From IMG/VR virus record IMGVR_UViG_3300001533_002103, positions 2,184 to 66,183 of that record: a stretch of DNA of 64,000 bases; one strand, given 5' to 3'. Position 1 is the first letter of the stretch, and each line of letters opens with the position of its first letter. The stretch comes from a virus. The position numbers and the translations under genes are program-made. Of the stretch, positions 1 to 64,000 are shown one piece after another. A model generated the notes under the pieces. The model did no database searches. It saw only the letters and a program-made list of their open reading frames with translations, and had not been told where the DNA came from.

Positions 1-358
1 GTTTTCTTACTTCTGGATCATCTTTTATATTCATACAATACCAATATGCCAATGATGAATCAGTAATATACTTTCTAACTTCTGGATCATCTTTTACATA
101 TTTACAATATAAATATGCATACATTGACTTCTTTATATATTTTCTAACTTCTGGATCATTATTTAAGTCTTTACAATAACGATAAGCCCATTGTGAATCA
201 GTAATACGTTTTCTGATTTCTGGATCATCTTTTATATCTTTGCAATATAAATATGCCCATGATGAATCAGTAATATGTTTTCTTACTTCTGGGTCATCTC
301 TTACATCTTTACAATAATAGTAAGCCCATTTTGATATTTCTCTTGGTTCTAACCACAT
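1..358 (-). CDS. Repeat protein (23-residue WAYxYC/KDDPEVRK repeats), 3' end off the window
   Basis: Partial gene: the ATG is at 358 and the reading frame is open to base 1, so the C-terminus lies outside the window. It begins MWLEPREISKW and then repeats a unit of about 23 residues with the pattern WAYxYCKxxKDDPEVRKxITDS, at least five times. The two genes immediately upstream have the same start and the same repeat. Similar short helical-looking repeats occur in uncharacterised phage proteins; I know of no function. The W-A-Y-x-Y-C and DDPE-(V/I)-RK positions are nearly invariant, which points to a folded solenoid under selection rather than low-complexity drift. Confidence 0.75.
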   Translation of the reverse strand, partial: MWLEPREISKWAYYYCKDVRDDPEVRKHITDSSWAYLYCKDIKDDPEIRKRITDSQWAYRYCKDLNNDPEVRKYIKKSMYAYLYCKYVKDDPEVRKYITDSSLAYWYCMNIKDDPEVRK

Positions 359-360
359 TT

Positions 361-801
361 TCACTCCTTTATATATTTTCTCACTTCTGGGTCATCTTTT
401 ACAAATTTACAATAATAAAATGCCCATTTTGATTCAGTAATGTGTTTTCTGACTCCTGGATCATCTTTTACTTCCTCACAATAATAAAATGCCCATGATG
501 AATCAGTAATATATTTTCTAATTTCTAAGTCATCTCTTATATCTTTACAATAATTATATGCCCAGTATGAATCAGTAATATACTTTCTAATTTCTGGGTC
601 ATCTTTTACATCTATACAATAATTATATGCCCATTCTGGATTAGTAATGTATTTTCTAATTTCTGGGTCATCTTTTACTTTCTCACAATAATGAAATGCC
701 CATCTTGAATCAGTAATGTGTTTTCTCACTTCTGGATCATCCTTCACTTTTTTACAATACCAATAAGCCCACTTTGATATTTCTCTTGGTTCTAACCACA
801 T
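361..801 (-). CDS. Repeat protein, second of three tandem paralogues
   Basis: A 146-residue protein made almost entirely of six units of about 23 residues (WAYxYCxxVKDDPEVRKxIT), opening with MWLEPREISKW exactly like its neighbours. It starts at 801, with a GGAG-type ribosome site just upstream, and ends almost where the next paralogue begins. The three copies look like recent tandem duplications, and unit number differs between them. No signal peptide, membrane segment or catalytic motif is visible. The function is unknown; a repeat scaffold or binding protein is a guess. Confidence 0.75.
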   Translation of the reverse strand: MWLEPREISKWAYWYCKKVKDDPEVRKHITDSRWAFHYCEKVKDDPEIRKYITNPEWAYNYCIDVKDDPEIRKYITDSYWAYNYCKDIRDDLEIRKYITDSSWAFYYCEEVKDDPGVRKHITESKWAFYYCKFVKDDPEVRKYIKE

Positions 802-1175
802 TATTTCTCCTTTATATGTTTTCTCACTTCTGGATCATCTTTTATGGTTTTACAATAACGATGGACCCAGTATGAATCAGTAATATATTTTCTTACTTCT
901 GAATCATCTTTTATAAATCTACAATAATAAAATGCATACTCTGAATCAGTAATATGTTTTTTTACTTCTGAATCATCTTTTATAAATCTACAATAATTAT
1001 ATGCCCAATGTGAATCAGTAATACGTTTTCTGATTTCTGGATCATCTTTTATACCATTACAATACCAATAAGCCCATTCTGGATCAGTAATATATTTTCT
1101 GACTTCTGGATCATCTTTTATCTCTCTACAATAATTATATGCCCACTTTGATATTTCTTTTGGTTCTAACCACAT
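801..1175 (-). CDS. Repeat protein, first of three tandem paralogues
   Basis: About 124 residues with five 23-residue units of the same family as the two downstream genes. The frame is open to 1205, but the ATG at 1175 is preferred because it gives the MWLEPKEISKW start shared by all three copies and follows a TTTGGAGA ribosome site at normal spacing. The start overlaps the last bases of the upstream glycosylase-like gene by about 10 bp, suggesting translational coupling. The function is unknown. Confidence 0.75.
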   Translation of the reverse strand: MWLEPKEISKWAYNYCREIKDDPEVRKYITDPEWAYWYCNGIKDDPEIRKRITDSHWAYNYCRFIKDDSEVKKHITDSEYAFYYCRFIKDDSEVRKYITDSYWVHRYCKTIKDDPEVRKHIKEK

Positions 1176-1528
1176 TTTATTATATCTCCAAATAATTGAT
1201 GACATTTAGTACATCTTGTCAATAAATCAGATAAAGATTTTAAAGCATCAACTTTATAGTTTTGTTGTTCCTCAGATAAATAATTAATACATTGAATACA
1301 TTCTTCTTTGTTTATCTCACTTCTATGATTATATCCACGTCTTAACATTTCATTTTTTATATCTTCATGTCTTTGATATAACATCTTTGGTTCAAGACAA
1401 TTATTTCTTAAATATCCATCTACTTTTTGTTTCTTTTTCATTATAGATATAAACATATGTAATTCTACATGTTCTCCACAAAGATGTTTTTGACACATGA
1501 TTTTTGGATCAACCATCCACATTCTCAT
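1166..1528 (-). CDS. Pyrimidine-dimer DNA glycosylase-like protein (Pyr_excise/DenV family)
   Basis: A 120-residue protein. Residues 10-25 read IMCQKHLCGEHVELHM, which matches the conserved CxxHLxGEHxELH core of the Pyr_excise family, whose T4 member DenV cleaves UV-induced pyrimidine dimers. The length is close to the family norm. In DenV the catalytic nucleophile is the N-terminal Thr2; here the N-terminus reads MRMWMVDP, so the nucleophile is not obvious and activity is uncertain. Two CxxC-type pairs near the C-terminus (CIQC, CTKC) suggest a zinc site not found in DenV. A role in UV or base-damage repair of phage DNA is inferred from family membership. Confidence 0.6.
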   Translation of the reverse strand: MRMWMVDPKIMCQKHLCGEHVELHMFISIMKKKQKVDGYLRNNCLEPKMLYQRHEDIKNEMLRRGYNHRSEINKEECIQCINYLSEEQQNYKVDALKSLSDLLTRCTKCHQLFGDIIKCG

Positions 1529-1529
1529 C

Positions 1530-1874
1530 TTATGTATACCATATTCTGCTATTAATATTTCTAGTTGATAAATGATTATTTAATAATTCAACTATTGAAG
1601 TTCTTATTGATACACTAAATAACAAAGAAAATAACTTTGTTTCGATTACTTTTTGATTAACTTTTGTTTCCTTGCATATTTCGGATATAATATTTTTAGC
1701 TTCATCTGGTATAATTAATGTCACTCTATACTTCTTTCCACTTTTTGTATTATTTGTATAAATGGTTGGATTTAATGTAATCAAACGAGTTATTATTAGA
1801 CTTATTATATCATTCTCTTTTTGTGTATGTTTTAATCCATATAATGTTTGTACTTTTTCAATGTTCTTTTCCAT
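1530..1874 (-). CDS. Small hypothetical protein
   Basis: About 114 residues, starting at the ATG at 1874, which follows a strong AAAGGAGG site. The frame is open further upstream to 1940, but that extension has no ribosome site. The middle (KKYRVTLIIPDEAKNIISEICKETKVNQKVIETKLFSLL, cited in part) is mixed beta-alpha. The stretch from the EICKETKVNQKVIE region onward could be a helix-turn-helix, but this is weak. It is divergent from the HAD gene at 2006, with which it shares an AT-rich intergenic region. Function unknown. Confidence 0.6.
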   Translation of the reverse strand: MEKNIEKVQTLYGLKHTQKENDIISLIITRLITLNPTIYTNNTKSGKKYRVTLIIPDEAKNIISEICKETKVNQKVIETKLFSLLFSVSIRTSIVELLNNHLSTRNINSRIWYT

Positions 1875-1957
1875 AAAAAAAATCCTCCTTTTGTTTAGTA
1901 TAACTTTATTATTCAATAATTTATATATATAGAAAATCATCTAATCTTCTGAATTTG

Positions 1958-1975
1958 TTAGAACAAATAACAAAA
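1958..1975 (+). promoter_or_regulatory. Candidate promoter or operator motif TTAGAACAAATAACAAAA
   Basis: This 18-bp sequence sits in the divergent intergenic region 31 bp upstream of the HAD gene. The identical 18 bp recur inverted at 8986-9003, and an 11-bp core (AGAACAAATAA) recurs upstream of the terminase gene on the minus strand near 21554-21566. Exact sharing between non-coding stretches suggests a recognition element, possibly a promoter for a phage RNA polymerase. No transcript evidence is available. Confidence 0.4.
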
Positions 1976-2005
1976 GGATAAATAAATTTTAGTGGATAAT
2001 ATAAC

Positions 2006-2503
2006 ATGAATATTAATACATATTTGAAACATATTCAAAATAACGAATCTATATTTCCGATGGACTCACCGGGAAAAGGAGTGTATAAAGTGAAGTATCC
2101 AGTTGAGGGAGGACCAGTAAATGAACACCCAAAAAAGAGTGAAGAAGAAAATAGAATTATGATAGATTTTGATGGTGTAATAAGTAGTTACAAACATGGG
2201 TGGAATAATGGAGAATTAACAGATAAGCCGAACCCAGGTGCAAAAGAAGCTTTGGATAAGTTGCATAATGATGGATATGAAATTGTGATATTTACTACAA
2301 GAGCTAGTAAAGAACACAATTTAAATCCCTCTTCTTTTCAATTAATCGAAGCTTTAGAAAAATGGTTAAATAAATACAATATATATTATGATAGAATTAC
2401 TTCTGATAAATTGGGTGCAGTTGCATATATTGACGATCGAGCAATTAGATTTGAAAATTGGAATCAAACATTAAATGATTTTAAGCAACTGAAAAATAAA
2501 TAA
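2006..2503 (+). CDS. HAD-superfamily hydrolase (nucleotidase/phosphatase-like)
   Basis: A 165-residue protein. Motif I is seen as MIDFDGVI (about residues 52-59), motif II as IFTTRA, and motif III/IV as DKLGAVAYIDDRAI near residues 132-145, in the order expected for HAD phosphatases. The compact size with no cap domain resembles phage and bacterial HAD proteins that act on nucleotides or nucleic-acid ends, but the substrate cannot be told. The first 50 residues, rich in Pro and Lys, are outside the HAD fold. It is the first plus-strand gene and precedes the tail tube gene. Confidence 0.75.
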   Translation: MNINTYLKHIQNNESIFPMDSPGKGVYKVKYPVEGGPVNEHPKKSEEENRIMIDFDGVISSYKHGWNNGELTDKPNPGAKEALDKLHNDGYEIVIFTTRASKEHNLNPSSFQLIEALEKWLNKYNIYYDRITSDKLGAVAYIDDRAIRFENWNQTLNDFKQLKNK

Positions 2504-2525
2504 AAATAATAGGAGGAAAAGAAAA

Positions 2526-3248
2526 ATGCCTATGCAAAATAGTTTTGGGCCATTATTGGGTGATAATGTTGTTACTAGACGTTTTGGTGGAACAATTACT
2601 GGAGTGGCTGAACCTTATACAACTGGGTTTCATTACATTAGATTTGATCACTTACCATCTGAGTTAACAACATATTTATCAGAACATAGTGTTCAAATTT
2701 CTAGTGTTGGAGAAATTAGTAATATATTAAGTGCTGCTTGTCTTGGTGTAACTCCCCCAGGTGGAACACTAAATAAGACGGAATTTACTGGTGTTGGTGG
2801 AATTAAATGGGCCGCACCAGCAAATATTGATTATGGTAATACTGTATCGGTTAAGTTTCTTGAAATGTCTGGAACACCAATTGCATATATTATGCATAGT
2901 TGGGTTAAGATGATAAGAGACTATAGAACTGGTGTAAGTTCTCAGAAGGAAGGGGCTGGTGTTACTAAACAAGATTATTCAGCAGTATTATATTACTGGA
3001 CGACTGCTCCTGATGGAAAAACGGTAGAATATAGTGCTTGTTATGATGGAGTATTTCCTGCAAAAGATCCACAAGATTTATTTGCAAGTGATGTGGAAAC
3101 TGTTGGACGATTGGATATAGAAATTGAATTTAATGTGGATTATGCATGGCATGAACCATGGGTAAAGTCTAAGTGTCAGAGATTGACTGAAGCTTTTACA
3201 GCTTCAAGAGTGAGAGTTCAAACCTATGGAAATGCATTAAGTTCATAA
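2526..3248 (+). CDS. Tail tube protein, T4 gp19-like
   Basis: A 240-residue protein with the layout of the T4 gp19 tail-tube family: an early FHYIRFDHLP segment, a central GTPIAYIMHSWVKMIRDYRTG region and a C-terminal DIEIEFNVDYAWHEPWV strand. Such proteins polymerise as hexameric rings into the inner tube of contractile tails. A very strong AGGAGG ribosome site precedes the ATG, consistent with a high-copy structural product. It is the first gene in a plus-strand tail and baseplate run. Exact orthology to gp19 has not been checked. Confidence 0.75.
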   Translation: MPMQNSFGPLLGDNVVTRRFGGTITGVAEPYTTGFHYIRFDHLPSELTTYLSEHSVQISSVGEISNILSAACLGVTPPGGTLNKTEFTGVGGIKWAAPANIDYGNTVSVKFLEMSGTPIAYIMHSWVKMIRDYRTGVSSQKEGAGVTKQDYSAVLYYWTTAPDGKTVEYSACYDGVFPAKDPQDLFASDVETVGRLDIEIEFNVDYAWHEPWVKSKCQRLTEAFTASRVRVQTYGNALSS

Positions 3249-3256
3249 AAAAATAA

Positions 3257-3285
3257 GGGAGCAATTTAAATAATAAGTTGTTCCC
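3257..3285 (+). terminator. Weak hairpin after tail tube gene
   Basis: An 8-bp stem with one G-U pair (GGGAGCAA / TTGTTCCC) and a 13-nt loop lies directly after the tail tube stop codon, followed by an AT-rich stretch (ATTTAAAA). It could attenuate readthrough from the highly translated tube gene into the next gene, but there is no long U-run. Confidence 0.4.
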
Positions 3286-3323
3286 ATTTAAAATACAAAT
3301 TAAATATAAAGGAGAATAAAACA

Positions 3324-4217
3324 ATGATACTTACAGAAAATAGAAATAATAATGATTCTATACTATTTTATTTATCTGTCAGGGAGGCATTAAAAGAATC
3401 GATAAATATTTCCTCATTATCAAATAAAAAGAAGTTAGCTGATTATATAACAAATGAGATGACTGATTATGAAGCTTTGTCATTATTAGTTACTGGAAAA
3501 TTACCAAAAGAAAAATATGATTTAGCAAATGAACATTTACTCTTAAGTAATTTAAAAGAATCTATTCTAGAAAATTTTGAGGTTATATCAGAGGCAGTAG
3601 ATTCAAATGTTATAAAAAGTTTTATATTTGAAGTTGCTCCGTTGTTTCCTGATTATTCATCCAATAATAATTTATTGGAAGTAGATATTGCAAACAGCTC
3701 TGCATGGTCTGAAGTACCAGTGAAGGCTGCTGCTAAGGCTGCTGGTGGTGGTGCTGGTGGTGGTGGAATTATGAATACTTTAAAGGGAATTGCACAAAAA
3801 TTTGGTGCAAGTGGTGTTTCAAAGAAAGTTGCATCACCTGATCTTGCAAACGATCCGGGGTGGTCTGAAGTACCAGTGAAGGCTGCTAGTAAAGCTGCTG
3901 GTAAAGCTGCTGGTGGTGGTATAAGTGGTAAAGCTGTAATTGGTGGGGCTGTTCTTGCTGCACTTCTTTTATATGGTGCGGCAAAAACTTATAAGAGATT
4001 CTTTAGTCAAGCAGCAAAAGCATGTAAAGGAAAATCTGGAAGAGAAAAAACTATCTGTATGAACAATTATCGAATAAAAGCTCTTCGAGCTCAACTTGCT
4101 GATATTAAAAGGGCACGTACATCCTGTTCCAAGTCTAAAGATCCTGGTAAATGTGGAAAAATAACAGGTGCTCAAATAAAGAAAATAGAGAATAAAATAC
4201 AAAAGATTGGTAGATAA
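3324..4217 (+). CDS. Putative virion protein with C-terminal membrane segment and Cys-rich helical tail (paralogue A)
   Basis: A 297-residue protein paralogous to the next gene. Residues 1-110 form a helical N-domain (ILTENRNN... to APLFPDYS). A Gly/Ala-rich linker contains two near-copies of a SEVPVKAAxKAAG stretch. A hydrophobic segment (AVIGGAVLAALLLYGA) is followed by YKRFFSQAAKACKGKSGREK, then a helical hairpin with Cys at CxGKSGREKTIC and CSKSKDPGKC. I have the impression that the last module is shared by structural proteins of several giant myoviruses, but I cannot verify this. The single membrane segment and tail-operon location suggest a tail-tip or DNA-ejection protein; this is inference. 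Confidence 0.6.
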   Translation: MILTENRNNNDSILFYLSVREALKESINISSLSNKKKLADYITNEMTDYEALSLLVTGKLPKEKYDLANEHLLLSNLKESILENFEVISEAVDSNVIKSFIFEVAPLFPDYSSNNNLLEVDIANSSAWSEVPVKAAAKAAGGGAGGGGIMNTLKGIAQKFGASGVSKKVASPDLANDPGWSEVPVKAASKAAGKAAGGGISGKAVIGGAVLAALLLYGAAKTYKRFFSQAAKACKGKSGREKTICMNNYRIKALRAQLADIKRARTSCSKSKDPGKCGKITGAQIKKIENKIQKIGR

Positions 4218-4230
4218 TAATAATAATGTA

Positions 4231-4272
4231 TGTGTAAAAAAGGTATTAATATATTAATTCCTTTTTTACACA
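4231..4272 (+). terminator. Perfect 13-bp hairpin between the two paralogues
   Basis: TGTGTAAAAAAGG (4231-4243) pairs perfectly with CCTTTTTTACACA (4260-4272). The 16-nt intervening loop is itself an AT palindrome (ATTAATATATTAAT). The U-run lies in the 3' arm, so this may work as a terminator or as an mRNA-processing hairpin ahead of the second paralogue. Confidence 0.55.
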
Positions 4273-4299
4273 TTAAAATATAAAGAGAGGAAAAAAACA

Positions 4300-5394
4300 A
4301 TGATACTTGCAGAAAATAGAAATTTTATCAATTCTTTAATGTTTTATTTAACTTTAAGAGAAACGTTAAAAGAATTTATTGATATATCAGATGTAAATAA
4401 AAAAGAGAAACTCAAAGACTTTATAACAAATGAGGCTACTGATTATGAGATTTTAACATTAGCAATAAATGGGGAATTACCAAAAGAAAAATATGATTTA
4501 GCAAATGAACATTTACTCTTAAGTAATTTAAAAGAATCTATTCTAGAAAATTTTGAGGTTATATCAGAAATAATAGATCCGAGTGTTATAAAAAGTTTTA
4601 TATTTGAAGTTGCTCCATTGTTTCCTGATTATTCATCTAATAAAAGTATAGCTGAATTTACTATTTCAAAAAACAAGGGAGAAATATTAGAAGAGGGTAT
4701 TCATGATAAACTTCTAGACCTTGGAAAAAAGATAGACGCTCTCTCTCATAAGATAAAGATTGCAAAAGCTTCTAAGGGTGCAGTTGGTGCAAGAAAGATG
4801 AAAGATATTGGAACTAAAACTCACATGACTGGTCGTGCAATCGCTTCTAGAGGTGGTCAACCAATGCCAGACATTATGCCTAAAGATGCAGCCGGCAATT
4901 TAACTAGATGGCAAAAAGAATTATCAAAATTAAAAGGTATGAAAGCTGGTTTATTAAAAAGGGCGAAAGAAACAGGGGAACAGGCAAAAACTGGAACTTA
5001 TAATGCTCTTAAAACAATTGGAGATAAATTTGGTTCTAGTGCTATTGGTAAAGAAATTTCAAAAAGAACTGGAAAAGAAGTCGGTGGTGCGGGTGTTGGA
5101 GCTGGTGTGGCTCTTGGTGCAGCTGTAGTATCATCACTCCTTTTATATGGTGCTGTAAAAACTTATAAGAGATTCTTTAGCCAAGCAGCAAAAGAATGTA
5201 AAGGAAAATCTGGAAGAGAAAAAACTATTTGTATGAATAATGCTAGAATAAAAGCTATGCAAGCACAATTAGGTGATTTGCAAAAAGCAAAAACTGCTTG
5301 TGCTAAGAGTAAGAATCCTACAAAATGTGTTAAGACAGTTACTGCTAATATTGCAAAGATACAAAATAAAATTAAGAAACTTCAATCAAAATAA
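4300..5394 (+). CDS. Putative virion protein with C-terminal membrane segment and Cys-rich helical tail (paralogue B)
   Basis: A 364-residue paralogue of the preceding gene. The N-domain (residues 1-110) is nearly identical through the PKEKYDLANEHLLLSNLKES stretch. The middle is different and longer: a basic, helical 130-residue insert replaces the Gly/Ala linker. The C-terminus restores the hydrophobic segment (VALGAAVVSSLLLYGAVKTY) and the RFFSQAAKECKGKSGREK/Cys module. Identical ends with divergent middles suggest duplication followed by middle-domain replacement. A membrane-associated tail or ejection role is likely but unproven. Confidence 0.6.
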   Translation: MILAENRNFINSLMFYLTLRETLKEFIDISDVNKKEKLKDFITNEATDYEILTLAINGELPKEKYDLANEHLLLSNLKESILENFEVISEIIDPSVIKSFIFEVAPLFPDYSSNKSIAEFTISKNKGEILEEGIHDKLLDLGKKIDALSHKIKIAKASKGAVGARKMKDIGTKTHMTGRAIASRGGQPMPDIMPKDAAGNLTRWQKELSKLKGMKAGLLKRAKETGEQAKTGTYNALKTIGDKFGSSAIGKEISKRTGKEVGGAGVGAGVALGAAVVSSLLLYGAVKTYKRFFSQAAKECKGKSGREKTICMNNARIKAMQAQLGDLQKAKTACAKSKNPTKCVKTVTANIAKIQNKIKKLQSK

Positions 5395-5449
5395 AAATAA
5401 GATATCATGAGAATATAATAAATTAAAACACGAAAGAAAGGAGATCAAA

Positions 5450-6238
5450 ATGTTTAAAGGTTTTAATATCAAATACCCCGAGTACGAGGTAATTCTTCCT
5501 CAAACACATATGTCTTTTAATGTCAGAACATTAAATGTACAAGAGGAGGAGAAATTAAAGGGGAGTTTAATAACTCCACTACGAGTCACAGAACATTTAG
5601 ATAAATGTATATATGAATCGATTACGAAAAAACCCGATTCAATAAAAGACTTTAATACGTTTCTTCAATTAGTTACTATTAAAGATAGAGAAGCATTACT
5701 TTATGGATTATTTCATATAACATATGAGGAAGTTAGAAATTATAATGTAACTTGTGGAAAATGTGAAAAAGAATATCCAGTTACAATACAAATTTCCAAT
5801 ATATTTAGTGCTAAGAAATATCCTGGAAATGATGTATTAAAGAAGAAAGAAAAAGTAGATCTTCCTATATCTAAAGGTGTAAGTGCTATTATTAGACAAC
5901 CAACACTTGCAGATGAATTATCGTCAATTAGGGAATTTGGTTCAATGGTTGGTTCTAATTTGGATTCAATAACAGAAACTCTAGTAATTGATAGTTTTCA
6001 ACAAGATATTACTGAACAAGTAGAACCTGTTGTTTATTCAGATCGACAAGATATTATAGATGCATATCTTTCACTCCCTTCAAAAGATAAAAGAGAAATT
6101 CATAAAAAGTATTTAGATACATTCGGACAATATGGAATTTCATTAAAAATGAAGAGTTATTGCCCTCATTGTGGATTTGAGGAAGATGTTGATATAGACT
6201 TGGTAACTAACTTTTTTCGTAATGTCTACTCGGTATGA
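5450..6238 (+). CDS. T4 gp26-like baseplate protein
   Basis: A 262-residue protein of the T4-type baseplate hub/assembly family (gp26-like). The N-terminal part (IKYPEYEVILPQT... RTLNVQEEEKLKGS) and a central zinc ribbon are typical: CGKC near residue 102 and CPHC near residue 242 probably bind one zinc. A strong AAAGGAGA site precedes the ATG. The 3' end overlaps the next small gene by 17 bp in another frame, as is common for tightly packed assembly genes. In T4, gp26 is needed for hub assembly. Confidence 0.7.
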   Translation: MFKGFNIKYPEYEVILPQTHMSFNVRTLNVQEEEKLKGSLITPLRVTEHLDKCIYESITKKPDSIKDFNTFLQLVTIKDREALLYGLFHITYEEVRNYNVTCGKCEKEYPVTIQISNIFSAKKYPGNDVLKKKEKVDLPISKGVSAIIRQPTLADELSSIREFGSMVGSNLDSITETLVIDSFQQDITEQVEPVVYSDRQDIIDAYLSLPSKDKREIHKKYLDTFGQYGISLKMKSYCPHCGFEEDVDIDLVTNFFRNVYSV

Positions 6239-6425
6239 TTTAATAGCCGAGTATAGGAAGAATTTAGAAGAAGAAATATTTGCTTGTATGGAAAGAAGTG
6301 GTCAATCATATATAGATATATGTATGATGCCAGTAAAGAGATTAGAAAATTATTTAAGATGGAAAGCAAAATTAGAAGAAGAGAAACAAAAATTAATAGA
6401 TGAAGAAATGAAAAAGAATCATTAA
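6222..6425 (+). CDS. Small tail-assembly-type protein
   Basis: A 67-residue, highly charged, helical protein (YIDICMMPVKRLENYLRWKAKLEEEKQKLIDEE region, cited in part) starting inside the end of the gp26-like gene. Its position between the gp26-like and gp25-like genes suggests an assembly chaperone of tail or baseplate, but there is no diagnostic motif. Confidence 0.5.
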   Translation: MSTRYDLIAEYRKNLEEEIFACMERSGQSYIDICMMPVKRLENYLRWKAKLEEEKQKLIDEEMKKNH

Positions 6426-6454
6426 CTCAATCTAATACATAAAGGAGATTTAAT

Positions 6455-6886
6455 TTGTCTTCATTAATAACGAAATTTAATAAGGAAGTAATTGGATCTT
6501 CTGGAAGAATTTATGATTTTCTTTCTAAGATATCTCCCTCTGGAGATTTTGAAAGAGTTAGAAATTTAGCAACAATTCTTACTTCATGGAATAATATTCT
6601 TCTGACACCAACAAGAAGTAATACATTTGATCCTGAATATGGTTGTGAAATATATAAATATGTATTTGAACCATTAGATGATGATACAATTGAAGAAATT
6701 AAAAATGAAATTGTATATCGATTAATGTTATATGATGATAGAGCGGAAATAAATGACATAGAAATTAGTAAATCTAGTGATCAGAAAAGTCTAAATGTAT
6801 CAATTATGGTATCATATGAAGGAATGGAGGGGGAAGTATCTGTTGTAATTGATAAAAATACATATCTTAAATTATTAATAGAATAA
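6455..6886 (+). CDS. Baseplate wedge protein, T4 gp25-like
   Basis: A 143-residue protein of the GPW/gp25 family: RVRNLATILTSWNNILLTPTR followed by the PEYGCEIYKYVFEP segment and a C-terminal beta-rich half. Gp25 is part of the conserved wedge core that nucleates sheath assembly. The start codon is TTG at 6455, chosen because an AAAGGAG ribosome site lies 8 bp upstream and no ATG fits. It is a normal length for the family. Confidence 0.8.
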   Translation: MSSLITKFNKEVIGSSGRIYDFLSKISPSGDFERVRNLATILTSWNNILLTPTRSNTFDPEYGCEIYKYVFEPLDDDTIEEIKNEIVYRLMLYDDRAEINDIEISKSSDQKSLNVSIMVSYEGMEGEVSVVIDKNTYLKLLIE

Positions 6887-6897
6887 AGGATCTCTTT

Positions 6898-7713
6898 ATG
6901 AAAAAATATATTAATAAATTGTTTTATATCATATTATGTATGATTATTATTACTATTATATTTTCTTTAACTATAGAATATAATGATAGAAATTCATCTT
7001 TTTCATTGAGGAATCAACCTCCAAATATAGAGTCTTTATTTTCTTCAATATTTACAATACATACAAAAGGAACAATATTTGTAGAAGGAAATAATAGACC
7101 ATATGAAATATTTGGAACAGGAGTTCACATAGGAGAAGGATATATTTTAACTTTAACTCATTGTAGTCAATTCCCTGAAATAATTACACATAAGACTCCA
7201 TTTGGAAAAGTAATGATACCTTCTAAAACTATAGAAGAGAATTGTTATATAAATGGGGAAAAATTACAACTAATTGGTCGAGAAGGAGAAATATCTTTAT
7301 TTCGAATGAAAAATCCTCCCTTAATGTTTTTATCCTTATCTAATGATGAGGAAATAAAAATGGGAAAAGAAGTAGTATTGTTTTGTAATGCTTTTGGAGA
7401 ATATCCTGGTATTAGAATTACAAATATTTATTCAAATAATACTAAAGTAAGTAAGATGTATAATATTGACGATGGGGATATATTAGAACATAGCTTTAGT
7501 CTAAATACAATTGTTATTCATGGGAGCAGTGGTTCTCCTGTTATAATATACACATATAATAATCAACCAAAAATTTTAGGCATAATACAATCATTTCTTC
7601 CTGGATCTCAACTTACTGTTGCAATAAAACCTAGTCATATAAAAGATGGTATTCAAAAAATCAAAGAAAATAATCTAGATCAATTTAATGAAAAAAGGAT
7701 TGATGTAAAATGA
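6898..7713 (+). CDS. Membrane-anchored trypsin-like serine protease
   Basis: A 271-residue protein. An N-terminal hydrophobic helix (about residues 7-25) precedes a chymotrypsin/HtrA-like fold. The His motif is LTLTHC (H88) and the Ser motif is GSSGSP (S211). The usual Asp position in the D-x-A-V-L strand is occupied by Glu (EISLF, E131). It starts 12 bp after gp25 and overlaps the next gene by an ATGA junction, so it is co-transcribed with baseplate genes. Possible roles are prohead or tail maturation, or cleaving envelope proteins on entry. Asp-to-Glu in the triad may lower activity. Confidence 0.7.
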   Translation: MKKYINKLFYIILCMIIITIIFSLTIEYNDRNSSFSLRNQPPNIESLFSSIFTIHTKGTIFVEGNNRPYEIFGTGVHIGEGYILTLTHCSQFPEIITHKTPFGKVMIPSKTIEENCYINGEKLQLIGREGEISLFRMKNPPLMFLSLSNDEEIKMGKEVVLFCNAFGEYPGIRITNIYSNNTKVSKMYNIDDGDILEHSFSLNTIVIHGSSGSPVIIYTYNNQPKILGIIQSFLPGSQLTVAIKPSHIKDGIQKIKENNLDQFNEKRIDVK

Positions 7714-8228
7714 AAGTGTATTATTTAGTACATAAAGCATATAAAGGTATATTTAGAAAGAAGTTCAAGGAAAATCTATCAATATTAGGTCTCCACGTTC
7801 AAAATGCTTTTATGTTATTTGCTGTAGTTGGAGAGATTATTGGAACTGATATTTTAAAACAAACGTATTTAATAAATCCTATAATGAAGACTTCCCCCCT
7901 TAATGATGTTACGATAATTGAAGAATTACAAAATCCAGAGTATAATACTATTTTAGTAGAAGAGATTCCATGTACACTTAAAAAATCAAAAGACGGTTAT
8001 AGTATTGATTATACATTAACTAAAAAAGGTACATATATTCCAAAACAATTTAATATACATGCAAAGGCATATGAAAATGGAGATATTGTTGATCTACTCA
8101 CAGGAGATTTTAATTTTGTAAGTCGATTTGAGGAATTTAATAAAAATCAATTCAAGATGGCTATTAATAAACAAAATGCTTTTATGAATAAATTTAAAAC
8201 TTCATTAAAGAATATAAAGATAAAATAA
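7710..8228 (+). CDS. Hypothetical tail-region protein
   Basis: A 172-residue protein starting in an ATGA overlap with the protease gene. The N-terminal 25 residues are basic (YKGIFRKKFKENL), and the rest is mixed alpha/beta with no recognised motif. Tight coupling to the baseplate genes suggests a virion or assembly role. Function not recognised. Confidence 0.55.
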   Translation: MKVYYLVHKAYKGIFRKKFKENLSILGLHVQNAFMLFAVVGEIIGTDILKQTYLINPIMKTSPLNDVTIIEELQNPEYNTILVEEIPCTLKKSKDGYSIDYTLTKKGTYIPKQFNIHAKAYENGDIVDLLTGDFNFVSRFEEFNKNQFKMAINKQNAFMNKFKTSLKNIKIK

Positions 8229-8230
8229 CA

Positions 8231-8875
8231 ATGCAAAAATATACAAGATTATATGACTATATTCATGAATACCAACAATTTGTATATGATACATATTCTA
8301 AACATGGAATTGCATTTTTAGTTACTTATTATAATATTCATCCTCCTACAACAATATGGGAGGATGAAAATCTTTTAGGAGGTCCTTATGAAAAAGTAGG
8401 AGATTTATCTGGAGTATCATGGAATAAATATTTACTTCTTCCAATTTATTATATAGAAGAGGTAACTTCACACTTCGATGGACAAGAAATTGGATATATA
8501 AAAGAGGGAGAAACAAATATAGTTTTCCCAAGTACTTATGGGATTACTCCTTATGCAAATGATAAAGTTAAATTTGAACAAGCATATTTAAGACCCACCA
8601 ACGATATATATCCAGTGTTTTCAGTAACTGGTGTAGAAATATCTGCAAACACAGATAAAAGATTTTGGAAGTTAAAACTTGAAGTAGAACAAAGTGTAAC
8701 TACTACCCAAATAGACGATCAAGTAAATACAACATATACATTTTTTGAATACGATAAAAAGATACATACTATTGAAGATGCAGAGGTACTAACCAATCTT
8801 TTAATTAAGAATGAACTTTTAAAAGATTCATTGGGAAATTTGTTTAATAATAACAGTGGAACTTATCTGTTTTAA
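8231..8875 (+). CDS. Putative baseplate or neck structural protein
   Basis: A 214-residue beta-rich protein that follows the previous stop codon after 2 bp. The N-terminal segment (YIHEYQQFVYDTYSKHGIAFLVTYY region) is helical, and the rest is rich in Thr/Val/Tyr strands, as in structural proteins of giant myoviruses. Its location between gp25-like and gp6-like genes makes a baseplate or tail-completion role likely. Not assigned to a family. Confidence 0.5.
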   Translation: MQKYTRLYDYIHEYQQFVYDTYSKHGIAFLVTYYNIHPPTTIWEDENLLGGPYEKVGDLSGVSWNKYLLLPIYYIEEVTSHFDGQEIGYIKEGETNIVFPSTYGITPYANDKVKFEQAYLRPTNDIYPVFSVTGVEISANTDKRFWKLKLEVEQSVTTTQIDDQVNTTYTFFEYDKKIHTIEDAEVLTNLLIKNELLKDSLGNLFNNNSGTYLF

Positions 8876-8985
8876 ATAAATAAAATTAACTAGTTATAGA
8901 CATACTAAAAAATCATAGTATAAACTAAGAACTACCAAAAATCGGTGTTTAAATGGTTGAAATTATTAGAAAAAAATTCTTATTT

Positions 8986-9003
8986 TTTTGTTATTTGTTC
9001 TAA
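8986..9003 (-). promoter_or_regulatory. Inverted copy of the 18-bp motif TTAGAACAAATAACAAAA
   Basis: An exact inverted copy of the motif at 1958-1975, in the 195-bp gap before the gp6-like gene. On the plus strand it ends two bases before an AAAGGAG ribosome site. Its orientation is opposite to the flanking genes, so if it is a promoter it would read antisense; alternatively it is a symmetric or operator-type site. Confidence 0.35.
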
Positions 9004-9020
9004 AAGGAGATAATAAATAA

Positions 9021-9065
9021 ATGTTATGGAATAATAGAAAAAAGATTACTAGTAAGGGAGAATAA
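9021..9065 (+). CDS. Possible 14-residue leader peptide
   Basis: ATG at 9021 with a textbook AAAAGGAG site 10 bp upstream encodes MLWNNRKKITSKGE and stops at 9065, 6 bp before the gp6-like start. The stop overlaps the ribosome site region of the next gene, so it may couple translation. It could equally be chance; no homologue is known to me. Confidence 0.3.
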   Translation: MLWNNRKKITSKGE

Positions 9066-9070
9066 AATAG

Positions 9071-11590
9071 ATGACTACCAATACTAGCATATCTGATCAG
9101 ATCTATTTATCAAGAGATCAAATTCGTTCTCAAATTATTGAGTATCTTAATACATACTTAGAATTAGAAAATGTAGATCTTACAAAATCCTCTTTCTTAT
9201 CATTTATTATAAATATTTTATCTACACTAACTAGTAATTTACTCTTCTATCAATTATCTACATATAGAGAATTCTTTTTAACAAAGGCACAACTTCCAGA
9301 ATCAATATATAATCTTTCCGCGTTTCTGGGTTACACACCAGTTAGAGCATCATATGCCACTGCATATGGATTAATAACTATTCCCTTTGGTTTTGATGAC
9401 GATGATACAACATTCACAATACCCTCTGGATTTAAATGTTATGCAAATACAATAGAGTTTGTTACATATTATACAACCACTATTAATGTAGTAAATAATA
9501 GTAGTGTAACAATAACTATTGTAGAAGGACAAAAAGTATATAAACTTCCAGTTGATGTTGATTTGGATAATGGTCAATTTGTATTTCTTCTTCCTTTGAG
9601 ACAATTGGAAAGTCAGACATTTCAGGTTCAAGTAGATGAAGATCTAGAAGTTTATCAATTCTTTGATACTGAAATAAAAATAGAAGGAGAAGTTTCCACA
9701 TTATCAGTAAAAGTTAGAAAACCAAATTCTGAAGCATGGACAACTTATACTGAATTTAATAGTTTATATTTAATGAGTCAGGATGATTATGGATATGTTG
9801 TTAGAAAAACAGATGATGGTATCAAAATCTATTTTGGAAATGGAGTAATTGGAATTCAACCAGATCCAGGAAGTACTATTGAAGTGACTGCAAATATTAC
9901 ACTTGGAGAAGATGGTAATGTTATATCTGGTTCAATTAATAAAGGGGAAAGAATATATGTAACAACTAGTGGTGGTATAAACCAAATAGTTGATTATACT
10001 ATTATAAATCCTTCTGCAGCAACGGGTGGTGAATCAGAAGAAACAACTGAAGAAACAAGAAGAGGAGCAATTGCAAATATAGCTGCTCTTGGAAGACTTG
10101 TTACAGAAAACGATTATAAAGATACTAACTTAATAATTGACAACACTCCTATATTAGATAATGTTCTTCCAGTATTAAAGAGATCAGATTTAAAAGTAAA
10201 CGAAATTCAATTATTTACGCCTTTACAATATAGTGGAGATAGTGAAAGTAATGTAACATATGAACTAATTGTCCCAACTAGAAATGCTACTCAAGAATAT
10301 TCTACTACAATTATTCCAAGAGATACAATTATTACAATAGACGATGTAGAGTATTACACTTTATTTGATATGGTAGTAGATACAATAAATGAGGTCGCTA
10401 ACTATTTTTATATTTTATATGAAGTTAAGATAATACCAGTATTAATAACTGGATATGGTTCAGATTATGACATTTTTCCAGATCAATTAGTTGTTTCTAA
10501 AATTGGAACGACTGGAGAATATAGACTTCATTATGTAAGCACAGAAACAGACCCTGACACATGTACTTGTACTATGGAAGTTGTTAAAGATGGTTCAACA
10601 TATTCAATGACAAATGATTCAACATCTAATGAATTTGTATATACATTTGATAATTTTCTTGATGTACCAGATGATAAAACAACTTATTATTTTACAATTA
10701 GTCATGATGGAAGTCCTATCGGACAATATTCAGCAACTCTTACATTTAGAAAAACATTAACAGATTTTATGAGATCAAATGTAATTTGTGGTTATAACCC
10801 ATCATGCGGTGATTCAACTAGTAGTATTATATATGACATCCCAGTAATACAGAAAGAATATTATGATTCATTAACAAAAAGAGATTTTGAATTATATGTG
10901 CTTCAAGTATTATTAGATAGTCTAACATTCTCGTCATATAGAATGCTAACTGATTTTACAAATCTAAAATTTCCCCATACTACTGGATATATGAGAAATA
11001 TGCAACATAATGAAGTGACAAAACCAGCCGTAATAGATATTGATATTACAGAACAACCAACTAATCCTAGTGTAGGTGATAGATATATAGTAGGGTGTTG
11101 TATAGATGGATGGGAAGATCATATAGATAAAATAGCAGAATGTACTGATGCAACTAATAACATTTGGATATTTACACAACCCATGGGTGATGATATTGTA
11201 TATGTTACAAACAAGGGACAGAAATATATATATTGTGAGTCTGGTTGGGTAATTCCCGAATATGAAATTCCTCTCCAATTAGAAATAGAAATATATCCTC
11301 AAACTACATATACTGGTTCATTAATAGAACTGTCTGACAATGTAAGATCTGCTATTATATCTGCGTTTACTAGTAAATTTGGTTTAAATTCAAATATATA
11401 TAGATCTGAAATTATAGATACAGTTATGGGAGTTAGTGGAGTATCTTATTGTAGACTTATTAAACCAGAATCAAATATTTTCTTTAATTTTGAATTACAG
11501 GATTTGACAACATCGGAACTTCTACTTTATGCTCCAGAATTAATTTATTTTAGAACAGAAGATATATCAGTTAGAATAATAGAGAGATAA
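9071..11590 (+). CDS. Baseplate wedge protein, gp6/baseplate-J-like
   Basis: An 839-residue protein. The region around residues 315-350 (GGESEETTEETRRGAIANIA then RLVTENDYKD) is the characteristic baseplate-J signature (E-E-x-R ... R-x-V-T-x-x-D-Y). The N-terminal region with FLTKAQLPESIYNLSAFLGYTP matches the start of gp6/J-type wedge proteins. It probably forms the wedge backbone of a contractile-tail baseplate. It has a large beta-rich insertion (about residues 360-760) containing a CTCTM pair and a CGYNPSCG loop not expected in small J proteins. Confidence 0.8.
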   Translation: MTTNTSISDQIYLSRDQIRSQIIEYLNTYLELENVDLTKSSFLSFIINILSTLTSNLLFYQLSTYREFFLTKAQLPESIYNLSAFLGYTPVRASYATAYGLITIPFGFDDDDTTFTIPSGFKCYANTIEFVTYYTTTINVVNNSSVTITIVEGQKVYKLPVDVDLDNGQFVFLLPLRQLESQTFQVQVDEDLEVYQFFDTEIKIEGEVSTLSVKVRKPNSEAWTTYTEFNSLYLMSQDDYGYVVRKTDDGIKIYFGNGVIGIQPDPGSTIEVTANITLGEDGNVISGSINKGERIYVTTSGGINQIVDYTIINPSAATGGESEETTEETRRGAIANIAALGRLVTENDYKDTNLIIDNTPILDNVLPVLKRSDLKVNEIQLFTPLQYSGDSESNVTYELIVPTRNATQEYSTTIIPRDTIITIDDVEYYTLFDMVVDTINEVANYFYILYEVKIIPVLITGYGSDYDIFPDQLVVSKIGTTGEYRLHYVSTETDPDTCTCTMEVVKDGSTYSMTNDSTSNEFVYTFDNFLDVPDDKTTYYFTISHDGSPIGQYSATLTFRKTLTDFMRSNVICGYNPSCGDSTSSIIYDIPVIQKEYYDSLTKRDFELYVLQVLLDSLTFSSYRMLTDFTNLKFPHTTGYMRNMQHNEVTKPAVIDIDITEQPTNPSVGDRYIVGCCIDGWEDHIDKIAECTDATNNIWIFTQPMGDDIVYVTNKGQKYIYCESGWVIPEYEIPLQLEIEIYPQTTYTGSLIELSDNVRSAIISAFTSKFGLNSNIYRSEIIDTVMGVSGVSYCRLIKPESNIFFNFELQDLTTSELLLYAPELIYFRTEDISVRIIER

Positions 11591-11594
11591 TAAA

Positions 11595-12710
11595 ATGAAT
11601 AGATTATTAACTAATGCTAATATAGATTATCCAAGACTGAAAAGATATATTTCAAAGGTGGCTGCTACTGAATTAATGAAATTAACAGAACCATGTTATA
11701 TTCCAAAGTTAAAAGTACACTACTATGAAATATTAAAATTATGTAAGTTGAACGAGTCAACTGTTAAAAACTTTGTAAAAGAATATTACAAAGGAACACC
11801 AGCTTCAAGGTGGAAACTTCAAAATGATCCAATTACTAATCTTCTTATTTGTATAATGTTCTATTTTTTAAATAAAAATGATATCTCTGGATTTAGATTT
11901 ACAATGGTTTTGTTTATTGTTCGATATTATACTAATTTAATAACAAGACATCTCCCAAACTATTGTGATCAAGATACATTTAGATATACATTAGAACATC
12001 TAACAAAAACACATCTCTTCATAAGAGAAAAATCAATTCCCGGAGGGTTATTTCATTTAAGTAAAGAATTAGAAAAAAGATATAAAGACAAAATTAAGAG
12101 AGGAGATGTAGATGATATAGCAAAATTTATAACTGAATCAAGACATAGGGTGGAACAAAGTGTTATATCATTTGCAGAATATTACTATAGATCAAATAAA
12201 GAAGGGAAAGGGTCATCTATCCAAACAGAACCTAGTGATACAGAAGATACATCATTAATATATCAAAGTCCACAAAAAGGAGAAAAAGTAATAAATGATG
12301 TAGTAAAGTATATAACTCTATACAAATCTACCGATCAAAAAGCTTACAATAAAGCAAGAGAAATAACAAAATTAAATACATCAATATGTACTATAATAAT
12401 AAACCAATTAAAAGATTTAAAATATTCAGATAGTATCAAAAATTCTCTTAATGGATTTATTCGGAATCTAACAACTATTGATATGTTATGTGGAAATGAT
12501 TTCTTTATATATGTACAAAAACTAATGGTTATTAGAAGTAGTAAAAATATAAGTATATTATTTAGGAGAGAAATTGATAATATTATTAAACGTATGAAAA
12601 CAGATAGTAATATATTAAAGTCAATGTCTCAATCTTTTGATAGATCTTCCAGCTTATTTCTTGCTTTGTATATCACATTAATTCTTAGAAATAGAACATG
12701 CCCATCTTAA
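11595..12710 (+). CDS. Hypothetical protein at end of tail operon
   Basis: A 371-residue, largely helical, basic protein. There is no membrane segment predicted with confidence, although the segment TNLLICIMFYFLN is hydrophobic. A linker rich in Ser/Thr/Glu (about residues 205-235) separates two helical halves. It follows the gp6-like gene after 4 bp and ends convergently with the minus-strand gene: the two stop codons share the palindrome TTAA at 12707-12710. Probably a virion or assembly protein; family not recognised. Confidence 0.6.
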   Translation: MNRLLTNANIDYPRLKRYISKVAATELMKLTEPCYIPKLKVHYYEILKLCKLNESTVKNFVKEYYKGTPASRWKLQNDPITNLLICIMFYFLNKNDISGFRFTMVLFIVRYYTNLITRHLPNYCDQDTFRYTLEHLTKTHLFIREKSIPGGLFHLSKELEKRYKDKIKRGDVDDIAKFITESRHRVEQSVISFAEYYYRSNKEGKGSSIQTEPSDTEDTSLIYQSPQKGEKVINDVVKYITLYKSTDQKAYNKAREITKLNTSICTIIINQLKDLKYSDSIKNSLNGFIRNLTTIDMLCGNDFFIYVQKLMVIRSSKNISILFRREIDNIIKRMKTDSNILKSMSQSFDRSSSLFLALYITLILRNRTCPS

Positions 12711-13975
12711 GCTGCATAAAAATCAACTGGCAACTGATTATATAAATTAGTGTATTTCTCTACTTGAGCTACTGTTGCTCTGGATTGAGGAGTAGTAATT
12801 TCCCCAGATCCAGCATATTGTGTATGCCCACTATTTGCTCTAGCTTTTATTTCGTCCTCTAAACGAGATCGTTTATATAGTGCCAATTTTCTAGCATTTT
12901 CCTTTTGTAGTGCTTTTTTTCCAAGTTCACCTTCTTCATGAATTACTACTGTATTTGGTTTTTTTGCAAGATCTTTGGCAGAAGTAATTGTTTTCTCTTT
13001 TTCCATTGCTTGTAAATACATCTTTAACGTAGGACGATCTGTCCCATGTTTTCCACCCACTATTATACTATTATATAAACTTCCAAAATCTATTCTAACA
13101 TCAACAATTCCAAGTCTCTGATTATATGCTATCTGTTGTTGATCTCCACCCTTTATCACTGCGATACTAGAAATATATGAAGGATTCAAATCATATATCC
13201 CTGGTGCTTTAACTTTCGAGAAAAACGGCCAAATATATGTTTCCCCGTCTTCTGATTGTGGTAATCCAAGAAGGAGAAGAGCAGCGATTGGACCAATTAT
13301 ATGTTTTTTAGTATCAAATAGACTTCCTGGATTTGGGTTATATAATCTTACAGTCATTGTATAAGAAGGAGCATAAGCACTATTTTTCCACACTTGAGGA
13401 AAATCTACTCTTGCACCACTTAATAACGTATTCGCAACAGACCCAACTCTTGCAGCCATTGTTCCAATCGGACCTCCAATATTCTTCATTGATGTACCAA
13501 AAGATCTTAATTGATTTTGAGCTGCTTCCATTCCAGCCCCTAACGTGCCCACCAGGCCTTCCTGTCCTTTCATTGTACTAATTACTTCTCGTGATAAATC
13601 ACTTAGCTTTTTAGTTCCAAAAAATTGTGAAATAGATGCCATACCCCCAGATGCAACATCTGTCATCTTTTGAAGAAAACTTTCTCCATATTCATTATTA
13701 AATGTATCCGTGGGAAAATTATCAGCCAAGAATGCTACTTTCAGTGGAGTTTTGGTTAATTGATAACCAACTTTCATTAATTGATTACTATAAGTATCCC
13801 AATCATTTTTTAATGTAAAAATTGATAAACCAGGTCTAAACTCTGGTTTACATGGTGTTATTTCCGCAACTGGCATAGAATTCAATTTTAAATCATCACT
13901 TATATAACCAGTTGGAGGTAAACCAATAATTGGATCTATTGAAATACCACCACTATAAACTGATTGTTGTGCCAT
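12707..13975 (-). CDS. Baseplate/tail tube-cap-like protein (gp48/gp54 type)
   Basis: A 422-residue protein. The C-terminal half contains YNPNPGSLFDTKKHIIGPIA, LLGLPQS and a YIWPFFSKVKAPG segment followed by INxS/VDVRIDFGSLY-type strands, similar in layout to tail-tube initiator or cap proteins of myoviruses (T4 gp48/gp54). A Gly/Ala-rich helical insert (about residues 105-190) and a charged C-terminal tail are extra. It lies directly downstream of the tape measure fragment. The assignment is by resemblance and context. Confidence 0.5.
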   Translation of the reverse strand: MAQQSVYSGGISIDPIIGLPPTGYISDDLKLNSMPVAEITPCKPEFRPGLSIFTLKNDWDTYSNQLMKVGYQLTKTPLKVAFLADNFPTDTFNNEYGESFLQKMTDVASGGMASISQFFGTKKLSDLSREVISTMKGQEGLVGTLGAGMEAAQNQLRSFGTSMKNIGGPIGTMAARVGSVANTLLSGARVDFPQVWKNSAYAPSYTMTVRLYNPNPGSLFDTKKHIIGPIAALLLLGLPQSEDGETYIWPFFSKVKAPGIYDLNPSYISSIAVIKGGDQQQIAYNQRLGIVDVRIDFGSLYNSIIVGGKHGTDRPTLKMYLQAMEKEKTITSAKDLAKKPNTVVIHEEGELGKKALQKENARKLALYKRSRLEDEIKARANSGHTQYAGSGEITTPQSRATVAQVEKYTNLYNQLPVDFYAA

Positions 13976-13989
13976 ATTTTTTATCTCCT

Positions 13990-14710
13990 TTAACCGATAT
14001 TTCCATCTACAACTCTAGATACAAATGGGGATACTCCACCCTGACTACTTTGATTATTTCCATTATTTATACTGGTATTAGATGGGCTAGAATTTATTAC
14101 TGTAGAGACTGCATTAGATACAGATGATACAATTCCTTTACCACTTTCACCAATCTTCTGTGCTGTTTCTTTTGCACTTTCTCCTGCTCTTCTAGCTACA
14201 AGTTCAAAACCTGCAAGTTCTTTCTTCACTCCTTTTATGACCATATCTTTAGTATTTGAAAAATTAGTAAATATTTCTTGAGCTTTTTCTGTACCTTCAC
14301 TTGCTATGATAGAAGCTTTATTAATAATTATGGGTCGCACAAATTCTACATTTGCTCCCATTTTTGCTTTTAATACTTCTACTTTTTCTTGAAATAAAGG
14401 TTCTAATTGATCGATGAATTTTTTAGCTTGTGCTTTAATTTTCGATAATTGACGAATAACAGCATCTAATATCATATCTATAAAATTAATTGAAGTATTC
14501 ATTATATCTTTTGCTTTTTGAATTATAATAGGACTTGATTTAATAATAATATCTACTTTTTCTTTAGATGTCATTATTATTTTAGAAATAATATTACTTA
14601 TATATGAAATAGTTCTATTTGTTAAATCTTTTATTGTTTCACCAAATTTAGAAAGTTTATCTTTTATATCTACTTTTTCAATTTGTTCTTTTGCTAAATT
14701 AACAACTTTT
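13990..14710 (-). pseudogene. C-terminal part of the tape measure protein, out of frame
   Basis: The ATG at 14574 opens a 194-residue frame with no ribosome site. Reading the same frame upstream, without a stop, to about 14710 gives one more copy of the tape measure repeat (VNLAKEQIEKVDIKDKLSKFGETIKDL, cited in part), continuing smoothly into MTSKEKVD. This shows the segment belongs to the tape measure protein and has been separated by a frameshift at about 14699-14716. It is helical, with Lys/Glu-rich coiled-coil-like stretches, and ends in a Ser/Asn/Gly-rich tail. Either a real mutation, a sequencing or assembly error, or a programmed +1/-2 shift. Confidence 0.65.
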
Positions 14711-15432
14711 GACTTTTGTTACATTTGTAGAAACAGATGAAACGATTGTGGTAGATAAATCTTTTGTTGTTTTACCTAATTTAGAAGCCTTATCCTTTAT
14801 ATCTATTTTTTCAATTTGTTCTTTTGCTAAATTAATAGCTTTTGTTATATTTGTTGAAACAGATGAAATAACGTTACTATATATACTTTTTATTGTTTCA
14901 CCCAATTTAGAAGCTCTATCCTTTATATCTATTTTTTCAATTTGTTCTTTTGCTAAATTAATAGCTTTTGTTATATTGGTTGAAATAGATGAAACGATTG
15001 TAGTAGATAGATTTTTTATTGTTTCACCCAATTTAGAAGCTCTATCCTTTATATCTATTTTTTCAACTTGTTCTTTTGCTAAATTAACAGCTTTCGTTGC
15101 ATTTGTTGAAATAGATGAAACGATTGTAGTAGATAGATTTTTTATTGTTTCACCCAATTTAGAAGCTCTATCCTTTATATCCACCTTATCAATCTGTTCT
15201 TTTGCTAAATTAATAGCTTTCGTTGCATTTGTAGAAACATTTTTAGATAAATCTTTTGTTGTCTCACCCAATTTAGAAGCTTTATCTTTTATATCTATTT
15301 TTTCAATCTGTTCTTTTGCTAAATTAATAGCTTTCGTTGCATTTGTAGAAACAGATGAAACAACACTTTTAGATAAATCTTTTGTTGTCTCACCCAATTT
15401 AGAAGCTTTATCTTTTATATCTATTTTGTTGA
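14590..15432 (-). repeat. Tandem 126-bp (42-residue) repeats inside the tape measure gene
   Basis: Six in-frame copies of a 42-residue unit (IDIKDKASKLGETxKDLS... NATKAINLAKEQIEK), one of them shortened to about 38 residues, plus a seventh copy in the shifted frame. Each spans about 126 bp. Such length-variable coiled-coil repeats are plausible in a tail-length ruler and are also prone to slippage and recombination. Confidence 0.85.
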
Positions 15433-18400
15433 TATCTTTTTTTATTTGGGTATTAATAGGAATTATAGAGAGAGCAACATAATCAACTGAATTAGAAACT
15501 GAATCTTTAATATCCTTGGATATCTTTTTTGCTTTATCTTTAGCATTCTTTACAACTTCTTTCTTTTGTACATCACTAACTTTATCTTCTACTCCGGTTG
15601 TGGCTTCTTTCACTTTTTGTTTTGCAATTAATGCACTATCCTCTGCTTTCTTCTTTATATCTTCTTTTGCAATTATTGATTCTTCCTTTGCCTTTTTCAA
15701 TGCCAATATTGAAGCTTCTCTGGTAGCCTTTGCTTGTTTTGCAGCTTCCTTAGAAGCCTTTGAAGCTAATATAGCATCTTTTGCTTTTTGTGCTTCAACC
15801 TCAGCAATCTCTTTTGCTTCTTTAGTTCTTTTTCTTTTTGCTATATTCATAGCTTTTATAGCATCTTTCATTCTCGTTTGTGCTTCTTTGTCTGCAATTT
15901 TTGAAGCTTTTGCAGCATCCTTTGCTTTCTTTTTTGCTTCTTTAGCAGCTTCTTTAGCAGCATCTATTGACTTCTCTGAAAATGATTTTTCTTCTTTAGT
16001 AAATATTCCTTTCACAAATTTCCACCCACTTTTCACGACTCCAATTATTGAATCTTTGGCTTTTTTAAGAACACCTTTAACAAAATCAAGTGGAATTGTT
16101 AATAAATCCCATACTGCTTTTCCTACACCTTCAATTAATTTATATGCACCTTTTCCAACACCAATAATTGCTTTTCCAATGCCTTTTATAACTCCCCATA
16201 TCATTTTAAAAATACCACTAATAATTCCTCCAATTCCCTTTTTTATCTTATCTATATCTGCTGTAACTAGTCCACCTATTAATGTACTAATTGATCCTAA
16301 TATCTTCCATACTCCAGATCCTATTCCCTTTATTGCCGTTATTGCTCCTTTCCCAAAACCAATATAAACTTCTTTTATTGCATTCCAAATTCCACCAAAT
16401 ATATTTACTAGCATTGATAAGACTTTTTCTTTCAAAAATATTACTGGAAACAAAAGAAAATCTCGAATATGTTTTTTTACTTCTTTTTGAGCTTCTAGTG
16501 ATTTCTCCCCAACTTTTCCAAAATATCCCATTATCTTCTTTCCAATTCCCTTTATGGCATTAATTGGCCACATGACTAATCCCCAAACAGCTTTCACAGC
16601 AGTCTTGATATATTTTCCAGCAGCTACTATAACTTTTGCAATACTCTTCCCACCAATAAATCCTAACACACTTCCGATTAGACCACCAACAGCAGCTCCA
16701 ATACCAGTCCCAAATATTGGTACAATACTACCAACAGCAGCTCCAACTCCCGCTCCTTTTAGGGCTCCCCATGCCGCCCCCTTAAATCCTGCAGTTGTAC
16801 CACCCAATATTGCTCCAGTAGCACTAGCTGCTTTTTCACCAACTGTTGCTTTTTCACCAAACCATTCTTTTGCCTTTCTCCATCCACCAATTCCTTCTAT
16901 CACTAATCCAATAACTTGTAACGGACCTTTTAATAAACGACCCATTACACCTGTAAAACCACCTTTTGTAAAAAAACTACCTATACCTTTAAGTAGTTTT
17001 CCAATCCCACCAAGAGACTTTGAAATTATACCACGAATTATAGGACCAATTACATGAGCAATTGAATGAACAAGAAGTTTTCCCCCCTTAAATATAAGAT
17101 CCTTTATAAACATCAATCCAAAGAGTAACCATTTCCATAAGGATTTTCCCCACTTGAGAAGTCGATCTTTTAATTTCTTTAATACACTAGTTTGTTCCTT
17201 TTGCCCTTTCAATGATTTCATACTACTAGCTCTTATCACTTCTGCATCTATTACAATAGCACCCATATTTTCTTCTAAAGTTTTTTCTCCTGACTTTATT
17301 CTTCTTTTTCTAACATATGGTTCTACATATTTTCCACTTTGCTTATAGTACCCACTGACTTTTTGATATTCATAAACAGCATCAAGTTTTCCCTTATTTA
17401 ATTTTAATATATCTACCAAATTACGCAATAAAGAAATTATTGTACCCACAGATTCTTCTTGTGATTTTTTCTCTTCTGCTTGTGGTTTTTTCTCTTCTTT
17501 CTTTTTCCAAAATTTTATATAATCTAACACATCTATTTGCTTTTTCGTAATTTTAGATAATGACCAATTCATAGCACTCATCCCTTTAGAGAAAGACCAA
17601 TTCATTACACTCATTCCTTTGCTAAAAATTGACCACTTACGTTTGTCAACATCCTCAATATCTTCATATTGTTTACCAGTAAGAGCACTAGCTATATTTT
17701 TAATAACTTTATTAACATCTTTTAAAATTGATGTTATATTCTCTAACATATAACTAGAAGTTGCATATATCATACCTGTAGTTGTAGCAATATTATTAAG
17801 TGGATTTTTTCCTTTTGGAAGATGACTTGAATATCCACCCCTAGATTTAAAAACTCCAGATATTCCTTTCCATGGTATTGCTAAAACATTCCTTAATCCC
17901 TTATATACAAGAAGGGAACTCTTTAAAGTTCTATTCATATGAACCATTTGATAAGCTGCTTCTTTCCAAGATACTACATAACCTGTTAGTGCTTTTCTCA
18001 CCGCGTTTGTTGACTTGAGCATTTGTTGTTCAACTGTTGCTTGTCGTTTGTAGACTATATCAATTGCACTCTTAAAAGAAGCTACAAATCCCTTTTTTCT
18101 TTCTTCCTCACCTTTGACTACTACATCTTCTAAATGACTAGATCTAACCTCAGCTATAGATAATATTTTCTTTATTCCACTAAATATTGTATCTCTATCT
18201 TTATTAGTTTTATCTATTCTTGTTAAAATATCTTCAACAGGAACAACTACTTCAGCAGGATGAACTTTTGCAATGCCTCCTTTTTCAATATAACCACCAG
18301 TTTGAAGATGTGGTATTTCTTTTGGTTCTGGTATCTTCTTTTCAAGAGGAACAGCTTTTGCTGGTGATGTTTCCTCCTTTTTCCTAAATGATATAATATT

Positions 18401-18886
18401 TTTTGCTTTCCCAATAACGGAAGATATAGTATTCCCAACACCACTTTTTATTTTTTCAAATATATTTCGAAATACTCTAGTATCTAATAACTTTGTAACA
18501 AAATATCCAACAAGCGGAGAAACTTTTGACAATGACATCGTGAGTAAATTTGTTTTATTAAAACTAATGTCTTCACTAATAGCTTTCCCATATTCTTTAA
18601 TTACATCTTTACTGGCTATAGCAGTTTGAATAGTAATTTGTTTTGTTCCTATAGCAACCGCACCAATCACATCACCTAATCTAGATAATATAGAATTAAC
18701 GGATCTCTGAAATTCTTTTACACTTTTTTCAGATGATAACTCTTTTATTTTTTCCTTCTCTTTATTTATAGTCTTCTTAACATTCACAACATCTTTTGGT
18801 ATTCCTCCAATATTAGACACCCGTTTTCTTACTTCTTTTTCAGATTCTTTTAACTCTGGGCTTTTTTCTATTTTATTAACTGCCAT
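14699..18886 (-). CDS. Tape measure protein (C-terminally truncated by frameshift)
   Basis: 1395 residues, the longest frame in the window. A motif of tape measure proteins is present near residue 205 (LQTGGYIEKGGIAKVHPAEVVV region: GG...HPAE-V-V-P). Several Gly-rich hydrophobic segments (about residues 595-800 and 850-950) resemble membrane-inserting parts used during DNA ejection. An Ala/Lys coiled coil and 42-residue repeats follow. The frame ends abnormally (...TKVKSC) within the sixth repeat. A 7-bp insertion relative to the repeat consensus (TCAAAAG) explains the frameshift, and the rest continues at 13990-14710. It probably sets tail length and helps channel DNA. Confidence 0.85.
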   Translation of the reverse strand: MAVNKIEKSPELKESEKEVRKRVSNIGGIPKDVVNVKKTINKEKEKIKELSSEKSVKEFQRSVNSILSRLGDVIGAVAIGTKQITIQTAIASKDVIKEYGKAISEDISFNKTNLLTMSLSKVSPLVGYFVTKLLDTRVFRNIFEKIKSGVGNTISSVIGKAKNIISFRKKEETSPAKAVPLEKKIPEPKEIPHLQTGGYIEKGGIAKVHPAEVVVPVEDILTRIDKTNKDRDTIFSGIKKILSIAEVRSSHLEDVVVKGEEERKKGFVASFKSAIDIVYKRQATVEQQMLKSTNAVRKALTGYVVSWKEAAYQMVHMNRTLKSSLLVYKGLRNVLAIPWKGISGVFKSRGGYSSHLPKGKNPLNNIATTTGMIYATSSYMLENITSILKDVNKVIKNIASALTGKQYEDIEDVDKRKWSIFSKGMSVMNWSFSKGMSAMNWSLSKITKKQIDVLDYIKFWKKKEEKKPQAEEKKSQEESVGTIISLLRNLVDILKLNKGKLDAVYEYQKVSGYYKQSGKYVEPYVRKRRIKSGEKTLEENMGAIVIDAEVIRASSMKSLKGQKEQTSVLKKLKDRLLKWGKSLWKWLLFGLMFIKDLIFKGGKLLVHSIAHVIGPIIRGIISKSLGGIGKLLKGIGSFFTKGGFTGVMGRLLKGPLQVIGLVIEGIGGWRKAKEWFGEKATVGEKAASATGAILGGTTAGFKGAAWGALKGAGVGAAVGSIVPIFGTGIGAAVGGLIGSVLGFIGGKSIAKVIVAAGKYIKTAVKAVWGLVMWPINAIKGIGKKIMGYFGKVGEKSLEAQKEVKKHIRDFLLFPVIFLKEKVLSMLVNIFGGIWNAIKEVYIGFGKGAITAIKGIGSGVWKILGSISTLIGGLVTADIDKIKKGIGGIISGIFKMIWGVIKGIGKAIIGVGKGAYKLIEGVGKAVWDLLTIPLDFVKGVLKKAKDSIIGVVKSGWKFVKGIFTKEEKSFSEKSIDAAKEAAKEAKKKAKDAAKASKIADKEAQTRMKDAIKAMNIAKRKRTKEAKEIAEVEAQKAKDAILASKASKEAAKQAKATREASILALKKAKEESIIAKEDIKKKAEDSALIAKQKVKEATTGVEDKVSDVQKKEVVKNAKDKAKKISKDIKDSVSNSVDYVALSIIPINTQIKKDINKIDIKDKASKLGETTKDLSKSVVSSVSTNATKAINLAKEQIEKIDIKDKASKLGETTKDLSKNVSTNATKAINLAKEQIDKVDIKDRASKLGETIKNLSTTIVSSISTNATKAVNLAKEQVEKIDIKDRASKLGETIKNLSTTIVSSISTNITKAINLAKEQIEKIDIKDRASKLGETIKSIYSNVISSVSTNITKAINLAKEQIEKIDIKDKASKLGKTTKDLSTTIVSSVSTNVTKVKSC

Positions 18887-18904
18887 TACAAATATACCTC
18901 AATT

Positions 18905-19813
18905 TTATATTAATTTATTATATGCCTGTGCATATTTTGATGTTGGTTTTATTTCCACACCAACACACAATATTTCTGATGGAATTATTAATTCTTGTAC
19001 ACATAAGGTTAATTTATTTGGTACGTTAAATGTATCCCTATATGCTCTATATAAAGGACCCATTATATACCTGAAATCCTTCAAACTCCTAACAAATGAA
19101 TTCATATTAGCAATATATAATTTTAGGAAAACAATAACTCCTCTAAGTATCTTTGTAAATTCATCTTTACTAAACGCAGTAATTGGAGAAAATTCTTCTT
19201 CTAATATTTCATAATACTTTAATAAAGCTGAATTAAAATCACTAGATGATTCTAGAGTCTTTTTACTATTCTCAAAATTATCATATATAAAGCGGACAAT
19301 CTTATCAATATTTTTAGGAGTTGATTTCAGATTAAATATATTTGTAAATAGAGATGTATAATATGTATTTAATTCTGATTTAAATAAAGACATAAAAGAA
19401 GACGGAGATTTATGTGAAAATAAATGTATACATTCATGAAGAGTAAGTTGTGCCAAAGCATAATTGGATGAAAATCCAAATGCATTAATTTGATTATCAA
19501 TTAAAATAAATACCTTCTCTGATCTTGGATCAAAAAATCCAAGTATTAATTTATTAGCAGTACTTCCAAAAAACTTGTATAAAATAGTCATTGCTATTCC
19601 TTTATGTTGAAAAACAGGAATAACTATATTTTTTTCAATTAGTTGTGATAATACGGGATTAATTAATTTAGCAGCATTTGTTTTTTCCATTGACTTTAAA
19701 TACTTTGATTTTAATTTATCAGAAGAATAAAGTTTATTTCCATCTATTACTGCTGCTGCCTTTAATCCAATAGGAGGTGAAAACAATTCTTCAATAACAT
19801 TATTATCTATCAT
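18905..19813 (-). CDS. Virion-type protein with HExxH motif
   Basis: A 302-residue protein. LTLHECIHLF (about residues 127-136) contains a zinc-metallopeptidase HExxH helix, preceded by the strand KVFILIDNQI, as in minimal metallopeptidase folds. No clear third ligand glycine motif (HExxHxxGxxH) is seen, so activity is uncertain. It sits between terminase and tape measure genes, the usual place for tail and structural genes. A maturation or host-wall protease role is possible. Confidence 0.55.
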   Translation of the reverse strand: MIDNNVIEELFSPPIGLKAAAVIDGNKLYSSDKLKSKYLKSMEKTNAAKLINPVLSQLIEKNIVIPVFQHKGIAMTILYKFFGSTANKLILGFFDPRSEKVFILIDNQINAFGFSSNYALAQLTLHECIHLFSHKSPSSFMSLFKSELNTYYTSLFTNIFNLKSTPKNIDKIVRFIYDNFENSKKTLESSSDFNSALLKYYEILEEEFSPITAFSKDEFTKILRGVIVFLKLYIANMNSFVRSLKDFRYIMGPLYRAYRDTFNVPNKLTLCVQELIIPSEILCVGVEIKPTSKYAQAYNKLI

Positions 19814-19827
19814 TTATTATATCTCCT

Positions 19828-21495
19828 TTATGAAATATTATACATTTCTAAAATATCTACAAACTTTTCCTGTTTCTTTTCAGGGTCTTCCATATTTCTT
19901 TTTACCATATCCATAATTTTTGAATTAGTAAGTTCACTTATTCCACTTCCTCCCTCAAGATTTAAAGATAAAATACTTGCCATCTCATCAATATTCCCAC
20001 CATGCTGACTACTTATTACTACAGGAGGATCAAATTTTCTAACATAAAAACAGCAAGAAGTAGCCAATGCTAAGTCATCATGTGCCCCATCTTCTGCTTC
20101 TACTTTTCCACTTGTTTTAGTAACTAACCCAATTAGTTCTAATGCTAATCTTTTTGATTTTATAATTTCTGGATATCGAGAAATATAACTATACAATGAA
20201 TCTATCATTAGTGGTCTTGTTTTTACATTTGTACTTAATCCTGGTATTCTTTTTTCCCCTCTTTTCTCTTTATACAACATAAATGAAAATTCCGAATTAT
20301 TCATTTCTTCCGCTACTTGATTACCATAACTGTTGTTTTCTACAACAAGAGTTCCTGGATATAGTGAACAAGCAACTTTTACAACTTTTACAAAATCTCC
20401 AACTTTACATTTTGTAACATATTCCCATACTTGTTCTAACGTTTCATAATCCCAAACAGTTATAGCAGATTTATCTTCACCAAATTCTGGGGCAGTATCA
20501 ACCCCTATTAAATAATGTCTTCCTGGAATCGAATTACTAAATTTCCATGCTTCTCCATTAAATAGTTTTAGAATTTCCAATGGTTGATTCTCTATTAATT
20601 GTAATTTTTCCATTATATCACTTTCAAAGAAAGAACCTTCAGTTGGAAGAAATTTTAATTCTAATTCTTGAGATATTTTTCTCTGATCATTATCAAATAA
20701 ATCACATTGAGTCTTATACCAACTTGGATCATTTTTTAACTCTGGTATATTACTCCAATGAATTGTATATTGTTTGAATATTCCTTCTCCAACAGAAGCT
20801 TTTGAATAATGTTGAAAAAACCATTTTCCAACCCCTGTCGTTTTATTTGGAGTAGATAATATTAAAGTACCATAGGGAATACCCATTTTACGAGCATGCA
20901 TCTGACTAGTAGATAATGAAGAAACCATAGATGTCCATGCTACATCTATAAATTTAATAAATGCTGCTTCATCAATAACTAAAAAAGTAATAGCTTTTCC
21001 TCTAAAAGTCTTTTCAGGAGCATTTGGTGCAACAGGTGAGGCATATACTTTTGATCCATTTGTAAGGATAAATGATTGTTCTGTTCTTTTTGCAAACCCT
21101 CTACCCATTACTCCTTTGGGGGGTTTCATCCAATCAGGAAGTTTTTCAACCATCCCTCTTATTGCTCTTGCAAAGTCAGTGGCTTCTTTTCCATCTTTTG
21201 AAATAATTCCAGCTACAACATTGTCATGGAAAACAATTAACCACGTTGTATATGCTTGTGTAATTGTTGATATTCCAATTTGCCTACTTTTTAGAACTAA
21301 AACATAATGTTCATTTTTTAATAATGTAGTAAAATTTACTTGTTCATCATATGGTTGTAATAATTGATCACCACCAGGGAGTTCTATATAAATGTAGTTT
21401 CTACAAAAATAATCAAAATTTTTACTACATTTTATAAACTCAGCAATACGATCTTCTGCAAGTTTAAAGTATTGTTGCCTTTTGTGCTGAACCAT
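19828..21495 (-). CDS. Terminase large subunit (packaging ATPase and nuclease)
   Basis: A 555-residue protein with both expected domains. The ATPase domain has a Walker A-like LKSRQIGIST (residues 69-77; the adenine/Walker Lys is displaced to the front, as in many phage terminases) and Walker B LVIDEAAF (DE 175-176). The nuclease domain has IGVDTAPEFGEDKSA (about residue 330) and a terminal Asp pair in EDGAHDDLALA (about residue 478), matching the RNase H-like metal triad. It packages DNA into proheads. A candidate promoter motif and a terminator lie upstream. Confidence 0.93.
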   Translation of the reverse strand: MVQHKRQQYFKLAEDRIAEFIKCSKNFDYFCRNYIYIELPGGDQLLQPYDEQVNFTTLLKNEHYVLVLKSRQIGISTITQAYTTWLIVFHDNVVAGIISKDGKEATDFARAIRGMVEKLPDWMKPPKGVMGRGFAKRTEQSFILTNGSKVYASPVAPNAPEKTFRGKAITFLVIDEAAFIKFIDVAWTSMVSSLSTSQMHARKMGIPYGTLILSTPNKTTGVGKWFFQHYSKASVGEGIFKQYTIHWSNIPELKNDPSWYKTQCDLFDNDQRKISQELELKFLPTEGSFFESDIMEKLQLIENQPLEILKLFNGEAWKFSNSIPGRHYLIGVDTAPEFGEDKSAITVWDYETLEQVWEYVTKCKVGDFVKVVKVACSLYPGTLVVENNSYGNQVAEEMNNSEFSFMLYKEKRGEKRIPGLSTNVKTRPLMIDSLYSYISRYPEIIKSKRLALELIGLVTKTSGKVEAEDGAHDDLALATSCCFYVRKFDPPVVISSQHGGNIDEMASILSLNLEGGSGISELTNSKIMDMVKRNMEDPEKKQEKFVDILEMYNIS

Positions 21496-21553
21496 ATATT
21501 TTTCCTATATATTCTTAATTTTTAAACAAAAAAATTAACATTAGAAACAAGAA

Positions 21554-21566
21554 TACTATTCTCTTA
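21554..21566 (-). promoter_or_regulatory. Candidate promoter motif (AGAACAAATAA core) upstream of terminase
   Basis: On the minus strand, AAGAACAAATAAATAAG lies between the hairpin terminator and the terminase gene, in the orientation of terminase transcription. It shares an 11-bp core with the two 18-bp copies at 1958 and 8986. Placement after a terminator supports a promoter role. Coordinates are approximate to a few bases. Confidence 0.4.
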
Positions 21567-21613
21567 TTTATTTGTTCTTCTTATACTAGAGATTCGTTTC
21601 AAATAAAAAATGG

Positions 21614-21660
21614 ATTGGAATGTTTATCCCTTTCTAACTACAAAGGATAAACATTCCAAT
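21614..21660 (-). terminator. Rho-independent-type terminator, 16-bp perfect stem
   Basis: ATTGGAATGTTTATCC (21614-21629) pairs perfectly with 21645-21660 around a 15-nt loop. On the minus strand the stem is followed by CCATTTTTTATTTG, a U-run. It lies 6 bp after the stop of the small membrane protein gene at 21666 and ends that transcription unit. Confidence 0.75.
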
Positions 21661-21665
21661 TTATT

Positions 21666-21893
21666 TCAAATATCAAATTCCTCTTTATTTGATATTTGAA
21701 ATCCATTTCCACCCATTAGTTCAGAAATCTTAAGCTTTAGACTCAAGATTTCTAATGATTGATCTATCTCTTTTAGAGATAGATCAATTATTTGATCTTG
21801 TATTATATCTAGTCTCTTTGCAAATTCCCCCATTGTTGCTACTAGGGAAAGAGTAACTATTCCTATTCCTGCCCAGAGTAATATCTTTTTCAT
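21666..21893 (-). CDS. Small membrane protein with coiled coil
   Basis: 75 residues: an N-terminal membrane helix (ILLWAGIGIVTLSLVAT) followed by a heptad-like, Leu/Ile-rich helix (residues 24-60). A good ribosome site precedes it and a strong terminator follows. Such a layout fits phage holin/spanin accessory proteins or tail-associated membrane proteins, but nothing specific can be claimed. Confidence 0.55.
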   Translation of the reverse strand: MKKILLWAGIGIVTLSLVATMGEFAKRLDIIQDQIIDLSLKEIDQSLEILSLKLKISELMGGNGFQISNKEEFDI

Positions 21894-21953
21894 AACTTTT
21901 CCTCCTATTAAATTGGTTTATGTTTCAATAATTAATATATATAATTACTTCCC

Positions 21954-23207
21954 CTAGATGGAGGATTTATTAGTCCTAATTAGAGAGATTGTAGCAACTG
22001 CGTTCCAATCAGCTGTTTTCTCAAAAAATAATTGACTAGATTTTAATATATACTTACCACCTAATTGTAGTAATTCTAATGTACCAATATTCAACTTAAC
22101 TGGTTCTCCAACATTCATTAAATTTAGAATTGGTAAGTTCTTCTCTAAATTAAATTTCAAACCAACAAGACTTGAGATATCTTTTGATACAGATGATTTA
22201 ATAAAATAGTCATCATCATCATAACCAGTATGATCTATATAATATCTAATTCTTTTATCTGATGATATTCCAATATTGTCAAAAAATACTTTTGAATTCT
22301 TAAAAATAAGTCCCTGTTCTGTACATATGTTTACTAATCCCTTTTCAATCATAGTATACAATGTATCTCTCGGTTTTACGATATATCTCAATTTTGGCGC
22401 AGTAACAGAAAATAATGCATTACTTGAATAATCATTCTTTAAAGAATCGTATGTATAATAGTTCTTTCCATCTAATGATTTATTTATAATCTTTGTATTA
22501 TCGACACCTGATGCAATATAATATACATTAAATGTTTGAGAATCCTGTATTTTCTTTGTTAAATTTAATATCTTTAATTTATTTTCATGATTACAAAATA
22601 CAACCGGGATACCATTATACAAACCAAAAGCTTTATCTAAATATTTGATACTCTGATATAAAGTAGTTGGAGGAATTATCACTTGATCTATTTTTAAAGG
22701 ATTTTCGTCCCTTATCTCATACTGTAATGTAGCACCAGTATTTTTAGATACTAAATCAGATATTACTTCTTTTGGGGTCTTGTTATAATAAACTTCATTC
22801 ACTATTGTAGTCATTGTTTTAAATGTTTCTCTACAAACTGCTGTTATAGAAAATGGAACCCTATCCTTTTGTTTTCCAGTAACTTCAATATTTAATGCAG
22901 GTGAAACTGGAAAGGAAGAATCAATTACTAGAAGTTCAAACTTTGTTAAAGTGTCCTGAGCTCCACTTGGATGAAGCATTCCAACAGATAATTGAATTGG
23001 AATTTGACCGTACACTTTTTCTAATATTAAATCAGCAGAGTCTACAAATAAATCTAATGTAAGAATTTGATATGGTGAAGCAACTGATGTTGCTATAACA
23101 ACTCTATATAGATCAGATGTAAAATCTGAATTCCCTATAGTGAGTCTAAACCGATATCCACTTTGCTTTGGTAAATAGTACTTATCGTCAATATTTCTTC
23201 CTCTCAA
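21954..23207 (-). CDS. Baseplate hub protein, gp27/gpD-like
   Basis: A 417-residue beta-rich protein with the organisation of hub proteins: an N-terminal YRFRLTIGNSDFTSDLYRVVI barrel strand set, a middle IVNEVYYNKTPKEVISDLV helix typical of hub domain 2, and a C-terminal MNVGEPVKLNIGTLELLQLGG-type barrel. It would form the trimeric hub under the tail tube. The start is TTG at 23207 with AGGAG upstream; a nearby ATG in another frame stops at once. Confidence 0.65.
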   Translation of the reverse strand: MRGRNIDDKYYLPKQSGYRFRLTIGNSDFTSDLYRVVIATSVASPYQILTLDLFVDSADLILEKVYGQIPIQLSVGMLHPSGAQDTLTKFELLVIDSSFPVSPALNIEVTGKQKDRVPFSITAVCRETFKTMTTIVNEVYYNKTPKEVISDLVSKNTGATLQYEIRDENPLKIDQVIIPPTTLYQSIKYLDKAFGLYNGIPVVFCNHENKLKILNLTKKIQDSQTFNVYYIASGVDNTKIINKSLDGKNYYTYDSLKNDYSSNALFSVTAPKLRYIVKPRDTLYTMIEKGLVNICTEQGLIFKNSKVFFDNIGISSDKRIRYYIDHTGYDDDDYFIKSSVSKDISSLVGLKFNLEKNLPILNLMNVGEPVKLNIGTLELLQLGGKYILKSSQLFFEKTADWNAVATISLIRTNKSSI

Positions 23208-23239
23208 AACATTATCTCCTTATTTGTACAAAAAAATAA

Positions 23240-23269
23240 ATGGGGTGCTAATTTATATTAACACCCCAT
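23240..23269 (-). terminator. Terminator downstream of the DUF932-like gene
   Basis: On the minus strand, ATGGGGTG and CACCCCAT form an 8-bp G/C-rich stem extended by a further AT stem with one mismatch, followed by TTTATTTTTTTG. This is a good intrinsic terminator 13 bp after the stop codon at 23282, and it separates that unit from the hub gene. Confidence 0.75.
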
Positions 23270-23281
23270 ATAATTAATCTA

Positions 23282-24196
23282 CTACTGTTTATTTTCTTCT
23301 AAAATTCGGACAGTTCTGATCATTGCAGATGGAACCTTTAAGACACTCTCAGCAACATTTTCAAGAAAACTTTTTACATTTAGATTTTGTTCTATACTAC
23401 TAAATCTTGTTATACATAAAAATAATTTCCATGTTGTAAAGACATTATTTTGTCCATCCATATCTTGCAATTTATGAATATATTCATTCATTTCTTTTCT
23501 TCTTCTTTTACCAATTTTTTCTATTAGAGTAAGAACTCTCATCATCTCTTCATTTTCTATCTTTTGATTAAAATTGGAATCTATTAAAGAAAGAATCCCC
23601 TCAGAAAAAGAATTTATATATCCTCCTATTACAGATGTTAATGATGTTTCTGATTCAACAATATGAACCTGCCTTATTTTTGCTAGTTTTTCCTGAAACC
23701 CAAATCTAACATTTCCTATTTCACTATTATTATGTAAGATATGAAGTCCAAAAGAAACATCTACGGCCTTACTTCCATTATAACTATTATTAACTACAAT
23801 CAATGGATAAACAGTTCCAACATTTGGAATATTATTTTGATTCTTTACAACTATTTCATGTCTCATTTGTACATAGTTTGTTGCAAACCATGTATCTTCT
23901 ATACAATCTACATTACCAACTGCCTGAATAGAATCTATAATTTTACTAGTAATTGCTTCATTGCCAATAAATTGATATTTATCAGATATTGCTCCAACAA
24001 AAGTATATGATTCATTATCAACACTTGTCCATATACCAAGATATGGAGTTGGAGCATTATCCAAAATTCCCGATCCTCCTTTCGATACTAATTCTCTATA
24101 AACTACATTACAAAATTTGTCATGATAATGGAAACAACCATTTCCCTTATCTTCTAATCCCATTTTTTTAGCACGTTCACTAAATCCCAAATACAT
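23282..24196 (-). CDS. DUF932-like phage/plasmid protein
   Basis: A 304-residue protein. The central strand set YTFVGAISDKYQFIGNEA... and VVNNSYNGSKAVDVSFGLHIL resembles the DUF932 family carried by phages and plasmids, whose precise role is unknown (an antirestriction-type or DNA-associated role has been suggested for some relatives). The C-terminal 90 residues are helical and basic (KIGKRRRKEM). It is preceded by AAAGGAGG and followed by a terminator. Confidence 0.5.
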   Translation of the reverse strand: MYLGFSERAKKMGLEDKGNGCFHYHDKFCNVVYRELVSKGGSGILDNAPTPYLGIWTSVDNESYTFVGAISDKYQFIGNEAITSKIIDSIQAVGNVDCIEDTWFATNYVQMRHEIVVKNQNNIPNVGTVYPLIVVNNSYNGSKAVDVSFGLHILHNNSEIGNVRFGFQEKLAKIRQVHIVESETSLTSVIGGYINSFSEGILSLIDSNFNQKIENEEMMRVLTLIEKIGKRRRKEMNEYIHKLQDMDGQNNVFTTWKLFLCITRFSSIEQNLNVKSFLENVAESVLKVPSAMIRTVRILEENKQ

Positions 24197-24197
24197 T

Positions 24198-24845
24198 TTA
24201 CCCTCCTTTAATCATACTCTCTTTCGATATGTCTACTAATTGTTCCCCCGTTTTATCTCTTTCCTTAGGGGTTCCATAAAATGACAATTCATAAAATAAT
24301 GAGGAAATCAAATCAAATAATGTATATTTTGTTGATGTATCAATATTTAATTTTATATTTGATTCATCTTGTAAATGTAAAACATTAGCATCTAATAACT
24401 TTATTCTAACATCCAATATTTCAGATAATTTACAAAAATCTATTCCATATACTAAATCATCATCATTATTATTTGGAATTCCATCAACACCAACATAATG
24501 ATACATCTCTATTGGTTCATCTTTATTCTCTTCTATAACTACTCTTTTCACTAATCCAATTGTTGAAAATTCCTCTGGAATACAAGAAGATTGGGGTGCA
24601 CTTTGAAATTCTTCTATAAGAGAACCAGAATAACTACTTAACTTTTGTAAATCTGGATAATTCAATAGTAGTTTGAACCAATCTCTTAGTGTAAAAGAAT
24701 CACTTAAAGTAATAGTTCTCCATAAATATTTTAGAATTCCATCCGAATTATTAATTTTTGAATCTCTTATATGTACCTTATTATCTTTCTCTAATCTTTT
24801 TCGAATTGCTAATACACCACTATCTTTGATAATAATCTCTTCCAT
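24198..24845 (-). CDS. Hypothetical protein
   Basis: About 215 residues. The start at 24845 is chosen because it follows a GGAG site; the longer frame to 24893 would overlap the methyltransferase gene. It contains SFTLRDWFKLLLNYPDLQKL, an acidic middle and YHYVGVDGIPNNNDDDLV. No family is recognised. It is closely spaced between the methyltransferase and the DUF932-like gene and likely shares their mRNA. Confidence 0.6.
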   Translation of the reverse strand: MEEIIIKDSGVLAIRKRLEKDNKVHIRDSKINNSDGILKYLWRTITLSDSFTLRDWFKLLLNYPDLQKLSSYSGSLIEEFQSAPQSSCIPEEFSTIGLVKRVVIEENKDEPIEMYHYVGVDGIPNNNDDDLVYGIDFCKLSEILDVRIKLLDANVLHLQDESNIKLNIDTSTKYTLFDLISSLFYELSFYGTPKERDKTGEQLVDISKESMIKGG

Positions 24846-24856
24846 AACAAAACTCC

Positions 24857-25471
24857 TTATCTTATTATATTCTTCAATTCTGCTTGAAACCAAATGTAGA
24901 TGTCTCGTCCATCATAATTAAAATCCTTTACTATTTCCTTTACATTAAATCTACCTTCTAATTCAAAGAAATATTTTATTCTATCTTCAGTCCATACACT
25001 TGCATGTGGATCATATGGTTCATTAACAATTTCTGTTGTCAATAAAATATTGTTTTGATCAAAATTAGCTTCAAATGGATCTTCTTTCAAAAGAAGTCTT
25101 GCAAGCTTTTTATAATCTGGTACAATCCCCTCAAATACTCCGTTCTGATTCAATAATGTAGACATCATATATATAAAATATGGTACCTGTACCATTGCAA
25201 CATGTTCTAAATATCTATATACAACTATCCGATCAAATCTTCCAAGAAATTTTGATGAAAATTCCTCCCATTCACTTCTAACATACATAGTTTCAGAATT
25301 ATTATCTTTCCAATAATCTTTTCCCTTCTCTATTACTTTATCATATACATCCGAGATGCTAGATGTTTCAAAAGTATATCCCGGATCCATATTTACTAAC
25401 AAGTAGTCATTCAATCTCAATGGAATATTTTTTCCAGCACCAACATTTAAAATAGTTTCATACTTCTTCAT
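24857..25471 (-). CDS. SAM-dependent methyltransferase-like protein
   Basis: A 204-residue protein with a class I methyltransferase layout: motif I TILNVGAGKNIPL (residues 6-18), an acidic residue after strand 2 (LLVNMDPGY), and a post-motif DRIVVYRYLEHV strand followed by GVFEGIVPDYKKL. This resembles small Methyltransf_11/predicted SAM-dependent enzymes with a LEH motif. The substrate is unknown. It has a strong AAGGAGG site. Confidence 0.65.
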   Translation of the reverse strand: MKKYETILNVGAGKNIPLRLNDYLLVNMDPGYTFETSSISDVYDKVIEKGKDYWKDNNSETMYVRSEWEEFSSKFLGRFDRIVVYRYLEHVAMVQVPYFIYMMSTLLNQNGVFEGIVPDYKKLARLLLKEDPFEANFDQNNILLTTEIVNEPYDPHASVWTEDRIKYFFELEGRFNVKEIVKDFNYDGRDIYIWFQAELKNIIR

Positions 25472-25480
25472 TTTTCCTCC

Positions 25481-26242
25481 TTAAGAAAATTCTAATACTA
25501 AACTTTCAGTAAACGGACGAATATAAAAATTAAAATATTTTTCTCTATCTATATCTTCAACATCTACTAATTTTACGGTTGTATTAGAAATATTTATTTC
25601 CCCATATTTTTTTAAGAAAATACTATATTTGTCATTGTTTACTGGTATAGCAAATAGAAATGGGTCAATAGTTGTAAATAACTCATCTTTTATTTTTTGT
25701 AACCCTTTAAACACTGCTGCCTTATTTGCAAAATTAAGTTGAGCAATTTTTTGAATCATTCCATCCATTGCTTTATATCTATAAGAAACTCCTTTAATAA
25801 TAACTATATTTCCATCAAAAGCTATAAAACTATTTCTTCTGATCGAAGATATAAAAGATACAAATAAATTTTTTAGCAACAATTCTATTTCTTGATTTGT
25901 AGTTTCTTCTAGATATCTTGTAACAAATACTCCATCATATTGTCTAATTATTAACTCATAATCAGAAACTTTATTTGTATGGAGATAATTTGAAATTATT
26001 GAATTTGTAGTATTCCTAAGTATTTTACCCAATCTAGGATTTCTCCTAATCAACATTCCAATCTGAATATTTCTTTTTGTTTTATCATCTCTCTCTATAT
26101 TAGATACATCATATCCAATTTTTTGTAATATTTGATAATGACAAGCTTCGATATCATATGAATATACATCCCTAAGAAATAATCTTACATCTGGATTTAT
26201 TTTCATTGTTGTTTTAAAAATTAGACTTCTAATATATAACAT
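25481..26242 (-). CDS. Unknown protein with polymerase-palm-like motifs
   Basis: A 253-residue protein (or 241 if it starts at the ATG at 26206; neither start has an ideal ribosome site). Residues 27-39 read YSYDIEACHYQIL, residues 54-62 DKTKRNIQIG, and residues 99-105 IRQYDGV. In order and spacing these recall motifs A, B and C of family A DNA polymerases in a much shortened form, but the second Asp of motif C is replaced by Gly. This may be coincidence. The first ATG lies inside a perfect hairpin. Confidence 0.5.
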   Translation of the reverse strand: MLYIRSLIFKTTMKINPDVRLFLRDVYSYDIEACHYQILQKIGYDVSNIERDDKTKRNIQIGMLIRRNPRLGKILRNTTNSIISNYLHTNKVSDYELIIRQYDGVFVTRYLEETTNQEIELLLKNLFVSFISSIRRNSFIAFDGNIVIIKGVSYRYKAMDGMIQKIAQLNFANKAAVFKGLQKIKDELFTTIDPFLFAIPVNNDKYSIFLKKYGEINISNTTVKLVDVEDIDREKYFNFYIRPFTESLVLEFS

Positions 26243-26256
26243 TAGAAGTCTAATTT
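26218..26256 (-). terminator. Perfect 16-bp hairpin overlapping the next start codon
   Basis: AAATTAGACTTCTAAT (26218-26233) pairs perfectly with 26241-26256 around a 7-nt loop (ATATAAC). On the minus strand it is followed by TTTTTAAAAC. It lies 10 bp after the stop codon of the gene at 26266 and includes the candidate ATG (26240-26242) of the following gene, so it could act both as a terminator and as a translation block. Confidence 0.65.
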
Positions 26257-26265
26257 CTTCCTGTC

Positions 26266-27012
26266 TTAAAATTTAGTAATTTTAATAATTGTACCATCTA
26301 TTTGAAGCAGGTGATTTAAATCATTTACTCCTTCTCTTCTATCAACTAACCATTTAATTGCTTCTCTTACTGTTTCAATTTGACCTTTCTCAACTGCCTT
26401 AATAGATTGACGATACATAATTTGTAGTAGTTCTTTATCTACTTTTTCATCTAATATAGATCGAATGTATTCCTTATGACAATCTATAAATTCTATATTC
26501 TGGTCTTGTCTTTTTATCTTATGTAACGCTATTGGTATTATAAGATCTTCTATATTACAACATACAGTAGAAATTACACTTCTACTTCCAATGTAATTTA
26601 AAATAGTAATATTATCATCAAATTTTTGAGAAATCAATAAACCAGTTCCCAAATCTGTTATTGAATTATTTTTTAGATCTGGAATTAGTATTTTATTTGC
26701 ATCATCAAAAAATCGTAATTTCTTTTTATTTTCATGTTCTTTATTAGATGGATGCTTTATCGTAAATAATAAACTTTCATTTGGATCTACATCTGCAATT
26801 GTTAATTTTAAGAATCCAATACCCATCTCTTTTAATATTACTTTATATTTCATAAACCATTCTGATAATGCAATCAAATTTACACTTCTCATTACTGGTA
26901 CTACTTCTATATTCTCTTGTTTTTGTATATGAAGTTCCTTCTTTACTTCATTTTCCATATCTTCTATATCTTCTGTATTCTCTTTAATCATATCACTTAA
27001 CGTTTCTTCCAT
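26266..27012 (-). CDS. Hypothetical protein
   Basis: A 248-residue protein with an acidic helical N-terminus (residues 1-35), a beta-rich middle (FLKLTIADVDPNESLLFTI region) and a helical C-terminus. No family is recognised. A GGAG site precedes the ATG at 27012, and a strong hairpin follows the stop. Confidence 0.6.
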   Translation of the reverse strand: MEETLSDMIKENTEDIEDMENEVKKELHIQKQENIEVVPVMRSVNLIALSEWFMKYKVILKEMGIGFLKLTIADVDPNESLLFTIKHPSNKEHENKKKLRFFDDANKILIPDLKNNSITDLGTGLLISQKFDDNITILNYIGSRSVISTVCCNIEDLIIPIALHKIKRQDQNIEFIDCHKEYIRSILDEKVDKELLQIMYRQSIKAVEKGQIETVREAIKWLVDRREGVNDLNHLLQIDGTIIKITKF

Positions 27013-27227
27013 TTTTCACTCCATTCTAAAGTTTCTTAGAAAAAATTCTTCGAAATATAAGAAAAATTGTTTTTTCATAGAAAACACAAATTTCTCTACA
27101 ATTTCTTTTCGATATACTTAATTTATCAATACATCTACAATATACATGGAGGGGATTTAATATATGAAAAATTAATTTCCGTATCATAAAATATTATTTT
27201 CCTCCCATTTAAAATTTCTATTTATTT
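27013..27227 (+). other. Intergenic region, 215 bp
   Basis: AT-rich gap between the FolE2 gene and the downstream hypothetical gene, both on the minus strand. No supported gene, strong hairpin or copy of the GAACAAATAA motif was found. A GGAGGGG followed by ATGAAAAATTAA near 27148-27175 on the plus strand is too short to be a gene. Confidence 0.5.
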
Positions 27228-28073
27228 TTATATGTTAGTAGTATTATTAAATCCATTTTCAATGCCTTTAAAATTTATTGCAATTGCATCACTTGGATGA
27301 ATACTCTCCTGATGAATGCATTTCACATACCAATCATATATCTTATCATTATTATTTAATTCAACAGATATTCTCCTTATCGCGTCTTCCACAAACATTG
27401 TATTCGAGCCAGCTATTTCTGCAAGTCTTTGTTCATCCACTCGTTTCACAATAGGATATGGTAGAGTCTTTACTACTTTTTCTACTGAAGAAATTATATT
27501 TTCTAACCATACATAATTCGGTTCTTTTGTCTCTATTAAAATATGAGCAAAAGATCTTTGAGCATGTGGATACCCATGTGAACCGTGTGCTTCTAAGTGA
27601 CCACAAAGTTCTGCAGAACACGGACAATATGAAGAATATTGTATTATAACCTTTTGAAAAAATCTAAATTCTTCTCCTATTAATTGTCCCTCAAATTTAC
27701 AATCATAATACATTGGAAACATATTATCTGTGACAGGAGATCGAACCATAATTGGAATCTTAAATTTAAAAGATAAGAAACTATGATCCCCCCCAACTGT
27801 CTTTTTAAAATCCTTTAATATTTGTTCTATTAAAAAGTGTTTTAGTGGTCGCTCCAAATATTTATTTAATGTCCTCAAAAGTCTTGACATTGATATCCCT
27901 TTAACATCATCATTAATATTCGTTCTCATTGCAACATTGGCAACTACTTCAGTATATCCTCCACTCAGCAATTCTAATAAAAACGGAACACTCACATTAT
28001 CTACACCAACCTGAGAAATTGGAATCTTAATATCTGGTTCTGTTAACTGTATATCTGGAAGATCTTCATACAT
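27228..28073 (-). CDS. folE2: GTP cyclohydrolase IB (FolE2-type)
   Basis: A 281-residue protein of the FolE2/MptA family. Signatures: NINDDVKGISMSRLL (residues 52-66; the family has rGIHMSR) and YCPCSAELC (C150, C152) followed by GYPHAQRS (family GAHNQRS). FolE2 converts GTP to 7,8-dihydroneopterin triphosphate, the first step to folate or to queuosine/7-deazaguanine bases. With the QueD homologue at 47263 this suggests a 7-deazaguanine pathway, used by some phages to modify DNA against restriction. A strong AAAGGAGG site is present. Confidence 0.85.
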   Translation of the reverse strand: MYEDLPDIQLTEPDIKIPISQVGVDNVSVPFLLELLSGGYTEVVANVAMRTNINDDVKGISMSRLLRTLNKYLERPLKHFLIEQILKDFKKTVGGDHSFLSFKFKIPIMVRSPVTDNMFPMYYDCKFEGQLIGEEFRFFQKVIIQYSSYCPCSAELCGHLEAHGSHGYPHAQRSFAHILIETKEPNYVWLENIISSVEKVVKTLPYPIVKRVDEQRLAEIAGSNTMFVEDAIRRISVELNNNDKIYDWYVKCIHQESIHPSDAIAINFKGIENGFNNTTNI

Positions 28074-28171
28074 TAATTTTTCCTCCTTTATTATTTACAA
28101 TAGATTTGAAATCTTTCTAAACATATATTTTATTGTTATCTTCATTAACTTCCTTTCTACTTCTTCCCTTA

Positions 28172-31100
28172 TTATTCATGTTTTAATCCTATTACTGTTA
28201 AATATGAATTAAATAAATGTAGAGATTCTGGTTTCTTATCTATTTCTTTGTCATCATCACTTACTAAGGCTGTCTCCACATTCTCTTTAATAAATTTATT
28301 TTGTAAATCTATACAATCAGATTTTGTAGTTAACATTTCATTTAGATTTTTCATACCACCCTGACTAATAATAGCATTCACTTCCATCTCACCAAGACGT
28401 TGACCTCCATCCATTTTTCTTCCACCAGGTGGTTGTAATGTTCTTCTAGTATATGGTCCTATTCCCCTACCAGCTAATCTATCTTCTGCAATATGTACCA
28501 ATTTAAAGAAATATAAATATCCAACAGCAATAGTATTAATCAACCAACCCTTAGTATGAGGATCATATACTCTATATTTATATAATGTTCCTGTATATTT
28601 CATAGCTTCATATAATTGATCAGATTTAATTGACTCAAACGGAGGTTGAATAATTGATAAGTCATCTATAAAATCATCATCAATTATCTCTGGTGTCTGG
28701 TCAACAAATTGCTTATAATACCAATTTCCCTCTGTATTATCTATAATCTTAATATATTTAAATAAGTAATCTTTCACTAATTTTTGGTCATCATTTTTCT
28801 TAATCATTTCTTTTAATTGGTTCTTTAAATCTATAACAGACATTGATAAATGTAATTCAAATAATTGTCCGATATTCATTCTAGATATAATTCCTAATGG
28901 ATTAATACATATATCTACATGCTTCCCATTTTCTAAAATAGGCATTCTGTCATGTTTTATAATAGTAGATATAACACCTTTATTTCCATGACGATTTGCA
29001 ATTTTGTCACCAACAGACAATTTTCTTTCATATATTCCTCCAATTTCAACTAACATCCCATTAATTCTTTCCCCTTTATTTCTATACTTTCCAGTCCAAT
29101 TAAATTTATTCAAGTTCTTTTCTTTAATAATTTCTTCTGCTCGTATTGGAGGAAAATGCTCATTAATAAGTGATATAATTTCTTTTTGTTTTGCTTTTTG
29201 TCTGTCAATTTTTTTCTTTACCCAATCATCAAATTCCATTACTTGTTTACACCAATTATTTGGATATATATTTACTCGTTGTATTAACATATCTTTATCA
29301 ACAGTTAATTCTTGTTCATCCTCAAATACTCTTCCAGAATAAGTATAATCATTAGGAACTTTCCTTTTTATAGCAAATACTCCTCCCTTGAATATTCTCT
29401 GATTAATATGTGGCAATGGTCTATAAGTTCCCTTCTGAATAGGACCGAGAACATAATTCGGTGGTAATATAAATGATAAATTTCGATAATGAACACTCCG
29501 AAACATTTCTTCTAATCTATCCGAAATTATTAATCCATCTTCATAATTATATCCAAAATAAGGCATTACAGCAGTAAGTAAATTCTTTCCAATATTTATA
29601 TTACCATCATCATCAATAAATGAACTTTTCGCTAAAATGTCTCCCTTTTTAAATCTATCTCCCTTCTTTACTTGTTTATATAAAACATAAAAATTATCAA
29701 CATAATTGTTATTAAAATCAATATCTATAATATCGACATCCCCATCATCATATGAGACAATCAAATAATTATTAATAACATTGTTTCTTGTATCAGATAC
29801 AACTACTCCATCCTTTTTTGCTCTAATACAAAACTTTGTATAATCTGAATAAGTTGATTCACACCCCGATTGAATTATTGGCTTATCAAAATTCAATAAT
29901 TGAATAGCTTGTCTCATCTGAGATGATGACATTTGTAATCTCGTTTGATCATCATGCTCCAAAAATGGAACGGTAGATACTACAGGAGAAATTATTTGTT
30001 TATCCAATTGTTCATCAGTAAATTTTAAATTTTCATCAAGATTTACATTTGGCAATAAGTTTTGTAATACACCACAATTATCTCGGTCTGGTGTATCCAC
30101 TGGACATATTCTTCCTAACATTGATGAATATACATCTCTTAAATGTGTTGGTACATTTTCTTTTTTAAATCCTCCTGGACCAACCAGACTAGTTCTACAT
30201 AATTTAGTTATTTCATCTAGAGGATTAATTGAAAAATCAAACTGTACAATATCTGAAACATTACAATCAGATAATATTTTTGTTGAATTAATATTAAATA
30301 ATGGTTTAGTAGAAGTTCTATTTACTATACATAAATCAAAAATTGATTGAGCAATATGGGATAAAACAATATATTCAAAACATCGTATTCTTTTATTCGT
30401 AAATAATAAATCACTGTAACTACTTCTGTCTGTTAACACATTTAAAATAGAAATAGATTCATCTCCCTTTATTACCTCCACTAATTCATCTATGACAGAA
30501 TTCGTCTTAAAAAACTTTGCTGACATTATATCGATTTTTGGTATTATATCTAATGCATATATTATTGTTTCTCCCTTTTTTAATGGATTGTATGTAGTAT
30601 ACAGTCGACCAACTTCTGTAATAAAGTCTTTTCTCTCAAATCCTTCAGAACTTTCATAATATCCCTTTAAATCTAATCTCAATTTTGAAAACATATCTTT
30701 ATTTACATCAATAGAATCTAATTGAAAATCATCAAAAATCTTATCTCTATCATATTTACAAAACAATAATAATGCTAATGGAACATGCCCTTTAAGAAAA
30801 TTCACTTTTATAAATGGTAATTCGTTAGTATCTTCTACAAAAATTGTAGCAACATTTGTTTTAAGCTTTATCTGATCTCCCCTAGTTATTATTGGAAGAT
30901 CATATAATTGAAAAAATGGTATCTTTCTTCTACCATTTATAATTATATAATTATCTTCTATCAACTTTGGGATATAAACACTTAAATCTAATTCTTGTAT
31001 GTCTTTAGTTAATTTTATAATAAAGTTCTCTTTTAAACTCCTAAACAACTCTCCTTGAGAAAGTCGTGCAGGTTTTATTCCTATTTCTTTTATAGTAAAT

Positions 31101-31222
31101 CCAATCTCCTTTACTGGTTCTAGCATCATTTTTACATTATTTAAGAGATTAGCATATTCTCTTTTTCTAATGTCAAAAATGTTATCTTCTTTTAACTCAA
31201 AATTTTTATTAATTATATTCAA
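28172..31222 (-). CDS. Phage DNA-directed RNA polymerase, beta-subunit homologue (set 1)
   Basis: A 1016-residue, single-chain beta homologue, short compared with bacterial RpoB (about 1200-1340). Conserved beta blocks in order: LVGPGGF...RICPVDTPDRDNCG (about residues 345-380), YFGYNYEDGLIISDRL, GDKIANRHGNKGVIS (about residue 740; the clamp/active-site lysine region) and GGRKMDGGQRLGEMEVNAI near residue 945. The start is TTG at 31222 after GAGGAGG. It lies 22 bp after the beta-prime gene, with which it forms a polymerase independent of host RpoB/RpoC. No sigma or alpha homologue was recognised nearby. Confidence 0.93.
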   Translation of the reverse strand: MNIINKNFELKEDNIFDIRKREYANLLNNVKMMLEPVKEIGFTIKEIGIKPARLSQGELFRSLKENFIIKLTKDIQELDLSVYIPKLIEDNYIIINGRRKIPFFQLYDLPIITRGDQIKLKTNVATIFVEDTNELPFIKVNFLKGHVPLALLLFCKYDRDKIFDDFQLDSIDVNKDMFSKLRLDLKGYYESSEGFERKDFITEVGRLYTTYNPLKKGETIIYALDIIPKIDIMSAKFFKTNSVIDELVEVIKGDESISILNVLTDRSSYSDLLFTNKRIRCFEYIVLSHIAQSIFDLCIVNRTSTKPLFNINSTKILSDCNVSDIVQFDFSINPLDEITKLCRTSLVGPGGFKKENVPTHLRDVYSSMLGRICPVDTPDRDNCGVLQNLLPNVNLDENLKFTDEQLDKQIISPVVSTVPFLEHDDQTRLQMSSSQMRQAIQLLNFDKPIIQSGCESTYSDYTKFCIRAKKDGVVVSDTRNNVINNYLIVSYDDGDVDIIDIDFNNNYVDNFYVLYKQVKKGDRFKKGDILAKSSFIDDDGNINIGKNLLTAVMPYFGYNYEDGLIISDRLEEMFRSVHYRNLSFILPPNYVLGPIQKGTYRPLPHINQRIFKGGVFAIKRKVPNDYTYSGRVFEDEQELTVDKDMLIQRVNIYPNNWCKQVMEFDDWVKKKIDRQKAKQKEIISLINEHFPPIRAEEIIKEKNLNKFNWTGKYRNKGERINGMLVEIGGIYERKLSVGDKIANRHGNKGVISTIIKHDRMPILENGKHVDICINPLGIISRMNIGQLFELHLSMSVIDLKNQLKEMIKKNDDQKLVKDYLFKYIKIIDNTEGNWYYKQFVDQTPEIIDDDFIDDLSIIQPPFESIKSDQLYEAMKYTGTLYKYRVYDPHTKGWLINTIAVGYLYFFKLVHIAEDRLAGRGIGPYTRRTLQPPGGRKMDGGQRLGEMEVNAIISQGGMKNLNEMLTTKSDCIDLQNKFIKENVETALVSDDDKEIDKKPESLHLFNSYLTVIGLKHE

Positions 31223-31243
31223 CTTGGAAATCCTCCTCTATAA

Positions 31244-33958
31244 TTACACCTCTTTTCCTAGTAATAATTTATCAAATATTCCTGAATATGAATCTGGTTT
31301 CAACATACTATTAATAATATTTTGCCTTGGATTTGAAAATGCAAGTCCCAGAAGCCAACTTTCATATGCAGGAACTGATTGTATACTATGAAATTCCGGT
31401 GAATGTTTCTCTCTATCTTTCATTAATCTCCATTTTTTTCTTCCGACCCACATGAGCTGTGATACAATACATTCATAATGTACATGATATATACTTCTAC
31501 TAATTCCATATACTTCAAATAAATCTTCTATAATTTCAGAAGGTGTTTTATTTCCAAACCTATGAAAAATTTCACTAGCTCGTGAAAGATCGTTAATAAT
31601 ATCCATTTGTTTCATTGAATCTGAAGATGAATTATCATCTGTTTGTTTTGTAACAGCAACTCCAGATGTATGAAATGTTCTAAGTGTCAATTGGGTACTT
31701 GCTTCTCCTAATGTTTGAGCAGCAATTATTCCAATAAAAGAACTATTTAAACTCTTATAAAGATCCCCATAACATTTATGACATATCTTATTACTTTTAC
31801 AGAATATGGGACTCCTAAGTTGAATTGTTTTATTAATATAATTCTTATAATTATCTTTAGTAATTTTTTCTAATTCACCATTTGTAGTAATATATCTATT
31901 GATTAATGATTTTGCTTTTCTTTCATTTTTAACAAAAACACTTAAAGTATCTGTAGTTCCACAGTCATCTAAAACAGGATCAATTTGCAAATTAACAGAA
32001 CTGAATATCAATTTTCTTGAAAGATATCCAGACCTTCCTGTATTTAATGCAACATCTAATAATCCCTTTCTACTTCCATATGTAGATGTAAAAAATTCTT
32101 CTGGTGTTAGTCCATCTACTAAACTATGTTTAATGGGAGTGTCTAAAATAATCCCTTCAAAATTTGAAATAAAACCCCGAGTTAGAACTATTTGTCGAAC
32201 CTGATCCCAACTCCCTCTAGATCCAGATTCAATCATATATGCATAATTAAAATTTTTACGTAGAAAATTTTCTGTATCTTTACTAGACACTTTATCTAAT
32301 TGACTTATTATTGTGGAATTTTCTTCCTCAGAATACAAGTTATCTCTAATTTCTAATGCATTCTTTATAATAAAAGAGTCTAATGATAATGTTACACCTA
32401 ATAATGTAGAATATTTAAATCCAACTCTTTTAATATTATCCAGAGTATTTTTTACAATTTCAACATTATAATTTTCTACAACATCATTTAGTATTTGCAA
32501 TAATTTTTTCTTATCTACTATTTCATTTATTAATTGATAATCACTAGGCAAACAATTATTAAATGATCTTCTTCCCTTTGAAATCAATTCCCCTTTACAT
32601 TCTACTAAATCTTGATCTGGAAACATATTTGATGTTAAACTATATATTCCAAGAACTATATCCTGACTTGGAATGAGAGAAATAGATTCATCAGCAGGAC
32701 TGATAAGATTTTTTGTAACTAGGAACTTATCAATTATTTCTTGTTTTGTCTCTTCACTAATTGGAATATAAACAGCCATTTGATCTCCATCAAAATCTGC
32801 ATTAAATGGAGAACAGATTAGAGGATGAACTTTAATGACGTGATCTGTTGTAACTTTTATTTTAAATCCAAGTACACTCTGACTATGAAGAGTTGGTTGT
32901 CTATTTAATAGACAAACTTGATCTTTAGCTAATTCTTCACATATTTCTAATAAATGTGGTTGTTCTTGTTTAATACATAATTCTATATAATCTAATGCCT
33001 CATTAAATATGCGATCATGACCAATCTCAATTAACTTTTTTGCAATTGGAATATTAAATAATTTTAAAAACATTTGATATGGTAATGCACATTCATCTAA
33101 GTTTAATGTAGGGTCAGGAACAATAATTGCTCTCCCAGAAAAATTTACCCTTTTTCCTAATATATTTCCTCGAACTAATCCACTCTTTTTAGAAAGTTTT
33201 TGTATAATATGAATATATAATTCATTAACAGCCTTTTGTAATGGAATAAAATATGCATAATATACTCTTCTATCTTTAATATCAATAACTGTTCCTTTTA
33301 TACTTTCCTTTTTTGTAAGTATTTGTGTATAGAATCTATTAATTTCATCAAGAGAATGACTATCTTTAGATGCTGATTTAGCTGCTGGTCTAAGATCTGG
33401 AGGAAGAACAATTACTTCATTTAAAACTAATTTATCAATATTCTCTTTAATAATCTTCCATTCTTCATATCCGTTTTCTAAAAATTCGTCTGCAAAATAT
33501 CTAACTAATTGATCTATAGCATCCAGAGCATACCATTTCTTAACACCGCTTGGAATGTTCTCTTGAGTGGTAGTAGCAACAAATTCATCATCTATCATAT
33601 ACAGGACACTATTTTCATCACTAAGAAACAAATTTATATTAGATTTTAATATTGGATCAGCAACTTTATATAATACATCTTTAAACAATGGATTCATAAC
33701 TGGTAATGGCAATACTATTTTTGCAAATCTCCTACGTCTTTCCACATTGCTAACAATATCAACACCACATATATTACAAGTACTTCCTTGCTTAGAAATA
33801 CCATAATATGTACCACATTGACAAGTATAATTTTTAATCGGACCAAAAATTTGTTCAGAAAACAGTCCATCTGGATGATAATGTCTTCTATTAATTAACT
33901 TTGGAGTTTTTACTTCTTTGAGATCTTTACAGAAATCATTATCTAGAAAACTTGACAT
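31244..33958 (-). CDS. Phage DNA-directed RNA polymerase, beta-prime-subunit homologue (set 1)
   Basis: 904 residues, complete. The N-terminal zinc ribbon is intact (C46, C48, C61, C64), followed by the RRRRFAKIVLPLPV clamp strand and GLVRGNILGKRVNFSGRAIIVPDP. The catalytic magnesium loop NADFDGDQMAVY is at residues 386-397. Trigger-loop and bridge-helix regions (GSRKGLLDVALNTGRSGYLSRKL and AAQTLGEASTQLTLRTFHTSG) follow. A CxxC zinc site near 690 is also present. It is unsplit, unlike the fragmented subunits of phiKZ- or AR9-like phages. ATG at 33958 with GGAGT upstream. Confidence 0.95.
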   Translation of the reverse strand: MSSFLDNDFCKDLKEVKTPKLINRRHYHPDGLFSEQIFGPIKNYTCQCGTYYGISKQGSTCNICGVDIVSNVERRRRFAKIVLPLPVMNPLFKDVLYKVADPILKSNINLFLSDENSVLYMIDDEFVATTTQENIPSGVKKWYALDAIDQLVRYFADEFLENGYEEWKIIKENIDKLVLNEVIVLPPDLRPAAKSASKDSHSLDEINRFYTQILTKKESIKGTVIDIKDRRVYYAYFIPLQKAVNELYIHIIQKLSKKSGLVRGNILGKRVNFSGRAIIVPDPTLNLDECALPYQMFLKLFNIPIAKKLIEIGHDRIFNEALDYIELCIKQEQPHLLEICEELAKDQVCLLNRQPTLHSQSVLGFKIKVTTDHVIKVHPLICSPFNADFDGDQMAVYIPISEETKQEIIDKFLVTKNLISPADESISLIPSQDIVLGIYSLTSNMFPDQDLVECKGELISKGRRSFNNCLPSDYQLINEIVDKKKLLQILNDVVENYNVEIVKNTLDNIKRVGFKYSTLLGVTLSLDSFIIKNALEIRDNLYSEEENSTIISQLDKVSSKDTENFLRKNFNYAYMIESGSRGSWDQVRQIVLTRGFISNFEGIILDTPIKHSLVDGLTPEEFFTSTYGSRKGLLDVALNTGRSGYLSRKLIFSSVNLQIDPVLDDCGTTDTLSVFVKNERKAKSLINRYITTNGELEKITKDNYKNYINKTIQLRSPIFCKSNKICHKCYGDLYKSLNSSFIGIIAAQTLGEASTQLTLRTFHTSGVAVTKQTDDNSSSDSMKQMDIINDLSRASEIFHRFGNKTPSEIIEDLFEVYGISRSIYHVHYECIVSQLMWVGRKKWRLMKDREKHSPEFHSIQSVPAYESWLLGLAFSNPRQNIINSMLKPDSYSGIFDKLLLGKEV

Positions 33959-33962
33959 CTTT

Positions 33963-34187
33963 TTACTCCTTTAAATTTTTTAAAACATGTTCTGCTAATA
34001 AACGAAAATGTTTTTTTATTTTTTTCGATATGAGTTTATCTATCTCAGGAAGAATAGCATCTACGATACTTTTTGCATCTTGGGATGTAATTGGATTATT
34101 TTGTGTTTTAATTATTTTTTGAACAATTTCATATATTTCTTGTTCTATTTGAGCACTTATTATTTTAATTCCCTCTCCTTTTCCCAT
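33963..34187 (-). CDS. Small helical protein between E2-like and RNA polymerase genes
   Basis: A 74-residue, charged helical protein. It begins 2 bp after the E2-like gene and ends 4 bp before the beta-prime gene, so it is co-transcribed with both. No motif is recognised; an RNA polymerase accessory (omega-like) or a partner of the E2-like protein are guesses from position only. Confidence 0.55.
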   Translation of the reverse strand: MGKGEGIKIISAQIEQEIYEIVQKIIKTQNNPITSQDAKSIVDAILPEIDKLISKKIKKHFRLLAEHVLKNLKE

Positions 34188-34189
34188 AA

Positions 34190-35110
34190 TTAATTTTCTC
34201 CTTCATGATAAAATGTTACTACTTCTCCTTTTTTCTGTACTTCTACTGGTCTAAAACTTTTCCAATATGAATTTGAAAAATTCCAAACCTGAAGAATTTT
34301 ATTTACCATTAAAATTGCATCTTCTTTCTTTTGTCCATGAATTAACAATTCCTTAGACCCCACACATATTTTATGGAGATAAGGATCAACATTTGGATGT
34401 TTACCAATAAAAAGAGCATCCATTACTGTATGATTATCATCATATACAAATAGATATTTATTAATTTGAAAACTTTTATCTAATACATTTATTATATAAT
34501 ATATTGCATCAGTGTCATAAATAATCATTGGTTTGACTTCATTTGTTATTACTTCAAATTCAGAAGCGTCTTCAAAATATGGTTCTTGTTCTTCATCTAT
34601 CTGTGGAACTTTCCCCCATCCGACATTATCACTACCCTCTATAAAATTTAATAAGGAAGTATTTTTTTGACACTGGTATTCTCTTAAATCATAAGTTCCT
34701 AACCAATCTCTTACTTTATTTCGTAAGTCATCATCCAGTCTTAAATTTCCAGGATATTCTTCTACTATTTTTCTTTTAATTCTATCTGATATTTTTTCAT
34801 CCCATATTCTTCTACAATCTTTAGAGAATCTTGTGGTACACATAAGTCCATCTTTATATAGAAGATTATCTAATACATTATAATGACGACCATTTACAAA
34901 TACATTTTTTAAGTAGGTTATATTATTAATACTCTCTGTAATTAATGCATAACCATTTACAATAAGCCAACGAGGGCTGATTTTTCTTATGACTTTCCTA
35001 TTTTTGTTTAACACCTCTATTTCACGCTGTCGAACAAACTCCTCTGTTCCATCCTTGTTTATTATTTTAAATGGATATATTCTGTCATAAAATACTTCTA
35101 AATTAATCAT
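34190..35110 (-). CDS. Candidate E2-like conjugating protein (HPN...C motif)
   Basis: A 306-residue protein. The C-terminal third carries KHPNVDPYLHKICVGSK: HPN at 238-240 and a Cys at 249. In ubiquitin E2 enzymes the HPN motif precedes the catalytic Cys by 7-8 residues (HPN...G-x-I-C-L), so this is a close match with one extra residue. Two helices follow (KKEDAILMVNKILQVWN), as in the E2 fold. The N-terminal 180 residues are unassigned. The gene follows the ThiF/E1-like gene by 1 bp, the expected partnership. No homology search was done, and the remaining E2 fold is not proven. Confidence 0.5.
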   Translation of the reverse strand: MINLEVFYDRIYPFKIINKDGTEEFVRQREIEVLNKNRKVIRKISPRWLIVNGYALITESINNITYLKNVFVNGRHYNVLDNLLYKDGLMCTTRFSKDCRRIWDEKISDRIKRKIVEEYPGNLRLDDDLRNKVRDWLGTYDLREYQCQKNTSLLNFIEGSDNVGWGKVPQIDEEQEPYFEDASEFEVITNEVKPMIIYDTDAIYYIINVLDKSFQINKYLFVYDDNHTVMDALFIGKHPNVDPYLHKICVGSKELLIHGQKKEDAILMVNKILQVWNFSNSYWKSFRPVEVQKKGEVVTFYHEGEN

Positions 35111-35111
35111 T

Positions 35112-36086
35112 CTATGCCCCCTTCGTTACTTCTAATAATTGAACAACTAATTTAGTTTTTGTTGGAATAATACTAACAACAATATCAAAATTACTATGTT
35201 CTAATTTACTTTGTAATAATGATTGTAATTTGTTTTTCACATCTATTTCTGATTTAAAAAATCCTTTCTTTATCTTTGTTGGAAATGGCCGTTCTTCGTT
35301 TGAACCGTCATATATCCAAACATCAACCTCTTGATTTTCTTGGAATATTGGACTAATTGAATTTGTAATTCCATAAACTTTATTTTCCAATTGATCATAT
35401 TCATAAACTCTATCTTCATAATATTTTTGTAAAAAAGAACTCTCATCTTTCAATTGTTTTACTCCAATATTAGAAGCTATATTATCTTCACTATATATTA
35501 TATCAATTCGTTGTTGTCGAAGATATTTTTCTATGGTTAATAGATGTTCATCTATTTTTCCAAAATTTAAACTATATACATGTTCTGAATCACAATATGA
35601 TTTGAAGTTATCACTCATAATTAATTTAGCAGATATTTCTCCAATTCTAATTAAATCATTTTCATCTACATTATCAACATACACACCTCTATAACAAGAA
35701 TTAATTGGTGGATTTTTACGAAAATCAAATATTGCAGTATACCCCTCAATAATAGAAATACTAAGAGAAATTTCATTTCCTCTTTGTATAACCTGATCTC
35801 TACAATCAATAATTACATCTACATCTTTTATTTCTTCAAATTCTACATCCTCATATTTTTTATTAATTATAAAAATCCTATTGTCATTTAAATTCTTTCT
35901 CAAACAGTCCACTTTGGGGTGGTTAATATCTTCTTCTATATAAATTGAATTCTTTAAATTCTTTCTCTTTACTATGTCAAAATCGATTACAATAATCTTT
36001 TCAATAACCGAATATTTTAACAATTCTCGAGAAAAAAATCCACCAAAACTTCCAACACCAATGACAACAACACTTTTAATCGTCAC
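35112..36086 (-). CDS. ThiF/E1-like adenylyltransferase (first of two)
   Basis: A 324-residue protein. The Rossmann nucleotide loop VVIGVGSFGGFFSRE (glycines 10-15), IIVIDFDIVKRKNLKNSIY (D35; the ThiF D-x-D-x-V...N-L pattern) and DVDVIIDCRDQ (D94) define an E1/ThiF fold. The Arg-Gln usually following the N-L is replaced by N-S. The C-terminal about 90 residues form a separate beta-rich domain ending EVTKGA. The start overlaps the upstream 86-residue gene by 4 bp, and the E2-like gene follows at once. It probably adenylates a ubiquitin-like C-terminus; the catalytic Cys cannot be assigned (a CYRG motif at about 131 is possible). Confidence 0.75.
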   Translation of the reverse strand: MTIKSVVVIGVGSFGGFFSRELLKYSVIEKIIVIDFDIVKRKNLKNSIYIEEDINHPKVDCLRKNLNDNRIFIINKKYEDVEFEEIKDVDVIIDCRDQVIQRGNEISLSISIIEGYTAIFDFRKNPPINSCYRGVYVDNVDENDLIRIGEISAKLIMSDNFKSYCDSEHVYSLNFGKIDEHLLTIEKYLRQQRIDIIYSEDNIASNIGVKQLKDESSFLQKYYEDRVYEYDQLENKVYGITNSISPIFQENQEVDVWIYDGSNEERPFPTKIKKGFFKSEIDVKNKLQSLLQSKLEHSNFDIVVSIIPTKTKLVVQLLEVTKGA

Positions 36087-36343
36087 TTACAATCACTCTC
36101 CTGTTTACTATTCAATAAATTAAAAATATCATCTTTCGATTTCATAATAAACTCTACTTCTGACATATCTAGTCTCCCAAGTTTTACAATTTTCATGTCT
36201 CCATTATCATCTTTTTTATATCTAATAAATTGTAATTTTGGCTTCCCATCATTATACGAAAATATAGAAGCACGTAAAATAGAGGATTCCCCAATTAATT
36301 CAACACTACCAATTAATTTATCTTTAGAATAATCATACATCAT
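36083..36343 (-). CDS. Small protein, PC4/YdbC-like by eye
   Basis: An 86-residue protein. The strand pattern SILRASIFSYNDGKPKLQF followed by YKKDDNGDMKIVKLGRLDMSEVEFI loosely resembles PC4-type ssDNA-binding proteins (Y-x-G-K-P-x-x-x-I-R-x-Y ... K-x-G-x-x-L), but key positions differ. It overlaps the ThiF-like gene by 4 bp and follows a perfect hairpin. Its role in the cluster is unknown. Confidence 0.55.
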   Translation of the reverse strand: MMYDYSKDKLIGSVELIGESSILRASIFSYNDGKPKLQFIRYKKDDNGDMKIVKLGRLDMSEVEFIMKSKDDIFNLLNSKQESDCK

Positions 36344-36373
36344 TCTCTCCTTTCTGAAGCTCTTATGTTAATA

Positions 36374-36410
36374 AGTTCTTGTGTCAATATAAAACATTGA
36401 CACAAGAACT
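36374..36410 (-). other. Perfect 15-bp hairpin inside the ubiquitin-like cluster
   Basis: AGTTCTTGTGTCAAT (36374-36388) pairs perfectly with 36396-36410 around a 7-nt loop. It separates the modifier gene (ends at 36449) from the second E1/E2 pair. There is no U-run on either strand, so it is more likely an mRNA stability, processing or attenuation element, or a protein-binding palindrome, than a plain terminator. Confidence 0.6.
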
Positions 36411-36448
36411 CTATCTTAGAATACTAGTCACTACTATTCAAAATTTAA

Positions 36449-36898
36449 TTATAACAACCCCTTTTCACCAGCAGGTTTCAAGAACTCCAATACGTCTCCA
36501 TCTTTAAGTATATATTTATAGTCCTCATTATGTCCGTTTACAAGTGGAGAAGCAAAATCACCAATATTTAAAACCTCTCGAAGTGTATCAGCAACCTCAC
36601 CGATAGTTTTTCCAACTACTGCAAATCTATTTGTATTTGCTCCACACGACACCTGAATTGTAGTAGTATAGTGTCCAGTATCCTCAACATCTAACTTGCT
36701 AAAGAACTTCCCCTCAATTTGCTCAATAACATCCTCAGATCTATTATCCTCATTATTACCACCATATTCTTGAGCTTCCAAAATTGCATCTACAATGTCA
36801 TCCTTTATCATACGTGAATAACCAGTTATTTCATATGATCTACACAATTCTCTTAATTCCCTAACCGTTTTTCCTTGAAGTTCTCCTTCTGTATACAT
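36449..36898 (-). CDS. Ubiquitin-like beta-grasp modifier fused to a Rho_N/SAP-like domain (PRTRC protein C-like)
   Basis: A 149-residue protein. Residues 7-41 (LQGKTVRELRELCRSYEI then GYSRMIKDDIVDAIL) match the Rho N-terminal/SAP-like helix-extension-helix nucleic-acid-binding domain. Residues 65-149 are a beta-grasp domain with a paired strand start, a helix (TIGEVADTLREVL) and the terminal strand LKDGDVLEFLKPAGEKG followed by LL. The DGD-x-V/L-E-F...AG-x-KG ending is that of ThiS/MoaD/PRTRC-C proteins. The two residues after KG could be trimmed by the adjacent JAB peptidase to expose a Gly; this is inference. It lies 9 bp after the ThiF-like gene 36908-37582. Confidence 0.65.
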   Translation of the reverse strand: MYTEGELQGKTVRELRELCRSYEITGYSRMIKDDIVDAILEAQEYGGNNEDNRSEDVIEQIEGKFFSKLDVEDTGHYTTTIQVSCGANTNRFAVVGKTIGEVADTLREVLNIGDFASPLVNGHNEDYKYILKDGDVLEFLKPAGEKGLL

Positions 36899-36907
36899 AT
36901 AATCCTC

Positions 36908-37582
36908 CTATTGTTTTGCGCTTCTCATTTTTCCATGAGAAGACATGGTTAATACATCAAAATACACTTCACTCTTACCGTAATTTTTATTTACAACGTT
37001 ATAAAACATCATACACATATACGCTGCAACAGATAAATTTGTAAAATATATTTGTGGTTCGGAGTGAAGCAACTCCTCACAGCTAAGTTCTGACGGTAAT
37101 TTATCTTTTGGAGATTGAATTTCTGGATGATATTGTGTCAAGCTCGGTGTTATATCCACCCCCCTTTCCCGAACATATAATTGAACATTACCATCTGTTA
37201 ATTCATTTCCCCCTGAAATTAACGTAACATTATTTAACTTGCTGCAATAATCTGAAACTATTTTTCTTGTTTTATGATTATCTACTCCCAAAAATACTAT
37301 ATCACCATCTTCTATCAATTCAGATATATTATTTTCTGTAACAAATGTTGGAATAGATTCGTAATTAACATTTGAAAAGAGTCTTCTAAATTCAGATACT
37401 TTTACTTCTGATTTATTTCCCACATTAGAAAACTCTTGACGCTCTGCTTTACGAGGTTCATATCTCTTTCCATCAATCAATGTAATTTGTTTAGATTGGA
37501 AATCTGAATAATTTATATATCTACTAATGAAAAGAGATAGTGAAGATCCAATTCCACCCAATCCAATAATTTTAATATTCAT
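36908..37582 (-). CDS. ThiF/E1-like protein, PRTRC ThiF type (second)
   Basis: A 224-residue compact ThiF protein. GLGGIGSSL (residues 7-15), ITLIDGKRYEPRKAERQEF (D37; R48-Q49 as in the E1 N-x-x-R-Q motif), FLGVDNHKTR (residues 98-106) and LISGGNELTDGNVQLY all fit the family. LPSELSCEELL...IYFTNLSVAA recalls the Cys region of PRTRC ThiF proteins, with C168 as candidate. Its start codon overlaps the JAB stop (TAATG), so the two are translationally coupled. It probably activates the modifier encoded just downstream. Confidence 0.75.
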   Translation of the reverse strand: MNIKIIGLGGIGSSLSLFISRYINYSDFQSKQITLIDGKRYEPRKAERQEFSNVGNKSEVKVSEFRRLFSNVNYESIPTFVTENNISELIEDGDIVFLGVDNHKTRKIVSDYCSKLNNVTLISGGNELTDGNVQLYVRERGVDITPSLTQYHPEIQSPKDKLPSELSCEELLHSEPQIYFTNLSVAAYMCMMFYNVVNKNYGKSEVYFDVLTMSSHGKMRSAKQ

Positions 37583-38625
37583 TATATATCTCCCATTGTA
37601 AAATACTCATCCGTTGGTTCCCAATTACTTTCTATATAATCATCATTAAGTTCTTTAGATTTCAACTTATAATTTTTAAATACACAATGTTCACATGGAT
37701 TATAATCCTGTGATATTTGTGGACGAATACTATGAGCAATTGACACTACATGATGAACAGATTTACTTTTTGATTTATTCCCACTTCGATGTGCCAGATT
37801 ACTCACTATTTTTCGTTGAATATTATAATCACCATAGTCACCCCAATAATCAAAATCATAATTAGATTTATCAAAGGTACTAATATTATGATTGACAACT
37901 TTTGTCAACCATTCAAAGGGATATTTGGACTCATTTTCAGTGGCCTTTATAAAATACTTCTTTGTCAATCTTGAATGATAATATACCTTACGAATTCCAA
38001 AAGTACCATTTATCTCTTTTTGTTCAGAAAGAGATGTTCTATCAAGTCTAATTGAATCGATATAATCTTCTGGTTCAAGAAGAAATCGTTGACCATTTAT
38101 AACAATAGAACAACTAATAGAAAAATTATTTTCATTTACATTGTCAACATCTCCAAGTGTTATATGTAAACCATCAAAATCCTTTTCATCACTATCATCT
38201 ACTCCAGAATGACTAGCACACATTGATCCATGACTATGAATTGTTCCCAGTAATATATAATTAGGTGGAGTTTCTTGGTTTTTATATTCTAAAGATGCTA
38301 TTGACACTGTCTGTTCTGGAACTTTGAAAAGATATTTTTTGGTATTCATATTATAATACATTAATATACCACACTCAGTGTGATATAATTTATAAATATC
38401 TCTAAAAAATTTCAGCACTTTTGCAAACTGACGTCTTGGTATTTTTTCGACATTTATTTTTGCAAAAGGTTCTACATCTTTAAGAATAGAAATTTTATCA
38501 ACCTTTGTAACACTATTGACAATTCCCATATTTTTTTTTAAAAATATTCCATTCTTTCCAATAATATAACATATATCATCTTTTGGCAAATTACTACTTC
38601 CATCATTAATGTATACTTTAAACAT
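37582..38625 (-). CDS. JAB/JAMM metallopeptidase, PRTRC protein A-like
   Basis: About 347 residues, from the ATG at 38625, which follows GGAGGGAATA; the frame extends 12 bp upstream. It carries an intact JAMM motif: E84, then H130-S-H132-x7-S140-x2-D143, followed by the DE...DFDGLHITLGDV segment. An N-terminal MPN-like segment (GKNGIFLKKN... to P-E-Q) precedes it, as in PRTRC protein A. Such zinc isopeptidases process or remove ubiquitin-like modifiers. The C-terminal 140 residues are unassigned and contain a CEHC pair. It overlaps the 800-residue gene by 8 bp. Confidence 0.85.
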   Translation of the reverse strand: MFKVYINDGSSNLPKDDICYIIGKNGIFLKKNMGIVNSVTKVDKISILKDVEPFAKINVEKIPRRQFAKVLKFFRDIYKLYHTECGILMYYNMNTKKYLFKVPEQTVSIASLEYKNQETPPNYILLGTIHSHGSMCASHSGVDDSDEKDFDGLHITLGDVDNVNENNFSISCSIVINGQRFLLEPEDYIDSIRLDRTSLSEQKEINGTFGIRKVYYHSRLTKKYFIKATENESKYPFEWLTKVVNHNISTFDKSNYDFDYWGDYGDYNIQRKIVSNLAHRSGNKSKSKSVHHVVSIAHSIRPQISQDYNPCEHCVFKNYKLKSKELNDDYIESNWEPTDEYFTMGDI

Positions 38626-41020
38626 TATTCCCTCCATTATTAATTATTCTATCTTCTGGTATTTTCAACAATATCCCAATATTACATTTTACAAACTCCC
38701 CTCTATATGTCGGCTGAAGATAAGTCCTTTTTAAAGATTTACTAGTTGAAATACTAACTCTAGGGATCGGATATCCAATCATATGACGCCTCCCCGAAGT
38801 ATTACCTAGTTTATAATCCCAGATAAGTATTTCGAATGATTTGAAACCACGATCCTTAGAAACCTCCACAGTATTGTGATATTGTGCTATGCTACCAATC
38901 CCTTGATCCTCAATGCTTGGCATAGTAACAGGAGTTGGTTCTTTATTAACTATATCAAAATTCTTAAGATTCTCATATGTAATAGTACTTAAATCAGACA
39001 AAAGTACAAGGGGAGACATTGATGTATCAATAAGAAATGCAACAATTCTCAATACCATCTTCTTTGTAAATCCATATACTCGAGTATTTGGAGATATACA
39101 TACTCCTGCTCTATTATTTTCATATAATAATGAAACTTTTCTTATTAGAGAAATATTTATTTGAAGGTTATTCAAATTTATATATGGAATATGAAATACT
39201 GAAGATTCTTTATCTTTTACAACAACATAAACAATATCATCTTCTATAATGAAGTCTTCAATCTCAAAAATAGTGGTCATAAAATCTATCCCTTTTTCCC
39301 AATCAGCAATTACCACTTTATTACCAATATCAAAAGAAATATCTGAACCAAATGTAATAATACGTAATTTTTTATCTTCAATCATCTTCCAAATATGTCC
39401 TCTGATTATTTCTTCATCTTTTATACTATAAGGTGAAATGTATATAAGTCCATTATATTTTAATATTTCATTAGAATAATTAAGATAAGGACCAATACAC
39501 CAAACACCCTTTTCCAAAGAACTCTCTTCTTGTATTATATCTATATCTGTCCTGTAATTAGGTATATCAAGAAAATATGGTCTGTTTTTATCCGATATTG
39601 AAAACATAAGAGACTTACCAAACTCAGATATCTCAATTTTACTAGCAACTCCATGATACATTGTATTACTACTATTATCAAGAACACAATAATTTTTTCC
39701 TTCTACAATTTGTATTCCTTTAAATCTAATCTTACTTATATCTACTACAGTCATGTCTGTAGTATAATAATACATACGTCCATTGGTGTCATATAACTGA
39801 AACCCATCTCCCCCCGCATATTTGGTAATTTTGTTTATCTCTTTATAAGTAGGATATCCAAACTCCATAATACTAACAATATCCCCAACTTTTACTATTT
39901 TTCCATTACTTAAAGCTACTTGTTTATATGTATTTTCATCCCCTTTTAAATCAATAATTTTCTTAGCGATGGTTGGAGTGAGTTCTAGTCTAACAAGATT
40001 ATTTTCTTCATCTAAAAGATTTATTATAACTTGAAATTGATCATAATTAAAATATTCAATACGAAACTTTTTACCATCTAATTCAACTTTATCCCCGGAT
40101 CTAAGTTCTTCATGTACTACACCATTATTATAATAATGTGAATAAAACTTTTCTTCCATCATTTCGGAATTTGTATTAAGAAGTACAGACTTATTATACT
40201 CAATATCATGTAACATATTTATACTGTCATTAAATATATCTTCGTTGGAAGAACGTAAATATGAGGTAAATATATTAGTCATAGTGGCTCTTAAACTATC
40301 TCTTTTTATCCAGGGTACTTGATAAATAAACAAAGGGTTTTTGCTTGTATGATATTGCCATTCAAATAAATTATTTACAAATGGTATATTCTGATAAGCA
40401 TTATAAGAAGTTAGAATATCCATATTAAATTCAGTTGACCAAAATGAAGATATTATAGAATCAATATATAGAGAAATCGGTAGATTCTTATCGAGGTCCA
40501 TTTCACCCATACATATGGCACAAGTATTATTTTCTACATTTAATAAATTGGGTTGCAATAGATAATCACTTGAACTAACGATTGGAGATAATCTGTAATA
40601 GAGAGAAGTATTGTATATATTTTTATTATCTAATAACAACATATACAATATATAAGGAAATGAGAGATTAAATCTATATTTCCGTACTACATCCCTATCG
40701 ATCATGCTTTTTGTAATTCCATATTTTTCAATATCTCCATCACGGTCTATTTTATCTAATAATAAACTAAAATTTGCAGTGACTGTTATCGTTCTAATCT
40801 GTGGAGGCTCTTCTATTAATATATATTCCCTCTGTCTTTTTTTCATATAAAATCTACAATTTCTTGGAAGTAATATATTTAAATTTCTATTATCGAAGGT
40901 ACTACTTAATTCCTTTACAAATTGTTTTGTATAAATTAGATTAGATATTTCTTGTCTAGAATCAGATTCAACATCATTTTCAATAAATGTATTACTATTT
41001 GTAATTATAATTCTTCTCAT
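38618..41020 (-). CDS. Large protein with E2-like (PRTRC protein B-like) N-terminal region
   Basis: An 800-residue protein. In the N-terminal 200 residues, LLQPNLLNVENNTCAICMGEMD (C167 and C170, preceded by P157-N158) followed by a helix and SFWSTEFN resembles the E2-like core of PRTRC protein B (P-x-x-N-V...C-x-G...F-x-S-x-F). A helical segment (FPYILYMLLLDN) precedes it. Residues 300-800 are beta-rich with repeated GDKVEL/GDIVSI-type strands and are unassigned; they are much larger than the usual PRTRC B. It is the first gene of the tightly overlapping E2-JAB-ThiF-modifier run. Confidence 0.5.
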   Translation of the reverse strand: MRRIIITNSNTFIENDVESDSRQEISNLIYTKQFVKELSSTFDNRNLNILLPRNCRFYMKKRQREYILIEEPPQIRTITVTANFSLLLDKIDRDGDIEKYGITKSMIDRDVVRKYRFNLSFPYILYMLLLDNKNIYNTSLYYRLSPIVSSSDYLLQPNLLNVENNTCAICMGEMDLDKNLPISLYIDSIISSFWSTEFNMDILTSYNAYQNIPFVNNLFEWQYHTSKNPLFIYQVPWIKRDSLRATMTNIFTSYLRSSNEDIFNDSINMLHDIEYNKSVLLNTNSEMMEEKFYSHYYNNGVVHEELRSGDKVELDGKKFRIEYFNYDQFQVIINLLDEENNLVRLELTPTIAKKIIDLKGDENTYKQVALSNGKIVKVGDIVSIMEFGYPTYKEINKITKYAGGDGFQLYDTNGRMYYYTTDMTVVDISKIRFKGIQIVEGKNYCVLDNSSNTMYHGVASKIEISEFGKSLMFSISDKNRPYFLDIPNYRTDIDIIQEESSLEKGVWCIGPYLNYSNEILKYNGLIYISPYSIKDEEIIRGHIWKMIEDKKLRIITFGSDISFDIGNKVVIADWEKGIDFMTTIFEIEDFIIEDDIVYVVVKDKESSVFHIPYINLNNLQINISLIRKVSLLYENNRAGVCISPNTRVYGFTKKMVLRIVAFLIDTSMSPLVLLSDLSTITYENLKNFDIVNKEPTPVTMPSIEDQGIGSIAQYHNTVEVSKDRGFKSFEILIWDYKLGNTSGRRHMIGYPIPRVSISTSKSLKRTYLQPTYRGEFVKCNIGILLKIPEDRIINNGGNNV

Positions 41021-41036
41021 AATTATCTCCTATTCA

Positions 41037-41267
41037 TTATAATTCGTCAATAACATCATCCTTTTTTAAATTTAATTTAAACATAAATAATAAATACAAA
41101 ATCCCAAAAAACATAAATAATCCAATAAAACTTATAAATTTATTAGGAATAAAGAAAAAGATCAATCCCAATAACATTATCCCAAAAACTGATATCTTCT
41201 TTGTTCTACTATTAAGTCTATCATAAAACTTTTGTAATGAGTACACTATGTTAAGTATAAAATTCAT
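41037..41267 (-). CDS. Small two-helix membrane protein
   Basis: A 76-residue protein. Two adjacent hydrophobic helices (about residues 29-43 and 46-66) with a basic N-terminus and acidic C-terminus. A strong AGGAGG site and 17 bp to the next gene place it in the same operon as the ubiquitin-like cluster. Holin-like topology is possible, but the location makes this a guess. Confidence 0.6.
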   Translation of the reverse strand: MNFILNIVYSLQKFYDRLNSRTKKISVFGIMLLGLIFFFIPNKFISFIGLFMFFGILYLLFMFKLNLKKDDVIDEL

Positions 41268-41281
41268 TTATTCCTCCTATT

Positions 41282-41587
41282 CTAAATTTTTACTTTAAAA
41301 CGCAAAGATGAAGTATCTAACCATTCAATACGATCTAGTGGTATAGCTCTCCATTCTTGTTTCTCCAAATCATAAACATGAAGTATTTTATTCTTATTAA
41401 TTAATTTTAAAATTTTAGGAAGATCAATTTTCTTTGGTTGACTCCTTTTTGGTATTACATCAAAATTCAAAGTACATTTCATCAACCGAATACTTCCATC
41501 TGCCTTTGTAAATCGTATAGAAACTTCCTCTTCATTTTTGAGTTTTTCCAATACATCTATAGCATTATTTAATATATTATCTTCCAT
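41282..41587 (-). CDS. WYL_2/DUF2693-like SH3-barrel protein
   Basis: A 101-residue protein. VSIRFTKADGSIRLMKCTLNFDVIP followed by HVYDLEKQEWRAIPLDRIEWLD (each cited in part) matches the phage WYL_2 small beta-barrel pattern (F-T-K-x-D-G-x-x-R-x-M-x-C-T ... V-x-D...W-R). Family members are thought to bind nucleic acids or act as regulators, but this is not established for this one. It is adjacent to the radical SAM gene, separated by 1 bp. Confidence 0.6.
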   Translation of the reverse strand: MEDNILNNAIDVLEKLKNEEEVSIRFTKADGSIRLMKCTLNFDVIPKRSQPKKIDLPKILKLINKNKILHVYDLEKQEWRAIPLDRIEWLDTSSLRFKVKI

Positions 41588-42616
41588 CTAATAATTTCTC
41601 CTTTCAGTATGTATAATTTTATCGTCTAATAAATCTCCATCATCAACGAGTTTTGACATAATCATACATGTATGATTACATCCTTCACAATAATTCTTTT
41701 TATCTTCTACTATATTTGTAATTAGATTATTACTTAATGAACCATCTTCCATAATATAATCTAACAAATCCATTTTTGGTGTATTAACCCCTCTAATTCG
41801 TAAACACAATCTAACACTTCCGTCTGCATCAACTGTTAAATTATGAATTCCCTCTTCTAATTTACAATCTAAATTAGATGGAAGAATAGAAAGAGTTTGG
41901 TCTACCAAATCTTTTCCCATATGAACAAGTAATCCATCATTAAATATCATATCCAACTGTTTAGATAACTCCTCTGAAGGATGCACTAAATCATCTTCAT
42001 TATAAACATTTGCAAAATCATAATATGGATTTTTTGAAATATCGAGAAATGTAATTGAACTGTAGATATTTGCCTCAGACAAATCCTTTACTAATCTCCA
42101 CAAATGTTTTACTGTATCATTGGTTACTGTTATTTCAGCAACTAAATCTTTTACATTATTTGAAAACATCCTTGTCATATTCATATGTCCATAGAAACTC
42201 TTTTTTACAATATCATTATTCTCAAACTTCTTATCATATACTGGATCAACTGATGAACTAAATCCTTCTAATTGTCCAACAACTTCAAATAAAGAAACTA
42301 TCCTCTCTTGTATAGCTGGACTATTATTTGAAATTATTGTATAATGTGCTCCAATCTTATGACAATGATTTATTATTTCACTTAAATCATTTCTCAAAAA
42401 CGGCTCACCACCATACCAAATATGAAAACAATTTGGATTATGTTTTTGAAGTCTATTTAATGATTCCAAAATAAATTCAGTAGACATTTCATTTTGATAA
42501 TAATGCAACATTGATGGATATTCCTCTGGTTTATTTTCTAAGTCCCGAACTATTCCACAATAGCTACATCTTAAATTACAACGACGTGTTAAAATCCAAT
42601 TAACTATTCTAACCAT
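41588..42616 (-). CDS. Radical SAM protein with SPASM-like C-terminus
   Basis: A 342-residue protein. The iron-sulphur motif CNLRCSYC (residues 13-20, C-x3-C-x2-C) is followed by WYGGEPFLRNDL (the GGE-P SAM-binding motif). The C-terminal Cys set (CLRIRG, CEGCNHTC) resembles a SPASM/Twitch auxiliary cluster. Its length and SPASM region make it unlike QueE, so it is probably a peptide- or RNA-modifying radical enzyme. The substrate is unknown. A strong AAGGAGG site is present. Its neighbours are SbcC and a WYL_2 gene. Confidence 0.75.
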   Translation of the reverse strand: MVRIVNWILTRRCNLRCSYCGIVRDLENKPEEYPSMLHYYQNEMSTEFILESLNRLQKHNPNCFHIWYGGEPFLRNDLSEIINHCHKIGAHYTIISNNSPAIQERIVSLFEVVGQLEGFSSSVDPVYDKKFENNDIVKKSFYGHMNMTRMFSNNVKDLVAEITVTNDTVKHLWRLVKDLSEANIYSSITFLDISKNPYYDFANVYNEDDLVHPSEELSKQLDMIFNDGLLVHMGKDLVDQTLSILPSNLDCKLEEGIHNLTVDADGSVRLCLRIRGVNTPKMDLLDYIMEDGSLSNNLITNIVEDKKNYCEGCNHTCMIMSKLVDDGDLLDDKIIHTERRNY

Positions 42617-42626
42617 AAAATCCTCC

Positions 42627-44819
42627 TTAATGAAATTCTAAATGTTCATCATATTCTAAAGAATCAATTAATACATGAGATACCACTGCAACAGTTTTAT
42701 CTCCAATAAGTCTTCTTAATAAAGAAGATACAAAAGCAGAATTTTGACTATCTAATGAATCGAATACTTCATCAAATAATAATATATTAAATGATACGTC
42801 ATGAAAATGACTATATAAATCATGCAACGTCAATATTGTAGCAATATCAATTAATCTCATTTGACCACCAGACAATTTTGTAATATTATCTGCTTTCGTT
42901 TCATGATCGAAAACATTTACTCCAACTTTATCTCGATATTCTTTAGATTTTGTTGCTTTTACAGAATCAAATGATAATAAATATCTACCATTTGATAGGA
43001 GTTCTAAGTAACTTTTTACACGTTCATTCATAAATGGAATTGCATCATCAATTAAAATTGCAGGAATTCCTGTAGATGAAAAACCACTTTTCCAAAATGA
43101 ATTTATTTTTTTCTTTCTTTCTTTTTCAATTAATGTTTTATCATATCCATCTATTAAAATAGACAATTCATTTTTTCTTTTATAACTCAATTGTAACGAT
43201 GAATCATTATATTTTGATAATTTTTTCTCTTCAATTAATTTGTTATTTACATCAATAGTAGATTTTAAATTTTGAATTAAATCTACTACATCTTGGACCT
43301 TTTTCTCATTATTCACTTTCAATTGTAATAATTCATCATATTTATTTTTATCATTTCGTAATTTCTCTTTTTCAATATCTATTTCGTTCTGATATTGAGT
43401 ATAATGGAATTTTGCTTTTTCATTCAACTCATTCAATACATTAGATAGTTTAATATCCAGCTTCGATATTGTACTTGATTCATCTTGTGAAAGCTGTTCT
43501 TTTTGATTATTCAAGTCTTCTAATTTACTATTGAAAACTTTCGTAATTTCATCATAAGATCCTTTAATTGAATCATATTCATGATGTAGATTTTGAACAT
43601 CATGATTTAAATTTAATATCTGTATATTTAATTTGTCAACTTCCTGTTTTAAATACACCTTTGTTGAATCGTCGATTTTCTGTCTACAAGTAGGACAAAC
43701 CGAAATATCTTTTTCCATAACATCATGTAAAATATTATCTCTGTCTTTTATTATATGGGAGATATTATTCTCAATTATATTTTCTTTCGATTTAATCTCA
43801 TTCATTTGCCTGGTTAATTCATTTTGTTTATCGATTAGCTCTTTAGAAGAATTCTCATAAATTTTTACTATTTCTTCTTTTTTTATCTTTATCTCTTTTT
43901 GGAAAAGATCTCCCTCTTCTCTTCTTTTCTCCTTCAATTCACTTTCTTTTTCTAATCTTTTTCTATCTATTTCACTTTTAAATGAAATCAACTTTTCATC
44001 TAATCGTTGCATTGAATTACTAACATCAGCAATTTTCTCAAGTCTTCCTACAACTTCTTGTAATTCATTTTTAGCCTTTTCTAAATCCTCATTAGAAGCC
44101 TGAATTTTATATTTGTTGTTGTGAATTTCTTTTTCTAATATATCTATAATTTTCTTCTTTTCTTCCTCAAATTCCTGTTTTTCTTGATCAAATCTTATAA
44201 TATCTTGATTTACATTATTTAACACTTGTATAGAAGATTCTCTATTCTTTTGAATTTCCACTATAGAATTATCAATATCTTTAATTCTCTTATCTGCTTC
44301 CTTATACCATTCACCAAATATTTGTAAATCTAAAATTTTTCTAAAAATCTCTTCCTTTTTAGAATCAGTCAAATTTGTGAAAAAATCCTTAACTTTCTGT
44401 CCAAAATATAACATATTCATAAAAAGATTTTTATGAAGTATTAAGTTTTCTATTTCTTTTACTACATCTGTATGACCAACTTTATATGGTTTATCCTGAT
44501 TATCTTTATAAAGAAAGACATTACTTCCTTTACTACTGTGTTTATGATATCTTTCAACCCTATATGGAATTTCATCAAGTGTAAAATCTACACTTGTAAA
44601 ACAATTTTTCTTAACAATATCATTTAAAACATCATCCCCATGATGTCCTTTACTAGTAACCCCATATAATGTGTATGGGATACAATCAAACATACTAGTT
44701 TTTCCTGTTCCATTTGGTCCAGTAATTAAAAGTAAATTACCATTAAATTGTAATTCCATTGGATCAATAAACAGGGTGTAGTTTTCCATATAAATTTTCT
44801 TAAATTCTATTTTTCTCAT
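42627..44819 (-). CDS. SbcC/Rad50-like recombination ATPase (T4 gp46-like)
   Basis: A 730-residue SMC-type ATPase. Walker A ITGPNGTGKTS (residues 32-42), long coiled-coil arms (about 190-570) with a zinc hook CPTCRQ near residue 378, signature LSGGQMRLID and Walker B NILLFDEVFDSLD near the C-terminus. It pairs with the nuclease encoded directly upstream (contiguous stop and start) to resect DNA ends for recombination-dependent replication. Confidence 0.92.
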   Translation of the reverse strand: MRKIEFKKIYMENYTLFIDPMELQFNGNLLLITGPNGTGKTSMFDCIPYTLYGVTSKGHHGDDVLNDIVKKNCFTSVDFTLDEIPYRVERYHKHSSKGSNVFLYKDNQDKPYKVGHTDVVKEIENLILHKNLFMNMLYFGQKVKDFFTNLTDSKKEEIFRKILDLQIFGEWYKEADKRIKDIDNSIVEIQKNRESSIQVLNNVNQDIIRFDQEKQEFEEEKKKIIDILEKEIHNNKYKIQASNEDLEKAKNELQEVVGRLEKIADVSNSMQRLDEKLISFKSEIDRKRLEKESELKEKRREEGDLFQKEIKIKKEEIVKIYENSSKELIDKQNELTRQMNEIKSKENIIENNISHIIKDRDNILHDVMEKDISVCPTCRQKIDDSTKVYLKQEVDKLNIQILNLNHDVQNLHHEYDSIKGSYDEITKVFNSKLEDLNNQKEQLSQDESSTISKLDIKLSNVLNELNEKAKFHYTQYQNEIDIEKEKLRNDKNKYDELLQLKVNNEKKVQDVVDLIQNLKSTIDVNNKLIEEKKLSKYNDSSLQLSYKRKNELSILIDGYDKTLIEKERKKKINSFWKSGFSSTGIPAILIDDAIPFMNERVKSYLELLSNGRYLLSFDSVKATKSKEYRDKVGVNVFDHETKADNITKLSGGQMRLIDIATILTLHDLYSHFHDVSFNILLFDEVFDSLDSQNSAFVSSLLRRLIGDKTVAVVSHVLIDSLEYDEHLEFH

Positions 44820-45824
44820 TTAATCACTCTCCACTACTACTGTATTAGCAATATCAATAGCTTCTATTAAATATTCTTCTTTTTCATCTTGAGGAATATT
44901 TTTAATTTCCATATATCTATTAAATTTTTCCTTTGAATCCATAGATAATGTCAATCCCCTATTTGTTACATCTCTCTCAAATTTATCTATAATTACAAAA
45001 TCGTTACTAATATCATCAACATCAATAATTTCATCTCTTGTGATTCTTACAAAATTTCCATCCTTCTTTTCATGTCGTGCTTTTATAATAGTATCATCTC
45101 GATTCTCTTCAGTAAGATGATATTCAATGTATTTTCTGTAGCCAACACTGGGAATACTCTCTACGGTATCTTCTTCATTATCAATAACTAAAAATCTTTT
45201 TTCCTCATTTTTTTCATTCCAGCTTAACTGTATCAATGATCCAACATAAATAACATTACCCAACTCCTGTGGTTTATGGTAATGTCCTAAAATTACGTGT
45301 TTATATCGATTTAAATCACGTAATTTAATATCAGAAATAATAGAAATTCCACTACTCAATTGTCCTTCATTTAATCCAAAGTGTGAAAATAAATAATCAT
45401 ATGAATTACTTTTTATAGTATCTATCATATCACTTCTCCATGGTACGAAGAACATATTATCAATCACACCCTCTTTATGAAAAGTAGTTACATTTACTTC
45501 TGAATCTAAACATTTTAGTGCAGAAACTGCATACTTACTCTTTTCAGACATATCATGATTACCGTCTATTACATAAAAATGAATATCTTGATTTTGTCTT
45601 ATGAAATCCAACAAACTAGATTGAGCAACAGTATGAATAATACTTTTAGTATCTATTATATCTCCCAAAATAATTATTTTATTAATATTATGTTTTTTCG
45701 CGTAATCAACTATATTAGTTAAAACATTCATAATAGAAAATAATTGTTCCGAAAGATTTAATTCATTTCCATGTTTTTCTCCAGTAGATGACAGATGTAA
45801 ATCTGCAATTGCTATATATTTCAT
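44820..45824 (-). CDS. SbcD/Mre11-like nuclease (T4 gp47-like)
   Basis: A 334-residue metallophosphoesterase with the five motifs in order: ADLHLSS (D7, H9), ILGDIIDT, DGNHD, SHFGLNE and ILGHYHKPQ. The C-terminal capping region is alpha/beta. It is the subunit partner of the Rad50-like ATPase in the next gene; the junction between the two genes has no gap. Confidence 0.92.
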   Translation of the reverse strand: MKYIAIADLHLSSTGEKHGNELNLSEQLFSIMNVLTNIVDYAKKHNINKIIILGDIIDTKSIIHTVAQSSLLDFIRQNQDIHFYVIDGNHDMSEKSKYAVSALKCLDSEVNVTTFHKEGVIDNMFFVPWRSDMIDTIKSNSYDYLFSHFGLNEGQLSSGISIISDIKLRDLNRYKHVILGHYHKPQELGNVIYVGSLIQLSWNEKNEEKRFLVIDNEEDTVESIPSVGYRKYIEYHLTEENRDDTIIKARHEKKDGNFVRITRDEIIDVDDISNDFVIIDKFERDVTNRGLTLSMDSKEKFNRYMEIKNIPQDEKEEYLIEAIDIANTVVVESD

Positions 45825-45838
45825 TTATTCTCCCCAAA

Positions 45839-47239
45839 CTATAATTGTCCAATTATTTTTAATGCTATCTCTTTATTAATCATACCAGACTTACCCTTAT
45901 GAAATAACATAAATTGTATTTTCCATCCTTTCGACTGATAAAATTTATATCTTTGATAAAATGTTTTCTTAATTGTATTACAACCCACATCAACCATATC
46001 TATAACATGAGGTTGTTGTTTTCCATCACTAATTCGTAAAACTCTCCCTGTCATTTGTTCAATATTTGAAATAGGAGAAGTCATAATCAATGTATCTTTT
46101 TGTGGAATATCTATTCCATCTCGGATTTTTCCTGGAGTAGAAAATACCACTTTATGTTCTAATTGATCTAATTTTGCATTTTCAATAAATTTAGATTTAT
46201 CATTAAAATTTAATTGATCATATAAGTCATTTATTAATTTTATCCTTTCTGATACAAATAAGATATTTCTATTATTCTTAATCAACTTATCTAACAACCC
46301 TAAAGATATTTTAACTACACTTTTAGATTTTCTTAATAAATTTAAATATCTGCTCCTCTGAAAATTTTTATTCCAATGAAGATACTTGAATCTTTGAGGA
46401 GTATCAATTGAATAGTCAAACAATATAAATGTAACTTTAGCATCCATTGTCCCAGAAGTAGATGTATCCCGGAAAATTTTCCCCAAATGATATTCTAAAA
46501 TATCTCCAGTTCCATCATTTCTATATGGGGTTGCACTTAATCCATATACATATTTTGCTGGAATATGGAGAGAACATAAAGAAAAAGTTGGGGCACCAAC
46601 AGATGTATGAACTTCATCTGCAATAAATATTCCAATATTGGACTTTTTTAGTTCACTTAAAAATTCTTTTTCCTTTCTTTTTAATAAAGATATAAAAGTC
46701 TGAGCAGTTGATATAATTATATCATGATTTAAATCATCTACAAAACTTTCAGATCTTAATCTAACTATTTGATTATCCTTTACATCCGTAAATTCTTTTA
46801 ATCTTTCTATCCATTGATCTACCAAAGAATCTCGATGAACTAGAATAAATGTTTTCTTTTTTCTTTCGGCAATCATATAAATTGAAATTACAGTTTTACC
46901 ACTTCCTGGTATTAGCTGAATCATCCCATGTTCATTATTCATTAAAAACATTATTGCTTTTATTTGAGACTCATTTCTGGGCTCTATATGATGATTTATT
47001 TCTATATTTTGACCAGAAGGAGTATTATCTGTTATACTAGAAGAATATACAAATTTTTGTAGAGGAAAGAACCTTGGAACGATGATTTGATCTTCTATCT
47101 CTCTATAAAATTTATATGAAATAGATTTTTGACTTTGAAAGTCAAATACTCTTCTAATTAAGAAATCTTTAATTTCTTCTACAAAGGACTCTTTTTTAGG
47201 AATATATATTCCGTCAAAGCGATTAAATTTATAATCCAT
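45839..47239 (-). CDS. UvsW-like SF2 DNA helicase
   Basis: A 466-residue protein. Walker A IPGSGKTVIS (residues 110-119), DEVH box (residues 208-211), motif III LSATPYRND and motif VI TGRVLRI are all present. The N-terminal 80 residues resemble the UvsW-type DNA-binding extension. Such helicases unwind R-loops and branched DNA and switch origin to recombination-dependent replication. Located between SbcD and QueD. Confidence 0.88.
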   Translation of the reverse strand: MDYKFNRFDGIYIPKKESFVEEIKDFLIRRVFDFQSQKSISYKFYREIEDQIIVPRFFPLQKFVYSSSITDNTPSGQNIEINHHIEPRNESQIKAIMFLMNNEHGMIQLIPGSGKTVISIYMIAERKKKTFILVHRDSLVDQWIERLKEFTDVKDNQIVRLRSESFVDDLNHDIIISTAQTFISLLKRKEKEFLSELKKSNIGIFIADEVHTSVGAPTFSLCSLHIPAKYVYGLSATPYRNDGTGDILEYHLGKIFRDTSTSGTMDAKVTFILFDYSIDTPQRFKYLHWNKNFQRSRYLNLLRKSKSVVKISLGLLDKLIKNNRNILFVSERIKLINDLYDQLNFNDKSKFIENAKLDQLEHKVVFSTPGKIRDGIDIPQKDTLIMTSPISNIEQMTGRVLRISDGKQQPHVIDMVDVGCNTIKKTFYQRYKFYQSKGWKIQFMLFHKGKSGMINKEIALKIIGQL

Positions 47240-47262
47240 AATACTCCTTCCTAATCATTTAT

Positions 47263-47832
47263 TTATTCTAAATCGGTAGGTTCTAGATCTTCCGCTTTCA
47301 GTTCCACATAATTATTTTTCGTTTCATATACTCTAACAAATGAAACATCTAATTGTCTTTTCTTCAAACTATTAAATATATAAAAGGCAAAATATTCTGA
47401 TGTTGGAATGGGAAAAGTATGATTAAGAAATCTATGATCAAACTTATTATGAACAACTTCTTGAAGTATATTTTTCAACTTACCAAAATCTATAACCATC
47501 CCATTAGACAAATTAAGATACCCCTTTACTCCTACTGTTATTTCTACCGTATGCCCATGTAAAAATCCACAAGTTGGATGACCGGGTAAATAATGAGCAA
47601 TATCAATCGTAAATGTTCTACATACAGTCATCGAAACTCCCAGTTGCACTTTTGAAAAACAGGAAGGACATAAGAGTAGAACATTTCCTACAGTATTATT
47701 ATTTGAATTTCCATCTTTATAATATGGAGTTAAAAATTCTGTTTCAGTGTCACCACAACAACTACATTGATTAATATCCCTAACTTTATCATTTAAATAA
47801 TTATCCATCAATCCTTTTTCGATTTTTATCAT
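47263..47832 (-). CDS. queD: QueD-like 6-carboxytetrahydropterin synthase with N-terminal zinc ribbon
   Basis: A 189-residue protein. The PTPS domain has FTIDIAHYLPGHPTCGFLHGH (motif residues H80, C88, H92, H94: zinc triad and catalytic Cys), MVIDFGKLK, FDHRFLNH, PTSEYFA and VRVYET. The first 65 residues are an extra zinc-ribbon-like part (CSCC at 23-26 and CPSC at 55-58) not typical of QueD. It makes the 7-deazaguanine precursor from dihydroneopterin triphosphate supplied by FolE2. It overlaps the topoisomerase gene by ATGA. Confidence 0.85.
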   Translation of the reverse strand: MIKIEKGLMDNYLNDKVRDINQCSCCGDTETEFLTPYYKDGNSNNNTVGNVLLLCPSCFSKVQLGVSMTVCRTFTIDIAHYLPGHPTCGFLHGHTVEITVGVKGYLNLSNGMVIDFGKLKNILQEVVHNKFDHRFLNHTFPIPTSEYFAFYIFNSLKKRQLDVSFVRVYETKNNYVELKAEDLEPTDLE

Positions 47833-49136
47833 TTCAAAATCTCCTTATATTCTTCTAAAACAAAATTTCCTAAATTATGTAAATTATTATCAACTACTTT
47901 TATCTTATTTTCGAGATCCGAAAGATCTACATTTAATGTTATTAATTTTCTAATTTTATGTTTTCCAATTAATTCCTTCACAGAAGACTCATCTACTCCA
48001 GATTTTTTTGAAATCTCTTTAATCATCATATTTGGTTCCATCTTCTGACTTAATATTTGTAATAAATATGGTTGAATCTTTTTTAAATTCTGAATCTCAA
48101 CCATTTGATTTTGTAATCTATCAAATTCTGTTTTCAACATATTATTACAAACAGAAGAAAAGGAATTAAATGTAGTAATTAACATATCATCTATAGATAC
48201 TAATCTTACATTCTGATTACCATCAACAACTATATTTTCAAAAGATATCTTTCCTTTAATAGTATCTTCTAACTTCTCTACAAAATCCATATAAATTTTA
48301 TCTCTATTTCTTTGTTTTATTACTTCAAATTGGATTTTCGTATTAGTTACAGATAAATCCGTATACGCGATATCTTGTCTTGTAATTTCATCTGAAAATC
48401 TATTTAATATATTTTCAAATCTTCGTCCTGGTTGCCATGATAGTAAATCTACAATATTATGTTGTGGATCTTTTTTAATTATACCACTTATATCAATTGT
48501 AGCTTTCCCTTTTGTTAGAAGAGTCTCAAGATCTGATTTAGAAGCCTCAATTTTACAATCCGTAATTGGAGAAATTGTTGGCTTTTTATCCTCTATTTTA
48601 AGTAGCCATAATAATCTTCTATATAAATCTTCAATTTTATAACAAGGAATATAACTCCTATATCCAAAACCAATTCCTTGAGTAAAATCATTTCCCATTA
48701 AACATAGAGGAAACATTGTTGGAAGATATGATGGTTCTTCCTCACCCAACTCATTTCTATACCACTCCACATAATCAATATATTTAAATGATAAGTCATA
48801 TGTTGACTTTGCTAATTTACATTCAGTATATCTAGAGGCAGCAGCTGGTTCGGATTCCACTCCAAGATTACATCCAAAATTTCCTTGTCCTTCTAGAAAT
48901 CCTTGTCGAACTAGCTGCACTATAGAAGAATATACTGATGCATGTGGGTGATAATTCCCAATTACATACCCATCTACTCTAGCACTTTTTACTAGATGAT
49001 CTCTTGCAATTTTATATGCAGATAAAAGAATCCTCCTCTCAACTGGTTTTAGACCATCAATAACTAAAGGAAATGCTCTTGATGAATTAATAAATTGCCC
49101 ATATTCTTTATATAATGATGGAACAATATTATCCAA
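47829..49136 (-). CDS. Type II topoisomerase subunit A homologue (T4 gp52-like)
   Basis: A 435-residue protein. NYHPHASVYSSIVQL (residues 61-75), QGNFG and EPAAASRYTE (catalytic Y103) match the breakage-reunion domain of GyrA/ParC/gp52. It lacks a C-terminal DNA-wrapping beta-pinwheel, like the T4 medium subunit, so it is probably a decatenating rather than supercoiling enzyme. The partner ATPase is encoded at 50527. Confidence 0.92.
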   Translation of the reverse strand: MDNIVPSLYKEYGQFINSSRAFPLVIDGLKPVERRILLSAYKIARDHLVKSARVDGYVIGNYHPHASVYSSIVQLVRQGFLEGQGNFGCNLGVESEPAAASRYTECKLAKSTYDLSFKYIDYVEWYRNELGEEEPSYLPTMFPLCLMGNDFTQGIGFGYRSYIPCYKIEDLYRRLLWLLKIEDKKPTISPITDCKIEASKSDLETLLTKGKATIDISGIIKKDPQHNIVDLLSWQPGRRFENILNRFSDEITRQDIAYTDLSVTNTKIQFEVIKQRNRDKIYMDFVEKLEDTIKGKISFENIVVDGNQNVRLVSIDDMLITTFNSFSSVCNNMLKTEFDRLQNQMVEIQNLKKIQPYLLQILSQKMEPNMMIKEISKKSGVDESSVKELIGKHKIRKLITLNVDLSDLENKIKVVDNNLHNLGNFVLEEYKEILK

Positions 49137-49403
49137 TTATATCACCTCTTTCAGAATTTCTTTTTCTTCATCTGTAATCTTCTTATAACCAAATCTAGTA
49201 AAGTCTCTAAAATTATTACTCTTTTTATCTATAAACTTATTTTTTAAAAGAGTACATTGTTCTCTTACAACTCTACTAACTCTATTAGCAATTAATTTCT
49301 TTAATTTTTTAGACTTCCCCCAAGTACAAAATTGGAGCTTGCCCTCATCTCTTTTTTCCAGATAAGGGCAATCTGGACAATCTTTTGTTAAACTTTTTGC
49401 CAT
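49137..49403 (-). CDS. Small Cys-containing hypothetical protein
   Basis: An 88-residue, basic protein with a possible zinc site (CPDCPY near residues 9-14, CTW at 27, C51). It ends directly against the topoisomerase subunit A start and is co-transcribed. Not recognised. Confidence 0.55.
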   Translation of the reverse strand: MAKSLTKDCPDCPYLEKRDEGKLQFCTWGKSKKLKKLIANRVSRVVREQCTLLKNKFIDKKSNNFRDFTRFGYKKITDEEKEILKEVI

Positions 49404-49406
49404 AAT

Positions 49407-49769
49407 TTATTTTTCCTTCATAAAAGAAAAATTTTTCTCTTTCATTAAAGTAACATTCCAACCCTTATTAAAATTCAGATCTTCATTCTCGGTCACATTG
49501 TTGGAAGGAACCACTGATTCCTCCCCCTTTGATATTATAATGTCTTCTTTGATTTCTTTCTTCCTTGATAACACATAATCACCGGGTTTTTCCCCACCAA
49601 CTACTATCTTCCAACCATCATGTAATAATTCAGGAACCATTTCTTCACCTACACCAGCCCTAACTTCTCCTTGACTTAATAAGTATTTTAAAGAATCCAC
49701 AATATTCCAATCCTCAGATCCTGGAGGAAACTTTGTTCTATTCTCAACCTTGTTTATTAATTCTTCCAT
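49407..49769 (-). CDS. Hypothetical protein
   Basis: A 120-residue acidic protein. There is no catalytic motif. The segment ELLHDGWKIVVGGEKPGDYVLSRKK looks like a small beta-rich fold, and the C-terminal third is low in order. It starts after an AAAGGAG site. Function not recognised. Confidence 0.5.
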   Translation of the reverse strand: MEELINKVENRTKFPPGSEDWNIVDSLKYLLSQGEVRAGVGEEMVPELLHDGWKIVVGGEKPGDYVLSRKKEIKEDIIISKGEESVVPSNNVTENEDLNFNKGWNVTLMKEKNFSFMKEK

Positions 49770-49890
49770 CTTATTCTCCTTTCAATTAAATGTTAATCAC
49801 TTATTCCAAATTCATTATTAATTTGTCTGCTAAAAATTTTTCGTTTACTAATTTACAATGATCTTTCCCACTCTTTATTAGTTCTATTTA

Positions 49891-50472
49891 TTATTTTTTA
49901 ATAATATAATTTTTCTCTTTACATATACTCTTGATTAAGTCGCTAGTCTTCATTGTAGGGGGACCAGAAACCCATAAAGATTTCTTTTCTCTAAAGAAAT
50001 GTAATCTTTCAACATTTTCCTCACTATATGGGCACTCCCCACCACTTACCCACTTATCAAACAATTTTGGATGAGGATGAGAATCTGCATCTCTCCTCAT
50101 TAGTTCTAAAGTTAATTTATTAGATAAATTATAAAAATATGCCCTTAATATAGAAACTGGAAAGAAATTAAATGAACATTTTTCACCAAATGAACATCTT
50201 TCATCAAATGAACATCTTTTATCAAATGAACATCCTCTATCAAACGAACATCCTCTATCAAACGAACATTCTTTATCAAACCAACACAATTTACCAAATG
50301 AACACAATTTACCAAATGAAGATCTTTCACCAAATAAAGAGTATCCACCAAATAAACACAATTCACCAAATCTCTCAACATTTGTATAATTTCCTGGAGG
50401 ACAAAATTTTGTACCCCAATCCCACCCAACCCTTGGAATATCATCAAATTCCTCTTGTGTAAATACTTTCAT
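49891..50472 (-). CDS. Hexapeptide-repeat protein
   Basis: A 193-residue protein. Phe occurs at every sixth position from residue 35 to 101 (12 Phe), mostly within a unit like F-D/G-x-x-C-S, which suggests a stacked beta-solenoid of six-residue rungs with Cys and Ser facing one side. The N-terminus (residues 1-34) contains a GTKFCPPGNY stretch, and the C-terminus is an ordinary helical domain ending KNYIIKK. Similar repeats are seen in uncharacterised phage proteins. The role is unknown. Confidence 0.65.
   Translation of the reverse strand: MKVFTQEEFDDIPRVGWDWGTKFCPPGNYTNVERFGELCLFGGYSLFGERSSFGKLCSFGKLCWFDKECSFDRGCSFDRGCSFDKRCSFDERCSFGEKCSFNFFPVSILRAYFYNLSNKLTLELMRRDADSHPHPKLFDKWVSGGECPYSEENVERLHFFREKKSLWVSGPPTMKTSDLIKSICKEKNYIIKK
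50170..50370 (-). repeat. 18-bp tandem repeats encoding the six-residue unit
   Basis: About eleven 18-bp units, with consensus like TCAAACGAACATCCTCTA on the plus strand and several identical or near-identical neighbours. They are in frame with the protein above. Copy number could vary by slippage. Confidence 0.8.
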
Positions 50473-50526
50473 ATTAATCCTCTCTTTAATTAATGTTTAT
50501 TCTAAATTTATTATTAAATTATATTT

Positions 50527-52314
50527 TCAGAACTTGCCTTCTAAAAGTTTTTTCTTTTCTTCAACACTAGAAAATAATCTTGTTAATTTTGCTAAATTTT
50601 TTGTATATTCTACTGGAATTAATTTTCTTGTATCTTCTTTAATCAAACAAAATTTTAATTGATGAGGTGACAATTCTCCCAATCCCTTAAATCTACTAAT
50701 ATGTCTTTTTTCCTCTATTGCTTTTTTTAGATCTTTTTCATCCCAAAGCGGAATGAATACATTTTTTTCATTAATTGCAAATAATGGTGTTTGTGCAATA
50801 AAGAACTTACCATCTTTAATAATCTGGGGTAACAATACAGCAAATATCATGGAAAGTAGACTAGTTATATGTGCACCATCTGGATCGGCATCTGAAGCTG
50901 CAATAACTTTACCATATCTAAATCTAGTCATATCAAAATCAGATCCAATTCCAGTCCCCACTGACCTAATTAATTCCTCTATTTCTTTATTCCGTAATAT
51001 ATCTTTTGTATTAATAATATTTGGAATTTTTCCTTTTAGGGGAAGAATAGCATGTTGTCTTGGATCTCTACATTGTATTAATCCCCCAGAAGCAGAAACT
51101 CCTTCAACTATAAATAATTCCCCATTCGGAGAAGTACAGTCTCTCAACTTAGTAAATTTAGTAGATCCCCGTTTTCCATGATTCAACGGTCTCATCTTTC
51201 TGGCTTCCATTCTTTTTCTATACTGTTCAAATATTGATAAAATACTTTCCAATTGATTTTGATTTTTATCAAAATAATTATTTAATTTAATTATTAATTT
51301 ATTACCCAATTTATCTAAATATGTTTTCCGATTTACTAACTTATCTTTTGTTTGTCCATGAAATTCTGGTTTTATAAGATAAAGACTCAAATAAGCTCGT
51401 AAACCACAAAAACAATCCTGGGCTTGAAAATGATAATCAAGTTTCTTTCCTCTAGATACAAAAATATCTTTTAATATATTATAGAATAAATTTAAGTGGG
51501 TTCCTCCTCCAACTACAGGTAATAAATTTATAGACGTCATTATATTTGATGTAATAGATCCATTTAATGAATAAGTAAATAGTACATTAAATTTTTCTAA
51601 ATTATCATTCATATCAATTGAAATCGGGTCTAAACATTCATCATTTTTATTAATACAATACTTTTGAAAATATTCTTCTCTACTAATCTTTATTACTTCT
51701 CTTTTCTTATCAACATTTAATACAAAAGTTATGTTTGGTAATTCCGCAGAGGCAACTAATAATCTACTTCTAATTCTATTTAAATCTACCTCTGAAGATT
51801 CAAATATTTCTTCATTGGGAATAAACTGAATTTTAGTGGAAAATGGTATATCCCCTTTATATTTATCTATTTTTTTATCTTTTAAAATAGAATTCTCAAA
51901 TTCAAAAACTGCATGTTGACCATCTCGATATATTTCAACTATATAATATTTACTAAGAGCATTAACAGCTACCAAACCAATTCCATGTAATCCTGAGACA
52001 ATTTGATAAGCAATTTTTATATGTTGGAATTTTGCCCCAGAAAACATTTTTTCAGATATAATCTGAGGAGTATTATTATCTATCGGAATTCCCCTCCCAT
52101 TATCCATAATACTAAAAGTGTTATCTTTCTTAGAAATATTAATAGCAATAATAGAAGCAAATCCAGCTAAACCCTCATCAAGTGAATTGTCAAGAACTTC
52201 TTCTATTAAGTGAGTTGGGGTATCTGTTTCACCAATATACATCCCCGGATTTAAACGAATATGATCAATTTCGTTTAGCACTGAAATCTGATTTGAATTA
52301 TATCCTTTTGACAT
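50527..52314 (-). CDS. Type II topoisomerase subunit B homologue (T4 gp39/gp60-like)
   Basis: A 595-residue protein. GHKL ATPase motifs EVLDNSLDEG (about residues 39-48), DNGRGIP and GLHGIGLVAVNAL are present, followed by a transducer domain, then a TOPRIM domain with EGVSASGG and SDADPDGAHI. It is slightly shorter than GyrB. It pairs with the A subunit at 47829; three small genes lie between. It is preceded by a GAGGAG site. Confidence 0.94.
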   Translation of the reverse strand: MSKGYNSNQISVLNEIDHIRLNPGMYIGETDTPTHLIEEVLDNSLDEGLAGFASIIAINISKKDNTFSIMDNGRGIPIDNNTPQIISEKMFSGAKFQHIKIAYQIVSGLHGIGLVAVNALSKYYIVEIYRDGQHAVFEFENSILKDKKIDKYKGDIPFSTKIQFIPNEEIFESSEVDLNRIRSRLLVASAELPNITFVLNVDKKREVIKISREEYFQKYCINKNDECLDPISIDMNDNLEKFNVLFTYSLNGSITSNIMTSINLLPVVGGGTHLNLFYNILKDIFVSRGKKLDYHFQAQDCFCGLRAYLSLYLIKPEFHGQTKDKLVNRKTYLDKLGNKLIIKLNNYFDKNQNQLESILSIFEQYRKRMEARKMRPLNHGKRGSTKFTKLRDCTSPNGELFIVEGVSASGGLIQCRDPRQHAILPLKGKIPNIINTKDILRNKEIEELIRSVGTGIGSDFDMTRFRYGKVIAASDADPDGAHITSLLSMIFAVLLPQIIKDGKFFIAQTPLFAINEKNVFIPLWDEKDLKKAIEEKRHISRFKGLGELSPHQLKFCLIKEDTRKLIPVEYTKNLAKLTRLFSSVEEKKKLLEGKF

Positions 52315-52340
52315 ACTCTCCTCTTTGACTAATATTTTTT

Positions 52341-52374
52341 ATACGTGGGATTTTATAATAAAAATCCCACGTAT
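52341..52374 (+). terminator. Perfect 14-bp hairpin
   Basis: ATACGTGGGATTTT (52341-52354) pairs with AAAATCCCACGTAT (52361-52374) around a 6-nt loop. It lies directly after the stop codon of the VWA gene on the minus strand. The better U-run (TTTTTATTTTA) follows on the plus strand, so direction is uncertain; it separates the topoisomerase gene from the upstream unit. Confidence 0.6.
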
Positions 52375-52376
52375 TT

Positions 52377-53684
52377 TTATTTTATTTTTACAATTAGACC
52401 AACTTTATCAAGATGATCAAACTTCCCATCTTTCTCTGGAATAACCCAAATTATATTCCTTGGAATTCTCTTTCTATCAACATTATTAATATTATCACAA
52501 TGACCATCTGTAAAACATAAGGTAACATCTGAATTTAATTTCTTTGCCCTCTCTAATCCAGGTGTAAGAGTAGTCCCTCCTCTTCCTTTTATATTAAATT
52601 GAATATCTTTTATATTCTTAACTTGATATTCCTTCTGTACTTTTGTATCAACTTCTAAAACATTTAATATAGTATATGGATCATTTTCAATAATATCTTT
52701 TATTCCATTTAGTGCTTCTTTTATATCCTCGTTTATTGATTGACTCATAGATGTATCAATCAAAATAGTAATAGTAAAAGAATAATCTCTAGTTCTTCCA
52801 GGGAACGGAAGTAATAATGGAATTTCATTTTCATCAGCATATGAAAAAACATACATCAACTTTCTGTTTACTCTTGAAAATGACATTTTAAATTTCGTAA
52901 GTTTGCTTCCAACTACTAGTTGTCGTATTATTTTATAATATGGAGCCTTTGGGGGTTCCAACATTCCTCTTACTAACTCAGAAATATATCCTGGAAGTCT
53001 TCCTCTATCTTTAATATTATTAAAGGATTCCCTACTAATTTTTGCTATATTATAATCTATTTTCCTAATAAGTCCACTTAAATCTCCCTTAGTAGATCCT
53101 TGTGACCACTTACTATGAGAAATTATACATCCCTCATTTGGACATTGTTTCTTATCTCCTTTATGATCTTCCCCTTGATACTTTCCTCCACTTGATCTCT
53201 TTTTTGCTTCAGATAAAAGTTTATAATAATACCATTCAGCACTTCTATCTATTGGGAGACTATATAAATCAGGAAAAATTAAATGATAATCACCACTATT
53301 TACTTTTAATATTCTTGGTATCTTTGCTTGTATATTTACGACACAATCACAAGCAATCCCATATAAGTAACATATTGACTCTATTCTTGGATCATCTTCT
53401 TCATATTTATACATTGATAGAATTCCCATTAATCTAGTAAGATGACGATTTATTAAATGAGTTCCTTCATGTTCAAGAAAAGATCTGATATTCGCATCAG
53501 ATGTTTCACTAATCATATTCCAATCATATAATAATATTAATGTTCCATCTTTATTAAAAGTAACAGCAAATGGAGATCCAAAATCACTAGTATTTACCCT
53601 TTTAACTTTAGAGAAGACATAACCCCAGTATATATCATCATACATCATTTTTGATATAATTTCTCGTATTCTATCGTCTTTCAT
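52377..53684 (-). CDS. Metallopeptidase-like/VWA protein (MoxR partner)
   Basis: About 435 residues from the ATG at 53684; the longer frame begins with TTG without support. The N-terminal domain has EHEGTHLINRHL (an HExxH-like HEGTH helix, putative metallopeptidase as in DUF2201). The C-terminal domain is a von Willebrand A fold with ILIDTSMSQS (MIDAS D-x-S-x-S) and FTDGH. It is encoded right after the MoxR ATPase, the usual pair in which the ATPase remodels a VWA target. The role in this phage is unknown. Confidence 0.8.
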   Translation of the reverse strand: MKDDRIREIISKMMYDDIYWGYVFSKVKRVNTSDFGSPFAVTFNKDGTLILLYDWNMISETSDANIRSFLEHEGTHLINRHLTRLMGILSMYKYEEDDPRIESICYLYGIACDCVVNIQAKIPRILKVNSGDYHLIFPDLYSLPIDRSAEWYYYKLLSEAKKRSSGGKYQGEDHKGDKKQCPNEGCIISHSKWSQGSTKGDLSGLIRKIDYNIAKISRESFNNIKDRGRLPGYISELVRGMLEPPKAPYYKIIRQLVVGSKLTKFKMSFSRVNRKLMYVFSYADENEIPLLLPFPGRTRDYSFTITILIDTSMSQSINEDIKEALNGIKDIIENDPYTILNVLEVDTKVQKEYQVKNIKDIQFNIKGRGGTTLTPGLERAKKLNSDVTLCFTDGHCDNINNVDRKRIPRNIIWVIPEKDGKFDHLDKVGLIVKIK

Positions 53685-53700
53685 ATTATACACCAATTAA

Positions 53701-54942
53701 CTAACCACCAGCGGTGTCTACAGCTTTTTCATAAAATTCTTTCTTATATTTATCATTATTTAATAACATACTATTCAATAATTGAAGATAAGTAAATGCT
53801 TTTTCCTCTCTCGGTAATTTATCTATATATGTAGTAAAAACAGTTGCCATATCCACTGGCAAATCTACAAGAAAATTAGCTACATTAGTTAATTCTTTAT
53901 CTGTATATGTTGGTCTTGTTGTACTAAGATAAGTACAAAATCCAACTACAATATTACTAAGTCTCCCATTATCATTATCATCAATCATAGTTAATATTTT
54001 TCTTCGAACCTTATCATATTCAAAGAAAATTTCTTTTGGTTGAATATGTTTCTCTCTCTGTTTAATAAAATCCACAAATATTTGAGTAATATTTAAATTT
54101 ATTAACCCAGAGGAAAGACTTTCAATAATATCTAAATTTTCCATAATACCATCACCCCATTCATATTTCCATAGATGATCTGATAATTTATGGAGACTAG
54201 CTGGATTAGAATATACTGATCCTTTTCTCTGAGACTCAAAATCATATACATAATCAGGATTTGTTTGTATGAAATCAATAATCAACGGATGAAAATTTTC
54301 ACTTATTGCATAATCTAAAAACACTCTAGGACTAACTTGAGCATATAAATGTAATTGCCTTCGGAGTCCAGCAGCATCTTCCAAATTATTCATTTTATAT
54401 TCAGAATCATCTGGATTATCTGTAGAAACAACAAACCAACCCTTTGGAAATTTATGTTGATGAATTTGATATTCATCCTGTATTTGCCAAAATAACTGTT
54501 GTAATGTATGGTCACCTCGTGAAAATTCGTCAATAAGAAAAATTCCATATGTATCCTTATGTTTAGGAATAAATTCCGAATACAACATCTTATATGAATC
54601 TACTTCATTTGATCCAATACTCCTCACTGGAAAGGGTATGAGCATATCATCTTTTAAAAGTACTGGTGACTTTGCTAGAATCAATAAAAATTCTTTATGA
54701 AGTTCTTCTGTTAATTCTTTAACAATTTGACCATTTATAGCAGTCTTTCCAATACCAGCAGCACCTATTATATGAAAAGTCTGTTTCATTACATCTTTTC
54801 CACGATCCCATGCATTTAATGTATTTTTAATATCCATCTTAATAACTTTTTTTACTTCTGCTATATTTAAAACAGAGATATTTAATTTTTCATAGTACTT
54901 TGTTTGTATTAGATCAGCTTCTAGTGACATATATCCCCCCAT
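53701..54942 (-). CDS. MoxR-type AAA+ ATPase
   Basis: About 413 residues (possible start four codons downstream, after a GGGGGG stretch). Walker A GAAGIGKTAI (residues 60-69), Walker B FLIDEFSRGD and sensor-1 WFVVSTDNPDD match the MoxR class. MoxR proteins act as chaperone-like motors together with VWA proteins such as the next gene product. Confidence 0.85.
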   Translation of the reverse strand: MGGYMSLEADLIQTKYYEKLNISVLNIAEVKKVIKMDIKNTLNAWDRGKDVMKQTFHIIGAAGIGKTAINGQIVKELTEELHKEFLLILAKSPVLLKDDMLIPFPVRSIGSNEVDSYKMLYSEFIPKHKDTYGIFLIDEFSRGDHTLQQLFWQIQDEYQIHQHKFPKGWFVVSTDNPDDSEYKMNNLEDAAGLRRQLHLYAQVSPRVFLDYAISENFHPLIIDFIQTNPDYVYDFESQRKGSVYSNPASLHKLSDHLWKYEWGDGIMENLDIIESLSSGLINLNITQIFVDFIKQREKHIQPKEIFFEYDKVRRKILTMIDDNDNGRLSNIVVGFCTYLSTTRPTYTDKELTNVANFLVDLPVDMATVFTTYIDKLPREEKAFTYLQLLNSMLLNNDKYKKEFYEKAVDTAGG

Positions 54943-54973
54943 AATAATATTAATTCACAGTAACAAAGATTAT

Positions 54974-55873
54974 TTAGAATTCTAAACTATCGAAATCAAA
55001 CATCTCTTCTTTTTTCTCTTGTTTTACGGGGCTATCACTTGATTCTTCAGGAACTTGAAATTTTTGATCCTCAGTAACTTCTTGATTAGAAGAAGACAAG
55101 TTTTTCTTTCTCAAGGTAAGAGACAAATCAAACTTTTCTTGAAATGCATCAAGTGTCTTCTTTGATATTTTTAACACATCAAACACTACATTACTTGGCA
55201 ATTCAATACCACGATCTAATTTAAATATTTTTCTTGGTCCGTAATGAGTAGAAATTTCTTGAATAGAAATTTTCGTTACTACTTTCTTATTATTTAAATT
55301 CCGTTTTTCGAAATCTCTATATTTTTCTTCCAATAAAGAAGTAAAATTTTCATTTTGTAATTCTGTTAAATAATCTGCTATACTACTATATTTGATTCCT
55401 TTCCCCTTAATGAAAATAAATATTGGTTTTTTATCTTCACCAAGTTCTGGAGAACCATGTTCATTACATAAAATTCCAGAAACTATTAGTTGACTCCTAC
55501 AATCTTTACAATATTCAACTGTAGCTCTTTCAGCAGAATTCGCTGGGCATGTTCTCCCTGAAGTTCCAGTATATGGTGCAGAGCCAGACATAAACGAAAA
55601 ACACTCAACTATTTCTTGATTATCATTTCCAAGTCTAATTTTTGCCATAATTGGTTTTACTGTAGTGATAATCATATGAACTTCATTTAAATTATATTTT
55701 ACTCCTCTAACTTGCAGATTTCCAGCCTTCTCCACTATATCAATGTGGTTCTTTCTATCTTGCCCACTAATATAAACGGCATGAAAAAATTCCTCTTCTG
55801 GGGGCTTTTGCTTTTTCCTATCAAACCCCATATCCATTAATTCTTCATAATCTTCTACATTAAAATTATCCAT
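54974..55873 (-). CDS. Candidate single-stranded DNA-binding protein
   Basis: A 299-residue protein with a beta-rich core (about residues 25-215) containing a possible zinc site (CPAN...CKDC...C) and a disordered, acidic C-terminal tail ending EEMFDFDSLEF. SSB proteins and T4 gp32 end in acidic tails with a Phe-rich tip that recruit partners. The neighbouring ATPase and replication genes fit. This is an inference from layout, not from a recognised OB-fold. Confidence 0.4.
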   Translation of the reverse strand: MDNFNVEDYEELMDMGFDRKKQKPPEEEFFHAVYISGQDRKNHIDIVEKAGNLQVRGVKYNLNEVHMIITTVKPIMAKIRLGNDNQEIVECFSFMSGSAPYTGTSGRTCPANSAERATVEYCKDCRSQLIVSGILCNEHGSPELGEDKKPIFIFIKGKGIKYSSIADYLTELQNENFTSLLEEKYRDFEKRNLNNKKVVTKISIQEISTHYGPRKIFKLDRGIELPSNVVFDVLKISKKTLDAFQEKFDLSLTLRKKNLSSSNQEVTEDQKFQVPEESSDSPVKQEKKEEMFDFDSLEF

Positions 55874-55903
55874 TTAATCCTCCCTTTTAAAAGTTAAAAA
55901 TAA

Positions 55904-56470
55904 TTATTTATTTGGAATTAAACACCAATTTGAATAGTTCCTATCTTCTGGTAACGTCACTATAGAAAACGTATCATTGAACCAACATTTTACTTGTTGA
56001 TTTAACAATTCACTAGAAATAAAACTTCTTTCTTTGAATACCGGTAGATGAATATCTTCATCCACAACCGTAATTGGTTGAATCCGTCTCACTTTGACAT
56101 CTGTAATCTCACCAGATATCAACTTAGAATGTGGACAATAAATAATTACTAGCTTATCACCCACCATCCTAAATATTTCATTCTTTAAAAAATATGCATT
56201 AGTATCTAAATCAAAAGCTGCATCCCCACCCTCCAAAACTCTTTGAATAGAAGTATGTTGTCTACACATCATTCCATTCGGTTTCTCTTTACAAAATTTA
56301 CATTTTTCTGTATCTAAAGTATATGTAAATCTTGAATTAAGAAACTTCTCGTCTGTGACTCTACTAAAATATGACAAGATTCTTTTCTTATTTAGTAAAA
56401 ATTTAACTATAGTAATTGGATATACATCTACTTCTAACTTCTCTATAAATGTTTCGGCATTCGTTATCAT
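55904..56470 (-). CDS. Hypothetical protein with Cys pair
   Basis: About 188 residues. The start at 56470 is favoured because GGAGG lies 6 bp upstream. CKFCKEKPNGMMC near residue 60 is a possible zinc knuckle. The rest is mixed alpha/beta with no recognised family. It is encoded immediately before the candidate SSB in the same orientation. Confidence 0.55.
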   Translation of the reverse strand: MITNAETFIEKLEVDVYPITIVKFLLNKKRILSYFSRVTDEKFLNSRFTYTLDTEKCKFCKEKPNGMMCRQHTSIQRVLEGGDAAFDLDTNAYFLKNEIFRMVGDKLVIIYCPHSKLISGEITDVKVRRIQPITVVDEDIHLPVFKERSFISSELLNQQVKCWFNDTFSIVTLPEDRNYSNWCLIPNK

Positions 56471-56556
56471 ACTAACCTCCATTTTAATTTTTATTAAAAA
56501 AATTCAAAAAAATCGCATAATTCATCTCTCCAAAAATTTATATATATAGTAATTAA

Positions 56557-56808
56557 TTAAAGCTCTACTTTTGTTGGATTTACATAATTATCTAGATCAA
56601 TTGTAACACTCCCTTTTGGAAATTTAGTTGCTGCAATTATCAACTCTTTTACTCTCAAAGGCATATTTTCATCTGTAACATATAATTGCATCTTTCCTTT
56701 TATATTTATTGATAATCCATCACCAGTTTGATCTATATTAAATAAATCCCCTTTTTCCATATTCAAAGATACGGAACCCTTTTTAATGATTACTTTTCCA
56801 TCATCCAT
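56557..56808 (-). CDS. Small beta-rich hypothetical protein
   Basis: An 83-residue protein with alternating strands (VIIKKGSVSLNMEKGDLFNI, GLSINIKGKMQLYV). It starts at the last bases of the upstream 196-residue gene, so it is translationally coupled. Function not recognised. Confidence 0.55.
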   Translation of the reverse strand: MDDGKVIIKKGSVSLNMEKGDLFNIDQTGDGLSINIKGKMQLYVTDENMPLRVKELIIAATKFPKGSVTIDLDNYVNPTKVEL

Positions 56809-57398
56809 TATATTTTCCTCCTTTCTATATTCAAAATTATATCCATTTTCATTCTTTTAGATCTATCACTAAACCAATTAGTTAGATCATCCCTATTATA
56901 TGTTCTTAAAAAATCTCTTGTCATCCTTGACAAAACATACACTTTAGTTTGTTCTATAATTTCATGTATAATCTCATTAGAATGCAATTTACAAAATTCA
57001 TCTAGATTTATTTTTCTTAAATCTATATCAAAAAATTGCCAAACACTTGTAATAAAATCTAAACAATCAAACTCTAAAAATTCAATAAAAGAATATACAT
57101 TATTTATATCAACAATACTATCTAAAGATATATTATCAAAAGAAAAATCATTATATACCTCAAAAACTCTAGATAAAATCCTGTTACAAAACATTCTCTG
57201 TATAGATAGATCTTTATCTGTAATATTATTAATTTCATTCCAATATACTAATTTAAAATTATTATTTCCAATACTCTCTATTATTGATAATATACTATAA
57301 TCTAGAGATGCTTTTTCAAATCTATCTTCTTGCTCTTCATCCTCCACTCCCATAATAAACATAGATCCACCTAATAGTGCTCTTTCAGATGCTTCCAT
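56808..57398 (-). CDS. Hypothetical helical protein downstream of RNA polymerase set 2
   Basis: A 196-residue, acidic, mostly helical protein. It begins just after the stop of the beta-subunit gene (start at 57398, gene end at 57400), so it belongs to the polymerase operon. No motif is recognised. A polymerase accessory factor is possible from position only. Confidence 0.6.
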   Translation of the reverse strand: MEASERALLGGSMFIMGVEDEEQEDRFEKASLDYSILSIIESIGNNNFKLVYWNEINNITDKDLSIQRMFCNRILSRVFEVYNDFSFDNISLDSIVDINNVYSFIEFLEFDCLDFITSVWQFFDIDLRKINLDEFCKLHSNEIIHEIIEQTKVYVLSRMTRDFLRTYNRDDLTNWFSDRSKRMKMDIILNIERRKI

Positions 57399-57399
57399 T

Positions 57400-60300
57400 T
57401 TATGATCCCTTTCCTAACATCAAAGCTACAAAATAACTATTTAAAAGTTGTAGTGTGGGAGATGTCTTTGGTTTTCTATATTTTCCCTTTCCTGTAAGTA
57501 TTATATCAGAAATAATTTCATTTTTAGTCATATGATCATCACTTAATGGACCAAATTCTTCTTCTAATAAATAAGGACAATTATAAGATAAAAGACTATA
57601 TGTATCTCCCTCTCCAATTCTTTGACCTCCAAATCTGGCCTTTCCCGCTGTTGGTTGTTGTGTTTTAGCAACAGATGGACCAGTACTTCTAGAAGTTACT
57701 TTCATTTCTCCAATATGTTCCAATTTATTAATATATGTATAACCAATCGGAACTGGAGATTTTGTTTTTACTCCATAATATGGTAAATATAATTGATATG
57801 AAGGATTTAATTTCAATATCTTAAATGCACTTTGTATCTGTTTATATTTCGGAGATTTAAATGGAGATGCTATAATTGGAACAAATCCATTATTCCTTAT
57901 TTGTTCCATCATTAGATTAAATTTGTCATTACTAAGTCTTGATAAACTTTGGATCATCTTGGCACTGAATTTCTTATTTGGTGAAGTATCTAATGCTGAA
58001 TATACATTTCCAAATAATTGAACAATCTTTGTTTTATCTCTCAACTGTAATGATATATTTGCTAATGACTTTGAAATTAAACCAGTATATAATTCATAAA
58101 GCTGTCCCAAATTCATCCTATTAATTAAACCAAGGGGATTAAGAATTATCTCCACTTTGTCTCCCCACGGAGTTCTTGGCATTAAATTATCCTTTTCTAT
58201 CAAACTTATAATTCCCTTATTTCCATATCTATTACATAATTTATCTCCAACATCCACTTTTAATTCTTGTTCAATTTTAAATACAATTAATATTCCTTTT
58301 ACTGAAATTCCTCTCACAATATATTTTTCCTTTGGTATCTTCTTATATTTTTTATTTGTTTTTCTGATTAACTCCGTTAATCTAGGAAAAGAATCTTCAC
58401 TTAAATTAGAAAACACTTCAATATCGACAATTGTTCCTCCAGGACTCTTCTTAATATATTGTCCAGATACAATACTAATCCCCTCCTCTTCCTCTGATTC
58501 CTCATATCCAATGATTTCATCTATTTCACCAATTGTTTTATTAAATATTATATCCCCCTTTTTTGTTTTATCTCCTATATTTGCCATCGTTATTAATCTA
58601 TCAGATTTTGATAAAGTGACTTCTTCAACAATACCATGTAATGAAGTAAGTTTATCATTTTCTACAATACTTTCGCTAAGAACAATTCCATCTTCAAAAT
58701 TATATCCCCTATATGGCATAAGAGCAACTAACAACGTTCTTCCCATTGCTATAGTTCCATTTGAAATACAGGCCCCTTCTGCAATAATATTATTTTCTCT
58801 AACTTGTTGTCCCTTTGATACTTTTGGAACAAAGGTACTGAGAGTATTCTTACCGGAACCAGACTTTAAATGTACAGGTGTTATATCAACATTTGACTTC
58901 TTTCCGTCTTTACAAAGAATAGTAATACTATCTTGTTTTACATCTTCTATTTTCCCAGCACACGGAGACTTTTTTATAAAACTATCAGAAAGAACATTTG
59001 TTAAAACATTTTCATATCCAGATTGCACTGCTGGTGGGGTAGGATTTTTTAATGGAACAATTTGTTTTGCTTGACTTGTTGCCATCATCATCCTTGCTCC
59101 ATCATTACATTCAATAAAAGGAATCATCGATGATGTAGTAGAAAGAATACCAGATCTTTCATTATCGTCTTCATTCTTAGTCATAATCAATCCACGAGAA
59201 GAAGTTATAAGAGCATTTACAGTCAATTGTTGAGAAATACCAATTGTATCTCCCTCTGGTGTATCAACAGGATCAACATTTCCAAAATAACTAGGATCAA
59301 CACTTCTATCCTTTACTTGGATAGCTCTTTTATCTGGTATTCCTGATATTCCTTTCCCGATTGGTGAAATTCTAGTAATAGAAGACATTTCCTCGATTGG
59401 ATTAGAATACTCCATATTAGTTACTAGATCCAAATTTACAAACTGTGACATTAGCTTTTCTGGTTGAATATAAAATTTTGCATCTTTATTTCCAGATAAT
59501 ACTTGTTCTCGATATTCTGTATATGCACTTAAAATTTGTTTTTGTAATAGATGTACTAAAACCTCTGAATTTCTAATTCGTTGATTTGATAAATCATTTC
59601 TTCTTTGAAAAAATCCAGTTACAACTTTCCTTGACATATATTCCATTATTGTTTCTAAATCTGTTGGTAATTGTTTATTTACTAATACTTGTATAGCAAC
59701 GGGGTCAACAATATTTTCTATACAACTAGAAATTCTTGAAATTGAATTTACTCTTCCTGTCATTTTAATAATCATGTTTTGAAAATACTCTTTACTCCCA
59801 AATATACCATCAATATCTAAATTACTTATATCTTTTTCTCTTGTAAAACTTTTACATAACTCTTCCTTAAATTCAGAATCTACATTATCAAATATCAAAT
59901 ATTCTGTTGGGGAAATTTTTATTGCAAATAAATCATCTTTTGTTTTCTTACTACTAATTCGATAAGATAATTTATATCTTTTTAATGTTTCCTCAAAACC
60001 AAAAGCAAAGGATAAAATTACAAATAATGGAATCCAATAAGAACCAATATAAACTCTAAGATATTTTTCAGTCTTAGTTCTTTTGCTTTCTATATGAAAA
60101 ATAGAAAAAGAACTTTCAAATTTAGAATCATATGGTTGTGGGAAAGAAATAGGACATACAACAATTTGATTTAACAAACACTTTTTCTGACCACTAACTC
60201 TAAATGTACCACTAACTGGATCTATTTTAGGAATTGTTATTTCAATATGATGTTCATTTCCAAACTCGTCTTTTAAATTAGCTTTTAAAGTAGACTCATC

Positions 60301-61515
60301 AGATTTAGCAATTTCTCCAGTCTTAATTGGTTTATCAACAATTGTTATACCAACAGTCTTTATTGGAATTTCTTTATTTTCAAGAAGTTTAAAAGTACGT
60401 TCTACATCATTCTTTAAATTTATTTCAAAATCGACTTGTCTCTTTTTAAAAATATGTTCTGGAGTTTTATGATCTATTCGATCTGGAATACTGGATGACT
60501 CTGAAACCACATTAGTTGAATAAGATACTGTTTCCTCCGGTTCTAAAATATTATCTACATATTTTTTATCTATAGCTTTTATTGTGATATCTAATTTTTT
60601 ATCTGGTATTTTTTGTGATATCTTTGTGGATTTAGATACATCACTACTAACTTTGTACATTACAGATGTTACAGATATTCTTTTTAATTCATTTTTTGGA
60701 ACCTCTCCAGAAATTATTTTTTCAACCTTGTTTTGGTTCTTTTTTAAATAATCTTTTACTGACTCTTTAGTCTTCTTTAAATTCCCTGGTGAAATCTCCT
60801 TAGATATACTATTTACAACTATATTTGCAGCTTGGTCTATTTCTTCCTTTTCCTGTTCTGTATCTATATCTACTAGGTCAATCCCCTTAATAGATTTCAG
60901 ATATTGAAATACTCTAGAAAATTTGTATACTCCATCTTTTACTAAAAGTCGATAATTAACTATATCTCCCTGAATAAGACACAAAATAAGATCATCAAAA
61001 ACTATATTTCCATCTTTCATTTGTCTCATCAAAGGAAAAAATTTTCGATTAATAAAAGTACTAAATTTTTTTGTAACATCTATAGAATAAATTAATATCT
61101 TCCGATACTTTTGTGGAAAAGAAGATATATTACCATCTATAAAACTTGTTAAAAGCATACCAGCTCGTTGTCTATAATTTTGTGGATGATATTTTTCATC
61201 CAAAGTATTAATATAATTCGTTAAATCTAAAAACTCACTCCTATCTTGTGGAAACTTCATATGGGAAGAATATGGTATTAATCCAATCTTCTTATACTCA
61301 TCTCTAAGTTTTGTATCCAATCTAGTTCTTGGGATTTTTGTAAGTGGAACAATCACGGTTCTAACATCAGTTCTTCTTATATTTAATTTTAAATAATCAT
61401 CAACAAATAAAGAATTTTCTGAAAAATATGCTAATAAATAAGGGTTCTTCCTATCAATTGGAAATCGAATATCTTTTACTAATTGTGTATATTGTTTAAT
61501 ATTTTTAAATAACAT
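57400..61515 (-). CDS. Phage DNA-directed RNA polymerase, beta-subunit homologue (set 2)
   Basis: 1371 residues, close to bacterial RpoB length and longer than set 1. Blocks in order: PIGKGISG...DPSYFGNVDPVDTPEGDTIG (about residues 705-745), YRGYNFEDGIVLSES, GDKLCNRYGNKGIISLIE (about residue 1100) and GKARFGGQRIGEGDTYSLL, where bacteria have GEMEVWAL. A Lys/Ser-rich, low-complexity insertion lies at about 240-400. It is only distantly similar to the set 1 beta. In phiKZ-like phages one such set is packaged in the virion and one acts later. Confidence 0.93.
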   Translation of the reverse strand: MLFKNIKQYTQLVKDIRFPIDRKNPYLLAYFSENSLFVDDYLKLNIRRTDVRTVIVPLTKIPRTRLDTKLRDEYKKIGLIPYSSHMKFPQDRSEFLDLTNYINTLDEKYHPQNYRQRAGMLLTSFIDGNISSFPQKYRKILIYSIDVTKKFSTFINRKFFPLMRQMKDGNIVFDDLILCLIQGDIVNYRLLVKDGVYKFSRVFQYLKSIKGIDLVDIDTEQEKEEIDQAANIVVNSISKEISPGNLKKTKESVKDYLKKNQNKVEKIISGEVPKNELKRISVTSVMYKVSSDVSKSTKISQKIPDKKLDITIKAIDKKYVDNILEPEETVSYSTNVVSESSSIPDRIDHKTPEHIFKKRQVDFEINLKNDVERTFKLLENKEIPIKTVGITIVDKPIKTGEIAKSDESTLKANLKDEFGNEHHIEITIPKIDPVSGTFRVSGQKKCLLNQIVVCPISFPQPYDSKFESSFSIFHIESKRTKTEKYLRVYIGSYWIPLFVILSFAFGFEETLKRYKLSYRISSKKTKDDLFAIKISPTEYLIFDNVDSEFKEELCKSFTREKDISNLDIDGIFGSKEYFQNMIIKMTGRVNSISRISSCIENIVDPVAIQVLVNKQLPTDLETIMEYMSRKVVTGFFQRRNDLSNQRIRNSEVLVHLLQKQILSAYTEYREQVLSGNKDAKFYIQPEKLMSQFVNLDLVTNMEYSNPIEEMSSITRISPIGKGISGIPDKRAIQVKDRSVDPSYFGNVDPVDTPEGDTIGISQQLTVNALITSSRGLIMTKNEDDNERSGILSTTSSMIPFIECNDGARMMMATSQAKQIVPLKNPTPPAVQSGYENVLTNVLSDSFIKKSPCAGKIEDVKQDSITILCKDGKKSNVDITPVHLKSGSGKNTLSTFVPKVSKGQQVRENNIIAEGACISNGTIAMGRTLLVALMPYRGYNFEDGIVLSESIVENDKLTSLHGIVEEVTLSKSDRLITMANIGDKTKKGDIIFNKTIGEIDEIIGYEESEEEEGISIVSGQYIKKSPGGTIVDIEVFSNLSEDSFPRLTELIRKTNKKYKKIPKEKYIVRGISVKGILIVFKIEQELKVDVGDKLCNRYGNKGIISLIEKDNLMPRTPWGDKVEIILNPLGLINRMNLGQLYELYTGLISKSLANISLQLRDKTKIVQLFGNVYSALDTSPNKKFSAKMIQSLSRLSNDKFNLMMEQIRNNGFVPIIASPFKSPKYKQIQSAFKILKLNPSYQLYLPYYGVKTKSPVPIGYTYINKLEHIGEMKVTSRSTGPSVAKTQQPTAGKARFGGQRIGEGDTYSLLSYNCPYLLEEEFGPLSDDHMTKNEIISDIILTGKGKYRKPKTSPTLQLLNSYFVALMLGKGS

Positions 61516-61516
61516 T

Positions 61517-64000
61517 TTATCCCCCCAATGTGCCAGTCATTACTCGTTCTAAAATACTCGGTTCTGATGGTGCTTCAGAAACTAATCCTGTAGAAATAGA
61601 TTTTGATACATTTTCAAAAGCAAGACCTTCAACAAAACTAGAACTAAATACAGTCTCCTTTATATTTAATAATACTGGATCCCAAGTAGCACCCAACCTT
61701 GCTGGTAATTCTAATAAATTCTTATCTCTAAGACAATTACTTAATAATATTTCTAAATGAATTAGATCCATATCTGCCACCGGTGGAGAATACACTTTTA
61801 ATAATTTGTTAAATAAATGATCAACATCTTTATATATTTCTCTTCCACCTAACAATCTCTCTACATACAATATCTGTTGCTTCATTTCTTCTGTCTCTAA
61901 AGGAATTTCAATCATTACATTATTGGGTTCGTATAAAAGAATAATCTCCCCTTCCTTTTGCTCCATATTTTGAGTTTCTAATTTTACAGGATAATCCAAA
62001 ATAATATTAAACATTAAATCATCAAATTCTATTCTTCCAAGAAGACTTTTAACCCAAATTTTATCTGAATCTATTACAAGATTATCACCAATTTTATAGT
62101 TTGACATATTAATTGATAATTTACATTTTTTATTACAGATTAAAAAATTTTCATTTTGCTTAATATATTCAGTTAACTTTTCTTCATCTAATAATAATAG
62201 TGGGTCACCAGTTACAACATCCTGTAAAATATCTCTCTTTTTCACTTCAACCTGTGACAAATGAAAAGTTCTCATAATTAATTGGGTTCCTCTTTCCCCA
62301 ATTATTTGAGCTGCCAAAAGACCCACATATGGAGTTTTATGAACATGCAATAAATTACCATAACAAGTATGACATATCTTTTTAGATCTACAATATATAG
62401 GGCTTTTTAATTGAATTACATCTCCAATTTTATGTTCCTCTGGTTTAAATAAAATAATTTTTCCATGATCCAATATATATCTTCCTGTTAATCTCCCCAT
62501 TACATCCTTCGTCAATCGTAAATTCAAATATTTCTTAACACCACAATCCTGTATACTTGGAGAAGCTTCTATATTATTCAATAAAAATGCAAGTTTTCTT
62601 GATATATATCCTGTATCACTAGTATTTATAACCCTATCTATAATACCCTTTCTAGCTCCAGATCCAGCATTAAAATATTCTGTTGGAGTTAATCCATCTG
62701 CATATGACCCCTTAATCGGAGGCAATACATTCCCCTCTGGATCAGATATAATTCCCTTTGAAACTAAAATCTGCATCGTTTGTCCCCATCCCTTTGCAGA
62801 ACCTGACTCTATTAAATCAGCTAATCCAGTATCTTTTAAATACTCGGATAATATCTTTTCCATTTGAGATAATAAATTAGCAGCCTCTTCAGTAGAAGCT
62901 CCTGTTAATTTATCTTTTAATTTATATATCTCATCTGGTAAATCAATTAAGTCTAATGAAATACTGGGAGCCATTATTGTAGAAAATTTAAAACCAAATT
63001 TCTCTAATTTAAAACAACATTCTTTTGCAATATTATCACCATATCGTTCCACTAATGCTAAAGCAATATTATTTGCAACTTTTTTATTGACTGGTTTATC
63101 TACAAAGGGAAAATCATCTGGTAAGCAACTATTAATAATTGCTTTCCCCATTGTGGTCTTATGACCTCTAAAAATAACAGCCACATAAGGATCTGTTGCC
63201 ATTTCTAAATCTTTGTTAAAAACTTCTATAGGAGAATTCTTTTTTGTAATATTTTTTGATAATAAATATAAACCAACACACATTTCTTTAGAAAATTCAA
63301 ATGTTAATGTAGTAGAAGATTCTCCACTAAATCCTCTCATCATTTTAGTTCTAGCTTCTTCTTGAGCTTTATCTGTTAAGGGATGGAATATTGCCATTTG
63401 ATCCCCATCAAAGTCTGCATTAAATGATCCAACAGAAAGATTACATATTTCTACAACATTTCCCCTAACAATTACTGGTTTAAAAGCTCTATATGAACCA
63501 GAATGTAAAACTGGATCTCGTTTTGCTAATACAACCCTTCCTATCACAGCATTCTCTGTTGCTTCAAAAAATAAATTATATAACGCTTCTGGTATTTTAT
63601 CTCCGTCTTTTATAGATTTTATCACTTGTTGTACACTATCAATAGACAATTCCATTTTAGTAAAAGACTCAACTTCCGTTTTTAGTAACTCTTTATTAAC
63701 TTTTTCAGAATACATTAATTGATGAAGTAAAAATGGATTAAATATACTTACTGCCATTCTAAGAGGTATTCCAATTTCATTCGTCTTCAAATCAGGATTT
63801 GGAATAATAACCCCTCTCCCAGAAAAATCTACTCGTTTTCCTAATAACTGCGATCTTATTAAACCACTCTTCTTACCAATTTTAGTTCTAATAAAATCGT
63901 CATGTTCTATAACTGCCAATTGTAAAGAGTAAGAAAGAAGACTAAATAAAGAACCTCCAGATGCACTTTGTACTTGAGATGTTTTTCTCATCAAAGAAAT
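61517..64000 (-). CDS. Phage DNA-directed RNA polymerase, beta-prime-subunit homologue (set 2), N-terminus off the window
   Basis: At least 827 residues; the frame is open to the last base, so the N-terminal part, including any zinc ribbon, is outside. GLIRSQLLGKRVDFSGRGVIIP, the catalytic loop FNADFDGDQMAIFHPL, GARKGIIDRVINTSDTGYISRKL and LAAQIIGERGTQLIMRTFHLSQV are recognised. A CRSKKICHTCYGN zinc pair is also present. The order is beta-prime then beta, separated by 1 bp. Bacterial rpoB-rpoC are the other way round. Confidence 0.93.
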   Translation of the reverse strand: MSLMRKTSQVQSASGGSLFSLLSYSLQLAVIEHDDFIRTKIGKKSGLIRSQLLGKRVDFSGRGVIIPNPDLKTNEIGIPLRMAVSIFNPFLLHQLMYSEKVNKELLKTEVESFTKMELSIDSVQQVIKSIKDGDKIPEALYNLFFEATENAVIGRVVLAKRDPVLHSGSYRAFKPVIVRGNVVEICNLSVGSFNADFDGDQMAIFHPLTDKAQEEARTKMMRGFSGESSTTLTFEFSKEMCVGLYLLSKNITKKNSPIEVFNKDLEMATDPYVAVIFRGHKTTMGKAIINSCLPDDFPFVDKPVNKKVANNIALALVERYGDNIAKECCFKLEKFGFKFSTIMAPSISLDLIDLPDEIYKLKDKLTGASTEEAANLLSQMEKILSEYLKDTGLADLIESGSAKGWGQTMQILVSKGIISDPEGNVLPPIKGSYADGLTPTEYFNAGSGARKGIIDRVINTSDTGYISRKLAFLLNNIEASPSIQDCGVKKYLNLRLTKDVMGRLTGRYILDHGKIILFKPEEHKIGDVIQLKSPIYCRSKKICHTCYGNLLHVHKTPYVGLLAAQIIGERGTQLIMRTFHLSQVEVKKRDILQDVVTGDPLLLLDEEKLTEYIKQNENFLICNKKCKLSINMSNYKIGDNLVIDSDKIWVKSLLGRIEFDDLMFNIILDYPVKLETQNMEQKEGEIILLYEPNNVMIEIPLETEEMKQQILYVERLLGGREIYKDVDHLFNKLLKVYSPPVADMDLIHLEILLSNCLRDKNLLELPARLGATWDPVLLNIKETVFSSSFVEGLAFENVSKSISTGLVSEAPSEPSILERVMTGTLGG

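Follow-up and report, generated by a model that had tools for sequence, protein, structure and literature searches.

A private 7-bp tandem duplication probably interrupts a phage tape measure gene within its repeat array

A gene for a tape measure protein (TMP), whose main reading frame stops inside a repeat array while the repeat continues in another frame, can be read in several ways: as two neighbouring genes, as one gene whose ribosomes change frame, or as one gene broken by mutation or by assembly error. Such a gene lies in the window considered here, a stretch of 64,000 nucleotides from a virus record of 97,212 bases (28% GC). On the minus strand, a frame of 1395 codons (18886-14699) terminates ...STNVTKVKSC-stop. 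The +1 frame is open from a stop at 14721-14719 and runs to 13990; its last part is an ORF of 194 residues (14574-13990). The original prediction offered three explanations: an indel, an error, or a programmed shift that makes two tail-length products.

Several features identify the 1395-aa frame as the main, N-terminal part of a TMP. PHROG tape measure families (1535, 4372, and 15478) match it weakly, with E values of 2e-5, 4e-5, and 3e-4; residues 1-460 match the TMP ORFs of syntenic relatives; and its start codon is preceded by a Shine-Dalgarno (SD) sequence with a duplex energy of -6.9 kcal/mol. A Pfam search found no TMP domain in this frame. (Pfam matches to GPIID_WHD and DbpA were rejected, being below the curated cut-off and located on coiled-coil or repeat regions.) Like TMPs that set phage tail length, this is a long coiled-coil protein with several weak profile matches, encoded just 5' of a tail structural gene; it differs in being apparently broken by an indel and in carrying a 42-aa repeat array that none of 57 relatives shows at this strength.

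The neighbourhood supports this identification. All on the minus strand, terL encodes a T4-like terminase large subunit (19828-21495; phrog_2, E=3e-32), followed by a conserved 302-aa protein, p302 (18905-19813), found in this position in nearly all relatives, then by TMP, and then by a conserved virion structural protein, probably the tail tube (12707-13975; phrog_20401, E=9e-20), which is the usual direct 3' neighbour of TMP. Relatives were gathered through the tube-like protein (34 loci, at 39-57% identity) and the terminase (73 loci, of which 71 are at 59-68% identity), and the order terL-p302-TMP-tube is kept in dozens of these loci. One locus with the same module, L109 (JAGXNV010000078.1; terL 65% identical), is binned in a Heimdallarchaeota MAG, a placement that may reflect mis-binning or may hint at a host.

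The break falls within a coiled-coil-like array. Tandem Repeats Finder (TRF) places this array at 14623-15427 (minus strand), with a period of 126 bp and 6.4 copies; each unit encodes 42 residues, or six heptads, except for one unit of 38 residues (12 bp less). In an autocorrelation scan that compared the TMPs of the 57 relatives, self-identity at period 42 reached 54/60 in this protein, the highest of all, and at most 34/60 in the relatives; a self-blastp search for repeats gave no match. Judged by these comparisons, so large and nearly identical an array is unusual among relatives and is consistent with recent slippage or recombination here.

At 14718-14705, within the last unit of the array, the sequence reads CAAAAGT CAAAAGT. 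This exact tandem duplication adds 7 bases and moves the frame by +1, so that the last 42-aa repeat carries on in the +1 frame as QKSKVVNLAKEQIEK...; read from just after the stop at 14721-14719, that frame begins QKSKVVNLAKEQIEKVDIKDK... Much of this had been anticipated. The main frame does end TKVKSC-stop inside a repeat that continues in another frame; the 7 extra bases relative to other copies are real features of the record, and the earlier description, TCAAAAG next to AAAAG, gives the same duplication in rotated form. By itself the duplication is uninformative: this AT-rich window has 7 loci with an exact 7-bp tandem duplication, against 6.7 expected by chance. The informative point is its position, precisely where the frame breaks, set against five other repeat copies that lack it.

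What does the second frame encode? Were the 194-aa ORF an independent protein, TMP and its neighbour would be two genuine genes, and an ATG does stand at 14574. However, that ATG has no SD: its anti-SD duplex energy of +1.8 kcal/mol is the worst among 33 starts scored, as the original prediction of a frame without a ribosome site implied, whereas the adjoining tube gene start scores -8.7 kcal/mol. The 48 codons between the stop at 14721 and this ATG contain no ATG, GTG, or TTG, and the interval originally quoted, 14575-14716, fits the uninitiated part of the frame. In the +1 frame, repeat homology continues undiminished past the break and extends through this pre-ATG region. Moreover, the ORF ends as TMPs end. 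When a profile of the C-terminal 90 residues of the TMPs of 57 intact relatives was searched against the 735 stop-to-stop ORFs of the window, it matched only the ORF at 13993-14718 (E=3.2e-11; next best 0.23); the common C-terminus consists of a V/N/S-rich stretch and a glycine-rich linker, ending in a motif like VxxGNIG or GDIG. Two separate genes, each with its own ribosome site, had been named as an arrangement in relatives that would speak against a frameshift. The opposite was found: no relative has a separate gene at that place. A pair of genuine genes is thus extremely improbable. On the evidence of repeat homology and the C-terminal profile, the 194-aa ORF is the end of TMP, whose C-terminal part spans 13990-14718 on the minus strand, and the two frames descend from a single gene.

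In 57 distinct relatives, TMP is a single unbroken ORF of 871-1628 residues (median 1049) that mostly ends about 0-110 nt from the next gene, usually the tube gene. The duplication is private with respect to this set, whose members are at about 40-65% protein identity and lack the 42-aa array. No closer virus emerged: neither the 194-aa ORF nor the 1395-aa frame retrieved a confirmed relative when viral contigs were scanned, a distant blastn search against phages gave no match, and a 53-base pattern next to the junction, searched exactly, turned up no near-identical virus among the records open to that search.

TMP is broken in 4 of 61 relatives, each time at another place. L010 carries a +1 break by an A6 run near the 3' end (at about 7.5 kb); L033, a -1 break in mid-gene (about 6.2 kb); L087, a nonsense codon from a single C-to-T change, in a stretch where its intact twin L100 is identical at 599 of 600 positions; and L098, several breaks, along with a broken terL. 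Other genes of the module are also sometimes broken, with up to 2 of 80 copies for terL, none of 72 for p302, and up to 2 of 67 for the tube gene, where in one case the match may extend beyond the stop. The rate, roughly 1.5-3 breaks per 100 kb, is alike in TMP, terL, and tube, and TMP breaks per kb look like background in this sample.

Could the ribosome nonetheless restore the frame? A programmed +1 frameshift, in which the ribosome slips on AAA-A ahead of AGU, or a hop of 7 nt between the matching AAA codons of the two copies, would yield a short and a long TMP. The site allows it: tRNA-Lys can re-pair on an AAA one or seven bases on, and either event restores the frame, although an AAA A site that permits re-pairing in +1 is a weak signal and common in AT-rich DNA. 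Phages do use such events, as in lambda gpG/gpGT and T4 gene 60 (PMC5009743). The resemblance to gpG/gpGT lies in a frame change within a tail gene, but that well-known shift is -1, conserved, and located in the tail chaperone gene (PMC5009743), whereas the change here goes to +1, is not conserved, and affects the tape measure gene itself. Similarly, a short block flanked by matching codons recalls the translational bypassing of T4 gene 60 and of the Magnusiomyces byp elements; here, however, the block is unconserved and has no downstream structural signal that could be found, and an indel explains it more simply. The mRNA downstream of the shift site folds like shuffled sequence (z -0.37), and a scan of the sequence upstream revealed no AGGAG-like, SD-like stimulator. 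The frame change is conserved in none of the 57 intact relatives, and the sole other +1 break, that of L010, is at an unrelated site. Programmed recoding is disfavoured because a conserved shift should recur in relatives, and the four broken TMPs, sporadic and different, have nothing in common; we consider it improbable. The relatives therefore speak against one of the three explanations first offered and support the other two, indel and error. We know of no earlier case of recoding in a tape measure gene; if true here, it would be the first, and nothing in this analysis supports it.

This leaves the single gene, which is very probably interrupted in this record by the private 7-bp duplication in its array, as far as comparison with relatives can tell. 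A slippage-type indel, real or artefactual, is the likeliest explanation because relatives are intact and breaks occur at background frequency. The cause would be replication slippage, repeat-associated misalignment, or an artefact of array assembly; we infer slippage, and the duplication could be another slippage or recombination event in a stretch that may have had others. The repeat units differ at so few codon positions that the age of the break could not be estimated from them.

Repeat arrays are prone to assembly errors, and a pure assembly artefact, with the gene intact in the virus, has a little short of an even chance. The site lies in an array with exact repeats of up to 77 bp; the record is metagenomic, and the change in it is a short, exact duplication; and the relatives include one broken record with an intact, near-identical twin (L087 and L100). 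Yet downstream of the junction the flanking repeat stays exact over just 22-29 bp or so, a distance easily covered by short reads. Nor was any other frame break detected in window genes that could be compared with relatives, at about 3-31.5 kb (outside the fast-evolving 14-17.5 kb) and 57-60 kb; for this reason a real indel is slightly favoured over a generally poor record, and between mutation and assembly error we lean narrowly toward mutation.

Read literally, translation would halt at TKVKSC, with no initiation on the piece downstream. The shortened product would lack the last 240 or so residues and, with them, the conserved C-terminal motif of the relatives; such a truncated TMP would presumably be non-functional. 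A duplication that is both real and tolerated, with a mix of full-length TMP and TMP shortened at the C-terminus arising from slippage, from a 7-nt hop, or from reversible 2-to-1 DNA slippage in the population, seems quite unlikely. Most likely the break is an ordinary mutation or an assembly error rather than a new route to two tail lengths. For annotation, the 194-aa "gene" should be recorded as the end of TMP, within one interrupted gene. More generally, about 2 frame breaks per 100 kb provide a yardstick wherever a programmed shift is claimed for a phage gene from a metagenome.

Elsewhere in the window, two separate beta/beta' pairs of multisubunit RNA polymerase are encoded on the minus strand (28172-33958 and 57400-63994), with Rpb2 and Rpb1 Pfam domains at E values down to 1e-49. 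Two such sets recall the phiKZ-like jumbo phages; here they stand beside the T4-like terminase, subunits of a type II topoisomerase (47829-49136 and 50527-52314), an SbcC-like gene, and a helicase.
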